Position numbers and translations under genes: made by a program. The notes beneath the pieces are model-generated. The model searched no databases. It worked only from the letters and a program-made list of their open reading frames with translations, and had not been told where the DNA came from. This document shows positions 1 through 37,207 of a stretch of DNA of 37,207 bases, one piece after another; positions within the stretch are counted from its first letter, which is position 1, and the number at the start of each line of letters is the position of its first letter. Location: the IMG/VR virus record IMGVR_UViG_3300031586_000012, positions 1 to 37,207 of that record. One strand, given 5' to 3'. This DNA is from a virus.

Positions 1-127
1 CTCGCCGTGCCTCTCATTAGTGGTATAGAAATTTAACCAAAACTATGCCATTGTATAAACAAACAATTGACATGAAAACTATTAAGCCAATAAATGCTAT
101 CTTTATTGGGCGGGGGTGCATGGTTGC
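1..127. repeat. Terminal direct repeat, copy 1 (circular overlap)
   Basis: These 127 bases are identical to 37081-37207. The closing copy continues in register, so the molecule is circular or circularly permuted, with a unit of 37,080 bp. The length of exactly 127 equals a common maximum assembler k-mer, so this is probably an assembly overlap and not a biological terminal repeat. It lies inside the 3' part of a minus-strand gene (17-349), which a packaging-end repeat need not do. Confidence 0.95.
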
Positions 128-349
128 ACACCAAAGAAAAACAAGGGTAACAGCTATTACACTTATTAGCTTAATACACCAAGCCAACCCTAGAGATTGG
201 CTCAATGAGTATTGCATGATTCGGTTTAATTCTGAACCACCTAAATTCAGTATTATTTGAGTTAGACCCATATCCAGAATATTGAGCCCCACGAAGGCAA
301 CCGCCAACTTTTTGTGTTCAAGTTTTTTAACTCGATATAGTAATTCCAT
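17..349 (-). CDS. DUF5658-like integral membrane protein (copy 1)
   Basis: A 110-residue protein with three to four hydrophobic segments and the pattern LNILD...GGSELN near the N-terminus, as in the DUF5658 family (function unknown). A paralogue lies at 35777-36094 and shares the LN-D-x-x-x-T...GG-x-ELN and C-x-x-NGI patterns. The frame is open up to a TTG at 385, but I prefer ATG at 349: it aligns with the paralogue's start (ME...KLE), and bases 385-357 look like a promoter whose start point would be near 350, giving a leaderless message. The gene follows the late terminator, so it is a separate transcription unit, and it converges on the plus-strand peptide gene across the circle junction. 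Confidence 0.7.
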   Translation of the reverse strand: MELLYRVKKLEHKKLAVAFVGLNILDMGLTQIILNLGGSELNRIMQYSLSQSLGLAWCIKLISVIAVTLVFLWCATMHPRPIKIAFIGLIVFMSIVCLYNGIVLVKFLYH

Positions 350-356
350 TTCTTGA

Positions 357-385
357 AGTATGAAAACCTTTGCCTCTTTTGTCAA
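357..385 (-). promoter_or_regulatory. Predicted sigma70-type promoter for gene 17-349
   Basis: On the minus strand there is TTGACA (385-380), a 17-base spacer and CATACT (362-357, 4 of 6 consensus). The predicted start is about base 350, next to the ATG at 349. It sits directly after the late-operon terminator. The -35 match is perfect and the -10 only fair. Confidence 0.5.
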
Positions 386-390
386 CCCTA

Positions 391-424
391 AAATAAAAAA
401 ATCCCCTCTCCTTGATGGAGAGGG
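391..424 (-). terminator. Rho-independent terminator of the late operon
   Basis: An 8-bp perfect stem (404-411 with 417-424, CCCTCTCC/GGAGAGGG) with a 5-base loop, followed on the minus strand by GATTTTTTTATTTT. It lies downstream of the last late genes (530-709 and 712-897). The 105 bases between the last stop codon and this stem (425-529) hold nothing else I can support. Confidence 0.88.
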
Positions 425-529
425 TTATTATCAATAAAATTCAGGGTTAAAATCCTTTCTGAGTATAAAGACACGCAAAAAGAATTTCGTCCTCAAAATC
501 CTACATAATTATGGGGGTTTCAGCACCAA

Positions 530-709
530 TTAGGGGATTTCTGCGGTGGTGTTCAGGTCGTTTTCTGCATGAGCAATAATTTCTAGGTCTTCGGTTAGTC
601 TGCTAAAAAGGTCTTTTATAACTTCGTGCCGAATTCCGTCATGCCTCATGTCGAGCGCGAGCTGCCGAAGCTGCACATCATATTTTTCAATCAGCTCGGG
701 GTTATCCAT
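530..709 (-). CDS. Small hypothetical protein at end of the late operon
   Basis: A 59-residue acidic, helical protein beginning MDNPELIEKYDVQLRQLAL. I do not recognise a family. It starts 2 bases after the stop of the coiled-coil gene 712-897 and has no strong ribosome site of its own, so it is probably translated by coupling. It is the last gene before the terminator. Clean codon use, tight spacing and soluble composition argue that it is real. Confidence 0.65.
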   Translation of the reverse strand: MDNPELIEKYDVQLRQLALDMRHDGIRHEVIKDLFSRLTEDLEIIAHAENDLNTTAEIP

Positions 710-711
710 AG

Positions 712-897
712 TTACTTCTGTGGCTTGTCGCCGTTTTCGCCCATCCTAGTAAGTAGCCGTACTTCACCATCCAGCCTCAGAGCCTCTTGAAGAAGCTGCT
801 GCTCCTGCTGTTGGAATTGCTGTCTGAGCTGATTTAGTCTTTCCACGGTTTCTTTTTGCCTGGTTTTGACTTCTTGTAGTTCTTTCGTAATGTCCAT
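712..897 (-). CDS. Small coiled-coil protein
   Basis: A 61-residue, Gln/Glu-rich protein predicted to be almost entirely coiled coil (heptad-like LNQLRQQFQQQEQQLLQEAL). The frame is open to 942, but ATG at 897 has a near-perfect AGGAGG 4-9 bases upstream, so that start was chosen. It follows the tail/adsorption gene (905-1780) by 7 bases. Role unknown. Small coiled-coil proteins in this position may be tail-fibre trimerisation or assembly factors, but that is inference. Confidence 0.72.
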   Translation of the reverse strand: MDITKELQEVKTRQKETVERLNQLRQQFQQQEQQLLQEALRLDGEVRLLTRMGENGDKPQK

Positions 898-904
898 ATG
901 CCTC

Positions 905-1780
905 CTATGATGCTGTTCCTTCAAAACAACGCTCATTACCACTACTGTCTATGTAACAATAATGAGTGCCTAGCATTGGTGATTTTGTATTGATTGAAAT
1001 TTGGCTTGGCAGTTTGCCATTAAGTCCGGTTAGCGTGCCTTCTATGTATCGTTCATTGCCACTGGAATCTATATATCTTTGCTTCGTTTCTTCTACCCAT
1101 GGTTGACTTGCTATTTTACCAGTGGCACCCTCCAGTGTGCCTTCCTTTAACCTCTTAGAATAATCTGTACCTACATAAGCGAGTTTAGTTCCTTCTACCC
1201 AGATATAGCCGGCAGGACTTTCGCGTAGTGTTGAGATATCGTATTGGATACCAGCTGCCCCTGTAGGAGTACCTGTACAATTATAATCCGAACTATGAAC
1301 CCACAGTAGAACTGTGTATCCCTCACTGTTTATATGTGCGCTAGGGATGAGGAGGTAGTGGTATTTTCCGTCAACCAAATCAGCTATATTCTTGGATGCT
1401 ATGAGGTATTCTGCTGAGAATCGCCCTCGTATCCAGCCATATATCTCTGAACCGAAATCTGGGTCTGCCCCGTTCCCATTAAGGATATAAATCTGCCCAC
1501 TTGGGCTAGGTTCGCCCGAAGCCCAAACACGAACCACAACATCTTGGGTAATGCCCGTAGTATCATAAAAGGTGATACACCTTCTTATAGCACAGGGGTA
1601 TGGCCCAGCCCCATACCAAACCTGGGGAGCTCTATGAGCGCCATCTGGTTTAAATAAATCCTCTGTAAAAGCGCGTTCCCAGACCCACATCCATGTTTCC
1701 CAAACCGTCCATCCATAGGGCTGAATCAGAGTAAGATGTGCCGAGGCGTTTATGCTTACTTCAATCGGAAGTGTTGCCAT
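905..1780 (-). CDS. Putative tail/adsorption protein with C-terminal repeats
   Basis: A 291-residue beta-rich, Trp/Tyr/Gly-rich protein. Residues 1-200 look like a beta-sandwich of the kind found in phage receptor-binding or carbohydrate-binding proteins (no motif seen that names a family). The C-terminal 95 residues contain three imperfect copies of a roughly 30-residue unit with the core YIDSSGNER-x-x-EGT. It follows the hub-like tail gene by 6 bases with a GGAG ribosome site. The terminal position in the tail module and the repeated C-terminus suggest a fibre or receptor-binding role. No enzyme motif is visible. Confidence 0.6.
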   Translation of the reverse strand: MATLPIEVSINASAHLTLIQPYGWTVWETWMWVWERAFTEDLFKPDGAHRAPQVWYGAGPYPCAIRRCITFYDTTGITQDVVVRVWASGEPSPSGQIYILNGNGADPDFGSEIYGWIRGRFSAEYLIASKNIADLVDGKYHYLLIPSAHINSEGYTVLLWVHSSDYNCTGTPTGAAGIQYDISTLRESPAGYIWVEGTKLAYVGTDYSKRLKEGTLEGATGKIASQPWVEETKQRYIDSSGNERYIEGTLTGLNGKLPSQISINTKSPMLGTHYCYIDSSGNERCFEGTAS

Positions 1781-1786
1781 AATCTC

Positions 1787-4180
1787 CTAGTCATACATAT
1801 CAGTCCCCACCGGGATTTTGAGCCGGGACTTGACGTAGACTCCATAGAATTGCTTGCTCGTGCTGCCTAGCCTTGTGACGTTGTTATTATATGGGAGAAC
1901 ATAATTACTATCTGGGTCAAGCCATATATCTCCACCAGGGCTCCCCACTGTTGCTAACAAAAGAGGATTGCCATCCATAGCTAGCATACCAAACTCGTAG
2001 GGGGAAATAGGAGAAACGTCAATGCGTCCAGCCTGGGTAGAATCGTGATAAAATCGCAAGACGCTGCCCCATAAACCAATCCCTATGTTATCTATCTTGA
2101 CTGCCCCATCACCAGCATATAGCTTCCCATCGGTGCCGATGTAAACCTGAACAGGAGTGCCAGCATCATAGTCATCTTTACTGGCAAAAGTTCTGAAGGC
2201 ATTGATTCCCTCACCGCCGTACAACGCTATTCCATACGTTGCGTCTAGGACTACCCCGGTTTCCTCATACCACAGTCCGTCCTTGACAGTCTTGGAAAGG
2301 AGAATATGCCCCGCTTGAATATCTGTATATTTAACGAGTCCATAAGTGCCAACCTGAACCTCATCTAAAACTATAAGTCCATTAGCTGTTAAAGCAGCCC
2401 GCTTCGTGCGAAGAATTACGACTCCCTTTTCCAAGTCAGCTAGGACACTACTTGATACCTCATCCCATGACGAGCCACTCCACATCTTTACTTTGTTCGG
2501 TGTATAGTTTGTATCAATCCAAATATCACCCGTAGTGGGGTCTGTTGGTGCTGATGTTGATTTCGTTAAATAGTTGTCTCCTTGATCGGGGGTTCTTAAT
2601 GTGTAGAGCGTATCTTCTTCAATATAAACTCCACTAGCATCAAGATGCAATCTCTGTTGTCTTGCATAATATTCCCCATCAGCAAGATTGTCTATCGTGT
2701 CCCCGATCTTGTCCAGGTCAATGTTACCTTCGGGGTCAATCCACACGAAATCAAGATTCTCAGCGATGATGTTCTCAGCATATAGGTCCTTAACCATCAA
2801 GCGCGAGAAGTAGTTTTCAAAATCATCGGCAGTTATATTCAGGTTTGCTAAAACCTTCCGGATATTCTGCCAGTTGCCAAAGGTAAAAGTCATTCGCCAC
2901 TCATTTTTACGGACATCATAGTAGCGAACTAATTTTCCGATATTCCCTATTCGGTAGTCGCTTTCTCTCGAATCCGTAACTTTTACATAGTCAAATACCT
3001 CAGCGCCCACATTCATCGGCACATCGGCAGCTCCGGCCTCGCACCACATCTGAGCCTTTGCCAGTATAGCTTCGGCTATTGCGGTGGCATGTTCGTCACT
3101 TTCCAGGTAGGTTTTCTTGTATTGTTGCTTCTTCAGTTCAGCAGGAAGAGAATCATAGCCATCATCTTTTGCGGTCCCGCTATATTGAGGATCATCCTCA
3201 TCCTGAGATTGAACTTTAATATAGCCCGGAATTACTATTCGGTTTCTCAGGGCTTTAGCAAAAAAAGGATGCCCGCTCTCCAGGCTGTATTCGTAATCAT
3301 AAGTCGTGCCTGAAGTCGTGGGCTTGAATATATGAATCTTGCCGTCATTCTTAACAACAGCGACATTAAGCGTATAGTCAAGAAGGCGGTTTATTGCCGA
3401 CCACCTATTATTCTTGGTATAAATCCTGAAGGCATCTTTGGGCCTATAATTATCGGCAAGTGTATCGTAGCCATCCTCCCATACTACCTCGTAAGCCTTG
3501 CAGAGATTAAAGGCAGATAAAGTCGCTCCGATTATAGCGTTTACCAGCGTCTTGACTGTATCGTTGGATCCCTCTGTCCATATCTCATAGTCCTCACCAT
3601 CAGCCATTATGTCTGCATCTAGCGTTAAGTTAGATTGCGAGTTGTATTCTGTAACATTTGCATAGGTATCATCCGTTGTATTATGGACGACTCTACCAAC
3701 ATCACTAGCCTTAAAATGGCTATTACCAGTATCTATCAGGTGGTTCGCGATTGTGGAAGTGGCTGTGCCCTCCTTTTCAAGCTGGGGCATACAATTATCA
3801 CCAGCCTCATCCATCTGCATTAGGTTTGCTATACCGATCATAGAGAGAGTGCAGGTTAATTTATTGGGATCGGAGTCAAACTCCTGTGCAATCACCCACA
3901 TTGGAGCACAAGCTGAATACTCATCGCCGGCTCTGGTTTTAGCACCATTGGACAAAACCCCCTCGAATCCCTTGAGGTCAATATCAGTCAATTCACCATC
4001 GCTATTATTCAGAACTATCTCAAGGGACTGAAGCGAACCGTCCTCTGTCTCCTTAATACTGAGTATCCTGGTATTCGTGTAGGTGTAGGAGCTCCCCCCC
4101 TTGGTGAGCTCAAGTTTTACCAGGGCATCAATAGAGTATGCCTCTTGTGCAGCCTTTAATGTGTCTGTTAGAGTCCTCAT
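1787..4180 (-). CDS. Tail hub-like protein fused to a fibre-like C-terminus
   Basis: A 797-residue protein. Roughly residues 1-450 have the composition and layout of phage tail hub/baseplate proteins (opening domain on ligand strands, then mixed alpha/beta, ending in EWRMTFTFGNW). A linker near residues 530-560 carries the collar-type pattern APTDPTTGDIWIDT...W-SGSSWDEV, and the C-terminus ends LGSTSKQFYGVYVKSRL, a motif common at the ends of tail-fibre shafts. The stop of the upstream gene (4182) is 1 base from its start. It probably links the tail tip to an adsorption domain. The exact family is uncertain. Confidence 0.6.
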   Translation of the reverse strand: MRTLTDTLKAAQEAYSIDALVKLELTKGGSSYTYTNTRILSIKETEDGSLQSLEIVLNNSDGELTDIDLKGFEGVLSNGAKTRAGDEYSACAPMWVIAQEFDSDPNKLTCTLSMIGIANLMQMDEAGDNCMPQLEKEGTATSTIANHLIDTGNSHFKASDVGRVVHNTTDDTYANVTEYNSQSNLTLDADIMADGEDYEIWTEGSNDTVKTLVNAIIGATLSAFNLCKAYEVVWEDGYDTLADNYRPKDAFRIYTKNNRWSAINRLLDYTLNVAVVKNDGKIHIFKPTTSGTTYDYEYSLESGHPFFAKALRNRIVIPGYIKVQSQDEDDPQYSGTAKDDGYDSLPAELKKQQYKKTYLESDEHATAIAEAILAKAQMWCEAGAADVPMNVGAEVFDYVKVTDSRESDYRIGNIGKLVRYYDVRKNEWRMTFTFGNWQNIRKVLANLNITADDFENYFSRLMVKDLYAENIIAENLDFVWIDPEGNIDLDKIGDTIDNLADGEYYARQQRLHLDASGVYIEEDTLYTLRTPDQGDNYLTKSTSAPTDPTTGDIWIDTNYTPNKVKMWSGSSWDEVSSSVLADLEKGVVILRTKRAALTANGLIVLDEVQVGTYGLVKYTDIQAGHILLSKTVKDGLWYEETGVVLDATYGIALYGGEGINAFRTFASKDDYDAGTPVQVYIGTDGKLYAGDGAVKIDNIGIGLWGSVLRFYHDSTQAGRIDVSPISPYEFGMLAMDGNPLLLATVGSPGGDIWLDPDSNYVLPYNNNVTRLGSTSKQFYGVYVKSRLKIPVGTDMYD

Positions 4181-4181
4181 T

Positions 4182-4481
4182 TTATTCTTTTAGCTCAAAG
4201 CTCCCTTTACCGACTCCATACTTGGCGTTCTCTTCGGTGCCGTCCTGCCCCTTGCAGCGATACTTCCACCATTTCACCTTCGCATCAGCAGGCGGGGTAT
4301 AATAATAGACAAATTTGCCCTCCTCGCTTGGATCCATTGCTTCGTTATCTACCTGCTTTTCGCCATCGGGATCGGTAAGAGTGAGCTTAACCCCTTGATT
4401 CGGGCTGTAGAGCACTCCCGCTCTTTTGAAATAAGCCCAAATCTCTATAGTCCCTTCGCGGAAAAAAACTTCTGTTGTCAT
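4182..4481 (-). CDS. Small Ig-like/beta-sandwich tail protein
   Basis: A 99-residue protein whose strands and motifs (VKLTLTDPDG near residue 35, then GKFVYYYTPP) are typical of a single Ig-like or bacterial macroglobulin-type beta-sandwich. Its ATG overlaps the stop of the large repeat protein by 4 bases (ATGA at 4481-4478), so the two are translationally coupled. It is likely a virion accessory or decoration domain for the neighbouring tail proteins, judged by position and fold type only. Confidence 0.6.
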   Translation of the reverse strand: MTTEVFFREGTIEIWAYFKRAGVLYSPNQGVKLTLTDPDGEKQVDNEAMDPSEEGKFVYYYTPPADAKVKWWKYRCKGQDGTEENAKYGVGKGSFELKE

Positions 4482-7400
4482 TCCTCGCCTCCGGTTTTTG
4501 TTTTTACGGATACATCGTAATATGGCTTCGCTTCCATAGAAACTTCAAAGTAGGGCTTTGCCTCCATGGACACATCGAAGTAATTCCTGGTGAATAGCCT
4601 GATTAGAAATGTTTTTGCCTGGACAATAATGCCCGTGACTGTCAATCCCAGCAGCGCGACAGCGCTTCGCGTAATTGCGATTGTCCTACTACCAATACCC
4701 TTGAGCCCTAGCAGAGCAGTATCAGCTCTTGTGAAAGCCAATACACGGCTGCTAGTAGTCTTTAATCCTAACAAGGCTGTATTAGCTCTAGCCAGAGCCA
4801 ATGACCTCGTTCCCATAGCCACCAGTCCGAGATAGGCAATGCCAGTCCTGTAATAATGTTCAGCAGTATAATAGATGCCAGTAACTTTAAGCCCTAGATA
4901 TGCTAAGGCTGAACGACTCAAAGATATAGCTCTTGAACCTGTAACTGTTAAACCAAGATAGGCAATGCCAGTCCTGATGTAATGCTTGACGGTGGACATT
5001 ATGCCCGTGGCTTTCAGTCCTAGCAAAGCTACCTTAGCTCTAGTAATGCTTATAGTTCTATTGGCTGTAGTCTTCAGCCCAAGCATTGCAGTGTCCACTC
5101 TGGCAAGCGAGATTGACTTGTTAGCAGTAGTAAGCAATCCTAGCAATGCTGTCTTGCTACGACTCAGGTGTAATGCCCTTGAGCCTGTGCCAAGTAAACC
5201 GAGCAGCGCAATCTTGGAGCGGGTAATGGCTATTGCCCTTGAGCCTACAATTTTCAGCCCAAGCAAGGCAGTCTTGGAGCGAGTAAGTGCGACCGCTCTT
5301 GTGGCTGTGGTTTTCAAGCCTAGAAGAGCCGTGTTTGTCCTCGTATAACTACGAAATCTGCTGGCTATGCCCTTCAATCCCAATAAAGCAATATCCAGCC
5401 TGCTTAGAGCAAGTGCCCTGCTTCCAATACTCTTCAAACCCAGTAAAGCGGTATCGCTTCTACCAAGAACCAATGACCTTGAGCCAGTTGATAGGAGACC
5501 TAATAAGGCTGTTCCCACTCTTCCATAATGACCACTTATCAGGCATCCCCACTCCTCAAACATAAAGTCCCTAGTGCTGCTGGAAGACCAATTTTCCCCA
5601 CCATCAATGCTGTATTCAGCATTTCCACCACTATAAGTTGGAGAGCTATCGTCCATTCTCCATCCTACATGATTAGTACCATTACCATCTAAAGCTCTTA
5701 CTACAATGGCATACTTTGTGCTTCCAGATAAGCTATAGCCATCGCCAATTATAATTTCTCGCCACTCACCATCAGTATCAGTTGTTAAAGTATTGCCATT
5801 CGTAGTTCCAGAACAGAGGTCTTCACCAGTAGGATGTCCGTTTCCATCAGTGGCTTTTATGCTAACTGTAATTGTTCCTGGACTTAGTGTGCGATATATT
5901 TTCAATTTAACAGATATAATTTTATGTGATTCTGAGGGGGTAAATGTCTGTGCCTGCCAAAGGTCATCATGTATATAAAGAACAGCATCATCACCAGTTT
6001 TGTAATACTCACATTTCCTACACAATAAACTAATAGCCTTCAGCCCTAGCAGCGCCGTCTTCACCCTGCTGATGGCAATGCTCCTGCTGGCAGTTGCCTT
6101 GAGTCCAAGTAAAGCTGTCTTGGTTCTGAGATAAGAAGCTGCCCTTGTCGCAGTGGGAAGAAGTCCTAGAAGTGCTGTGTCAGTCCTGGCCAGAGCAAAG
6201 CCCCTTGACCCACTTCCCAGCAAGCCTAGAAGGGCCGTGCCTGAGCGTTCGTAGTGTTCTCCTGCTGTATAAGTAACTACCAGCTTGGGTTTATATCCTT
6301 CACCTTGTTCTGCATAGTAACCAATAGCGTAAGAACGCAGACTAGGGTCAGTAGCATCAGAGAAATCATTATTAGGTCTCGTTCCCAGTTTAGTGATGCT
6401 TGTCTTGGATATTGCTGCTCTGCCAGCAGCGTTCAAAGTGAAATCGTGATAGGCTGCACTCCCAATGAATGTTCCTAAATCGTATGCAGTATCAAGGAAC
6501 TTTGTCGTTCCAAATTGGTCATAGTCGGCTGCTATAACTGCCGTATTTGTGGCTGGGGTAGAAGCAACTACTTGAATATCTGCTGGGTATGTAGTTTCAT
6601 TATTAAGCCCTTGATTTTTAGAGTAAAGTGAGAAAACAGCAGCCGAAATCGTTGCACCATCGGGCAGTCCAGAGGTATCAAATAAGAAAGGACATCTTGA
6701 TATTGAATGAGTACCGCCCCCAGAACTGGGGTCTTCACCCTGGCATACAACATCAGATGCTCCTGAATCACCTGCTCCATCCCCTGTTGCTTTTGCCCTT
6801 TGAGTAGCCCATGCCACAGGAGTAGCTGGAGATACATAAGTTCTCCCATCAACACTTGTTGTTTCTTCGTGAGCATCGGGATAGAAGGTTTCAGGAGACT
6901 CGCATATTGTTAGAGGATAGCCAAAAGGCGGATTATCAAATATACTGGCAGGAATTAACTCCTCGCTATCACTGATTCCGTATTGCCCTAACCGAAGTTT
7001 GAAATCTCCCTGTTGGTCATAATGGATTCTTACTTCACCTTTAGGATTCTGCTCAAATACCCAAGTGCCAAGTATCCTACCCTCGATGAGCCTCAATCTC
7101 CGCTTGCAGATGCCGTAGTCCCATTCAAGGACATTGTTCTGGTAGTTCTCATTGGTGGGGTCAACCGCCAGTAATGTTTCCTTGCCACAGGATGCCTCTT
7201 TGCCGTCAAGGTAAAGTTGGGGAGTATATGTTAGATAATCGCCCTTTCGCTTCCCTGTAGGCTGGTCATTGATGCAGATTATGGTAACAGCCTTGCCTGA
7301 TACCTGAGCCTGAAACTGGTTTACCTTTGAGACATAGGTTGAGTCTTTCTTCTCCCAGCCAACTTCAACCTTAACGCCATCAGCATTGACCATCGGCAAA

Positions 7401-7600
7401 CCAGACACGACCATGAATCCTTTGTTAGATTTCAGGTCTCGGTAGAATTTGGCATAGGGTGAATGTCTCTTACCTAGACTACGAGGGGCATAGTCCTGTG
7501 TAAACTCAACATAGTCCTTGTCTATACCCTGCCTTACTAATGCAGATAGCAGAACAGGATCAGTAACTATCTTATTCGGGTCTATTACCTTTTCAGGCAT
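4478..7600 (-). CDS. Giant tandem-repeat tail/adsorption protein (20-residue TALLGL repeats)
   Basis: About 1,040 residues. The frame opens at TTG 7603, but ATG at 7600 has AGGAG with 5-base spacing. Residues 1-240 form a globular virion-type domain. About 250-440 resemble a jelly-roll (SRCPFLFDTSGLPDGATISA...KPKLVVTYT). Then come four copies of a 20-residue unit (TALLGLKxTxSRxxxxxRxx), a second beta-sandwich (QTFTPSESHKIISVKLKIY, about 525-680), and fifteen more copies. The end carries three 10-residue repeats (YFEVSMEAKP type). The repeat has invariant ALLGL or AYLGL and Arg about every 10 residues. The place among tail genes suggests a fibre or adsorption role. The repeat fold is unknown to me. 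Confidence 0.62.
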   Translation of the reverse strand: MPEKVIDPNKIVTDPVLLSALVRQGIDKDYVEFTQDYAPRSLGKRHSPYAKFYRDLKSNKGFMVVSGLPMVNADGVKVEVGWEKKDSTYVSKVNQFQAQVSGKAVTIICINDQPTGKRKGDYLTYTPQLYLDGKEASCGKETLLAVDPTNENYQNNVLEWDYGICKRRLRLIEGRILGTWVFEQNPKGEVRIHYDQQGDFKLRLGQYGISDSEELIPASIFDNPPFGYPLTICESPETFYPDAHEETTSVDGRTYVSPATPVAWATQRAKATGDGAGDSGASDVVCQGEDPSSGGGTHSISRCPFLFDTSGLPDGATISAAVFSLYSKNQGLNNETTYPADIQVVASTPATNTAVIAADYDQFGTTKFLDTAYDLGTFIGSAAYHDFTLNAAGRAAISKTSITKLGTRPNNDFSDATDPSLRSYAIGYYAEQGEGYKPKLVVTYTAGEHYERSGTALLGLLGSGSRGFALARTDTALLGLLPTATRAASYLRTKTALLGLKATASRSIAISRVKTALLGLKAISLLCRKCEYYKTGDDAVLYIHDDLWQAQTFTPSESHKIISVKLKIYRTLSPGTITVSIKATDGNGHPTGEDLCSGTTNGNTLTTDTDGEWREIIIGDGYSLSGSTKYAIVVRALDGNGTNHVGWRMDDSSPTYSGGNAEYSIDGGENWSSSSTRDFMFEEWGCLISGHYGRVGTALLGLLSTGSRSLVLGRSDTALLGLKSIGSRALALSRLDIALLGLKGIASRFRSYTRTNTALLGLKTTATRAVALTRSKTALLGLKIVGSRAIAITRSKIALLGLLGTGSRALHLSRSKTALLGLLTTANKSISLARVDTAMLGLKTTANRTISITRAKVALLGLKATGIMSTVKHYIRTGIAYLGLTVTGSRAISLSRSALAYLGLKVTGIYYTAEHYYRTGIAYLGLVAMGTRSLALARANTALLGLKTTSSRVLAFTRADTALLGLKGIGSRTIAITRSAVALLGLTVTGIIVQAKTFLIRLFTRNYFDVSMEAKPYFEVSMEAKPYYDVSVKTKTGGEE
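4600..5524 (-). repeat. 60-bp tandem repeat array, fifteen units (coding)
   Basis: Units of 60 bases (two to three of 66) each encode one TALLGL-type 20-mer; copies 5 to 19 of the protein. Units differ mainly at third positions and in the residue pairs before ALLGL (DT, KT, NT, GI, KV), so the array is old and under protein-level selection. Three of the four longer variant units end in a KHYIRT or EHYYRT-like segment or the final KTFLIR. Confidence 0.85.
6022..6245 (-). repeat. 60-bp tandem repeat array, four units (coding)
   Basis: Copies 1 to 4 of the 20-residue repeat, separated from the longer array by about 500 bases that encode a beta-sandwich domain. The fourth unit breaks off into CRKCEYYKTGDD, which leads into that domain. 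Confidence 0.8.
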
Positions 7601-7664
7601 CAAAACTCCTACAAGATAGCTGGAACAAGGCTACCCCTGCTCCATCTACCTCACTCGCCGTCAT
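7593..7664 (-). CDS. Possible 23-codon coupling ORF
   Basis: ATG at 7664 overlaps the stop of the preceding gene (TAATG), and the stop overlaps the start of the giant repeat gene. It would let ribosomes pass from one gene to the next. The peptide (MTASEVDGAGVALFQLS...) resembles nothing I know, and the downstream gene has its own good ribosome site, so this may be chance. Confidence 0.25.
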   Translation of the reverse strand: MTASEVDGAGVALFQLSCRSFDA

Positions 7665-8050
7665 TATGCACCCTGCTTGCTCTGTATCTTAATGGTCTGG
7701 TCAACCTTATCGCCACTCGCGAACGCAATCGAAGCAGCCCACTCATGGAAGGCTTGCAGAGTGGCATCCGCTAAGCCAGTGAACACGCCGGCGCCATAGA
7801 TGGTATCGTCCCCGGGCTCCCAGTCTGTCTTTGCACACACGACAGTATCATCGGTCTTTGTGATTGTTTCGAGTGTAGGCGTTACTGCTTCGCGGGTGAG
7901 CTCATCTGTGAAGTCCGTGGTGTCCACATCGAATGAACCCATAGCCTCACCACACAGGCTGAGATAGTTGAGGTCAGCAGGTGCGTCACCCTTGAGCATT
8001 TTGCTCACAGTCTGGAATAAGAGTGCGGTTGGTATACAGCGTTCAGCCAT
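7664..8050 (-). CDS. Virion protein of the head-tail region, unidentified
   Basis: A 128-residue acidic protein (MAERCIPTALLFQTVSKML...) with a Thr/Asp-rich middle and a beta-rich C-terminal half. AAGGAGG lies upstream of the ATG with suitable spacing, which suggests strong expression. It sits between two connector-type genes and the tail genes. Size, position and strong ribosome site fit a tail tube-like, decoration or head-tail completion protein, but there is no motif to choose among them. Confidence 0.55.
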   Translation of the reverse strand: MAERCIPTALLFQTVSKMLKGDAPADLNYLSLCGEAMGSFDVDTTDFTDELTREAVTPTLETITKTDDTVVCAKTDWEPGDDTIYGAGVFTGLADATLQAFHEWAASIAFASGDKVDQTIKIQSKQGA

Positions 8051-8056
8051 TTTTGT

Positions 8057-8320
8057 TTACCTCCTTAATATATTTTTTACAGCCAAACATAGGGCTGTTC
8101 TAACTAAATGCTCAGGTCTTTCACCTGTCCTAAGATAAAAGGGGATATTCTTCCTCCTGTTTCTCATAGCATACTTTATCCGCTCAGCTTCATATATCTG
8201 TCCCCAAGTTGTTTCAGCGTCCTTGGAGCTGAACTGGACTAGCAGATTGCCTTCCTTGTCCTTGATAACCGTCTCCCCAATGACATCGTATCCTGTGCTA
8301 GTGCTTATTGCTTTTGCCAT
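8057..8320 (-). CDS. Small basic head-tail region protein
   Basis: An 87-residue protein with an N-terminal beta-hairpin-like half (YDVIGETVIKDKEGNLLVQF) and a basic helical half (IKYAMRNRRKNIPFYLRTGER). Not recognised. It lies 3 bases after the adaptor gene and 6 bases before the next virion gene. Size and position are like head-closure or neck proteins. Confidence 0.5.
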   Translation of the reverse strand: MAKAISTSTGYDVIGETVIKDKEGNLLVQFSSKDAETTWGQIYEAERIKYAMRNRRKNIPFYLRTGERPEHLVRTALCLAVKNILRR

Positions 8321-8323
8321 GAC

Positions 8324-8911
8324 CTAAAACTCCCAAGCCTTCGGTTTGGCTATATCCAGGAGATTCCTCTGGTAGATACCATATCGTTTATCTACCCATT
8401 CCTCATACCACTTAACAGAGGCAGGCACTATGGTTTTTCGCATCTCGTTCAACCATGACGTAGCAACCTTCCAAACCAATCCCTCTTTCAAGGCAATCTC
8501 CAATTCCGGCCCTAGCGTGGATACGGAATCGGTAAGCTGGTGAACCTTATGGCAATACAGGTAAATGTCATTTCCCGAAGCCGGAGCACTATCAATGTCC
8601 AGCCTGAGAATGTTCCCGAAGATGCTGACATTGCAGTATTCCGGGGGATCGCTATCTATTGGGTATTCTGCCTTCTCTACCTTGTCGCCAATCAAGCCCT
8701 CAATCGAGCTAATATCAATCTCTTTAGAACCAGTGCTAACCACAGTCTCCCTATCTTCATAAGGGCAAACCTCGGAGACTTCGACTAGGCACTCGTCAAT
8801 AGGCAGGTCCAGCTCATCATTCTTAAATGTAGGTTCTTCGCCAGATTCCTTTAGCTCATCGTGTAGAAACTGGCGGACCATAGCTTTTATCCCTTCGCGG
8901 TTATTAGCCAT
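8324..8911 (-). CDS. Head-tail adaptor/connector-like protein
   Basis: A 195-residue protein with an acidic helical N-terminus, a central beta region (residues about 55-125) and C-terminal helices (LKEGLVWKVATSWLNEMR). This is the layout of the gp4/gp16-like portal adaptors that follow the coat gene in many tailed phages and form the ring below the portal. It directly follows the small gene 8919-9092. Assignment is by architecture and synteny; no diagnostic motif was seen. Confidence 0.6.
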   Translation of the reverse strand: MANNREGIKAMVRQFLHDELKESGEEPTFKNDELDLPIDECLVEVSEVCPYEDRETVVSTGSKEIDISSIEGLIGDKVEKAEYPIDSDPPEYCNVSIFGNILRLDIDSAPASGNDIYLYCHKVHQLTDSVSTLGPELEIALKEGLVWKVATSWLNEMRKTIVPASVKWYEEWVDKRYGIYQRNLLDIAKPKAWEF

Positions 8912-8918
8912 GCCTCAC

Positions 8919-9092
8919 CTACTTCTTGACCGGCTGAAGGCAGTAATCCTTTAGCTGCTCCTCGGTCATTGAGTTAGCCATATCAATAACGGGTTTTTTG
9001 TTTTTGACGCTCTTTAAGGCGCTTTCGCCATGGCGCTTATAGCCTAGAGCCATGCAAGCCATTGTCTTTTGTGCTTCGCTTTCAGCAGGCAT
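8919..9092 (-). CDS. DUF3008-like small phage protein
   Basis: A 57-residue basic protein (MPAESEAQKTMACMALGYKR ... MANSMTEEQLKDY). The MPA-x-S-x-AQ start and the S-M-T-E-E-Q-L-K-D-Y end resemble the small DUF3008-type proteins found beside phage capsid genes, where the two ends flank a basic middle. AAGGAGG lies upstream of the ATG. It sits between the coat gene (9156) and the adaptor. Function unknown. Confidence 0.65.
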   Translation of the reverse strand: MPAESEAQKTMACMALGYKRHGESALKSVKNKKPVIDMANSMTEEQLKDYCLQPVKK

Positions 9093-9155
9093 ATTTACCT
9101 CCTTAAATGGAAGAGGGGGGATTCAACTCCCCCCTCTGTTTACCAGCTATCAGGT

Positions 9156-10295
9156 CTATTCAATCAGCCGGCAGGCCAGCTCTTCGGTCAGTGTCTTAAC
9201 ACCAACCAGCATGTCAATGGACACGGTATCAATCTTCTTGTTCATGTCGTAGCCCATGACTACTCGGCAGGACACCCCTTTGTAGGTTTCCGTCGAAGCC
9301 GCAGCGCCACCCATAGGCGGAGCCAGAGGTGCACTGACCAGGGCAAAGGCGTTCCTGTGAAAAACGATGTTGTTGCCACCATTGGTATCAACTACCACTA
9401 TGGCACCGCCCGAAGCTGCTTTAGCAACAGCAGGATAGTGTGCTACTGCGGTCCCAGGAGTGGTTGCGATAGTTGCATCCTCTAGAAGCACATAAGTGCT
9501 AGTAGAGGAATCACTGTTGGTTATGGTGATAATATCACCCTTCTTTATAGTGCAGGTTGCACCAACAGCCACTATGGTCAGGACATCGCCTGATACAACA
9601 GCAGTCGCAGTATCTGAAGTGTCTATAGTGCCCTTTTCATGGGTGACGATGTTCTGATCCATATAAAAGTCCGTGCCGAAGATTCGGCCCAGGCTCGCAT
9701 TTTTCAGAGCATCGGTGTCCCCGCGCTTCTCAGCGTTCAGGAAGGACGGGACAACGATGTAGTTCGCCTTGCCGGTGGGAGACAACACGGCCACCCTGCT
9801 ATCCATAGGCACCTTGTTGATATTCAGTTGCTTTTCGATAGCAGCCATATCATCTAGTTTGTGTGCCTCGGTGTCCGTCTGCATAGCCACATAATAAGGG
9901 ATATTGACGTACAGCCCAGCCAGAAGTAAGTCGAGATACTGAGCATGTGCCCTCATAGCAGGCTGTATTACCTGCTCAGAGTAAGCTACGATGTCCAGGG
10001 TCCTCTGCTCGCTTGTTAGTTCGAAACTCACGTCAATGAGCTTGTCCAGCTTGACGGCCACGCTGCCTTCACTGATGTTCTGGAGCGTTACGCCCGAAGA
10101 TCTATCGAACAACTCCGCTGTGAACGTTGCAGGTTTGCGTACCGTGATGGTATCACCCATCTTGCGAAATTCCTTAGAGTAATCCCGATAAACGAGCCCG
10201 GCCAAGACCATGTTATTCTCCAGAGCCATCAAAGCCTCTTTAGCTATGATGGACGGAGTTAGTACAACATTGGTTGAAGATCCCCAAGTTGCCAT
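9156..10295 (-). CDS. Major capsid (coat) protein, P22 coat-like
   Basis: A 379-residue protein forming the icosahedral shell. The start (MATWGSSTNVVLTPSIIAKEAL) and the following GDTITVRKP and FELTSEQRTLDIVAYSEQVIQPAM patterns match the P22-type HK97-fold coat proteins. Around residues 220-290 there is a Thr/Val/Gly-rich insert (beta-barrel-like), as P22-like coats carry an inserted domain. AAGGAGG stands upstream of the ATG, consistent with the most abundant virion protein. The scaffold gene is immediately upstream, the usual order. The C-terminus ends CRLIE. Confidence 0.9.
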   Translation of the reverse strand: MATWGSSTNVVLTPSIIAKEALMALENNMVLAGLVYRDYSKEFRKMGDTITVRKPATFTAELFDRSSGVTLQNISEGSVAVKLDKLIDVSFELTSEQRTLDIVAYSEQVIQPAMRAHAQYLDLLLAGLYVNIPYYVAMQTDTEAHKLDDMAAIEKQLNINKVPMDSRVAVLSPTGKANYIVVPSFLNAEKRGDTDALKNASLGRIFGTDFYMDQNIVTHEKGTIDTSDTATAVVSGDVLTIVAVGATCTIKKGDIITITNSDSSTSTYVLLEDATIATTPGTAVAHYPAVAKAASGGAIVVVDTNGGNNIVFHRNAFALVSAPLAPPMGGAAASTETYKGVSCRVVMGYDMNKKIDTVSIDMLVGVKTLTEELACRLIE

Positions 10296-10346
10296 TTATT
10301 TTTACCTCCTTGTTTTGAGGTAATGAGGGTAAAGGTTATCGAACCT

Positions 10347-11081
10347 TTATTTAGTCCCCTTTCTCCAAGCAGCGTATTGTTCTGGAGTCATTGCATCCAG
10401 TTCCTTAGCTGTAGGAGTCCGTTTTCCACCAATCGTCGGCACAGAAACAGGAGTCGTTATCCTTTCCTCGCCCTTGGTTTCGCCTTCCGGTGGTCGTTCA
10501 CCCGTTGGTTTCAACCTTTTAGCGAGTGATTCGACTTGAGCCTCAGTGGTCAAGTTAAGGTCTTTCATATCTTTTTTGAGGTCTTCGGGATTGATCTCAT
10601 ATCTGGCTGCAATTTCGTAGAGCTTCATTCCCAAAGTAACTTCCTCAGCAACCTTCACCTTTCCAGCATACTCAGCCTCTTTGCGGTTTTGCTCTTGCTC
10701 CCGCTTTGCTATAGCAGACTCGCGCTCATCTAGGCTCCTAGCCCGCCTTTTCTCAACCTGCTCAGCCTGATATTTAGCCCACTTATCAGGGTCTTCCTTA
10801 GCTTCCGCTAGTTCCTCTGCGTCTCTTTGCCTTTCCCATTCGTCTATCTTGGCGAGTCCCGCCTTGAGAGATTCCGCTTGGGCATCGAGAGTAGCCTTCC
10901 TATCGGTTAGCGATTTGTCGTCCCTACCCCGCTTAATGCGGTCGGCTTGCAATAGCTTTTCTAATTCCTCCTGTGTGTAATGAGTCTTGGCTTCCGTCGT
11001 TGGAGTAGTCCCTTCGCTACCCTCGGAAGCCTTTTCAGTTTCACTGAGGGGGTTCTCTTGGGTCTCTATGGTTTCGTCCAT
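10347..11081 (-). CDS. Capsid scaffolding protein
   Basis: A 244-residue, highly charged, largely coiled-coil protein (residues about 35-160 rich in Glu/Lys/Arg/Ala) with a flexible acidic N-terminus and a short C-terminal helical segment ending MTPEQYAAWRKGTK. A basic C-terminal helix that binds coat is a known feature of P22-type scaffolds. It lies directly upstream of the coat gene, with AAGGAGG before its ATG. A hairpin with a short U-run (11097-11131) precedes it and could set its level relative to upstream genes. Confidence 0.88.
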   Translation of the reverse strand: MDETIETQENPLSETEKASEGSEGTTPTTEAKTHYTQEELEKLLQADRIKRGRDDKSLTDRKATLDAQAESLKAGLAKIDEWERQRDAEELAEAKEDPDKWAKYQAEQVEKRRARSLDERESAIAKREQEQNRKEAEYAGKVKVAEEVTLGMKLYEIAARYEINPEDLKKDMKDLNLTTEAQVESLAKRLKPTGERPPEGETKGEERITTPVSVPTIGGKRTPTAKELDAMTPEQYAAWRKGTK

Positions 11082-11096
11082 TTTTACCTCCTTAAT

Positions 11097-11131
11097 AAAA
11101 ATGCCTCAGAATGTAAAAGATTTTCTGAGGC
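11097..11131 (-). terminator. Intra-operon terminator or attenuator before scaffold
   Basis: An 8-bp stem (11103-11110 with 11124-11131, GCCTCAGA/TCTGAGGC), 13-base loop, then ATTTTTATT on the minus strand, ending just before the AAGGAGG of the scaffold gene. The long loop and five-U tract suggest incomplete termination. A second hairpin lies just upstream (11135-11155). Confidence 0.55.
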
Positions 11132-11134
11132 TAT

Positions 11135-11155
11135 GCCACCCTTTAAGGCGGTGGC
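11135..11155 (-). promoter_or_regulatory. Hairpin upstream of scaffold terminator
   Basis: A 6-bp perfect inverted repeat (11135-11140 with 11150-11155, GCCACC/GGTGGC) between the stop of the metallopeptidase-like gene and the attenuator hairpin. It has no U-run, so it may be an RNA stability or processing element. Confidence 0.4.
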
Positions 11156-11173
11156 TTTCCCAACGACCCTATG

Positions 11174-11515
11174 TTATGGGATTAAATCTTCTAGTCTATT
11201 TACTAATTCCTCGGTGGCTTCATATATTTCACCTGACGAAGCATGGCGATAACGCCCATTTTGCTCCAATCTGCTTACAAGTAAGTGTATCGCCTCATGC
11301 TTGGCAGTGCGCTTAATATCCTTGAAGGGTTTATCTTTGTCGGGCAGCTCACTGTTTAGTGTTACAGTAGCTACCATGTTACCTTGATCAACAGAAAGAG
11401 TGGCAAAATAACCCTCTTCTGGCTCATACTTGAAATAAACCTTATAGCCAGTTAAGCCAAATACCTTCTGCCATCTTTTGAACTCGCTTTGGAATAACTC
11501 AAAGTCTGCATCCAT
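11174..11515 (-). CDS. Metallopeptidase-like protein with HExxH motif
   Basis: A 113-residue protein with H73-E-A-I-H77, the zinc-binding and catalytic motif of gluzincin/SprT-like peptidases, and a later EIYEATEELV that could give the third ligand. The N-terminal half is a small alpha/beta unit. ATG at 11515 overlaps the stop of the giant virion gene (TGATG); a GTG at 11518 is the alternative. It lies between the ejection-type protein and the scaffold, where head maturation proteases often sit, but those are usually serine or ClpP-like, so a role in maturation is only a suggestion. Confidence 0.65.
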   Translation of the reverse strand: MDADFELFQSEFKRWQKVFGLTGYKVYFKYEPEEGYFATLSVDQGNMVATVTLNSELPDKDKPFKDIKRTAKHEAIHLLVSRLEQNGRYRHASSGEIYEATEELVNRLEDLIP

Positions 11516-14500
11516 CACTTAAATAGTTCCTTAAACCCCTCCACTTGTGCCAGCTCTTCCCAGGGAGTCAGTTCATGTTCAGCTTCAGGATTTCCCCTGT
11601 CACCCACAAGTTTAGATACTTTGCCAGTCAATAGCATCCATTGGTCAAGTTCAGGATATTTAGCCCTGAAATCTAATCTATGTTGTCCTTTATCTTCTTT
11701 TAGATATTCCTTGTACAAGTTCCATACTTCTTTTGTCGGTACTTTGCTGAAGTCCTTTGACTGATTCCCCTGCACTCCTAGCCACACATCCCGGTAGTAA
11801 TCTACATGGTCCATGAAGAACCACTCTTGCTCATAGCCAGCAGTGGGAAGTTCGTAATATTCCACATAGAGGTCTATGTATTTCTCGGGTACTCCCACAT
11901 CATAGGCTTGAACTCTGTATCGAGCTTCCTTGAAAGTCATGCCGCCCCTTTCAATGTCCTCAAGACCTGCCCTCATATTCTCAATAGCTTTCGGAGCCAT
12001 GCCGCCGGTATCATCCCATTTATCAAACTCGTCAAGGAATTGCTGGTAAATCTTATCCCTGGCCAACGGTTTCACTGTAGATTTATCTATAAGTGGGTGA
12101 TTCCCTATTTCCGAATCTGTATACTCTTTGTAGAAGTCTGGATTTTCTAATAGGTATCTCTCGCGCCAGCTTCCCCACAATGGCTGTGCCGAATACTCGA
12201 CAAATGCAGGCCAGTTGCTTTCGGAATAACCCTGGCTATAGGCTTCTTTTGTATAATATGCCTTGCCGAAGGTGGTCATATCTTCGTTTTCATCGAATAA
12301 CAGTCCATGTCTGGCCGTCGCCCTGTCGTCATCATCTGAAATATAATCGTCATTGTCTGGAGTATCGTCTCCATAAGCCTCATATAAATCGAACTGTTCC
12401 CTATTAGCAACTTGTAGTTCAAGCAAGGCTAAGGGGGTATCAGATAACTTTAGCCCACGCCATTCTGCGTAAGATTGGACTCCTGCTTCTTTAGCAGCAA
12501 TATCATCCTTGAGTAAAAGTAATTGAGCTTCCCAACTACCATGCTTACCTTCTGAAACAAAGTTTTCATAGGCAAAGTGTGTCTCTAAAGAGCCTTCAGG
12601 TGGTAGAGTCATTGGTGGTATGGCATCAGCAGGTATATCCAGTGTCTTGAGTAGCCCCTTAAATTGATTGTAGGCTTCAAGGGTGAGGAGCTTTGCCTTT
12701 TCACCTAAAGCTAAAGCTAACCGGGCATTATCCATCGGGTTAGCTTTCAGCCATTCGTCTCTGGGGTTAATCCTTAGCTCCGAATGGCTATCAAGGAAGG
12801 CATCCTTATCATCTGATTCAAGATATTTGACAAGCACCTCATATTGCTGCCTGCTTACATTCCCCAGATAGGCTTTAGGATAGAGTGTGTCAAATTCTTT
12901 TAATTGGGCAAGGTTGGTTATCCTTTCCCTAGCCTTCCACTGCTGATAGTAATTGACTATTGTATCGTCATTGTCTTCCGTGTTTATTTTATAGAGTGCA
13001 ATGTTCGGGAGTATATCAGCCTTTGACTGAGCTATTTCATATTCAGCCCACGCCTTGCTTTCCTTTGATGCTGCTGGGTTATCTAGAACATCCTGTGGCA
13101 AGACATTGCTATAAACATTCCCAATATCTCTGAACCAATCAATGGTAGTGTAGAGGTTTAACTCCCGTTCCGATAATGGTTTATCTTCTTGCCCCTCCTT
13201 GACTTCACCAAGTTTCAAGTTTAGGTCTTCCACCTTCTGCTCTGCATTCTTGGCAGGGGGTTGTAGTGCCCACTGGCTGAAGAGGAAATCCTTTATGTTA
13301 ATATCTTCTCCCTCTTGCAGCTTTGTCCTGATACCCTTTTCAACCTGAACCAGATACGGGGTAGGCCATCCGGTTATCTGTCCAGCCGCTTTCGCTAAAT
13401 ACTCTACAAGAGCCGCTACATCATCGAGGCTTATATCTTTATAAGGGTCTTGTCCCTGACCGATTAACTTCTTAGCCTTGAGAAAGATATTTCTCAAGTC
13501 ATCCGCCGTCTGTGCAACCGGACTGACTTGGTAATCAAATGGCTCGTTAGTCAGCCATCCCCAGATTGACTGAACCAACTGTCCACCAATCAGTATAAAA
13601 TTCAGCGGCCCAAGAATACCAGCCCTAGCCTGTCTTTCAGGCTTCCACTGGAAGGCATCGGCAATAAACTGAAACATCATAGGCAGAAGCACCCATGCCA
13701 AAAGGATAGTCCCTGCTGCCTTTGTCCTACTTCCTCTGCCATATTTGAAGTTGCGTAAATTGTCCCCAACCATTCTGAAGTATTTGTTTGGCTGGTTCTG
13801 GAACATAGTCATTAGCTTGAGCCATGATCCACCATTCTGAATAGCCGACAGTGTATCAATGCCAAAACTAGGTTGTGTTCTATTTGTAAGGTCTTCGGCA
13901 GCAACTATAGCCTCAGTCTGTGACAGTCCCTTATTTAGTCCATCTCTATATTTAGCCCACATACCTTGAGTGACTGCGAAGGTGTCACCAAGCCTAATTT
14001 GAAGCATAAACCAATTTTTTATACTTCCCCGACCAGCTATTTCTTTGTTTCCATGCTGTGCAAGAGCAGCCGCAATATCTCGTTCAAACCCCGCCTGTAT
14101 CCTCGCTCTGAATCCTTCGGAGTTCTTATAGAGAAACTTGAAATGGTCAATCGGTGATGTCCAGAAATTCGCAATACCGGAGACAAAACCCGTCACACCC
14201 ATCTCTTGATCGGAAACATAGGCGAACAGAGATGGTATCTGCTTCAATGCGATAACTGGCTTAATAGCCAGGATTGACCTAGTAAAGTTCCTTCTGAGCC
14301 AATCAGCGATCCTATTGGTAGTCGCTGTCTCAATGCCACCCCTTGCCATTTGGTTCATAAACTTATCAATTAACTGAACGATACCCCGCCCGTGATATTG
14401 CTCTATCGCCTGTTTTATCTCTGTGTTGCCAAAGACACGGCGCATATCCCTCATGGTGGTAGCCCACGCCTTGAAGTGCTCCATCTGTTCTATGTGGTTC

Positions 14501-17500
14501 GAGAGTATTTGCGTGGCTCCATTGAACTTGAGAGGTCGTATGTTCCTCTGCCTTGCCTTCAGACTACCATTGAGAACCGAGGCATATTGAGCGGCATCCT
14601 GAAAGGTTAAAATACTCTCCGTTATATCAGCCTCAAAATCCCGCCTGATAGGTGAATACCGAGGGTTATGAGGCATATCTACATTGTAAAGCTCCTGATA
14701 TATCGGGTTTATTGTTTTGTAATAATCCTCATAAAACTTGAAGAATGAATCTGTCAACTTCTTTTCCTCGGCAGTCAGGTTGTTCTCTATAGAATTCCTG
14801 AACTCCATTGACCAGCCCATGCCGGTAGTAAAGGTGTTATTAAGAGTCGGGTCTTGCATCTGCATATACTTGGCGAGCATCTCATTTCTGGTCATCTTGA
14901 TAGTAACTGTAGTAGCTCCAGGGTGATTAGCGATATAATCGGCAGTCAGTTCAAAGGTGCCGAGATTAACTTCCTCATCAAGTCCATTAAGAACTTGGTT
15001 AATAGCACGACCACCCTTGACCCCGAATACTTCACCAACCACATCCTTGACTTTGGCATAGGCTTCTTTAGTTCCAATGAACTGCCTATTGGTTGCACGG
15101 TGAACTTGAGATACAAACTTGCTAATTTCACTCTGGTAGGGTCCAGAGGTAGTATCGAACTTGCTTAGTTTGTCAGCCAGATTATCGATACCATACTGCC
15201 AGTTGACAAAGGTATCTACCCATCCGGGCTTGGCCTCCAGTCCCTTCCCTGGTACAGCCCCGATACCTGTCTTTAATCCCTTCCCGCCAGTAAGTATATT
15301 AGAAATATCTGCGCTAACAGCCTTGATTTTCTCATTAGCAATCTCCTGTTTTGCCTGGCGTTCAGACCTCCCTATGGCTTCAAGAGTCCTGATATAATTC
15401 AGTAGGTTAGCCAACTCCTCTGAAGACATACCATCTATGCCGGCGAAGTTAAGAGCTTCATTAGCTTTGAACATTTCCTCATAAGACAACTCCCCTGATT
15501 CGTATGCCCTGATATTCGTGACAATCTTCTCCCTGGCAGTATCTCTGTCAAGTTCCAGGTTGTGATTGAGAACATCAAATAGCCTCTGTGTCTCAGGTGT
15601 GAATTTACCTTTAAGGATATGATCTTTGATTTGCGCCCTTGCTTTCTTGAGTTCCGCTCTAATTTCAGTCTTGAGAACTTTCTGGGCATTGTTTTCAGCA
15701 AATTCCATAACACGTGTCATCAATACCGTCAACTTTGTATCCGTCTTAACTCTGGCAACCGCAGATATGAATTTACCCCTGGCCTCCATCGGGAGGTTCT
15801 CTTTCACAAATTTAGCCAATGCAGCCTTAGTCTCATCAGCAGTCTTCCGTTTGCTCCACCATTCCTGATACATCCTGCCAAGCCCCTCTAACTGCCGTCC
15901 GGTTTTGACCTCTATTGGCTCAACTGGCATCTCTACTTCTGGCATACCAGCTTCGGCTTTGGGGATTGTAACCTCTGGGGTAATAGCTTCAGGTGTAACT
16001 TCTTCAGGGACAATCTGCTGCTTCATGTGCTCAACAACAACCGCTTCCGCCTCCGTCTTCGGTTTAATCTGCTCAAAGGTGATTTCTTTCTCAACTCCTT
16101 TAGCAGCATCTTCAACTACCTTTTCCAGCTCGGGATTTTGCTCTACCACATTATCAAGTGCCTTTTGTGTGGCCACATCCTCTGACAATCCCTGAGAGAC
16201 AAAATCCTCTTTGCTTTTATCAAATTGAGCCTTCTGCTCTGAATTAAGCTGCGGAATTACCCTGTTCTGTATTCTGACGATTATATCTCCGCCAGCACCC
16301 ATGCCGAGACCGGCAATCGCACCGAGCGAAAAGACTAACTGCATATCGGGATCCTGTAGCATCTCTGCAAGCCCACGCTCATCACCCATAGCTTGCTTTA
16401 GAATCATCTCCTGATAAACTTCCTCTCCACCTTCAGTTAGCCCGGTGAAGAATAACTTACCGCCTATCTTAGCGGTAGTAACCAACCCTCTTGTCACCGC
16501 TCCGGCAGCCGCTTTGCCAACTGGTGTAGGCATAAATGCAACTGCAAGTTGGAGGGCATCCAATCCAGCTAATGTGAGATTCCTTCTGAATACCTCGTCA
16601 GCTACTTGTTCTGCCTCTTCATGCGAAAGCCCCCTTGCTCTAGCTTCATCATAGGCTCCACCAGCTTCCAATGCCGATTCAATAGGTCGGCTAAGGGCAG
16701 CACCGCCAACACCAGTTATGACTGCTCTACCCACAGCCCCTAACCCCACTCTGGCAGCTATTGAGCCGGCTAAACTATAAGCACCGAGAGCAGGAACTGC
16801 CAAAAGCATCAAGGTTGGCAACATCCTCACGCCATAAGTAGCATAAAACTGAGGATTAAATAGCTGCTTCCAAGTAAACTCATCAGGTTCAAATGGTATA
16901 GGCGCAGCCTGAACCTGCATATATTTTGCAAACGTAGTTATCTTCTCTCCTATTCCCTCCGCACCACACCACTTAAAAATACCTCCAACGTTGGCTACCA
17001 AATCGCCAACACCAGCAGTAAAGGTTCCCCATTTTCCTCGTTCTACTTCTCTGGCAGCCTCTGCCTCTACAATTAAAGCACTGGGATTGAAGTAATCGCT
17101 TAGTTGTTGCTCTGTAATATCGGGCCACAATTGTCTTACTAGCCTTTCTGTAGCCTCATTCCTACCCTCGCCAATAAGGGAAGCCCTTAATGCTTGGGGG
17201 TTATCACCAAAGTATTGCACCATCGTGTCAATGTTAGTCTCCGTTACTGGCTTTAGAGCATCTATCAAATTCTGGCGTAACTCAGGACTCCCAATAGTGG
17301 GTGTAAAGAGTTCAGTTAACCATTCCTCTGTCACGCCCTCATACATTGTTCTAAGAAGCATCTCTATCTCCTCAGTCCTGCCAATCTCAAAGATGTCTTG
17401 CAGGAAGGCTTCGGGCTGAGATTGAGCATAAGCCAAAACCTCTGCAATATCCTGCTGTGGAAACACAGCCCCGAATACTTCCTCAGTCTCTAACCTCTGC

Positions 17501-18039
17501 CTCTCTCTTAAATCTACCCAATCAGCAACGCCTAATTCACCACCACTAGTTTGATATTCCTGATATTGTTCCCTGCCTGCTTCAGTCAAGTTTTCGATGG
17601 TTAATTCTGTTTGATAAAACAATTCGTCTGGAACTAATCCGCCCGTAGGCTCACTTAACATAGCCCGCATATCAGCTTCTGAAAGCCTATCACCAGATGG
17701 TGAAATGTAATAATTATCTTCTGTTATCTCCCACTTCTGAGGGGTTATAATGCTAGAAGTTAAGCCTCCATTACCCTCTATCGGGCTTAATTTGAGCATC
17801 GCTCCCTCTTGAAGTCCCAAGCCCATCTGTGCAGCTTCAGCAGCAGTAAAAAACAATGGCTGTGTCGGGAAGGTAGTTATTAGCCGTCTCTGAGCGACAG
17901 CTTGCGTCAACTGAGGATACATCTCACGGACATCAGCCAGGGAAGTACCATATTGTGTCAATAGGCGTTCAATCTCTAAGTCCTTTGACTTGCGGAATTT
18001 CTTTAGCAGGTCCTCTTCGTTTAGTGTAAATCCGTTCAT
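11515..18039 (-). CDS. Giant internal virion/ejection-type protein
   Basis: About 2,174 residues, 17% of the genome. The frame opens at GTG 18099, but ATG at 18039 overlaps the stop of the preceding 46-codon gene (ATGA) and follows GAGGGG, so I chose it. Visible parts: an acidic N-terminal 350 residues; small-residue-rich hydrophobic helices at about 405-470 and 563-580; a long Lys/Glu coiled region (about 650-900); helical region to 1,440; a strong membrane segment (AAGTILLAWVLLPMMFQF, about 1,441-1,463); then many repeat-like DNxxxY/WxxY helices. The layout resembles the large internal virion proteins, with polyvalent-protein-type regions, that are ejected with DNA. No lysozyme or polymerase motif was found. 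Confidence 0.6.
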   Translation of the reverse strand: MNGFTLNEEDLLKKFRKSKDLEIERLLTQYGTSLADVREMYPQLTQAVAQRRLITTFPTQPLFFTAAEAAQMGLGLQEGAMLKLSPIEGNGGLTSSIITPQKWEITEDNYYISPSGDRLSEADMRAMLSEPTGGLVPDELFYQTELTIENLTEAGREQYQEYQTSGGELGVADWVDLRERQRLETEEVFGAVFPQQDIAEVLAYAQSQPEAFLQDIFEIGRTEEIEMLLRTMYEGVTEEWLTELFTPTIGSPELRQNLIDALKPVTETNIDTMVQYFGDNPQALRASLIGEGRNEATERLVRQLWPDITEQQLSDYFNPSALIVEAEAAREVERGKWGTFTAGVGDLVANVGGIFKWCGAEGIGEKITTFAKYMQVQAAPIPFEPDEFTWKQLFNPQFYATYGVRMLPTLMLLAVPALGAYSLAGSIAARVGLGAVGRAVITGVGGAALSRPIESALEAGGAYDEARARGLSHEEAEQVADEVFRRNLTLAGLDALQLAVAFMPTPVGKAAAGAVTRGLVTTAKIGGKLFFTGLTEGGEEVYQEMILKQAMGDERGLAEMLQDPDMQLVFSLGAIAGLGMGAGGDIIVRIQNRVIPQLNSEQKAQFDKSKEDFVSQGLSEDVATQKALDNVVEQNPELEKVVEDAAKGVEKEITFEQIKPKTEAEAVVVEHMKQQIVPEEVTPEAITPEVTIPKAEAGMPEVEMPVEPIEVKTGRQLEGLGRMYQEWWSKRKTADETKAALAKFVKENLPMEARGKFISAVARVKTDTKLTVLMTRVMEFAENNAQKVLKTEIRAELKKARAQIKDHILKGKFTPETQRLFDVLNHNLELDRDTAREKIVTNIRAYESGELSYEEMFKANEALNFAGIDGMSSEELANLLNYIRTLEAIGRSERQAKQEIANEKIKAVSADISNILTGGKGLKTGIGAVPGKGLEAKPGWVDTFVNWQYGIDNLADKLSKFDTTSGPYQSEISKFVSQVHRATNRQFIGTKEAYAKVKDVVGEVFGVKGGRAINQVLNGLDEEVNLGTFELTADYIANHPGATTVTIKMTRNEMLAKYMQMQDPTLNNTFTTGMGWSMEFRNSIENNLTAEEKKLTDSFFKFYEDYYKTINPIYQELYNVDMPHNPRYSPIRRDFEADITESILTFQDAAQYASVLNGSLKARQRNIRPLKFNGATQILSNHIEQMEHFKAWATTMRDMRRVFGNTEIKQAIEQYHGRGIVQLIDKFMNQMARGGIETATTNRIADWLRRNFTRSILAIKPVIALKQIPSLFAYVSDQEMGVTGFVSGIANFWTSPIDHFKFLYKNSEGFRARIQAGFERDIAAALAQHGNKEIAGRGSIKNWFMLQIRLGDTFAVTQGMWAKYRDGLNKGLSQTEAIVAAEDLTNRTQPSFGIDTLSAIQNGGSWLKLMTMFQNQPNKYFRMVGDNLRNFKYGRGSRTKAAGTILLAWVLLPMMFQFIADAFQWKPERQARAGILGPLNFILIGGQLVQSIWGWLTNEPFDYQVSPVAQTADDLRNIFLKAKKLIGQGQDPYKDISLDDVAALVEYLAKAAGQITGWPTPYLVQVEKGIRTKLQEGEDINIKDFLFSQWALQPPAKNAEQKVEDLNLKLGEVKEGQEDKPLSERELNLYTTIDWFRDIGNVYSNVLPQDVLDNPAASKESKAWAEYEIAQSKADILPNIALYKINTEDNDDTIVNYYQQWKARERITNLAQLKEFDTLYPKAYLGNVSRQQYEVLVKYLESDDKDAFLDSHSELRINPRDEWLKANPMDNARLALALGEKAKLLTLEAYNQFKGLLKTLDIPADAIPPMTLPPEGSLETHFAYENFVSEGKHGSWEAQLLLLKDDIAAKEAGVQSYAEWRGLKLSDTPLALLELQVANREQFDLYEAYGDDTPDNDDYISDDDDRATARHGLLFDENEDMTTFGKAYYTKEAYSQGYSESNWPAFVEYSAQPLWGSWRERYLLENPDFYKEYTDSEIGNHPLIDKSTVKPLARDKIYQQFLDEFDKWDDTGGMAPKAIENMRAGLEDIERGGMTFKEARYRVQAYDVGVPEKYIDLYVEYYELPTAGYEQEWFFMDHVDYYRDVWLGVQGNQSKDFSKVPTKEVWNLYKEYLKEDKGQHRLDFRAKYPELDQWMLLTGKVSKLVGDRGNPEAEHELTPWEELAQVEGFKELFK

Positions 18040-18176
18040 GCGACCCCTCGCTTGAAGAGTATATGCCAGCAGAGTCTCCATCTTGCCGATAATGGCCACT
18101 TCTTGACTGCACTCACATACTCAAGGAAGTTTCTACGGCTATATTTTCTAATCTTTTTTGATACCCTAGCGTTCAT
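18036..18176 (-). CDS. 46-residue basic microprotein
   Basis: Starts MNARVSKKIRKYSRRNFLEY and ends with a Trp-rich helix (RWRLCWHILFKRG). Its start overlaps the stop of the preceding small gene (TTAATG) and its stop overlaps the ATG of the giant gene (ATGA). From memory, small basic proteins with a similar basic start and an LPxxxRxxxAWxILFK-like end occur in phage head modules. Function unknown; a membrane- or RNA-binding amphipathic peptide is possible. Confidence 0.6.
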   Translation of the reverse strand: MNARVSKKIRKYSRRNFLEYVSAVKKWPLSARWRLCWHILFKRGVA

Positions 18177-18352
18177 TAACTTTTCCCTGTATTAAGCTGC
18201 CCTAGTTTGCCACCTGTTCGCAGCATTTCTAGGAAGTTCGGTCTAGTTAGCTTGGCTTTCTTTTCTTCCGCATCTTCTCCCCGAGCAGCATCTAAGAACG
18301 CCTTATCAACGTCTTCGGCTGTCCATTCCAAGTCCAATTTTCCCTTATTCAT
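18176..18352 (-). CDS. 58-residue hypothetical protein after portal
   Basis: A charged, helical protein beginning MNKGKLDLEWTAEDVDKAFL. It overlaps the end of the portal gene by 8 bases (ATGAATAA), so it is read by translational coupling. Its stop overlaps the start of the next microgene. No family recognised. Conserved position between portal and scaffold-type genes would fit an assembly factor. Confidence 0.6.
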   Translation of the reverse strand: MNKGKLDLEWTAEDVDKAFLDAARGEDAEEKKAKLTRPNFLEMLRTGGKLGQLNTGKS

Positions 18353-20111
18353 TTTCGGCCTCCTCAGTGGGTTCAGCAGCTAACGACCTAGTCAACATTG
18401 ACTTCTTTTGCCCATTCCCACCAGGTTTACTACTCTCTTCCTTAGGAACGGTCTTTTCGGGTTTCACCTTCACTTCCGCTTGAACTTCATCAAACTTGTT
18501 GGCTTCAGATGTTGTCAACTGCCCCATGGCGTTTCGCTGCTTCAGGATTGTAGTACCTCTTTGAGTCAGTAGAATAGACTCAATTTTATTCTGGATACTA
18601 GGTTTTTCACCTTGGATAGGTGGCTCAACTAGACTTCTTGCCCCCCTGTAGAGAAATGTGACCTCATCCACCTGTCCAACTAGCTGGGACTGGTATTTGA
18701 GTTCCTCTCCTTCGGGGTTCTTATCATGGAGATAATCCCGTCTTATAGTGTCCCTAGAATAGAATAGGCTTGCGTCCCTAGCCATTGCCAGGTTTGCTAT
18801 TCGGTCCTCTGCCGATTCAGTGAAAAAGCGATATTGAATGGTGTAATCACATTCCAGGTCGCCTGGTTTATACTCGTTCTCGCTGCCCTTTGGCCCCACG
18901 ATTATAGGCTGGCCTATCTGTATGCACTGTTTAATAATCATCCTGCTAAGTGCCTGGTAGAACATCGCCTTCGTATTCACACGAGGCAGGAATACATCAT
19001 TTCGTGAGCCCATGAGCTTAGCCATTGCCAGCGATGAAAGTGGGAAGTTCAATGTGCCGTAGTCAATCGCTGCCAGGCTTGCACGCTGTAAATCAGCTTC
19101 CAGGATGGAGTAGAACAATGTCGTGGCTCTCTTTATGTCGCTAACTGGCATCGCCTTAAACCCTCCACCCCTCTCCACAGCAAGAACAGCCCTTTGCTTG
19201 TATGGTGATTCCTTTGGCTTCTTGGCCTGCCCTGGCTTGGAAACCTCATACTGCAAAGCAGCGAAGAGAGCGTTTACATTGATGGTCTGTAGGATTGTTG
19301 CAGTCCTATTTTTCTCAGTCCAGAGTTCACGGTTAGCCCAAAGTATGCTTTCGCCCCTGTGCTCCACTGCATCTTTGCTGTAGAACATGGAGCCGGCATG
19401 GACAACCGAATAGACAAACGGCGGGTATCCGTAAGTGTTGGGATTCCTCCGAGCTACTTCCTTATTTACAAAGTTGGTATTCAATTCAGAGTTCCAATGG
19501 TCAACGACTTCGTTATCACTTCCCTCTATATTGGGAAGTGTGTCACCAGGCTTGCTATATTCGCGCTCAAGCTCCTCTTTAGTCTGAATAAACCACGGAG
19601 CTCCCCAAACCATTCCGTTTTCGCCCAATTCTGGAGCAAAGAACCGAGTATCCAAGGGAGTAACATCTGGCACAAGCACGCCATCTTCTCCTATCCTTAG
19701 ACAAGGACGGGCAGCCACATGACCTCGAATCATTATTTGTTCATCTGTGAAAGCCCCCAATCCCCATATACCCTTGTTCTCAAGCCATTCGTCTATCATG
19801 TAGTAAAGGTCGGAAAGGAATTGCTCAATCAAGGTTGTTTGTTTGTCGCTTAACTTGCGCCCTTCAATAACAGCCTGCATGGTGGCTCCGCCTAATATAG
19901 ATATTGCTTTAACAGCATAGTTAAGGCAATCGTTCAGCGTGACATTGGCTACGTCTTCCATTTCCTTGTTAGTGCTATCCAGCCTCATCATCTTGTAGGG
20001 CTTCAGGAAGTAAAGGGCTTCATCTACATCTTGGCGTTCATGTATGGGCTTCAGGCTTTCCCGCTTTGCATCAAATGCCTTATAGTCCTGATCTTGATTA
20101 TCTTCTGCCAT
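18345..20111 (-). CDS. Portal protein
   Basis: A 588-residue protein forming the dodecameric DNA channel at the capsid vertex. Seen: a long N-terminal helix region, a middle with PPFVYSVVHAGSMFYSKD and a stretch around residues 340-400 (LDYGTLNFPLSSLA-type) of the kind found in podoviral head-tail connector portals, and a charged, Pro/Lys-rich tail. Start at ATG 20111 (AAGGAG, 5-base spacing) rather than GTG 20117. It lies after terminase and a holin-like gene and upstream of scaffold and coat, the standard order. Family assignment is by similarity of pattern and synteny. Confidence 0.8.
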   Translation of the reverse strand: MAEDNQDQDYKAFDAKRESLKPIHERQDVDEALYFLKPYKMMRLDSTNKEMEDVANVTLNDCLNYAVKAISILGGATMQAVIEGRKLSDKQTTLIEQFLSDLYYMIDEWLENKGIWGLGAFTDEQIMIRGHVAARPCLRIGEDGVLVPDVTPLDTRFFAPELGENGMVWGAPWFIQTKEELEREYSKPGDTLPNIEGSDNEVVDHWNSELNTNFVNKEVARRNPNTYGYPPFVYSVVHAGSMFYSKDAVEHRGESILWANRELWTEKNRTATILQTINVNALFAALQYEVSKPGQAKKPKESPYKQRAVLAVERGGGFKAMPVSDIKRATTLFYSILEADLQRASLAAIDYGTLNFPLSSLAMAKLMGSRNDVFLPRVNTKAMFYQALSRMIIKQCIQIGQPIIVGPKGSENEYKPGDLECDYTIQYRFFTESAEDRIANLAMARDASLFYSRDTIRRDYLHDKNPEGEELKYQSQLVGQVDEVTFLYRGARSLVEPPIQGEKPSIQNKIESILLTQRGTTILKQRNAMGQLTTSEANKFDEVQAEVKVKPEKTVPKEESSKPGGNGQKKSMLTRSLAAEPTEEAENE

Positions 20112-20120
20112 ATTCACTCC

Positions 20121-20348
20121 TTAAATTTTGCCGTTTTTTGCCTTCAAATAGGTGTAGAGTTCTGCCTGCACCTTGGTATTCTCCACCAGCGCCTTTGTTC
20201 GTTCCTTAATCGTTTCATTGTAGTCTTTAATAATCTCAATAAACTTGTCCTCGGCATATTTCCTGTCCTGCCTGTATATTAGAAACATGACAAAAGCAAG
20301 GACTCCCGTTACACCTCCAATGCTGCCGATATATTCAATTAAACCCAT
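20121..20348 (-). CDS. BhlA/holin-like single-TM protein
   Basis: A 75-residue protein with one transmembrane helix (residues about 6-27, SIGGVTGVLAFVMFLIY) followed by a charged coiled coil (RKYAEDKFIEIIKDYNETIK). This is the layout of BhlA/UviB-type holins or bacteriocin-associated proteins. AAGGAGG stands before the ATG at 20348 (the frame is open to 20411, but the ribosome site decides). It lies between terminase and portal, an unusual place for a lysis gene, so a packaging- or membrane-related role is also possible. Confidence 0.55.
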   Translation of the reverse strand: MGLIEYIGSIGGVTGVLAFVMFLIYRQDRKYAEDKFIEIIKDYNETIKERTKALVENTKVQAELYTYLKAKNGKI

Positions 20349-20358
20349 ATTTGCCTCC

Positions 20359-21648
20359 TTAGAACTGCCAAGCCTCAGCCTCCTCTTTTTCAACTGCCCT
20401 GTCCGGCTCATCCAGGTCTGCTATGATGTAGCGTTCTGCTGCCATCAGGTGATAGCGTGATTCGTCCTCTATCTCATCGGTAGGCTGGTATCTATCATCC
20501 AGCTTTCGGGAAAATGATTGTTTCTCATCCAGGTAGCCCAAGAGGTCTTTGAAAACCATAATCCTGTTGAACTTATGCCAGGCAAATACCTTAGCGATTT
20601 GAGTCTCTACCCTGCGGTTCATTTCGGGCGGCTCGCTTATCGCCCAGCCGTGGGAATCATAAAGCTGCCTGATTTCCTCTTCCTGGTGGCTTCCCCCCAC
20701 TCTCTTCACTACATTGTAGCCTTCGGTAATTCTCTTAAACTCAGCCACATTCTCAGCAGGGCTTTTGCCAGGTCCGGGACGGTATTCATGGAAAGCCCAT
20801 AAAAGTCCAGTCCCGGGATCCTCAGCGAAGAAGATAGCAGCGGGGTTAGCAGCTCCGAAGTCATGCCCTACATAGATTAGCCAGTTTTTAGGTATCTCAA
20901 AGCGTGCCTTTACGCAGTGCTGGGGGTTAAACGAGGAGTAGATAAGCCCCTCGGGTTTATCATATCTCCCTCGATAGAGCATGTTGAACTTCCAGGAAGG
21001 AAGCCTTAAACGAACTCTCTCATACTCAGCCTTGGGGAAAGCCGGGTTCATTGTGGAATCGAATATGATAACATCGTAGTCGGGATCGCCAGCCTCCCAT
21101 AACTCATAAACCTCAGTCTTGAACCAGCCTAGACAGTAGAGTGAGGTTGTAAAAAGCACCCGCCCCTGGTAAATAGAAAGTCGCCTCTGCACTGCTTCCC
21201 ATGTATCACGCCTGAATTGCTTTTGCCCGGGTTCATCGAGCCAGGCTGCCTTAGCCGTGGCCGACTCCAAAGACTCAGGATTGGTGGCACTGCCGAAGAT
21301 CACCCTCGTCTTGCCTTTATGAAAGGTGAAAACCTTTTTATAGTCAGAATAGGTGCCCAGGTGCAACAGCTCATCAAAGACACTCAGAAACTCAGGCAGC
21401 ATCTTGAGCTCTAGCAACGGGAAGGTAGAAGTGACGGCTAAATAGTCGCCTTCACCACAGGTCTTGATTTCACGATAAAGCCAGTCCGGTCCAAAGCAGG
21501 TCTTTCCCCCCTGAGTGCCGGCCTGCATTGCAATGAACCTTCTTTGACTTTGCCATGTCTTTGACTGCCCGGGATGGAAGTTCAGATGTATCTCGTTGTC
21601 TATGAGTTCCCGGTATGGTTTAATTTCCTGAGCTACTGCCTGAACCAT
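20359..21648 (-). CDS. terL: Terminase large subunit
   Basis: A 429-residue DNA-packaging motor. The ATPase domain has a Walker A-like GTQGGKT at residues 44-50 and a Walker B-type AAWLDEPGQ at about 132-140 (Asp-Glu catalytic pair). The C-terminal RNase H-fold nuclease begins YVGHDFGAANPAA at about 257, with the first metal-binding Asp. It overlaps the end of the upstream small-subunit candidate by 29 bases and has AGAGGA before the ATG. Headful versus cos packaging cannot be told from the sequence. Confidence 0.92.
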   Translation of the reverse strand: MVQAVAQEIKPYRELIDNEIHLNFHPGQSKTWQSQRRFIAMQAGTQGGKTCFGPDWLYREIKTCGEGDYLAVTSTFPLLELKMLPEFLSVFDELLHLGTYSDYKKVFTFHKGKTRVIFGSATNPESLESATAKAAWLDEPGQKQFRRDTWEAVQRRLSIYQGRVLFTTSLYCLGWFKTEVYELWEAGDPDYDVIIFDSTMNPAFPKAEYERVRLRLPSWKFNMLYRGRYDKPEGLIYSSFNPQHCVKARFEIPKNWLIYVGHDFGAANPAAIFFAEDPGTGLLWAFHEYRPGPGKSPAENVAEFKRITEGYNVVKRVGGSHQEEEIRQLYDSHGWAISEPPEMNRRVETQIAKVFAWHKFNRIMVFKDLLGYLDEKQSFSRKLDDRYQPTDEIEDESRYHLMAAERYIIADLDEPDRAVEKEEAEAWQF

Positions 21649-21982
21649 TCTTGTCCTCTGTTACATGAGCCACTATCCTTTCGACTACGATAGGCATGTT
21701 CGGGTCTCCGCCAATCGGCTGAGTAACCTTGCCCTCTGTGCGCTCAAATAGTAAGTTGAGGTCATTGGAGTTTTTCTGTGCCCTCTCAATCAGCTTCTTG
21801 GCGAGCATATCAACTAGAGCCGGATCGTTAGCCAACTGCTCCCTTAGAGCCTCACTAACATATTTGATGCCAGGTGGTCTGCCTTTCGGGTTTCCTGATT
21901 GCCCTGGCTTCCATCCTAATCTGAGGTTTGCCAGTGAGTTCGGATGCTTGCCCTTCGGGTATTTAGCTTTCTGTTCTGCCAT
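21620..21982 (-). CDS. Putative terminase small subunit (DUF5681-like)
   Basis: A 120-residue protein with an N-terminal WKPGQSGNPKGRPPG motif (residues about 24-38), the hallmark of DUF5681-type proteins often found just before the large terminase and thought to act as small subunit or DNA-recognition factor. The middle is helical (EALREQLANDPALVDMLAKKL), and the tail is Gly/Ser-rich. The ATG at 21982 follows AGAGGAAC. The overlap with terL supports coupling. Confidence 0.72.
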   Translation of the reverse strand: MAEQKAKYPKGKHPNSLANLRLGWKPGQSGNPKGRPPGIKYVSEALREQLANDPALVDMLAKKLIERAQKNSNDLNLLFERTEGKVTQPIGGDPNMPIVVERIVAHVTEDKNGSGSSSGN

Positions 21983-22040
21983 CTTGTTCCTCTAAAGTCG
22001 TCCCGTCCTCAGTCCATGTAAAGTTATCGTTCCATTCCAT
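21963..22040 (-). CDS. 25-codon ORF before small terminase
   Basis: MEWNDNFTWTEDGTTLEEQD... ; it has an AGGAG ribosome site 7-8 bases before the ATG and runs 20 bases into the next gene. The first 16 bases of the reading frame are repeated at 22165-22180. It could be a coupling leader. Too short to assign. Confidence 0.4.
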   Translation of the reverse strand: MEWNDNFTWTEDGTTLEEQDGRTES

Positions 22041-22050
22041 TTTGGAGCTC

Positions 22051-22161
22051 CTATCCTCGCCTTTTTCTCCTCTTGTTATGTTCTTTCAGCCCTTTAGTCT
22101 TACCAGCTACTTTACGCCTATGTTTACGCTGGTCTTTATATGTCTTACCTGAGTTCCGCAT
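22051..22161 (-). CDS. 36-residue strongly basic peptide
   Basis: MRNSGKTYKDQRKHRRKVAG... ending in KRRKRRG; more than 40% Lys/Arg. The ATG at 22161 begins 2 bases after the stop of the zinc-finger-like frame; an in-frame ATG at 22197 would add 12 residues and overlap that gene. The composition suggests nucleic-acid binding. Two short ORFs follow before the terminase genes, so it may help packaging, which is only a guess. Confidence 0.5.
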   Translation of the reverse strand: MRNSGKTYKDQRKHRRKVAGKTKGLKEHNKRRKRRG

Positions 22162-22163
22162 TG

Positions 22164-22368
22164 CTATCGTTCCATTCCATCTTTTACTCCATGCCATGCG
22201 TGAACCTTCGCTAATCTCGTAGCTTTGTTGCCTTCTCTGTCCGTGTATTCTCGCCAGATATACTTGAAAGGATAGCCGGGCAAGATAGATTGTTTACACC
22301 CAGGCCACGAACAGAAATAGCTCTGCTGTGCTGTGAAAACTCTTTCAAGGTCTTTTATACTCCTTCAT
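22164..22368 (-). CDS. Zinc-finger-like gene interrupted by TGA; possible +1 frameshift
   Basis: ATG at 22368 opens a 7-codon frame (MKEYKRP) that meets TGA at 22347-22345. The +1 frame from there runs 60 codons to 22164 and encodes a sensible protein with C19-x4-C24 and H56-x2-H59. This long frame has no ATG, GTG or TTG after its last upstream stop. Slippage at CCT-TGA would join the two into 67 residues, as in the CUU-UGA site of prfB and the CCC-UGA sites reported in a Listeria phage. A sequencing indel or an AUA start are the alternatives. AAGGAG lies 9 bases upstream of the CCT. GGAG precedes the ATG by 10 bases. Confidence 0.45.
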
Positions 22369-22414
22369 TGGCTTAATTCTCCATAAATATAGGGTAGGAG
22401 CGGTTACCTCCTTT

Positions 22415-22633
22415 TTAGTCTTTGGTCTCCTTCGCAAGTCTTGCTAATTGTTCCTCTTTTGTTTCCTCGATACCACGAAGCACAAATTTCTCTAGTTTGC
22501 CAGCATATTCAACGATTTTCTCTGCTTCGTAGTTCATAACACCCGACCCCTTCTCTTTATCTATTGCAATCTCTATTGCCCACTCCCTCACACCTATAAC
22601 CATGCGGTCTTCATCATTTATTAATCTATTCAT
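22415..22633 (-). CDS. 72-residue helical hypothetical protein
   Basis: A charged, helix-rich protein (EAEKIVEYAGKLEKFVLRG...EEQLARLAKE). Its ATG overlaps the stop of the 28-codon gene upstream (ATGA). AAAAGGAGG follows the gene at 22405-22413 region and serves nothing longer than a few codons. Not recognised. It belongs to the first group of late genes. Confidence 0.55.
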   Translation of the reverse strand: MNRLINDEDRMVIGVREWAIEIAIDKEKGSGVMNYEAEKIVEYAGKLEKFVLRGIEETKEEQLARLAKETKD

Positions 22634-22716
22634 ATTTCGATTTGACCGCCCCTACCCTCAAAGGTAGAATCAGTTATCCAATCTTCGTCAAACCAATCTT
22701 CTATTGAAAATGTCAT
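22630..22716 (-). CDS. 28-residue acidic microprotein
   Basis: MTFSIEDWFDEDWITDST..., seven acidic residues. Both ends are ATGA overlaps: its ATG overlaps the stop of gene 22713-22943, and its stop overlaps the ATG of gene 22415-22633. This double coupling is the main reason to accept so short a gene. Confidence 0.55.
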   Translation of the reverse strand: MTFSIEDWFDEDWITDSTFEGRGGQIEI

Positions 22717-22943
22717 GTTACTACCTTATATACTCCAACCCAGAACCAGACCCAGGCTATAAAGCCTAGAACACGGCCGAAGTTATAGTAGTGATGCTCT
22801 GATTCGATGGCCTCTTTTAGTGCCTTAGATGGCTGATACCTCTTGACGAAGGGAAAGAATACATCACAGAAGCCCTCTACGAGAGCGTGCCATTCCGCCG
22901 GCGTATCAATAAAGGTATGAATCCACTTAAACGGTGGTATCAT
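22713..22943 (-). CDS. Small protein with C-terminal membrane segment
   Basis: A 76-residue protein: N-terminal amphipathic part (FKWIHTFIDTPAEWHALVEG), a charged middle and a C-terminal aromatic membrane helix (VLGFIAWVWFWVGVYKVV). The ATG at 22943 overlaps the previous stop (ATGA); a longer frame opens at 22979. With the next gene it forms a pair of small membrane proteins at the head of the late operon, a possible lysis (holin/pinholin) set, which is inference. Confidence 0.55.
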   Translation of the reverse strand: MIPPFKWIHTFIDTPAEWHALVEGFCDVFFPFVKRYQPSKALKEAIESEHHYYNFGRVLGFIAWVWFWVGVYKVVT

Positions 22944-23218
22944 TTCGCAATCTTGTTCACTATGTCCTGAGAAGCCCACCCATAGGTAAAGGCAAATACA
23001 AAGACATACTCACCCGAGACTGGGAAACTCGGCAGTATCAATATAGTGGCGATGAGGGCAACGACTAGGTTAAATACCAGCGTCCAAACGAATCTAGTTT
23101 CCCACTTGACTTGCTGCCCTGCCTTTTCTGCCGCGCTCTTCTTCTTCAGCCACGGCAATAAAGCCCTCAGAAAGCAACCTAAGAATATACCGAGTGCTAC
23201 GATGATTTCTGTCTCCAT
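22940..23218 (-). CDS. Small multi-TM membrane protein, first late gene
   Basis: A 92-residue protein with an N-terminal membrane helix (IIVALGIFLGCFLRALLPWL), a basic loop, and two further hydrophobic segments (VWTLVFNLVVALIATILIL and EYVFVFAFTYGWA). Size and three-helix topology are like class I holins. Start at ATG 23218; a GTG at 23245 would lie in the terminator stem. It is the first gene after the promoter-terminator cassette at 23232-23350. Confidence 0.55.
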   Translation of the reverse strand: METEIIVALGIFLGCFLRALLPWLKKKSAAEKAGQQVKWETRFVWTLVFNLVVALIATILILPSFPVSGEYVFVFAFTYGWASQDIVNKIAK

Positions 23219-23236
23219 GTTCACCCACTTAAATGG

Positions 23237-23255
23237 AAAAACCACCCGAAGGTGG
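23237..23255 (-). terminator. Second terminator hairpin of late leader
   Basis: Stem 23242-23246 with 23251-23255 (CCACC/GGTGG) with a TTCG tetraloop, followed on the minus strand by five T. A UUCG-type loop makes it stable. It sits about 20 bases before the first late start codon. Confidence 0.7.
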
Positions 23256-23265
23256 CTCTAAAAGC

Positions 23266-23285
23266 AAAAAACCCGCTTAAACGGG
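23266..23285 (-). terminator. First terminator hairpin of late leader
   Basis: A short GC stem (23272-23275 with 23282-23285, CCCG/CGGG) plus one wobble pair, then six T on the minus strand. It terminates either the upstream early operon or the short transcript from the promoter at 23321-23350. Confidence 0.65.
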
Positions 23286-23291
23286 CTGTCT

Positions 23292-23309
23292 GGGGCGTAA
23301 CTTAGCCCC
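23292..23309 (-). promoter_or_regulatory. Leader hairpin without U-run
   Basis: Inverted repeat 23292-23296 with 23305-23309 (GGGGC/GCCCC), 8-base loop. It would be the first structure at the 5' end of the late transcript, starting a few bases after the predicted start point near 23314. Possible antiterminator or nut-like signal. Confidence 0.45.
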
Positions 23310-23320
23310 GCGATGTCAAT

Positions 23321-23350
23321 AGGGTAGCACGAATAATAAACTTTTGTCAA
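23321..23350 (-). promoter_or_regulatory. Predicted late promoter
   Basis: Minus strand TTGACA (23350-23345), 18-base spacer, TACCCT (23326-23321; 3 of 6). The perfect -35 and weak -10 suggest a promoter that needs help or is weak. Expected start about 23314, followed within 80 bases by three hairpins. Confidence 0.5.
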
Positions 23351-23358
23351 GCCCATTT

Positions 23359-23793
23359 TTACGACATCTTTATCGCTTTTCTGTGGTATTTTCGGTCCTT
23401 CAACCAGTCCGAAAAATCTCTCTCTTTGAGGCTCCACCCTGCCACATAATACAAAGCATCCTTAGCATCATCGCTCAGATAGTGCATCTTCTCGCGATTC
23501 TTGCACTCTTCAGCAAGCAGTCTGCCTCTCCATTCTGTCTTTTTTAACCTACGATCCACCTCTGCTATGATAAGTGCTACTTTAGTGAAGGCTGCTCCTG
23601 TGACTGTTCTCCCACGCATCCCCCCCGGGGCTGTAGCATCCGGGACCGGCCACTGCCCACCATGGAGAATGTCGGCATACTTCAAGAGCCAGAAAGATTG
23701 CTGAGCACACCATCTTATCTCGCCATAATGATACCACTCTTTGCCAGGGCACCCCTTCCAGCTTCTACACTTCCGGCAATCGAGCTCAGCCAT
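23359..23793 (-). CDS. Cys-rich protein just before late operon; candidate late regulator
   Basis: A 144-residue protein with four Cys in the N-terminal 30 residues (C6, C9, C15, C29), likely a metal or Fe-S site, and a C-terminal helical, basic part (LSDDAKDALYYVAGWSLKER...WLKDRKYHRKAIK) that could bind nucleic acid. Not a family I can name. It is the last gene before the promoter-terminator cassette, the position of late antiterminators (Q, ArpU-like) in other phages. The ribosome site is weak. Confidence 0.5.
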   Translation of the reverse strand: MAELDCRKCRSWKGCPGKEWYHYGEIRWCAQQSFWLLKYADILHGGQWPVPDATAPGGMRGRTVTGAAFTKVALIIAEVDRRLKKTEWRGRLLAEECKNREKMHYLSDDAKDALYYVAGWSLKERDFSDWLKDRKYHRKAIKMS

Positions 23794-23843
23794 TAAAATC
23801 CATAACTAAAGTAATCCCCTATAATCCTTGCAGTCTTGGCAGT

Positions 23844-24242
23844 TCAAATTAGCTCCATAACTTTCTGCTTATATTCCTTACTGTGTTCATAGACATGACA
23901 TTTGTGGCAAAGAACTCGCAGATTGTATGGCATATTTAGGCGATGCCATGTTCTATCCTCACCATTTAGCGGAATAATGTGATGAACCTCCATGCCACTT
24001 CGTTCTGCCCAGCTTCCTTCGCCCAAAAGTGGCACATCCATACAACCACGCCCACAGCGTTGACACCTCTCGCCAGCCCGCTTAAATGCATCGTGGCTAG
24101 CAGTTTGCCAAAAGAATAGATGCTTATAAAATTCGGCACATTTATCAGAACAATAGACCCTGCGACTTTTAGGTAATTCACCACCGCACATGACACAGAT
24201 TCCCTGATTCTCATAGCCTGTGCAAACTACTTTGAGTTTCAT
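23844..24242 (-). CDS. HNH endonuclease
   Basis: A 132-residue protein. An N-terminal zinc ribbon (C16-x2-C19, C31-x3-C35) precedes a classic HNH fold: C60-x2-C63, EVHHIIPL (H87-H88), N107 in NLRVLCHKCH, with C112-x2-C115. HNH proteins near the terminase genes often cut DNA during packaging; free-standing homing nucleases look similar. ATG at 24242 overlaps the stop of the preceding gene (ATGA) and follows GGAAGAGAAAG. Confidence 0.88.
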   Translation of the reverse strand: MKLKVVCTGYENQGICVMCGGELPKSRRVYCSDKCAEFYKHLFFWQTASHDAFKRAGERCQRCGRGCMDVPLLGEGSWAERSGMEVHHIIPLNGEDRTWHRLNMPYNLRVLCHKCHVYEHSKEYKQKVMELI

Positions 24243-24445
24243 CTTTCTCTTCCCTTACTATCAATCGTATAATTAGCCTTCTGGCGCATCATCTTGTCTA
24301 TCTCCTGAAGGTCTTCGAGCTTGCCCTGAACTTCAATAGCCCGCTTCTTGCTACCTGGTGGTCTAAAGAAGCCATATCCGTGCTTCCTGTAGTATCGAGC
24401 TATCTTCCGCTTATTCTGTATTGATAGGGAATCCCATAGATTCAT
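24239..24445 (-). CDS. Small basic protein between LuxR-HTH and HNH genes
   Basis: A 68-residue protein (MNLWDSLSIQNKRKIARYYR) with a basic N-terminal helix pair, an RPPGSKKRAIEVQGKLEDL middle and a polar tail. ATG at 24445 overlaps the stop of the LuxR-type gene (TGATG). Not recognised. The start resembles short helical DNA-binding proteins, but no helix-turn-helix is clear. Confidence 0.55.
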   Translation of the reverse strand: MNLWDSLSIQNKRKIARYYRKHGYGFFRPPGSKKRAIEVQGKLEDLQEIDKMMRQKANYTIDSKGRER

Positions 24446-24678
24446 CAGAACCACCCCCTTCTCAAAGCGTAGGTAGTAGCGCCGACCCTGTTACGAACCC
24501 CTAGCTTCTGGTAGATATGCTGGACATGGTTTTTGACTGTCTGATGCGATATTCCCATGTGGCAGGCGATTTCCTTGTTCTGCCAGCCCCGGACCATATA
24601 GCGCAGAACCTCAGTCTCCCTTCTTGTGAGTGGTTTCCGTCTTATCCCCAGGACCCGCTCTAATAGCTTTCTTATCAT
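24445..24678 (-). CDS. LuxR/GerE-type HTH protein (single domain)
   Basis: A 77-residue transcription regulator made only of the LuxR C-terminal DNA-binding domain: PLTRRETEVLRYMVRGWQNK, IACHMGISHQTVKNHVQHIY and KLGVRNRVGATTYALRRGW cover all four helices of the family (residues 16-77). There is no receiver or sensor domain, so it must be controlled by its expression or by a partner. The ATG at 24678 lies 6 bases beyond the U-run of a terminator and has no Shine-Dalgarno sequence, so how it is expressed is unclear. It heads a small operon with the HNH gene and the Cys-rich protein before the late genes. Confidence 0.85.
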   Translation of the reverse strand: MIRKLLERVLGIRRKPLTRRETEVLRYMVRGWQNKEIACHMGISHQTVKNHVQHIYQKLGVRNRVGATTYALRRGWF

Positions 24679-24684
24679 CGTAAT

Positions 24685-24729
24685 AAAAAAAGAGGCGAGC
24701 CCCAGGTTTCCCCGGTAAAGCCCGCCTCT
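24685..24729 (-). terminator. Rho-independent terminator upstream of LuxR-type gene
   Basis: A 7-bp outer stem (24691-24697 with 24723-24729, AGAGGCG/CGCCTCT) with a GC-rich inner part, followed on the minus strand by at least six T. It ends the transcript of gene 24783-25070 and its upstream neighbours. Between it and that gene (24730-24782) there is only AT-rich sequence with a CTAGttatgCTAG element at 24748-24760. Confidence 0.85.
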
Positions 24730-24782
24730 CGTTTCCCGAGTCAGCGTCTAGTTATGCTAGTTTAATCATGCTTTAATACTTA

Positions 24783-25070
24783 TTATTTTAGAAGGGCGAG
24801 AATCTTCTTGCGACAATCTTCAAAGCCTGCCTGTTTATCTCCATATATGCGATTCCCGTCTCGGGCATATTGAGCATCTTGCTCCACCTTCTTTATCTCC
24901 TCGCTTATCCTCTGCCAAGTGAGTTCTGCTTGATGTTCTAATGTTGCCTTAAATTCGTTATCGAGACAATCAGCTTTACAATGAAGTTTAATAATGCCTT
25001 GCTCCCGATACCAGTCTAATGTGAACTGGTTGTATTCCTCTAAGGTCATTACTGTATCTTTAGCTCTCAT
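24783..25070 (-). CDS. 95-residue helical hypothetical protein
   Basis: A charged, helix-rich protein (MTLEEYNQFTLDWYREQGII; later LEHQAELTWQRISEEIKKVEQ). GGAGGG lies 5-10 bases before the ATG at 25070. It ends at the terminator 24685-24729. Three Cys are scattered and do not form a clear site. Not recognised. Confidence 0.55.
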   Translation of the reverse strand: MRAKDTVMTLEEYNQFTLDWYREQGIIKLHCKADCLDNEFKATLEHQAELTWQRISEEIKKVEQDAQYARDGNRIYGDKQAGFEDCRKKILALLK

Positions 25071-25080
25071 TCATCCCTCC

Positions 25081-25290
25081 TTACTTCAGCAATCCTGCCC
25101 TCCGTGCAAACTTATCGAACATAATTGTCTCATAGCCAGTGCCATCTTCGCAAGGAACTACTGCCTTGACGGGAACTCCATCTTGAAAGGTTAAATCGTG
25201 AATATGCCCGTAAGGATGCTGAGTCCCCCAAAGTATTAGTGCCCATTGTAGGGGAGATAGCCTACACTCTACGAGCTTTATGCCTTCCAT
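25081..25290 (-). CDS. 69-residue hypothetical protein with own promoter
   Basis: MEGIKLVECRLSPLQWALIL..., a mixed alpha/beta small protein. It has no ribosome site, but TGGTATAAT (extended -10) lies just upstream, placing the transcription start about 2 bases before the ATG at 25290. It may therefore be translated from a leaderless message. Not recognised. Confidence 0.55.
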   Translation of the reverse strand: MEGIKLVECRLSPLQWALILWGTQHPYGHIHDLTFQDGVPVKAVVPCEDGTGYETIMFDKFARRAGLLK

Positions 25291-25298
25291 CTGATTCT

Positions 25299-25307
25299 AT
25301 TATACCA
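25299..25307 (-). promoter_or_regulatory. Predicted extended -10 promoter
   Basis: Minus strand TGGTATAAT: TATAAT at 25304-25299, matching the consensus exactly, with TG one base before it. The -35 region (TTTAAG, 17 bases upstream) is weak, as extended -10 promoters allow. It would drive genes 25290 and 25070 to the terminator at 24685. Confidence 0.55.
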
Positions 25308-25310
25308 CTC

Positions 25311-25625
25311 CTATCTATGCCTTAAAGTATCCGCGATCCTCTCAATGTCCCTGGGTCTCCACAGGTAAACCTCTTGCCGGCAGGCTTCCAGGGTGTCCAG
25401 CCAGGCTTGCTGATCGGGCGTGACTGCCCCCTTCTCGCTCTTGAGCTCCGCGTATATCACCCGCTTCTGCTCAGGATTGGCCAGCACCAGGTCCGGGAAT
25501 CCCCGCGGTGAATGTATGCTGGTCCAGGAGAAATACATCTTCCACCCGAAGAGCTTGCAGAGAGTCCGGATCTGCTCTCTCAGGTCACGCTCAGTGACGG
25601 GGATGCGGTTAATCGTTCTTGGCAT
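25311..25625 (-). CDS. VRR-NUC domain nuclease
   Basis: A 104-residue protein with a complete VRR-NUC (PD-(D/E)XK-type) core: GFPDLVL (catalytic D45), VIYAELKSEKG (E60-x-K62) and TPDQQAWLDTL (Q72). Proteins of this family act as structure-specific or Holliday-junction-type nucleases, in phages likely resolving replication or recombination intermediates. ATG at 25625 was chosen; a TTG at 25634 is possible. It overlaps the end of the 42-codon gene upstream by 17 bases. Confidence 0.88.
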   Translation of the reverse strand: MPRTINRIPVTERDLREQIRTLCKLFGWKMYFSWTSIHSPRGFPDLVLANPEQKRVIYAELKSEKGAVTPDQQAWLDTLEACRQEVYLWRPRDIERIADTLRHR

Positions 25626-25737
25626 TGCCTTCAATCACTTTAAGAATCCTCTCAAGTAATTCCCTTATCTGTTTTAGATGCCATTCAATGCTTTTTCGCC
25701 ATATTCGTTCGTTTTCTTCTTTTGCTCCATTATTCAT
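25609..25737 (-). CDS. 42-residue helical microprotein
   Basis: MNNGAKEENERIWRKSIEWH... followed by a helix LKQIRELLERILKVIEG. It has GGAGGAG just before the ATG, which overlaps the upstream stop (ATGA at 25737-25734). Its end overlaps the nuclease gene. A single amphipathic or coiled-coil helix; no function known. Confidence 0.6.
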   Translation of the reverse strand: MNNGAKEENERIWRKSIEWHLKQIRELLERILKVIEGNAKND

Positions 25738-26081
25738 TTCTCCTCCTCTATCACTTTATATATTGCCCAGAAGAGAGCGAGGGCAGGGTCTCTGTTGTTA
25801 GCATCATAAATATCCTGTTCTTCGTGAATAACATTAAAAACTGCGACACTGAATCCCGATTCTTCAAAGCACACAATATCTATTTGATAACCATTATCTT
25901 GTAGCTTCGGCACAGCCCACTTGAATAAATTGTTGAGGTCTATGGGGGGATAACCCCTGAAGCTAATATATGTATGGTCAGGAGAACGATATAGCCACTT
26001 TATATCAGGTTCAGGGTACTCTTCCTTATAGAACCCCCAGTGTTCCCAGAATTTCTTTACTTGTTCTTCAGTTGGTTTCAT
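25734..26081 (-). CDS. Phage ABA-sandwich-like protein
   Basis: A 115-residue protein whose C-terminal end (NRDPALALFWAIYKVIEEE) matches the usual ending of small phage 'ABA sandwich' proteins (D-x-PALAL-x-x-A), following a mixed alpha/beta core. These are common accessory early proteins of unknown role. ATG overlaps the upstream stop (ATGA at 26081-26078). Assignment is moderate. Confidence 0.55.
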   Translation of the reverse strand: MKPTEEQVKKFWEHWGFYKEEYPEPDIKWLYRSPDHTYISFRGYPPIDLNNLFKWAVPKLQDNGYQIDIVCFEESGFSVAVFNVIHEEQDIYDANNRDPALALFWAIYKVIEEEK

Positions 26082-26233
26082 TTCTTCACCTCATATCGGG
26101 ATTTCAGGGATTGCCATATTTCAGATAAGGCACTCCAGATGTCCCTTACATCACCACGAGGGTCAGTCCAGTCATCCCTTATGACCTTCTCAGAGCCACA
26201 ATGCAGACAAGTTGGGATTCGTACTTCTCTCAT
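26078..26233 (-). CDS. 51-residue zinc-ribbon-like microprotein
   Basis: MREVRIPTCLHCGSEKVIRD... with one CxxC pair (C9, C12), half of a zinc ribbon, then a helical tail (DIWSALSEIWQSLKSRY). Both ends are ATGA overlaps with the genes before (26230) and after (26081), which argues strongly for a real gene. A dimer could complete a zinc site. Confidence 0.62.
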   Translation of the reverse strand: MREVRIPTCLHCGSEKVIRDDWTDPRGDVRDIWSALSEIWQSLKSRYEVKK

Positions 26234-26619
26234 AATAGTCTCGCTTGACTTATTACATCTTCTGGGTTTAATGACACTTCCGTCCCCGCTGCAAGGTCGT
26301 TCTCATCTTCAACATGATACTTAGGAGACCACCAGCGCCTCATCATTGTGCTGGCCTTTCGGAATAGCTTAGTTTCAAATGCTCGGCTCAAATCATCGGG
26401 ATAGGTATAGCCATTTTTGCGGAAGTGGTCAGCCATCATATTTACCATTTCGTTAGGGATGTCAGAGAAGTTATTATACCCAGCCTCATAGAAAAACTTG
26501 GCTGCCCACCAGCAGGCATAACAGACAGGCCCCGCTGCCCATTGATGCTTCACAGGCTGTAATGGGCGGCCACAAGTTATACACTTTTGGCTGAGTAGCC
26601 CATTTTTATCTCTACTCAT
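26230..26619 (-). CDS. Zinc-binding hypothetical protein
   Basis: A 129-residue protein with a four-Cys site (C13-x2-C16 and C33-x2-C36) and a helical remainder rich in Trp/Met (TMMRRWWSPKYHVEDENDL). The ribosome site of a preceding 18-codon ORF lies upstream, and the two overlap. Not recognised; the zinc ribbon suggests nucleic-acid or protein contact in the replication region. Confidence 0.6.
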   Translation of the reverse strand: MSRDKNGLLSQKCITCGRPLQPVKHQWAAGPVCYACWWAAKFFYEAGYNNFSDIPNEMVNMMADHFRKNGYTYPDDLSRAFETKLFRKASTMMRRWWSPKYHVEDENDLAAGTEVSLNPEDVISQARLL

Positions 26620-26668
26620 TTTCTCTCACCAACCAAAAGGGAACGATACCACTCTTTGGTTTATCCAT
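26612..26668 (-). CDS. 18-codon leader ORF
   Basis: MDKPKSGIVPFWLVRENE, with GAAGGAG well spaced before the ATG; its stop overlaps the ATG of gene 26230-26619 by 8 bases. The good ribosome site and overlap suggest a coupling or leader peptide. Confidence 0.4.
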   Translation of the reverse strand: MDKPKSGIVPFWLVRENE

Positions 26669-26713
26669 TTCTACTTACTCCTTCTCTGTTCAATCATTGC
26701 CTATCACCGGGAA

Positions 26714-27400
26714 TCAGCCTGTCTTTTTGCCAGATTTTGACCAATTCTTCAGTATGCCAACTATATAGGGCCAGCGCGGTTGATTCTGTGCCACGGCTTC
26801 CCGAATAGCATCGTAAACCCAATCCGGCGAGTGTCGCGCGCAGGCACCTTTTATTTCGTGCTCCATATCTTCTGAGATAGTAGCCCCAAGTAAGATATTA
26901 TCCTGATAAAGAGACATTACTTGTTCTACTGTTTTTAAGAACCGAACTGGACTTTCTTCTTGTTTAGTTTCTTCTTTAACTTCTACTTTAACTTTATCTT
27001 GTTCTTTAACTTTAACTTGCGTTAGTGCTAAACCGTTTTTACTCCGTTGTAGGTCTGGGGTAAAAGGGGGGATTTGCGATTGAGCTTCTTGGTTTTTCCG
27101 CAATCCGACTTGGTGTTTTTCAAAAGTTTTCATCAATAAATATTCATTTCCGTTAACAGAATAACGAAAAATCAGCTCATTTTTTTGCAATTCTTTGAGA
27201 TAATTTTCGACTTTTCGATTAGAAATGTTGCGCCGGGGGAAGACAATGCTTTTGACAGTTTGGGGATCGCCATACATTCTCCCCTCACAATCCAGGTGAG
27301 TGATTAGCCAGGTGAACAGGAGCCGGCAGGTGTCGTCCGAGAGGGCGTCCACCTTCTCGTCCAGGCTGATAGCCTTGCTGATAAATCTACCGCGGGCCAT
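26714..27400 (-). CDS. DnaD-like phage replisome organiser
   Basis: A 228-residue replication protein. Residues 1-85 form a winged helix domain (RLLFTWLITHLDCEGRMYGD, then NRKVENYLKELQKNELI) as in many phage replication initiators. A charged Lys/Glu linker (about 125-150) is followed by a DnaD/DnaB2-type C-terminal domain (EQVMSLYQDNIL...HSPDWVYDAIREAV...YIVGILKNW). Such proteins open or remodel the origin and help load the helicase, here presumably from the host, since no helicase or loader gene was seen. Its start overlaps the end of the radical-SAM gene by 14 bases. Confidence 0.82.
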   Translation of the reverse strand: MARGRFISKAISLDEKVDALSDDTCRLLFTWLITHLDCEGRMYGDPQTVKSIVFPRRNISNRKVENYLKELQKNELIFRYSVNGNEYLLMKTFEKHQVGLRKNQEAQSQIPPFTPDLQRSKNGLALTQVKVKEQDKVKVEVKEETKQEESPVRFLKTVEQVMSLYQDNILLGATISEDMEHEIKGACARHSPDWVYDAIREAVAQNQPRWPYIVGILKNWSKSGKKTG

Positions 27401-28211
27401 TGCTGCCCCTCATGGCAGCCTTCATCGCTGCCGGTCTCGACCAAGTTCGTGCCAAAGATCGCCATTCTTTCGAGTATCGGATATATTTATCGGCTGGCTG
27501 GTAAAGTTGGGCAAAGGGCATAAAGCCTAATTCCCAAACAGCTTCAAGCCTTTCCTGAGCCTCGCTGATTGTCTCATTATTAAAAGCCAGCAGAACATAA
27601 CAACGAAGTTGATTTCGACCAAGCCCGTTTAACTTGCGTTTAGCTCGTTCCAATGGCTTGATTGCCTTTTTGGTATCGCAAGCAAAGAATAGTTGTTTTA
27701 TTCTAAGTGACCTCAAATCATCAGCTATTGAATTTGTGAAAAGCCTACTGTCTAAACCACCTGATAAGACAATAGACCGCTGAGGTCGCAACATATCAAA
27801 GACTTTGGATATATGTACTTTGCTACACTGTAAAAGGTTGTTATCCTGAATAATATTGCCTGATTTAATCTTGATCTCGCGGAGTCTTTCTTTCACTAAG
27901 CACCAAGGACAGTTATTATTGCAGCCTCGGCTAGTTATGGTAACTCCCTGTCTTAAATACAATCCAGGCTCAAATTCACCAGAATAAGATTCCAATGCAA
28001 AGCCTCCCAGTTTGACAACAAAATAGTATTGTCTCCATGCCTCAGCCAACCGTTGAGCTTTAGGTATATCCCATGTAAAAGTGCAATCAACATGAACTTC
28101 ATCTGCTGGAGGAATGAATAGTGGAGGATCGCCCACGAAAGCATAATCATCCCTGGGCGTCATGCTTGTTCGCCGGGGAAAGACCCGTATAATTCTCTGC
28201 GGTCTAGCCAT
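27387..28211 (-). CDS. Radical-SAM-like protein
   Basis: A 274-residue protein with GVTITSRGCNNNCPWCLVKE: C97-x3-C101-x2-C104, the 4Fe-4S site of radical SAM enzymes, with an aromatic Trp before the last Cys as in canonical CxxxCxPhiC. Downstream IVLSGGLDSRLF and LFFACDTKKA fit core-barrel strands. The fold is short for the family. It has no obvious substrate partner; it follows a Cys-rich small protein and a DUF5131 gene, so the three may work together. ATG at 28211 overlaps the upstream stop. Confidence 0.78.
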   Translation of the reverse strand: MARPQRIIRVFPRRTSMTPRDDYAFVGDPPLFIPPADEVHVDCTFTWDIPKAQRLAEAWRQYYFVVKLGGFALESYSGEFEPGLYLRQGVTITSRGCNNNCPWCLVKERLREIKIKSGNIIQDNNLLQCSKVHISKVFDMLRPQRSIVLSGGLDSRLFTNSIADDLRSLRIKQLFFACDTKKAIKPLERAKRKLNGLGRNQLRCYVLLAFNNETISEAQERLEAVWELGFMPFAQLYQPADKYIRYSKEWRSLARTWSRPAAMKAAMRGSNGPR

Positions 28212-28488
28212 GCTTATCCCCTATTGCTTCCAGTTCTCTAACTCTCTTATCGCTCAAATTCGCCCGTGCCTTTACACTCCCAACACCAAGGTCCCGAAGT
28301 TGATGATAGATTTCCTTCCTACGGTCATTATCCGTTGCGTTCACAAAGGCATCATATAAGGCTTGGCACTCATCCTTGCATGAACAATCGGGATTGTCAG
28401 CACAGCACCGAATTACCCGGCGCTCCATTGCCTTAGCTCCCCAAAACCTTTCCTTTAATAATCTCAGTGTTGCCTCTGGCTTAAACAT
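28204..28488 (-). CDS. Cys-rich small protein between DUF5131 and radical-SAM genes
   Basis: A 94-residue protein with a cluster CCADNPDCSCKDEC (five Cys) in the N-terminal half and a basic helical C-terminal half (DDRRKEIYHQL-like; VKARANLSDKRVRELEAIG). The cluster may bind metal. It overlaps both neighbours by 8 bases (28488/28481 and 28211/28204). Not recognised. Confidence 0.55.
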   Translation of the reverse strand: MFKPEATLRLLKERFWGAKAMERRVIRCCADNPDCSCKDECQALYDAFVNATDNDRRKEIYHQLRDLGVGSVKARANLSDKRVRELEAIGDKHG

Positions 28489-29428
28489 TCGGCATTTCCT
28501 GTCTTAATCGGCAATCTTTATAAAATAAGCCTTCAGGTGTTCCCTCCCCGGCAATAAGAGGAACAAGGTTATCCTTCAAAAACACCTTCACTCCCGCCTT
28601 GTCCGCAGCCTCGACAATCTCCCGCAAATCCTCGATACGGGGCTGGGCCGTGAATCTATTGCCATAGCGCATCACAGCTAAGTTCCCGAAGGGGTATCTA
28701 TCACATAGGGATACCATCTCTGGCAAAGTGCCAGTGCAAGCACCGGGGATGAGCCAGTTGATACCGTAAAGTGTTAGCCCTTTAGCCCACTGAGTAATTG
28801 CCTCTTGGTCGGCAGGATAATCCCCCCAAGATAGCAAGGGTTCAAGTGAAATATATTTGACTTTAGCCTGTATATCCCCAAGTTCTATGCAGGCTTCAAC
28901 AAACATTTTATGATTCGTAGCCGTCACCCCCACCCAGCAATTCTCAGGAAACGGCGAGAATTCAGGTAATCGCTGTGCTTGCTTGGTCAAGGTATAGAAT
29001 CTATGCTGAGGGCAATCTCTCATCACCTGCAGCTCCATCCTCGTCCATTCCTCTGGCCAATAATCTCCCATCCAGTCGCTCATATCATCCAGGAAGATAC
29101 CTGTGGGTTTCGTTCGCTTCCTGATTTGCTCTAATCGTTCTGGCCACCAGCGAGGATAGAAGGGGTCATAAAGGTCGCAATACCTTGCCTCCGGTGCTAT
29201 GATTGATTTTGGCTTCCCTAATTGCTGCCCATTTTCTACTGGAATGGCATTTGAACGAAGATAGTAGCTTTTCAACCTTGTGTTGGCTAATTTCCATGCG
29301 TAACACGGAAATAGTCCACCCAGGCATAACCCCTCTGGCGTGTGGTTTTTGCAGCCACTTGCCGGGTTGAGTGTGTAGCCCTGACTGCCATCGGGGTTCT
29401 TAACCCATTCTATTTGTGTTTTGTTCAT
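28481..29428 (-). CDS. DUF5131 (phage Gp37/Gp68-like) protein
   Basis: A 315-residue protein of the DUF5131 family. The opening IEW...YTLNPASGCKNHTPEGLC with a later PCYAWKLAN (C26, C35, C42) is the family hallmark, as are FLDDMSDWMGDYWPEEW and YTLTKQAQRLPEF; then WVGVTATNH and YISLEPLL follow. The three-Cys pattern and fold suggest a radical-SAM-type Fe-S enzyme. The substrate is unknown. GTAGGAGG lies before the ATG. A 7-bp hairpin is 22 bases upstream. Confidence 0.85.
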   Translation of the reverse strand: MNKTQIEWVKNPDGSQGYTLNPASGCKNHTPEGLCLGGLFPCYAWKLANTRLKSYYLRSNAIPVENGQQLGKPKSIIAPEARYCDLYDPFYPRWWPERLEQIRKRTKPTGIFLDDMSDWMGDYWPEEWTRMELQVMRDCPQHRFYTLTKQAQRLPEFSPFPENCWVGVTATNHKMFVEACIELGDIQAKVKYISLEPLLSWGDYPADQEAITQWAKGLTLYGINWLIPGACTGTLPEMVSLCDRYPFGNLAVMRYGNRFTAQPRIEDLREIVEAADKAGVKVFLKDNLVPLIAGEGTPEGLFYKDCRLRQEMPNV

Positions 29429-29450
29429 AATTTCCTCCTACTAAGGGTTA

Positions 29451-29473
29451 GCGGGGGTCGGTCAAGCCCCCGC
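29451..29473. promoter_or_regulatory. Inverted repeat upstream of DUF5131 gene
   Basis: A perfect 7-bp stem (29451-29457 with 29467-29473, GCGGGGG/CCCCCGC), 9-base loop, no U-run on either strand. It lies between gene 29550 and the ribosome site of the DUF5131 gene, in a 121-base gap without a confident gene. Possible RNA stability or regulatory element. Confidence 0.55.
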
Positions 29474-29549
29474 CACCTATAAACAGAAAGGAGAAAGAAG
29501 TTAGAAAGATGGTCATTTGTCTTAATCATTTACCTTTGGCATCTCCTGT

Positions 29550-29765
29550 CTATTTTACCTTGCCAATCAGCTTATGTTCGGGACACCGCCATTCCATTTC
29601 TCGGACAACCTGTGTCTCCATTAACTGATAAGTTTCCCCGTGCTTTTGTGCGTATCTTTGAGCCTTTGCAAGTTCCCCAAAGTTTCTAGGAACATTTACT
29701 ATGGCACACGCAAGGCATCCGCAGGGCTTCAAGAATACATGGGTTTTAGGTTCTTCTTCTACCAT
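29550..29765 (-). CDS. Small zinc-binding protein
   Basis: A 71-residue protein with KPCGCLAC (C15, C17, C20) and a C-terminal C61-x2-H64, probably one zinc site. The middle is helical (ELAKAQRYAQKHGETY). It starts 2 bases after the MBL-fold gene. No family named. Confidence 0.6.
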   Translation of the reverse strand: MVEEEPKTHVFLKPCGCLACAIVNVPRNFGELAKAQRYAQKHGETYQLMETQVVREMEWRCPEHKLIGKVK

Positions 29766-29767
29766 TT

Positions 29768-30457
29768 TTAGCCTCCTAAATAAACCGGTTTGCCTGTTAT
29801 TTCCTGCACCTTCCGCTTGAACATATCTGCATCAGAATTATTACCACTCAGATGGAGCAGGTGTATCTCTTCGACCTTACTCAAATCGTTTGCCCGGAGC
29901 ATCCCAACTAGCGTCTCCAGGCTCATGTGATCCTGGAGAATCGACCGCCTTAGATCCGATGAAGGGGTGTTATCCTTGAGTAGAGGCAAGCTGTAATTCG
30001 CCTCAATCATAAGATGCGTTAGCCCTTCAAATCTGTGGGCAATATAAGCCGTATCAGTGGCGAAAAGAAGTTTCTCGTGGGATTGGTTAGCCATTAGAAA
30101 ACCAAGGGGCTCAGCAGCGCTGTGGTGCAGCTGGAAGGGTTTTATCGCCCAGGTGCCGATATGGAATTGCGTCAATGCCTCAATGATGTGTAACCTATGC
30201 CCCTGTAGTCTAAGCGCCTCAGCCGTCCCCTTGCTCATGTAACAGTCTATGCCTGCCCTCATAATTTCATGCGCTGCCTTTGCGTGGTCTTGATGTTCGT
30301 GCGAGATAAGGCAGCCGGCCAGCCGGGATACTTCAAAGTTTAAGCCTTGCTGAATGAGGCGAAATGGAATACCGGCCTCCAGGAGCAACGGCGTTTTGCC
30401 ATCGCTCACAAAGTAAGCGTTACCACTGCTCCCGGAAGCCAGTATTTTTATCTCCAT
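29768..30457 (-). CDS. MBL-fold metallohydrolase (YycJ/WalJ-like)
   Basis: A 229-residue metallo-beta-lactamase-fold protein: ILASGSSGNAYFV at the start, H53-E-H-Q-D-H58 (HxHxDH dinuclear metal motif), LLFATDTAY with the third-site Asp near residue 140, and LLHLSGNNSD near the end. Related cellular proteins (YycJ/WalJ) have been proposed to act as DNA exonucleases. In phages this gene often stands beside recT and an SMC-like ATPase, so it may supply the end-processing nuclease. ATG at 30457 follows the methyltransferase stop by 1 base; the frame is open much further upstream. Confidence 0.85.
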   Translation of the reverse strand: MEIKILASGSSGNAYFVSDGKTPLLLEAGIPFRLIQQGLNFEVSRLAGCLISHEHQDHAKAAHEIMRAGIDCYMSKGTAEALRLQGHRLHIIEALTQFHIGTWAIKPFQLHHSAAEPLGFLMANQSHEKLLFATDTAYIAHRFEGLTHLMIEANYSLPLLKDNTPSSDLRRSILQDHMSLETLVGMLRANDLSKVEEIHLLHLSGNNSDADMFKRKVQEITGKPVYLGG

Positions 30458-30458
30458 G

Positions 30459-30989
30459 TTACAATTCCATAACTTCTTGACAGCACCGCTTGGCTGCAAC
30501 CCATGATTCCCAGCATTGACCAACAATACCAGTGCCAGGGAATAAATCATAAAAGTCATCATCCTCTCGAGCTCCAAGTAATTCAAATAGCCAATAGCAG
30601 AATTTAGGTGGCTTAGCACCAACTAGACCTTTTTGAATAGTGATATTAGCAGCCACCCAATCCCGAATAGTTTGTTCTTTTCTGTTTCTTTTCTCTCGGG
30701 CTGGCTTAAATATTAAAGCCTCCCAAGCATAAGCAGGATTTACATTAGGTTTGAAAGATGCAAATGGTTTAATCCATGCAGCCACACGCACAACACCATT
30801 CTGTACTCTATCCTTTACAAGATAATGATTAAGCAATATGCCAAGACTAGGAGTGCTACAGCTCAATGCCCAGCCATCATAATTCCAAGATAAATCCTCA
30901 AGAAGTTTATTGTGGTCAACTTCTTGCCGTTCAGGATAATAATGGCTACATCCTAAATATGGCGGGTCTGCATAGGCTATTTTACTCAT
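30459..30989 (-). CDS. Orphan DNA methyltransferase (DPPY type)
   Basis: A 176-residue amino-methyltransferase. Motif IV, ADPPY, is at residues 8-11 and the SAM-binding motif DLFPGTGIVGQ near 148, so the catalytic motif precedes the SAM site (beta- or permuted arrangement). The protein is short, with a small target-recognition segment. There is no partner endonuclease nearby, so it probably marks phage DNA against host restriction. ATG follows GAGAGGG. Target unknown; N6-adenine or N4-cytosine are possible with DPPY. Confidence 0.85.
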   Translation of the reverse strand: MSKIAYADPPYLGCSHYYPERQEVDHNKLLEDLSWNYDGWALSCSTPSLGILLNHYLVKDRVQNGVVRVAAWIKPFASFKPNVNPAYAWEALIFKPAREKRNRKEQTIRDWVAANITIQKGLVGAKPPKFCYWLFELLGAREDDDFYDLFPGTGIVGQCWESWVAAKRCCQEVMEL

Positions 30990-31024
30990 AGAGTATTACC
31001 CTCTCTTGATACTATGTTTTCATC

Positions 31025-32092
31025 TCAAAACTCTGGCTTCTCCTCGACCACCGAGGGCCCTGCCCTGACTGCCGCTACCCGTCTGTAGCAATCTGCTGGG
31101 CCTTCCGTTATCTCTGTCTGTTTTGAAACCCCGAGTTCAGCCAGCACTTCTCCTGGCTGTAAACCGAAGTCCTCAAAACATGCCTTCAGCATAGCTGCTA
31201 CAGTTTTGAGGCTCGCGGGATCGCGGCTCAGCTTTCGTGGCTCCACATTGTGTACCTCTACTGCTGGTTCCTCGGCAATCTCCCCGGTCTCGGGGTCCAC
31301 GTCAATAAAGTCCTTGTTGGCGTTCTCTTCAATCTCGGCTTCGAGTTCAAGAGCAGCTCCCTCTTCGTCTGCGCGGTTAAAATGCTCCAGGAATAGATTA
31401 TCGTCAGAGCTAGAATTGATAAGCGCCTTACAAGCCCGGTTGGTTACGGTGCGCTTCGCCATTTCTTCAGGGAATTGAGAATGTACTGAAGTAGGCGCAT
31501 CAGGGTCCATCTTCGATTTAGCCCATGCCTTTTTTATCTGAGCAATGGTCATAATCTCGGTAAACGAGGGCTTATCATTGCTGAACTCAATCACGCAATA
31601 AGCGGCCACGATAGCGCCTGGCTTGACATTCCCGATCTTCTGCGTGTGCTTGGACACAGTTTTCCGGTTGTGGGAGATCGCATATTCAAACTCGTCCCCT
31701 TCGTAAACGACCTCTGCCCAAATATCACTTGCTCCCGCTACCCTCTGAGCTACTGCCATGGTGCCGAAGTAACTCCTTTGGCATACGAGCTTTTGCCCGT
31801 ATGCGATGAAGTAGCATTGATCCTTGCCGGGGTTTAACCCCTGGACAGCCATGTCGAGAAGGGCATTTGCTATACTAGCCTGAGAACACGCCTGGAGAAC
31901 CGGGCGCTTATCCTTATCAACTGCTTCCTGGAGTGCCAACCAAGCAGACTTCAAGGCGTTCTCAATGCTGTAGTTCGCCGGTAAGATAAGCTCCTTGTCG
32001 TCTGTGTAGGTTCGCAACTTTGTAGTTACGAGTGCCACTACATCAAATGGCTTACCTACCGCCGTTCCCTTTTGTTCTTCTGTTTTTTCCAT
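31025..32092 (-). CDS. recT: RecT-family single-strand annealing protein
   Basis: A 355-residue annealing recombinase. Core patterns are in residues 60-220: VLQACSQASIANALLDMAVQGLNP, then QCYFIAYGQKLVCQRSYFGT and SYFGTMAVAQRV, and FPEEMAKRTVTNRACKALIN, all typical of RecT. The C-terminal 120 residues are acidic and variable. Start overlaps the upstream stop (TAATG) with GGAGG before it. It pairs single-stranded ends made by a nuclease and would serve replication-linked recombination. Confidence 0.92.
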   Translation of the reverse strand: MEKTEEQKGTAVGKPFDVVALVTTKLRTYTDDKELILPANYSIENALKSAWLALQEAVDKDKRPVLQACSQASIANALLDMAVQGLNPGKDQCYFIAYGQKLVCQRSYFGTMAVAQRVAGASDIWAEVVYEGDEFEYAISHNRKTVSKHTQKIGNVKPGAIVAAYCVIEFSNDKPSFTEIMTIAQIKKAWAKSKMDPDAPTSVHSQFPEEMAKRTVTNRACKALINSSSDDNLFLEHFNRADEEGAALELEAEIEENANKDFIDVDPETGEIAEEPAVEVHNVEPRKLSRDPASLKTVAAMLKACFEDFGLQPGEVLAELGVSKQTEITEGPADCYRRVAAVRAGPSVVEEKPEF

Positions 32093-32451
32093 TATTCGAT
32101 TCCTCCTTTTTCAGCTTTTACCTCAACCCATAGCTTCCTCAGGCCAACAGCCTTAATTGCGCTGCCATCTCCTAACTCTTCCGCCAATCTGACAAAATCT
32201 ACAGGAACTCCACTGACAGCCGAGGACATTGCCTTTAGAAACTTTAAGTCAATATTTATTCGTTCTTTTTCTTCTTCAGTAACCTCCATCATCACTGCCC
32301 CAACAGCCATCTTAAATTGACCTTCCTCATCGAGAACACACCAGTGCCCTAATGCAGCTCGCATAGCAACCTTGAGCCTCTCTTCTAGTGGTTGTTTGGA
32401 GTCAACACCAGCTCTTAGTTCTGTTATGCCTATCATTATCCTATTATCCAT
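32092..32451 (-). CDS. Hypothetical protein between ATPase and recT
   Basis: A 119-residue mixed alpha/beta protein (EERLKVAMRAALGHWCVLDEEG; GVPVDFVRLAEELGDGSAIK). AAGGAAG lies before the ATG. It overlaps the recT start by 1 base. Not recognised. Position within the recombination module suggests an accessory factor. Confidence 0.55.
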   Translation of the reverse strand: MDNRIMIGITELRAGVDSKQPLEERLKVAMRAALGHWCVLDEEGQFKMAVGAVMMEVTEEEKERINIDLKFLKAMSSAVSGVPVDFVRLAEELGDGSAIKAVGLRKLWVEVKAEKGGIE

Positions 32452-32469
32452 CTGGTTCTTCCTTTTTTA

Positions 32470-32643
32470 TTACTCCTTTGTCTCGCCTGGTAGTAGTTCA
32501 GGGTTGGATACCTGGACATACTTCAGGGCTTCGATGCCTAGCTTAAGGGCTTGTTGCCCTGGAAAATTGTCCTCCAGATTGAGTCCTGCCTTGCGGTCAT
32601 CATAAATAGCTTCTAATAATCTAATAGCTTCTTCTGATGTCAT
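32470..32643 (-). CDS. 57-residue acidic microprotein
   Basis: MTSEEAIRLLEAIYDDRKAG... a helical, acidic protein. Its ATG overlaps the stop of the ATPase gene (ATGA at 32643-32640). It fits the gap between that gene and the next exactly, leaving 18 bases. Not recognised. Confidence 0.65.
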   Translation of the reverse strand: MTSEEAIRLLEAIYDDRKAGLNLEDNFPGQQALKLGIEALKYVQVSNPELLPGETKE

Positions 32644-34604
32644 ATTGCCACCGCTTCTTTTGCTGCTTCAATTCTAAGCACCCTGTCAGATTCGCTCACA
32701 TATAGTCTGATTTGCTGCCCCTCTGTCTGTAGTAATTGTGTGACAGCCTCAGCGTTATCTATCCATATTGGAGCGTCAAATTGGAAATGCTTGCTCAAGG
32801 TGTTAATAATGTCGAGCCCGATGTTTATTCGTGCCGAGTTATTAAGCGCTGAGCTATACGGGACCCCGAGAAACATTGTTTCGCATACTTCCTCTACCCC
32901 GCCGTTCACTAGCTGGTTGAACAGCTTAAACCTTGCCAGCTCAAAGCGGCTATTTATCCTGTCCTCAAGTAGACTTACCTTTGCTCTAACAAACTGCTCG
33001 GTGAGGTATAGTTCCCCTTCCAGTCTCTCATACTCTTTAGCCAGTGTTCTTTCCGCAGACTTCAATTCCTCAATGCGCTGTAGACCGGCTTCGCGCTGCT
33101 TGATTTGAGCTATTGCCGATTCGCAATCCGCTATCTTTGCGTCAATGGCAGAGAGAATCAATCTCACGGCCTCGACTGCCCCGCTATTAGTAGCCTTGAG
33201 CTTCTCAATATCAGTTTCTATGGCACTTTTCTTTTGTGTTAATTCAACATAAACGAGACTGGCCGGCGTCACTGTTTCTTTATTCTCTAAGGCAGCGAGA
33301 TCAGCTCGGGCGCCGTCAATCTCTTTGTTCAATTCAGTAAGCCGTGCTTCGTTGTTTGTGTTTTCCAGTTCAAGCACACCGACCTCTTTGTTTAGCGCCT
33401 CAATCCTTGCCTTAGCTGAGGTTCCTTCGGTAGTAATTGATGCTAGCTTACTTGCCTTCTTCAGGTTGAAGTTGTTTATTGCCCCCTCTCTAGCTGCCTC
33501 TAATTGTTCCGGCGGTAATGACTGTCCACACGCCGGGCAAGTATCGGATTGTTCAAAGGTAAAGTTTTCAGAGTTGGTCACACTCCAGTCCTGACGCAAT
33601 GTATCCAGCAACTCTTCAAGTCTCTTAACGGTATTTTGCTTTTCCACAACCTCTGCCTGTATATTCTGTATGGCTCTTCCTAGACCATCGGCTTCGTCCT
33701 CTAGCTTCCTTAACTCTACCTTTGCCACTTGCGTTTCATCGGCTGCCACTGTCCACTGTTCACGCTCAACCTTTAGTATCTCGGCCTCAATCACCCTCAA
33801 CCCCTTTGTTTTCTCTGCAACCCCACCGCCGGCCTCGAGGTTCGCAAGCTCCTGAGCTTTCGCATTGCGCTTCTCTTTCAAATCCTCGAGTTCTGTTTTA
33901 AGGCTTGGGGCATTGATAGCATCGGGTAAACCACGCTGAACCTCACTAATGCGCACAGGTATCTTCTCTATATCTTTATTGATCTCTGAACGCCTGGCTG
34001 CTATGACCTTGCGATGGTCCTCGAGCTTATGGCCATTTAGAATCTCAGGTAGTTTTGCCAGCTTAGAATCACTGGCTATTACCTCAGCATCGCTCAAGTC
34101 TCCGCATACTTCTAAGAGTAGCTTCCTGCGGTCCTGCCAGTGTAGAACTTCATTGAAATGCCGGGGATTGGTGAGCAGCTTAAAAGCATCTTCGTCTACG
34201 ATACTGGCGATCCTGGCCTCATACTCATTCTTCTTAACAGGCACACCGTCAATGAAATAGTTTGTGGTATGTCCTGTGAATTCTCGCTCTAGGGACCCTC
34301 GCTTCTTGGTCCAGTTCTCAGAGTAGACTTTCTTGAGGCCAAGTTGTCTCCCGCCAATTTCCAGCACACCTTCAACCTCATGCTCTAAGCCGTGGACCGG
34401 CTCCCCATCTACTCCAAGTGTTTTGATTTCGAAGTCCTTCCGGTTGGCTGAGTCTTTATCGAATAACAGCCACGAAAAGGCATCGAAAAGAGTTGTTTTG
34501 CCAGTCCCGTTCTCCCCGAAGATTGCCTGTGATTCTCCGAATGTCTCCAGGTCAAACTCTCTTATTCCCTTGAAGTTTCTTAATTTAAGATTGATAAGTT
34601 TCAT
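32640..34604 (-). CDS. SbcC/SMC-like ATPase with zinc hook
   Basis: A 654-residue P-loop ATPase: GENGTGKTT Walker A at residues 30-38; long coiled coil with a CPACGQ zinc hook (C354, C357) at its tip; second coiled arm; C-terminal PIWIDNAEAVTQL (about 608-620) in place of Walker B. The Asp-Asn instead of Asp-Glu is a known trait of some phage members as I recall. Cellular homologues pair with the SbcD/Mre11 nuclease, which is absent here. It overlaps the 40-codon gene before it (TAATG) and is followed by recT. It probably holds or processes DNA ends for RecT. Confidence 0.87.
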   Translation of the reverse strand: MKLINLKLRNFKGIREFDLETFGESQAIFGENGTGKTTLFDAFSWLLFDKDSANRKDFEIKTLGVDGEPVHGLEHEVEGVLEIGGRQLGLKKVYSENWTKKRGSLEREFTGHTTNYFIDGVPVKKNEYEARIASIVDEDAFKLLTNPRHFNEVLHWQDRRKLLLEVCGDLSDAEVIASDSKLAKLPEILNGHKLEDHRKVIAARRSEINKDIEKIPVRISEVQRGLPDAINAPSLKTELEDLKEKRNAKAQELANLEAGGGVAEKTKGLRVIEAEILKVEREQWTVAADETQVAKVELRKLEDEADGLGRAIQNIQAEVVEKQNTVKRLEELLDTLRQDWSVTNSENFTFEQSDTCPACGQSLPPEQLEAAREGAINNFNLKKASKLASITTEGTSAKARIEALNKEVGVLELENTNNEARLTELNKEIDGARADLAALENKETVTPASLVYVELTQKKSAIETDIEKLKATNSGAVEAVRLILSAIDAKIADCESAIAQIKQREAGLQRIEELKSAERTLAKEYERLEGELYLTEQFVRAKVSLLEDRINSRFELARFKLFNQLVNGGVEEVCETMFLGVPYSSALNNSARINIGLDIINTLSKHFQFDAPIWIDNAEAVTQLLQTEGQQIRLYVSESDRVLRIEAAKEAVAI

Positions 34605-34726
34605 TACATTTCTCCTTCCTCTTTGATATTCTCGGATGCGGAATCCTGCCCGCCCATGTGTTCCGAGACGGTCTGTTCCATCTGGCTAAACCTGTTCCCG
34701 CAATCCTCACAGATGTAGATTGGCAT
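34604..34726 (-). CDS. 40-residue zinc-finger-like microprotein
   Basis: MPIYICEDCGNRFSQMEQTV... with C6-x2-C9 and H23, the start of a C2H2-type finger, then a polar acidic tail ending GEM. Stop and the next ATG overlap (TAATG). GGGGGA lies 8-13 bases before the ATG, a fair ribosome site. Not recognised. Confidence 0.6.
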   Translation of the reverse strand: MPIYICEDCGNRFSQMEQTVSEHMGGQDSASENIKEEGEM

Positions 34727-34727
34727 T

Positions 34728-35042
34728 TCATTTATCCCCCAATCTACCGAGCTCAGTCCAGATTTTATGATGCTCAAGCCATTTTTGAGCCTCGCCCAAG
34801 ACCTCGGTTAGCTCTCTCTGCTTTGCCTCTGCTAAGCCAGTGAAGACATCAAGGCTAATACTGGTGCTACCATGATTGTAGTAGATGATTTGCTTATCCC
34901 TAGCTACGACATCTTTGATAAGCCCTGCCTTGGCAATTCGCTTAGCTAAATCAAACGAATATAGGTTGTCTGGACACCGAGGCTCAAGTATCGCCTCCCG
35001 GCTTTTAATCCGTCCGTCTTCGTGTTCTTCAATGACTTTCAT
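34728..35042 (-). CDS. 104-residue hypothetical protein
   Basis: MKVIEEHEDGRIKSREAILE; the middle (LAKRIAKAGLIKDVVARDK) is basic, the C-terminal third helical. No motif. Its ATG overlaps the stop of the preceding gene by 1 base. Early region, function unknown. Confidence 0.55.
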   Translation of the reverse strand: MKVIEEHEDGRIKSREAILEPRCPDNLYSFDLAKRIAKAGLIKDVVARDKQIIYYNHGSTSISLDVFTGLAEAKQRELTEVLGEAQKWLEHHKIWTELGRLGDK

Positions 35043-35236
35043 TATTCCCCCCTTTCGTATGCCTCTAATCGCTTTCTATCTTCGGGGTAAAATCCTTTTA
35101 TCACGGCCTCAACAATAGCCGCTTGAGCTCTATGCCGGGCAAGTGGGTGTTCCCTCGAAGACTTGGCGATCCTCAAGGTCTCCATATCCACTTCGACATT
35201 CTCAGCGATTAAAGTTTTATCTTCTGTGGTTATCAC
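35042..35236 (-). CDS. 64-residue hypothetical protein
   Basis: A helical charged protein (VDMETLRIAKSSREHPLARHR...). GTG start at 35236 overlaps the preceding stop (GTGA). Not recognised. Confidence 0.5.
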   Translation of the reverse strand: MITTEDKTLIAENVEVDMETLRIAKSSREHPLARHRAQAAIVEAVIKGFYPEDRKRLEAYERGE

Positions 35237-35391
35237 TGTTCTTCTCCTTCCTTTACTTCACATTCAATATCATCTTCCCAAGCTTCACAATTATCCTTGC
35301 CGATGCAATAGGAGTGTCTAGGTTCAGGAGCATCCCTATGACTACACTTGCCACCTTTAATATAAAACTTGCATTCCTTGTAAGTGTTCAT
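35233..35391 (-). CDS. 52-residue Cys-rich microprotein
   Basis: MNTYKECKFYIKGGKCSHRD... with C7, C16, H18, C29, C35 and C44, likely a zinc-binding or disulfide-poor knuckle fold. ATG overlaps the preceding stop (ATGA at 35391-35388), and its own stop overlaps the next start. Phage early regions often have such Cys-rich small proteins; no function known. Confidence 0.65.
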   Translation of the reverse strand: MNTYKECKFYIKGGKCSHRDAPEPRHSYCIGKDNCEAWEDDIECEVKEGEEQ

Positions 35392-35543
35392 TTCTCTACC
35401 CCCCACATAAGCCAGCAGCCATGCCTCGATAAGTCCTTTGCTATTTCCCCCAGGGTGAGGTTTCCGTACTCCTGGCAGAATAAGTCAAATAATGCAAAGG
35501 CTTGACACGCCTTCCCTACCACCGCTATAATTAATTTATTCAA
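35388..35543 (-). CDS. 51-residue small protein, TTG start
   Basis: MNKLIIAVVGKACQAFALFD..., first half hydrophobic (possible membrane or packing helix), second half LGEIAKDLSRHGCWLMWG. TTG at 35543 is preceded by AAGGAGTAAAGGAAA. Its stop overlaps the next ATG. Not recognised. Confidence 0.55.
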   Translation of the reverse strand: MNKLIIAVVGKACQAFALFDLFCQEYGNLTLGEIAKDLSRHGCWLMWGVEK

Positions 35544-35549
35544 TTTCCT

Positions 35550-35780
35550 TTACTCCTTCCCGGGGCCAGAAGTGATGAGGTCACTCCTGGTCCCTTTCTG
35601 TATTTGCTTATGGTTGCTCGACCTGCAACACAGCTTATAAAGCCTCAGTAGCTCAGTCCGATTATTAGAAGCTAAAATACTTGGGGTATCCTTGCCTCCA
35701 TTATTATTTTCTTGAGCCTGAAGCTCTTGCTGCCTTAGTTCGGCTAAGGTTGGATTTCGTGGTCTTCCACCTTTATTCAT
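35550..35780 (-). CDS. Small basic protein with GRPRNP motif
   Basis: A 76-residue protein starting MNKGGRPRNPTLAELRQQEL, where GRPRNP resembles an AT-hook-like or 'GRP' DNA-contact motif. The C-terminal half is polar (LASNNRTELLRLYKLCCRSS). ATG overlaps the stop of the DUF5658 gene (ATGA). Possibly DNA binding. Confidence 0.5.
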   Translation of the reverse strand: MNKGGRPRNPTLAELRQQELQAQENNNGGKDTPSILASNNRTELLRLYKLCCRSSNHKQIQKGTRSDLITSGPGKE

Positions 35781-36094
35781 AGTGCCAATCCAATCCCGTT
35801 AAATACGCAAACCCCGGTCATTCCGATTACTATGACCAGGAAAAGCATCCTAATCTGTCCCGGGTATTTATTCGCCAGTAGAAGAAGAAGCCAGGTGCAA
35901 ACCATCACCGCTCCAATCTTCACAGTCCAGAATAGCCCCATAGATTGCTGTTCAAGGACATATCTCATTGGCGGGTTTAACTCGTATCCACCCCTGCCGT
36001 CTAGGATATGAGTGAGTAAGCCATCAACCACATTCAGGATAATGAAGGCACTCGCTAAGCCTACCGGCCTTTCTAACTTGCTAATCTTTTCCAT
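35777..36094 (-). CDS. DUF5658-like integral membrane protein (copy 2)
   Basis: A 105-residue membrane protein with LNVVDGLLTHIL and GGYELNPPM, then two or three hydrophobic helices and a closing GVCVFNGIGLAL. This matches the DUF5658 pattern and the paralogue at 17-349. A GGGGGGAG sequence lies about 11 bases before the ATG. It is an early gene, unlike the other copy, which has its own promoter. Function unknown. Confidence 0.7.
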   Translation of the reverse strand: MEKISKLERPVGLASAFIILNVVDGLLTHILDGRGGYELNPPMRYVLEQQSMGLFWTVKIGAVMVCTWLLLLLANKYPGQIRMLFLVIVIGMTGVCVFNGIGLAL

Positions 36095-36159
36095 AGATTC
36101 TTAGCTCCCCCCAGTAATCCCACACAAAACCTTTTCAATCCCCTTAATTCCATTGATTA

Positions 36160-36450
36160 TCAATGCTTTCCCACCAAATTAGGCGATTTCTGATGCCGTG
36201 CCTTCTGTAATCTTTCACCCATCTTTTTCTTTTGCTCAGGTGATAAATTCTTAGGAGCTCTCGGTAATGGGATTCGCCTTTTGGCGATGTGATATTCCTT
36301 GCCCCCATAGCCATTATTGAGAACAGGTTTTAGCCCGAGCTTCTTTTCCAAATGTATTTGCCATCGCTTGTTGTAGGTGAATATCACCGCCTCGGCAGGA
36401 GTTTCATCGAAGCTGATTAAGGTTTCCTTCTCTTCATTGCTGAGCTGCAT
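36160..36450 (-). CDS. 96-residue basic hypothetical protein
   Basis: MQLSNEEKETLISFDETPAE... with a middle EKKLGLKPVLNNGYGGKEYH and a basic tail (LSPEQKKKMGERLQKARHQK). ATG at 36450 has GGAGGG 9 bases upstream; a TTG at 36456 is less likely. Small early proteins of this general shape occur in several uncultivated phages, but I cannot name a family. Confidence 0.55.
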   Translation of the reverse strand: MQLSNEEKETLISFDETPAEAVIFTYNKRWQIHLEKKLGLKPVLNNGYGGKEYHIAKRRIPLPRAPKNLSPEQKKKMGERLQKARHQKSPNLVGKH

Positions 36451-36452
36451 TT

Positions 36453-36563
36453 TCAAAAACCCTCCCCGGCGTGTGCCGATGGTGGATCTGAATCACATCT
36501 TCGATTAGAAAATGACATCTTATGTTTTAGGTCGTCCCAGACTTGAAACTTAATCTCTCTCAT
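36453..36563 (-). pseudogene. Truncated YopX-like ORF
   Basis: A 36-codon ORF with a strong AAGGAG ribosome site, starting MREIKFQVWDDLKHKM, very like the N-terminus of YopX-family phage proteins (MREIKFRAWD...). Those are about 120-140 residues; here the frame ends after 36, so it is either a remnant or a short functional derivative. Its stop overlaps the region just before the next ATG. Confidence 0.6.
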
Positions 36564-36608
36564 CTATCACTCCTTACCCTTTCGGCGATTCCTTACAGAA
36601 TGGAATGG

Positions 36609-36791
36609 CTAAACTTTGTCATTCCCATCTTTTCTATGCCTTGCTCGCCAAATAACCATTGACACTGCACTTGTTTTCATTTTGAACATCCGGGCAATAG
36701 CTATATGTCGCCAGCCCTTTTCAGCTAACGCCAATATCTTTTCGTTCCGTGCCCGGTATCGCTCCCTTATTATTTCGCTTCCTGTTTTCAC
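36609..36791 (-). CDS. Small HTH DNA-binding protein, first early gene
   Basis: A 60-residue basic protein with a homeodomain-like helix-turn-helix: ILALAEKGWRHIAIARMF then KTSAVSMVIWRARHR. GTG start at 36791 lies about 4 bases after the predicted transcription start of the strong promoter at 36802-36830, with no ribosome site, so the message may be leaderless. As the first gene of the early operon and next to operator-like repeats, it may regulate the control region. Confidence 0.7.
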   Translation of the reverse strand: MKTGSEIIRERYRARNEKILALAEKGWRHIAIARMFKMKTSAVSMVIWRARHRKDGNDKV

Positions 36792-36801
36792 TTCACTTAA
36801 C

Positions 36802-36830
36802 AGATTATCACACCCCTAAAATCTTGTCAA
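36802..36830 (-). promoter_or_regulatory. Strong early leftward promoter
   Basis: Minus strand TTGACA (36830-36825), 17-base spacer, TAATCT (36807-36802): near-consensus sigma70. Expected start about 36795. It drives the early operon from 36791 leftward. Confidence 0.82.
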
Positions 36831-36851
36831 TACCGTTACCGTGTAAAACAC
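36831..36851. promoter_or_regulatory. Operator-like repeats upstream of early promoter
   Basis: A direct repeat TACCGT-TACCGT (36831-36842) followed by an imperfect palindrome GTGTaaaACAC (36841-36851), both immediately upstream of the early -35. Possible repressor or activator sites; no binding protein is proven. Confidence 0.4.
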
Positions 36852-36870
36852 ACGATTAAAACAGGAAAAT

Positions 36871-36882
36871 TTATAGCTATAA
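36871..36882. promoter_or_regulatory. Perfect 12-bp palindrome between divergent promoters
   Basis: TTATAGCTATAA is its own reverse complement and stands midway between the leftward (36802-36830) and rightward (36901-36928) promoters, the usual place for a shared operator. Confidence 0.4.
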
Positions 36883-36900
36883 TTGAGGAAATTTTAGGGC

Positions 36901-36928
36901 TTGACTTTCAGGGGAAAAGAATTAGAAT
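36901..36928 (+). promoter_or_regulatory. Predicted rightward promoter
   Basis: Plus strand TTGACT (36901-36906), 16-base spacer, TAGAAT (36923-36928). Expected start about 36935, 12 bases before the ATG of the plus-strand gene, which has its own AAGG site. Confidence 0.6.
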
Positions 36929-36946
36929 AATAGTAGGGAAGGCAAG

Positions 36947-37057
36947 ATGAAGAGTGAAATATCGAGCAAGGCTCTGCTAATTCTATTTATAATCTGGTTG
37001 TTATTTATTTGTCTTCTTGTCTATTACACTGGCCACCCGGAGCCGCCTTTTAGGTAG
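36947..37057 (+). CDS. 36-residue membrane peptide, sole plus-strand gene
   Basis: MKSEISSKALLILFIIWLLF..., one transmembrane helix of about 20 residues (ALLILFIIWLLFICLLVYY) followed by GHPEPPFR. GGGAAGG lies 6-11 bases before the ATG, and a promoter stands just upstream. All other genes run leftward, so its separate control suggests a distinct role: superinfection or entry exclusion, or a lysis or lysogeny modulator, are possibilities, none shown. Confidence 0.6.
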   Translation: MKSEISSKALLILFIIWLLFICLLVYYTGHPEPPFR

Positions 37058-37080
37058 GCTGTAAAACATCATAAGAATTT

Positions 37081-37207
37081 CTCGCCGTGCCTCTCATTAG
37101 TGGTATAGAAATTTAACCAAAACTATGCCATTGTATAAACAAACAATTGACATGAAAACTATTAAGCCAATAAATGCTATCTTTATTGGGCGGGGGTGCA
37201 TGGTTGC
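37081..37207. repeat. Terminal direct repeat, copy 2 (circular overlap)
   Basis: Exact second copy of bases 1-127. It should be removed when the sequence is circularised, because it duplicates the 3' end of the DUF5658 gene that starts at base 349. Confidence 0.95.

Follow-up and report, generated by a model that had tools for sequence, protein, structure and literature searches.

What does a phage do with a late protein built around nineteen copies of a 20-residue TALLGL unit? The question is raised by the window analysed here, a 37,207-base IMG/VR virus record (IMGVR_UViG_3300031586_000012) with its late genes on the minus strand, in which a P22-type capsid gene is followed by a 195-aa gene in adaptor position, genes for 87 and 128 aa, the repeat protein, and genes for 99, 797 and 291 aa (Table 1). 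We consider it probable that the repeat protein serves the virion as a structural arm, consisting of a beta stalk that is anchored C-terminally at the tail tip and carries exchangeable adhesion modules at its N-terminus; that it occurs in virions, how it is oriented, its adhesive role, its oligomeric state and its fold are what we infer.

Gene, repeat unit and domain layout

The start proposed in the preliminary description, an ATG at 7600 with AGGAG ahead of it, was retained, while the ORF program had chosen the TTG one codon 5' (7603), so that TTG-based residue numbers run one higher. The stop codon overlaps the start of the next gene (ATGA). Counting of xA[LYM]LGL motifs in the protein returned the nineteen units described earlier; that description had, however, overlooked a 136-residue choice-of-anchor R domain inside the array, which splits the units into blocks of four and fifteen. 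Successive units are spaced by 20, 20, 20, (182), eight times 20, 22, 20, 22, 20, 20 and 20 residues, i.e. the period is 20 with two 22-residue units as exceptions, and their consensus reads R-x-x-[TIV]-A-[LYM]-L-G-L-K-x-T-[GA]-[ST]-R-x5. All nineteen have invariant residues at motif positions 2 (A), 4 (L), 5 (G) and 6 (L), together with an invariant arginine three residues ahead of the motif; mean residue agreement between units is 48%. Self-identity at lag 20 across residues 695-1000 amounted to 131, whereas 2,000 shuffles gave no value above 56 at any lag. The arginine said to recur about every ten residues holds as a tendency, with R at position −3 in 88% and R or K at +11 in 86% of 237 units.

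Table 1. Features of the window, all on the minus strand.
Feature	Coordinates	Family match or remark
291-aa protein	905..1780	83% identical in siphovirus L002, which shares the array
797-aa protein, probable tail hub/fibre	1787..4180	
99-aa protein	4182..4481	weakly MG2/Ig-like
Repeat-stalk protein, 1,040 aa	4478..7600	
C-terminal end segment	4481..4609	three copies of a 10-residue motif
Second repeat block, units 5-19	4610..5521	period 20, two 22-residue units
Choice-of-anchor R domain, inserted between repeat blocks	5558..5965	NCBIfam NF041539, E 3e-8
First repeat block, units 1-4	6038..6247	unit 4 shortened
DNRLRE-like domain, residues about 305-443	6272..6688	NCBIfam, below cutoff
N-terminal region, residues about 1-304	6689..7600	no family match
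128-aa "MAER" protein, named from its first residues	7664..8050	no family match
Major capsid protein	9156..10295	P22 coat family
2,194-aa protein, between portal-position ORF and capsid genes	11515-18099	phrog_9880, phrog_22978
ORF in portal position	18345-20117	no family match
Terminase	20359-21648	

At the DNA level, 28.2% of codons were shared among 1,657 pairs of codons for identical residues, compared with 26.7% expected from codon usage. Since codon sharing at identical residues is thus only at chance level, synonymous sites between units are saturated, which indicates that the units are old and are held by selection on the protein, in line with the synonymous drift noted earlier.

The 306-residue block of the array contains 43 lysines and arginines and five aspartates and glutamates (net +38), while the domains flanking it are acidic (net charge −14 and −10). 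This composition bears on the suggestion that the hydrophobic TALLGL segments form a membrane-insertion or envelope-penetration device that enters the host membrane during DNA entry. Hydrophobic LLGL runs and a basic charge as high as that of membrane-active peptides would suit such a role, but Arg or Lys recurs about every ten residues and the longest charge-free stretch spans 17 residues, with no uncharged stretch of 18 found in the array. Arrays of 8-45 units interrupted by folded domains are moreover better suited to a spacer than to a pore, and the low-confidence AlphaFold model described below is all beta. We therefore do not uphold membrane insertion and regard it as highly improbable.

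Among the attached domains, the choice-of-anchor R domain belongs to its family, scoring 33.7 bits against a curated cutoff of 30 over residues 547-682 in TTG numbering (about 546-681 from the ATG); the match is limited to this segment, with the repeat outside it, and the domain is 60% identical to an insert within the array of a relative, L274. The DNRLRE-like domain shows a resemblance only (19.3 bits against a cutoff of 34); BLAST relates it to the insert that interrupts the L266 array. The end segment repeats a 10-residue motif as YFDVSM, YFEVSM and YYDVSV.

An unnamed repeat family in uncultured phages

Relatives were collected by strict-pattern and protein searches of IMG/VR, a looser pattern being swamped by chance matches, and units were called by scoring with a unit matrix. 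In total, 313 units were found in 17 uncultured-virus contigs including the window, i.e. in at least 16 besides it, so the repeat is no isolated oddity but a widespread mosaic module. Spacings across these contigs were 20 (256 times), 22 (17), 21 (13) and 24 (once), and each long array is made of 8 to 45 units. The array occurs in both P22-like and siphovirus backgrounds: the P22-type capsid family was matched in three contigs besides the window, one of them weakly, and a tape-measure family in three array-bearing contigs. One relative is a 1,962-aa protein of L274 (2897-8782, minus strand) with 32 units and three inserts in its array.

The array gene travels with the 128-aa gene, which lies just upstream of it in every contig that reaches that far and whose product is 60-93% identical among relatives. 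Of the 16 records searched first, window included, 11 contain it; the five records lacking it are short fragments or carry either the divergent array of L003 or the unrelated one of L005. A search with the 128-aa alignment brought in five more contigs, three with the array and two whose sequence stops inside the gene or shortly after it.

No family covering the repeat unit was found in Pfam, PHROG, NCBIfam or PDB. With the full protein, Pfam returned nothing except BNR below cutoff at residues 664-673, and with 60-mers of the array only unrelated families at E 0.02-0.05; the TPR, ankyrin, HEAT, pentapeptide and Hep_Hag models were not matched, in agreement with the preliminary view that no common solenoid fits. 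Searches of PDB chains with the array, by phmmer and by profile, gave no matches to E 1 and E 5, and tblastn found no match to the repeat in 50,697 phage records or in 72,556 plasmids. Full-text literature searches likewise revealed no paper on the repeat. These results led to the conclusion that it is an unnamed family which recurs in uncultured phages with at least two head/tail types and is absent from protein family libraries and from the roughly 50,700 catalogued phage records.

AlphaFold2 modelling of eight units from 37 aligned sequences gave an all-beta arrangement with about two strands per unit at a mean pLDDT of 43, which makes the model too poor to show a stalk. As the 128-aa neighbour, also modelled from a shallow alignment, scored equally low (41), the pLDDT says little about the fold of the array, and shallow alignments may be the cause. 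Covariation between successive units at positions 9-29 and 15-35 hints at stacking, albeit confounded by common descent. If the low pLDDT throughout is taken at face value, and considering that repeats often serve as linkers, the units might be a disordered or loose connection that joins functional domains without a defined fold of its own. We regard this as quite unlikely, because L, G, A and R stay fixed while synonymous sites are saturated, the 20-residue spacing is kept across 17 contigs, and the composition is rich in the order-promoting residues Leu, Val and Ile; the low confidence itself is matched by that of the neighbour.

Exchangeable ends and proposed position on the virion

The regions preceding the first unit differ between relatives and include the DNRLRE-like domain, DUF2341 with a weak fibronectin III match (L036/L275), propeller-like regions (L266 and, by eye, L280 and L281), a trypsin-like region (by eye, L274) and two unnamed modules. 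In L274 the N-terminus looks by eye like a protease of the trypsin type (SNNHVFAN...GGDSGS), and a propeller-like region comes after it. A module of MAFTART type is shared at 56-62% identity by L251/L288 and L259, and one of MRVIYPP type at 52% by L002 and L266. N-terminal modules thereby cross phage types, linking L251 and L260/L288, which have P22-type capsids, with the siphovirus L259, and the siphovirus L002 with L266, which has another gene order. C-terminal ends, in contrast, group with phage type: YR/YHxIKV-type motifs occur mostly with P22-like gene orders, the L276 group has SRAYALGKS-type ends, and L002 and L259, the Dit/Tal siphoviruses, have a YTIEVRN domain.

The C-terminal ends in L002 and L259 correspond to the N-terminal part of the Tal/Prophage_tail protein (PF06605; phrog_4311, phrog_22322). 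Over its last ~70 residues, the array protein aligns with the starts of tail profiles, namely positions 6-71 of phrog_4311 (E 1e-5, L259) and 18-73 of phrog_22322 (E 8e-4 to 3e-3), while the gene that follows matches later parts (phrog_4311 182-359, phrog_22322 153-353) and PF06605 itself at 1e-32. In L259, tape-measure and Dit genes lie upstream of the array. In both phages the tail hub (Tal) is split: the stalk ends in its first domain, and the remainder is encoded by the next gene. The window departs from this arrangement in that its array ends in the 10-residue-motif segment and is followed by a separate Ig-like gene; in L274 and L250 the array end is continuous with a segment similar to this 99-aa protein. 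The 797-aa protein shares only its C-terminal domain (~170 aa) with the Tal-like proteins, being homologous there to the C-termini of the Prophage_tail proteins of L002 and L259. The array is thus encoded among, next to or fused with hub genes in L002, L259 and the window, with L276 as the exception, and the earlier placement among tail genes is confirmed by a late structural operon beside tail genes and by the hub fusion in the siphovirus relatives. On the basis of the hub-domain fusion at the C-terminus, together with N-terminal modules that swap while C-terminal ends track phage type, the C-terminus would sit on the virion and the N-terminus would point outward.

The L276 group argues against a tail-tip position. 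In L276 the module has the capsid gene on one side and the connector genes on the other, and the 128-aa gene of L289 and L292 occupies the same site near the capsid gene, making a head or neck position possible for this group. The protein could accordingly be a capsid decoration, i.e. a head or neck fibre extending from the head or connector, with which the particle would hold on to cells or particles. The P22-like phages, in which the array gene comes after the capsid and the 195-aa adaptor-position gene, would also be compatible with this idea. For the family as a whole we nevertheless consider it unlikely, given that in L002 and L259 the array, located between Dit and the remainder of Tal, is fused to the hub's N-terminal domain, and that the P22-like array stands immediately ahead of a protein which has a domain in common with Tal-like proteins.

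Secreted surface proteins of bacteria often contain choice-of-anchor and DNRLRE-type domains, and the presence of such domains in the window protein could point to a cell-surface adhesin expressed during lysogeny (a moron) rather than to a virion part. A hydrophobic signal-like segment was, however, looked for in the first 60 residues and none was found, which makes Sec export unlikely. The location in the late operon, the ATGA overlap with the next structural gene and the fusion of relatives to a tail-hub domain speak against this alternative as well, and we give it very little credence.

The favoured reading thus remains the fibre or adhesive role raised in the preliminary description, based on tail-gene context and on the tail-hub fusion in siphovirus relatives. 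In the arm proposed here, the 20-residue units would build a rigid stalk that is all beta, positively charged and variable in length. The stalk would be attached to the tail tip by its C-terminal end, either beside the tail hub protein or as a fusion with it. The N-terminal end and the domains within the array would display exchangeable beta-sandwich, beta-propeller or enzyme-like modules, which would contact host surface glycans or proteins, while the basic stalk may add a non-specific grip on the anionic envelope. Length and content would change by recombination between units. It is the character of the attached domains that suggests a host-binding role for the array.

As for the virus itself, no phrog_991-type tape-measure protein was found in the window and the closest terminases are those of the Paenibacillus phages vB_PlaP_API480 and SV21, for which reasons it is probably a short-tailed phage. 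The 2,194-aa protein matches phrog_9880, of unknown function, at E 5e-25, as well as phrog_22978.

Array exchange and comparison with known systems

The array of a siphovirus, L278 (IMGVR_UViG_3300031643_000004), shares 98-99% DNA identity with that of the window, and the adjoining MAER gene 81%. Early genes (window 29772-36746) are 87-99.6% identical in DNA, whereas head and tail genes differ, pointing to a common host and module exchange. The two arrays differ by 763 bp, through which the window has the choice-of-anchor R domain and about five units in addition, and the junction in L278 falls exactly within AAGACTGCCTTGCTTGGGCTGAAA, a run of KTALLGLK codons. This difference is what recombination between units would leave, gain and loss not being distinguished. 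The array moves as a unit.

These observations allow a wider proposal, which we put forward only tentatively: a new beta repeat fold would serve as a general, C-terminally anchored display stalk across unrelated phage architectures, with host-range modules swapped at the free N-terminus and within the array, length tuned by recombination in the TALLGLK codons, and the 128-aa protein required as a dedicated partner. If true, this would represent a receptor-binding arm of reversed polarity (C-terminus on the virion, N-terminus outward), whose length and head domains are exchanged by recombination within repeats, and a new beta repeat scaffold with a structure solvable from a fragment of 100-200 residues. 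What is new is the repeat family; the type of device, a modular phage adhesion arm, is already known, and the polarity we infer for it is unusual.

By analogy, the array may be compared with the shafts of phage and adenovirus fibres (triple beta-spiral, triple beta-helix), in which repeated beta units form a length-variable stalk beside receptor-binding modules. Triple beta-spirals use units of ~15 residues, compared with 20 here, and no PDB sequence was matched. The motif also resembles the SVAIG motif of YadA-type head repeats (Hep_Hag), which are likewise short beta units; these, however, measure 14 residues, and the array matches neither Pfam nor the YadA anchor.

The array of L003 (R-x-[SA]-x-[VI]-[IL]-[IVL]-G...) is a divergent case with a choice-of-anchor R-like domain, units of ~20 residues and a YRDIKV-type end; its TALLGL motif is largely lost and its match to the unit HMM is weak (E 4e-4, full sequence). 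The looser 20-21-residue arrays of L269 (GTSALGLASTGTARKAAPQ), L256, L264 and L265 are not counted as relatives, being unmatched by the unit HMM at E 0.01, and are possibly convergent or distant cousins. In L005 (7992-10403), a choice-of-anchor R-like domain is followed by a wholly different array of SLLLRKSTYxDL-type units, which implies that in other phages this place is taken by other repeat stalks.

Neither the array profile, searched against 393 genomes from the class of G001 (Dehalococcoidales), nor the 128-aa protein, searched against 400 genomes from the phylum of G002 (Chloroflexi), found a match, results which carry little weight without a positive control; a siphovirus accessory gene matched three of 148 genomes, too weak a signal to name a host. 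In L281, an integrase-like ORF at the contig edge (15096-16103, minus strand) begins with the residues VVGSNPISST, which read as a translated tRNA T-arm and suggest an attachment site in a tRNA gene. Finally, L280 (11354-11623) and L281 (11120-11527) each carry a second short array, of three and four TALLGL units respectively, encoded by a small ORF of its own that lies downstream of the gene for the main repeat protein.

Follow-up and report, generated by a model that had tools for sequence, protein, structure and literature searches.

Where a promoter is followed at once by a stem-loop and two intrinsic terminators, and after these by the first gene of a late block, the question arises how transcription reaches that block and which factor would let it pass. 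What is known of late antitermination in molecular detail comes for the most part from the lambdoid phages that infect enterobacteria, with a few others. The arrangement analyzed here lies in a viral record 37,207 bases long, the whole of which is called the window and which carries an exact 127-bp direct terminal repeat (1-127 and 37081-37207); because of this repeat the record probably represents an entire genome, about 37.1 kb in size and circularly permuted or circular. A sequence-only reading had described a TTGACA-18-TACCCT promoter, a GC hairpin, two U-run terminators and the first late gene, and all of these were confirmed on the minus strand (Table 1), with the start of the late gene corrected from a GTG inside the second terminator, T2, to the ATG at 23218. 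Judged from the window and its relatives, the site is likely a late-transcription switch that acts by antitermination through an early-made factor, most likely the 144-aa protein encoded next to it.

Location of the Probable Switch

The identified phage genes are carried on the minus strand. The early genes, starting from the right end, encode SbcC-like, RecT, DnaB_2 and VRR-NUC proteins, and the early block ends with a LuxR-type HTH gene, the 71-aa gene, an HNH gene and the 144-aa gene. On the 3' side of the switch follow a small membrane protein, a gene in the TerS position, TerL and the head genes including the portal and capsid genes. The switch is positioned at the border of early and late genes. 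The TerL relatives found in genome assemblies are mostly from Chloroflexota (35-49% identity), and the virus is a probable Chloroflexota phage. The first late gene has homologues in L004, L013 and L026 and is replaced elsewhere by other small membrane proteins; by position and hydrophobicity only its product is holin-like, and its matches to Pfam and PHROG holins are weak.

Further observations concern the same genome. Within the head-gene block a 2194-aa protein is encoded (11515-18099, minus strand), whose only matches are PHROGs of unknown function. On either side of the terminal repeat is a gene for a small membrane protein (17-385 and 35777-36094, minus strand); the two proteins resemble each other in pattern and are possible paralogues.

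Table 1. Elements of the putative switch and adjacent genes, with positions in the window.
Feature	Position	Strand	Remarks
71-aa protein of unknown function	24239..24454	-	usually just 5' of the 144-aa gene
144-aa protein, candidate antiterminator	23359..23793	-	Cys4 motif, helical, basic last helix
-35 element TTGACA	23345..23350	-	exact in 15/15 loci with a close 144-aa homologue
Extended -10, TGC + TACCCT	23321..23329 (-10 proper 23326-23321)	-	18-bp spacer ending in TGC
-35-like TTGACA abutting the -10	23314..23319	-	place of the lambda TTGACT
Hairpin 1, GGGGC-TAAGTTAC-GCCCC (8-nt loop), no U-run	23292..23309	-	predicted RNA 5' end
Consensus-pause-like stretch GGCTAAGTTAC/G	23296..23307	-	predicted pause +18
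Intrinsic terminator T1, GCCCG..CGGG-U6	about 23264..23287	-	equivalents in L003, L009, L020, L024, L053
Intrinsic terminator T2, GAGCCACC-UUCG-GGUGG-U5 (DNA GCCACC..GGTGG-T5)	about 23235..23258	-	
First late gene, small membrane protein	22940..23218	-	92 aa from ATG 23218

Conservation of the Promoter-Terminator Unit

The transcription start is predicted at about 23314 on the minus strand. By the E. coli standard the -10 hexamer scores 3/6 and is weak, because of which the promoter was missed by a generic consensus scan; for the minus strand from 23.3 down to 21.0 kb, the same scan gave no other sigma70-like site of at least 9/12. As promoter-like and terminator-like sites occur overall at about chance density in the scans, the single sequence is weak evidence, and the case for a switch is built on the exact -35 element, on how closely promoter and terminators are coupled and most of all on the comparison with relatives.

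Searches with TerL, with the 144-aa protein and with the DNA pattern yielded 14 distinct viral loci with a close homologue of the 144-aa protein (L002, L003, L004, L006, L009, L013, L015, L017, L020, L022, L024, L025, L026, and L053) and the more distant locus L050. In the window and in 14/14 of these relatives the same unit was found, composed of TTGACA, TAnnnT at a spacing of 17-18 bp, hairpin 1, a terminator before the first late gene and the gene of a small membrane protein. The upstream, spacer and downstream sequences share a mean identity of only 30-36% among the 15 loci. The idea of a late promoter with the logic of the Q-dependent promoter of lambda thereby gains support from a unit of promoter, terminators and 144-aa gene that is conserved in 15 loci, and from its place at the early/late boundary. 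Among the TerL-related loci with enough upstream sequence, promoter and terminator are present in 7/7 with a homologue of the 144-aa protein vs 1/37 without (Fisher 2e-7, with counts uncorrected for relatedness). The sole exception among the 37, L084 (2565-2717), has the order promoter, terminator, small membrane protein without a recognizable 144-aa homologue, which suggests that the logic of the switch is wider than this protein family. Near the distant homologues of L079-L081 such a promoter was not found. In L013, L016/L017 and L024 the same switch and 144-aa gene were kept beside other or strongly diverged terminases, so that switch and gene appear to travel together, and in L003 and L013, where an extra gene separates the 144-aa gene from the promoter, promoter and terminators remain with the late genes.

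These findings bear on the alternative that a TTGACA happens to stand near an ordinary pair of terminators at the end of an operon. Single consensus sites are indeed common, and such sites have about chance-level density overall, but 150 Markov shuffles of the window, searched on both strands, contained zero cases of TTGACA-17/18-TAnnnT with a terminator within 130 nt, the window itself contains only one, and the unit is conserved in 15/15 diverged loci, which makes chance a very improbable explanation.

Within the promoter, TAnnnT and the spacing of 17-18 bp are found in 15/15 loci, a TG two bases 5' of the -10 in 11/15 and a C at its fifth position in 11/15; the third and fourth bases are variable and the fifth is mostly C. 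The spacer contains no conserved motif beyond the extended -10 among the 15 loci, and no shared Q-binding motif is apparent, although the specificity of binding may not be the same from phage to phage. In phages of Gram-positive bacteria, late activators are carried between the VRR-NUC and terminase genes. The site in the window takes this same place, a LuxR-type HTH gene is nearby, and the -10 is unlike TATAAT in most loci, all of which would fit activation of the promoter in the manner of RinA/ArpU by the 144-aa protein or by the LuxR-type 77-aa protein, with leaky terminators trimming upstream transcripts. However, the exact -35 element and the extended -10 suggest independence of an activator, activation leaves unexplained why, in every relative, terminators separate the promoter from the gene, and the LuxR-type protein occurs in only 3/15 relatives tested; activation thus appears rather improbable. 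The protein in question, a stand-alone LuxR/GerE HTH protein (24445-24678, minus strand), is 86-91% identical in L002, L004 and L015, and as a general factor it was rejected on account of this narrow occurrence.

Terminators and the Predicted Short RNA

T2 ends about 16 nt 5' of the start codon of the first late gene. The region 23312-23225 folds with -33.9 kcal/mol (z -3.1), and the RNAs terminated at T1 and T2 would have about 48 and 75 nt, in agreement with the short RNA of about 50-80 bases that had been predicted for transcription without antitermination.

In four of the relatives hairpin 1 and the last terminator flank a tRNA-Met(CAU) gene (L002, about 4712-4787; L013, about 4777-4851; L017, about 488-563; L025, about 763-836), in which positions 1 and 72 are mismatched (A-C or U-C). 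L009 has a remnant of a tRNA-Met gene, apparently split by the terminator, and in L003 the tRNA-Met gene is located further 3' (5014-5086). The short terminated RNA might accordingly be the product proper, as a small RNA or as the tRNA-Met of these relatives, with the late genes being served by leakage or from elsewhere. Against this, most loci including the window are devoid of a tRNA and would yield only a poorly conserved RNA of about 50-75 nt, and because T2 ends so close to the start codon no room is left for another promoter; we regard this explanation as quite improbable.

Hairpin 1 as a Putative RNA Element

A stem of at least four pairs is present at the equivalent place, starting at about +0 to +9, in 15/15 loci. 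Its pairing is retained through compensatory changes in surroundings that are otherwise alike, e.g., GGGCAU/AUGCCC in L002 vs GGGCGU/ACGCCC in L004, GGCG/CGCC in L003 vs GGCA/UGCC in L024, and GGGCGA/UCGCCC in L020 vs L004. In the alignment 4/6 pairs show two-sided changes and the covariation score was reached by none of 500 shuffles and by none of the slid alignments, a result to be read with the relatedness of the loci, which inflates covariation; three sequences, including the window, are out of register by one, which therefore lowers the count of two-sided changes. It is this covariation that carries the claim, as fold z-scores of single loci are weak in about half of the loci. In the distant relative L050 no clear hairpin 1 was found, and a search of the locus against Rfam resulted in zero matches.

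The loop of hairpin 1 varies from 3 to 10 nt among the loci. A DNA palindrome serving as operator was rejected for this reason, the arms being 3 to 10 bases apart, and a loop of varying length is easier to reconcile with a stem in the RNA than with a DNA operator, whose half-sites would be a fixed distance apart. Candidate roles of the stem are a loading site, an aid to pausing or a protection of the mRNA 5' end.

The first of these roles leads to the proposal that the antitermination factor is loaded via the nascent RNA, with hairpin 1 acting like nut or put and binding either the 144-aa protein or RNA polymerase. The presence of the stem where the RNA is predicted to begin, seen in 15/15 loci, the pairing kept by two-sided changes at four pairs, the loop length and the basic C-terminal helix of the 144-aa protein are all in favor of it. 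On the other side, the lambda-like -35-like repeat points to loading from the DNA, a 5' hairpin may merely stabilize the mRNA, L050 is the exception mentioned above, and a single short stem compares poorly with the put site. The put RNA of HK022 binds RNA polymerase without the help of a phage protein. It acts on early genes, and its two long stems occupy about 70 nt (PMC9378689). Both put and the present locus combine terminators with a structured RNA where a phage transcript begins, but here one short stem is located 5' of T1, and this stem has no Rfam match. Loading through RNA is a possible but doubtful variant.

Elements Shared With the Late Promoter of Lambda

The lambda promoter pR' reads TTGACT-N17-TAAATT, overlapped by a further TTGACT and followed by AACGAT and GGGTTAATTCG. 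The TTGACT overlapping the -10 is what we take to be the -35-like element of lambda, which among the Q-dependent late promoters is known from lambda only. A -35-like sequence is needed by lambdaQ (PMC6606751). In the window a second TTGACA, which had gone unreported, matches the place of this lambda TTGACT and extends the likeness to lambda: it is exact in 8/16 loci including the window, has one mismatch in three more and reads TTGACT in L050, while shuffles of the same 16-nt stretches gave a mean of 0.07 and a maximum of 2 exact copies (2000 shuffles). As a second promoter this repeat was rejected since no -10 is located at the right distance, and the two TTGACA copies were also rejected as paired operator half-sites, as their spacing varies from about 27 to 36 bp.

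The pause consensus G-10/Y-1/G+1 is named in PMC4604602. In 12/16 loci it was found at about +13 to +19, where its signal cannot be fully separated from that of hairpin 1. For the -10-like sigma-pause element of the initial transcribed region, candidates exist in most loci at differing places and are absent from some, so that the cis elements known from lambda are, as far as can be read from the DNA, partly but not fully present.

With lambda pR'-tR' the locus shares the regulator gene immediately upstream, the TTGAC- of the -35, a second, -35-like TTGAC- that overlaps the -10 in lambda and abuts it here, a G-rich stretch followed by the Y/G pause consensus at about +16, the terminator before the late genes and a small membrane protein as the first late gene product, which in lambda is the holin. 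It differs in the distance of the terminator (at about 190 in lambda, here at about 48 and 75 nt), in the stem-loop at the RNA 5' end, in the inconsistent -10-like pause element, in the late block, which here leads straight to the terminase, and in the regulator, which is unrelated in sequence. The comparison supports a switch that would work like pR'-tR', through convergence or deep divergence. Phages 21 and 82 also share the promoter, the close terminator and the adjacent antiterminator among the early genes; however, the 144-aa family has no match to the models of Q21 and Q82 (PF06530 and PF06323), and the 6-bp direct repeat of the Q21 type was not recognized in the spacer. In Pseudomonas aeruginosa the antiterminator AlpA acts at PalpB, a promoter followed by the intrinsic terminator tB before the lysis genes (PMC9371919). 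The logic of promoter and intrinsic terminator is thus the same, whereas the ABE motif GGGACG was not seen in the spacer, and neither by sequence nor by fold does AlpA match the 144-aa protein.

The 144-aa Protein as Candidate Factor

The sequence-only reading had pointed to a Cys-rich 144-residue protein in the position of an antiterminator, and the relatives bear this out, as its gene (23793-23359), upstream of the switch, is kept beside it there. The homologues are 32-79% identical, and in nearly all relatives, as in the window, their gene is the direct upstream neighbor of the switch. The family has a helical body, a last helix that is basic and, within the first 30 residues, CxxC, C and C; the distant homologues lack these cysteines.

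Searches of Pfam, PHROGs and NCBIfam with the 144-aa family gave no significant match, and late activator families of the RinA/ArpU type were not among the Pfam, PHROG and NCBIfam matches of its members. The Q families PF03589, PF06530 and PF06323 had no match at E up to 10 with seven family members, hhalign of the family with lambda Q gave none, and the protein is, by sequence, outside the three Q families. In the PDB no match was found by sequence, and Foldseek/VIA searches with two AF2 models (pTM 0.70 and 0.79) gave no structural match; the model with pTM 0.79 is fair (pLDDT 82). A protein without such matches may still have the Q-like fold, in which an N-terminal ring is joined to a C-terminal helix-turn-helix. 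Taken together, sequence and fold searches detected no likeness to Q, N, P7 or AlpA proteins. No homologue was found in the 17 genomes holding TerL relatives or in 50,697 phage records, the latter meaning that the protein has no annotated or cultured relative there. The family is previously undescribed and is probably a new antiterminator family.

Q21, lambdaQ, Q82 and AlpA share their genome position and task and have no mutual sequence similarity (PMC7171158, PMC9371919). Since AlpA is unrelated in sequence to Q, the antitermination logic arose in several protein families, and a further unrelated family in the Q position is reasonable. Given an antitermination switch, we regard it as evenly balanced whether the 144-aa protein is the antiterminator. 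The co-conserved 71-aa protein, with a tblastn match in 10/16 loci (32-73% identity) and a similar ORF recognized by eye in L050, is the first candidate for an alternative or a partner.

Proposed Mechanism

From the promoter, the -35-like repeat, hairpin 1, the terminators, their order and their linkage to the 144-aa gene, all of which are recognizable in the DNA, we infer the constitutive use of the promoter, the efficiency of termination, antitermination itself, the identity of the factor and its loading route. The host RNA polymerase would use the promoter at 23350-23321 constantly, and T1 or T2 would stop the transcript when it is about 50-75 nt long, leaving the terminase, capsid and tail genes off. 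An early-made factor, for which the product of the neighboring 144-aa gene is the best candidate, would accumulate and board the polymerase near the promoter, while the polymerase stands over the region of the -35-like repeat, the pause sequence and hairpin 1. So modified, the polymerase would read through both terminators and along the late operon. The terminators may also halt early transcripts coming from upstream.

A more specific proposal, which we put forward tentatively, is that of a new antiterminator family of Chloroflexota phages combining a promoter of the lambda pR' type with loading at a 5'-terminal RNA hairpin. Such loading could, equally tentatively, be seen as a hybrid of the DNA-loaded mechanism of Q and the RNA-loaded mechanisms of N/nut or put. 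A conserved switch of promoter, hairpin and terminators with an unrelated candidate antiterminator, in phages whose terminase relatives indicate Chloroflexota as hosts, would mean that the late-gene logic of lambda including the -35-like repeat extends, or has re-evolved, far outside the lambdoid group, and the antiterminator would be a compact new one of about 144 residues.

Other Promoter-Like Sites in the Window

Two further promoter-like sites were observed. On the plus strand at 35502-35531 a TTGACA-18-TATAAT promoter (12/12) faces against the early genes and is followed by the hairpin CCAGAAGTGATGAGGTCACTCCTGG, which makes an antisense RNA possible. On the minus strand a TTGACA-17-TAATCT with the TG of an extended -10 (36830-36802) is located 5' of a small HTH gene and is a probable early promoter; its -10 has a C at position 5 (TAnnCT), as in the late promoters, which is perhaps a preference of the host.
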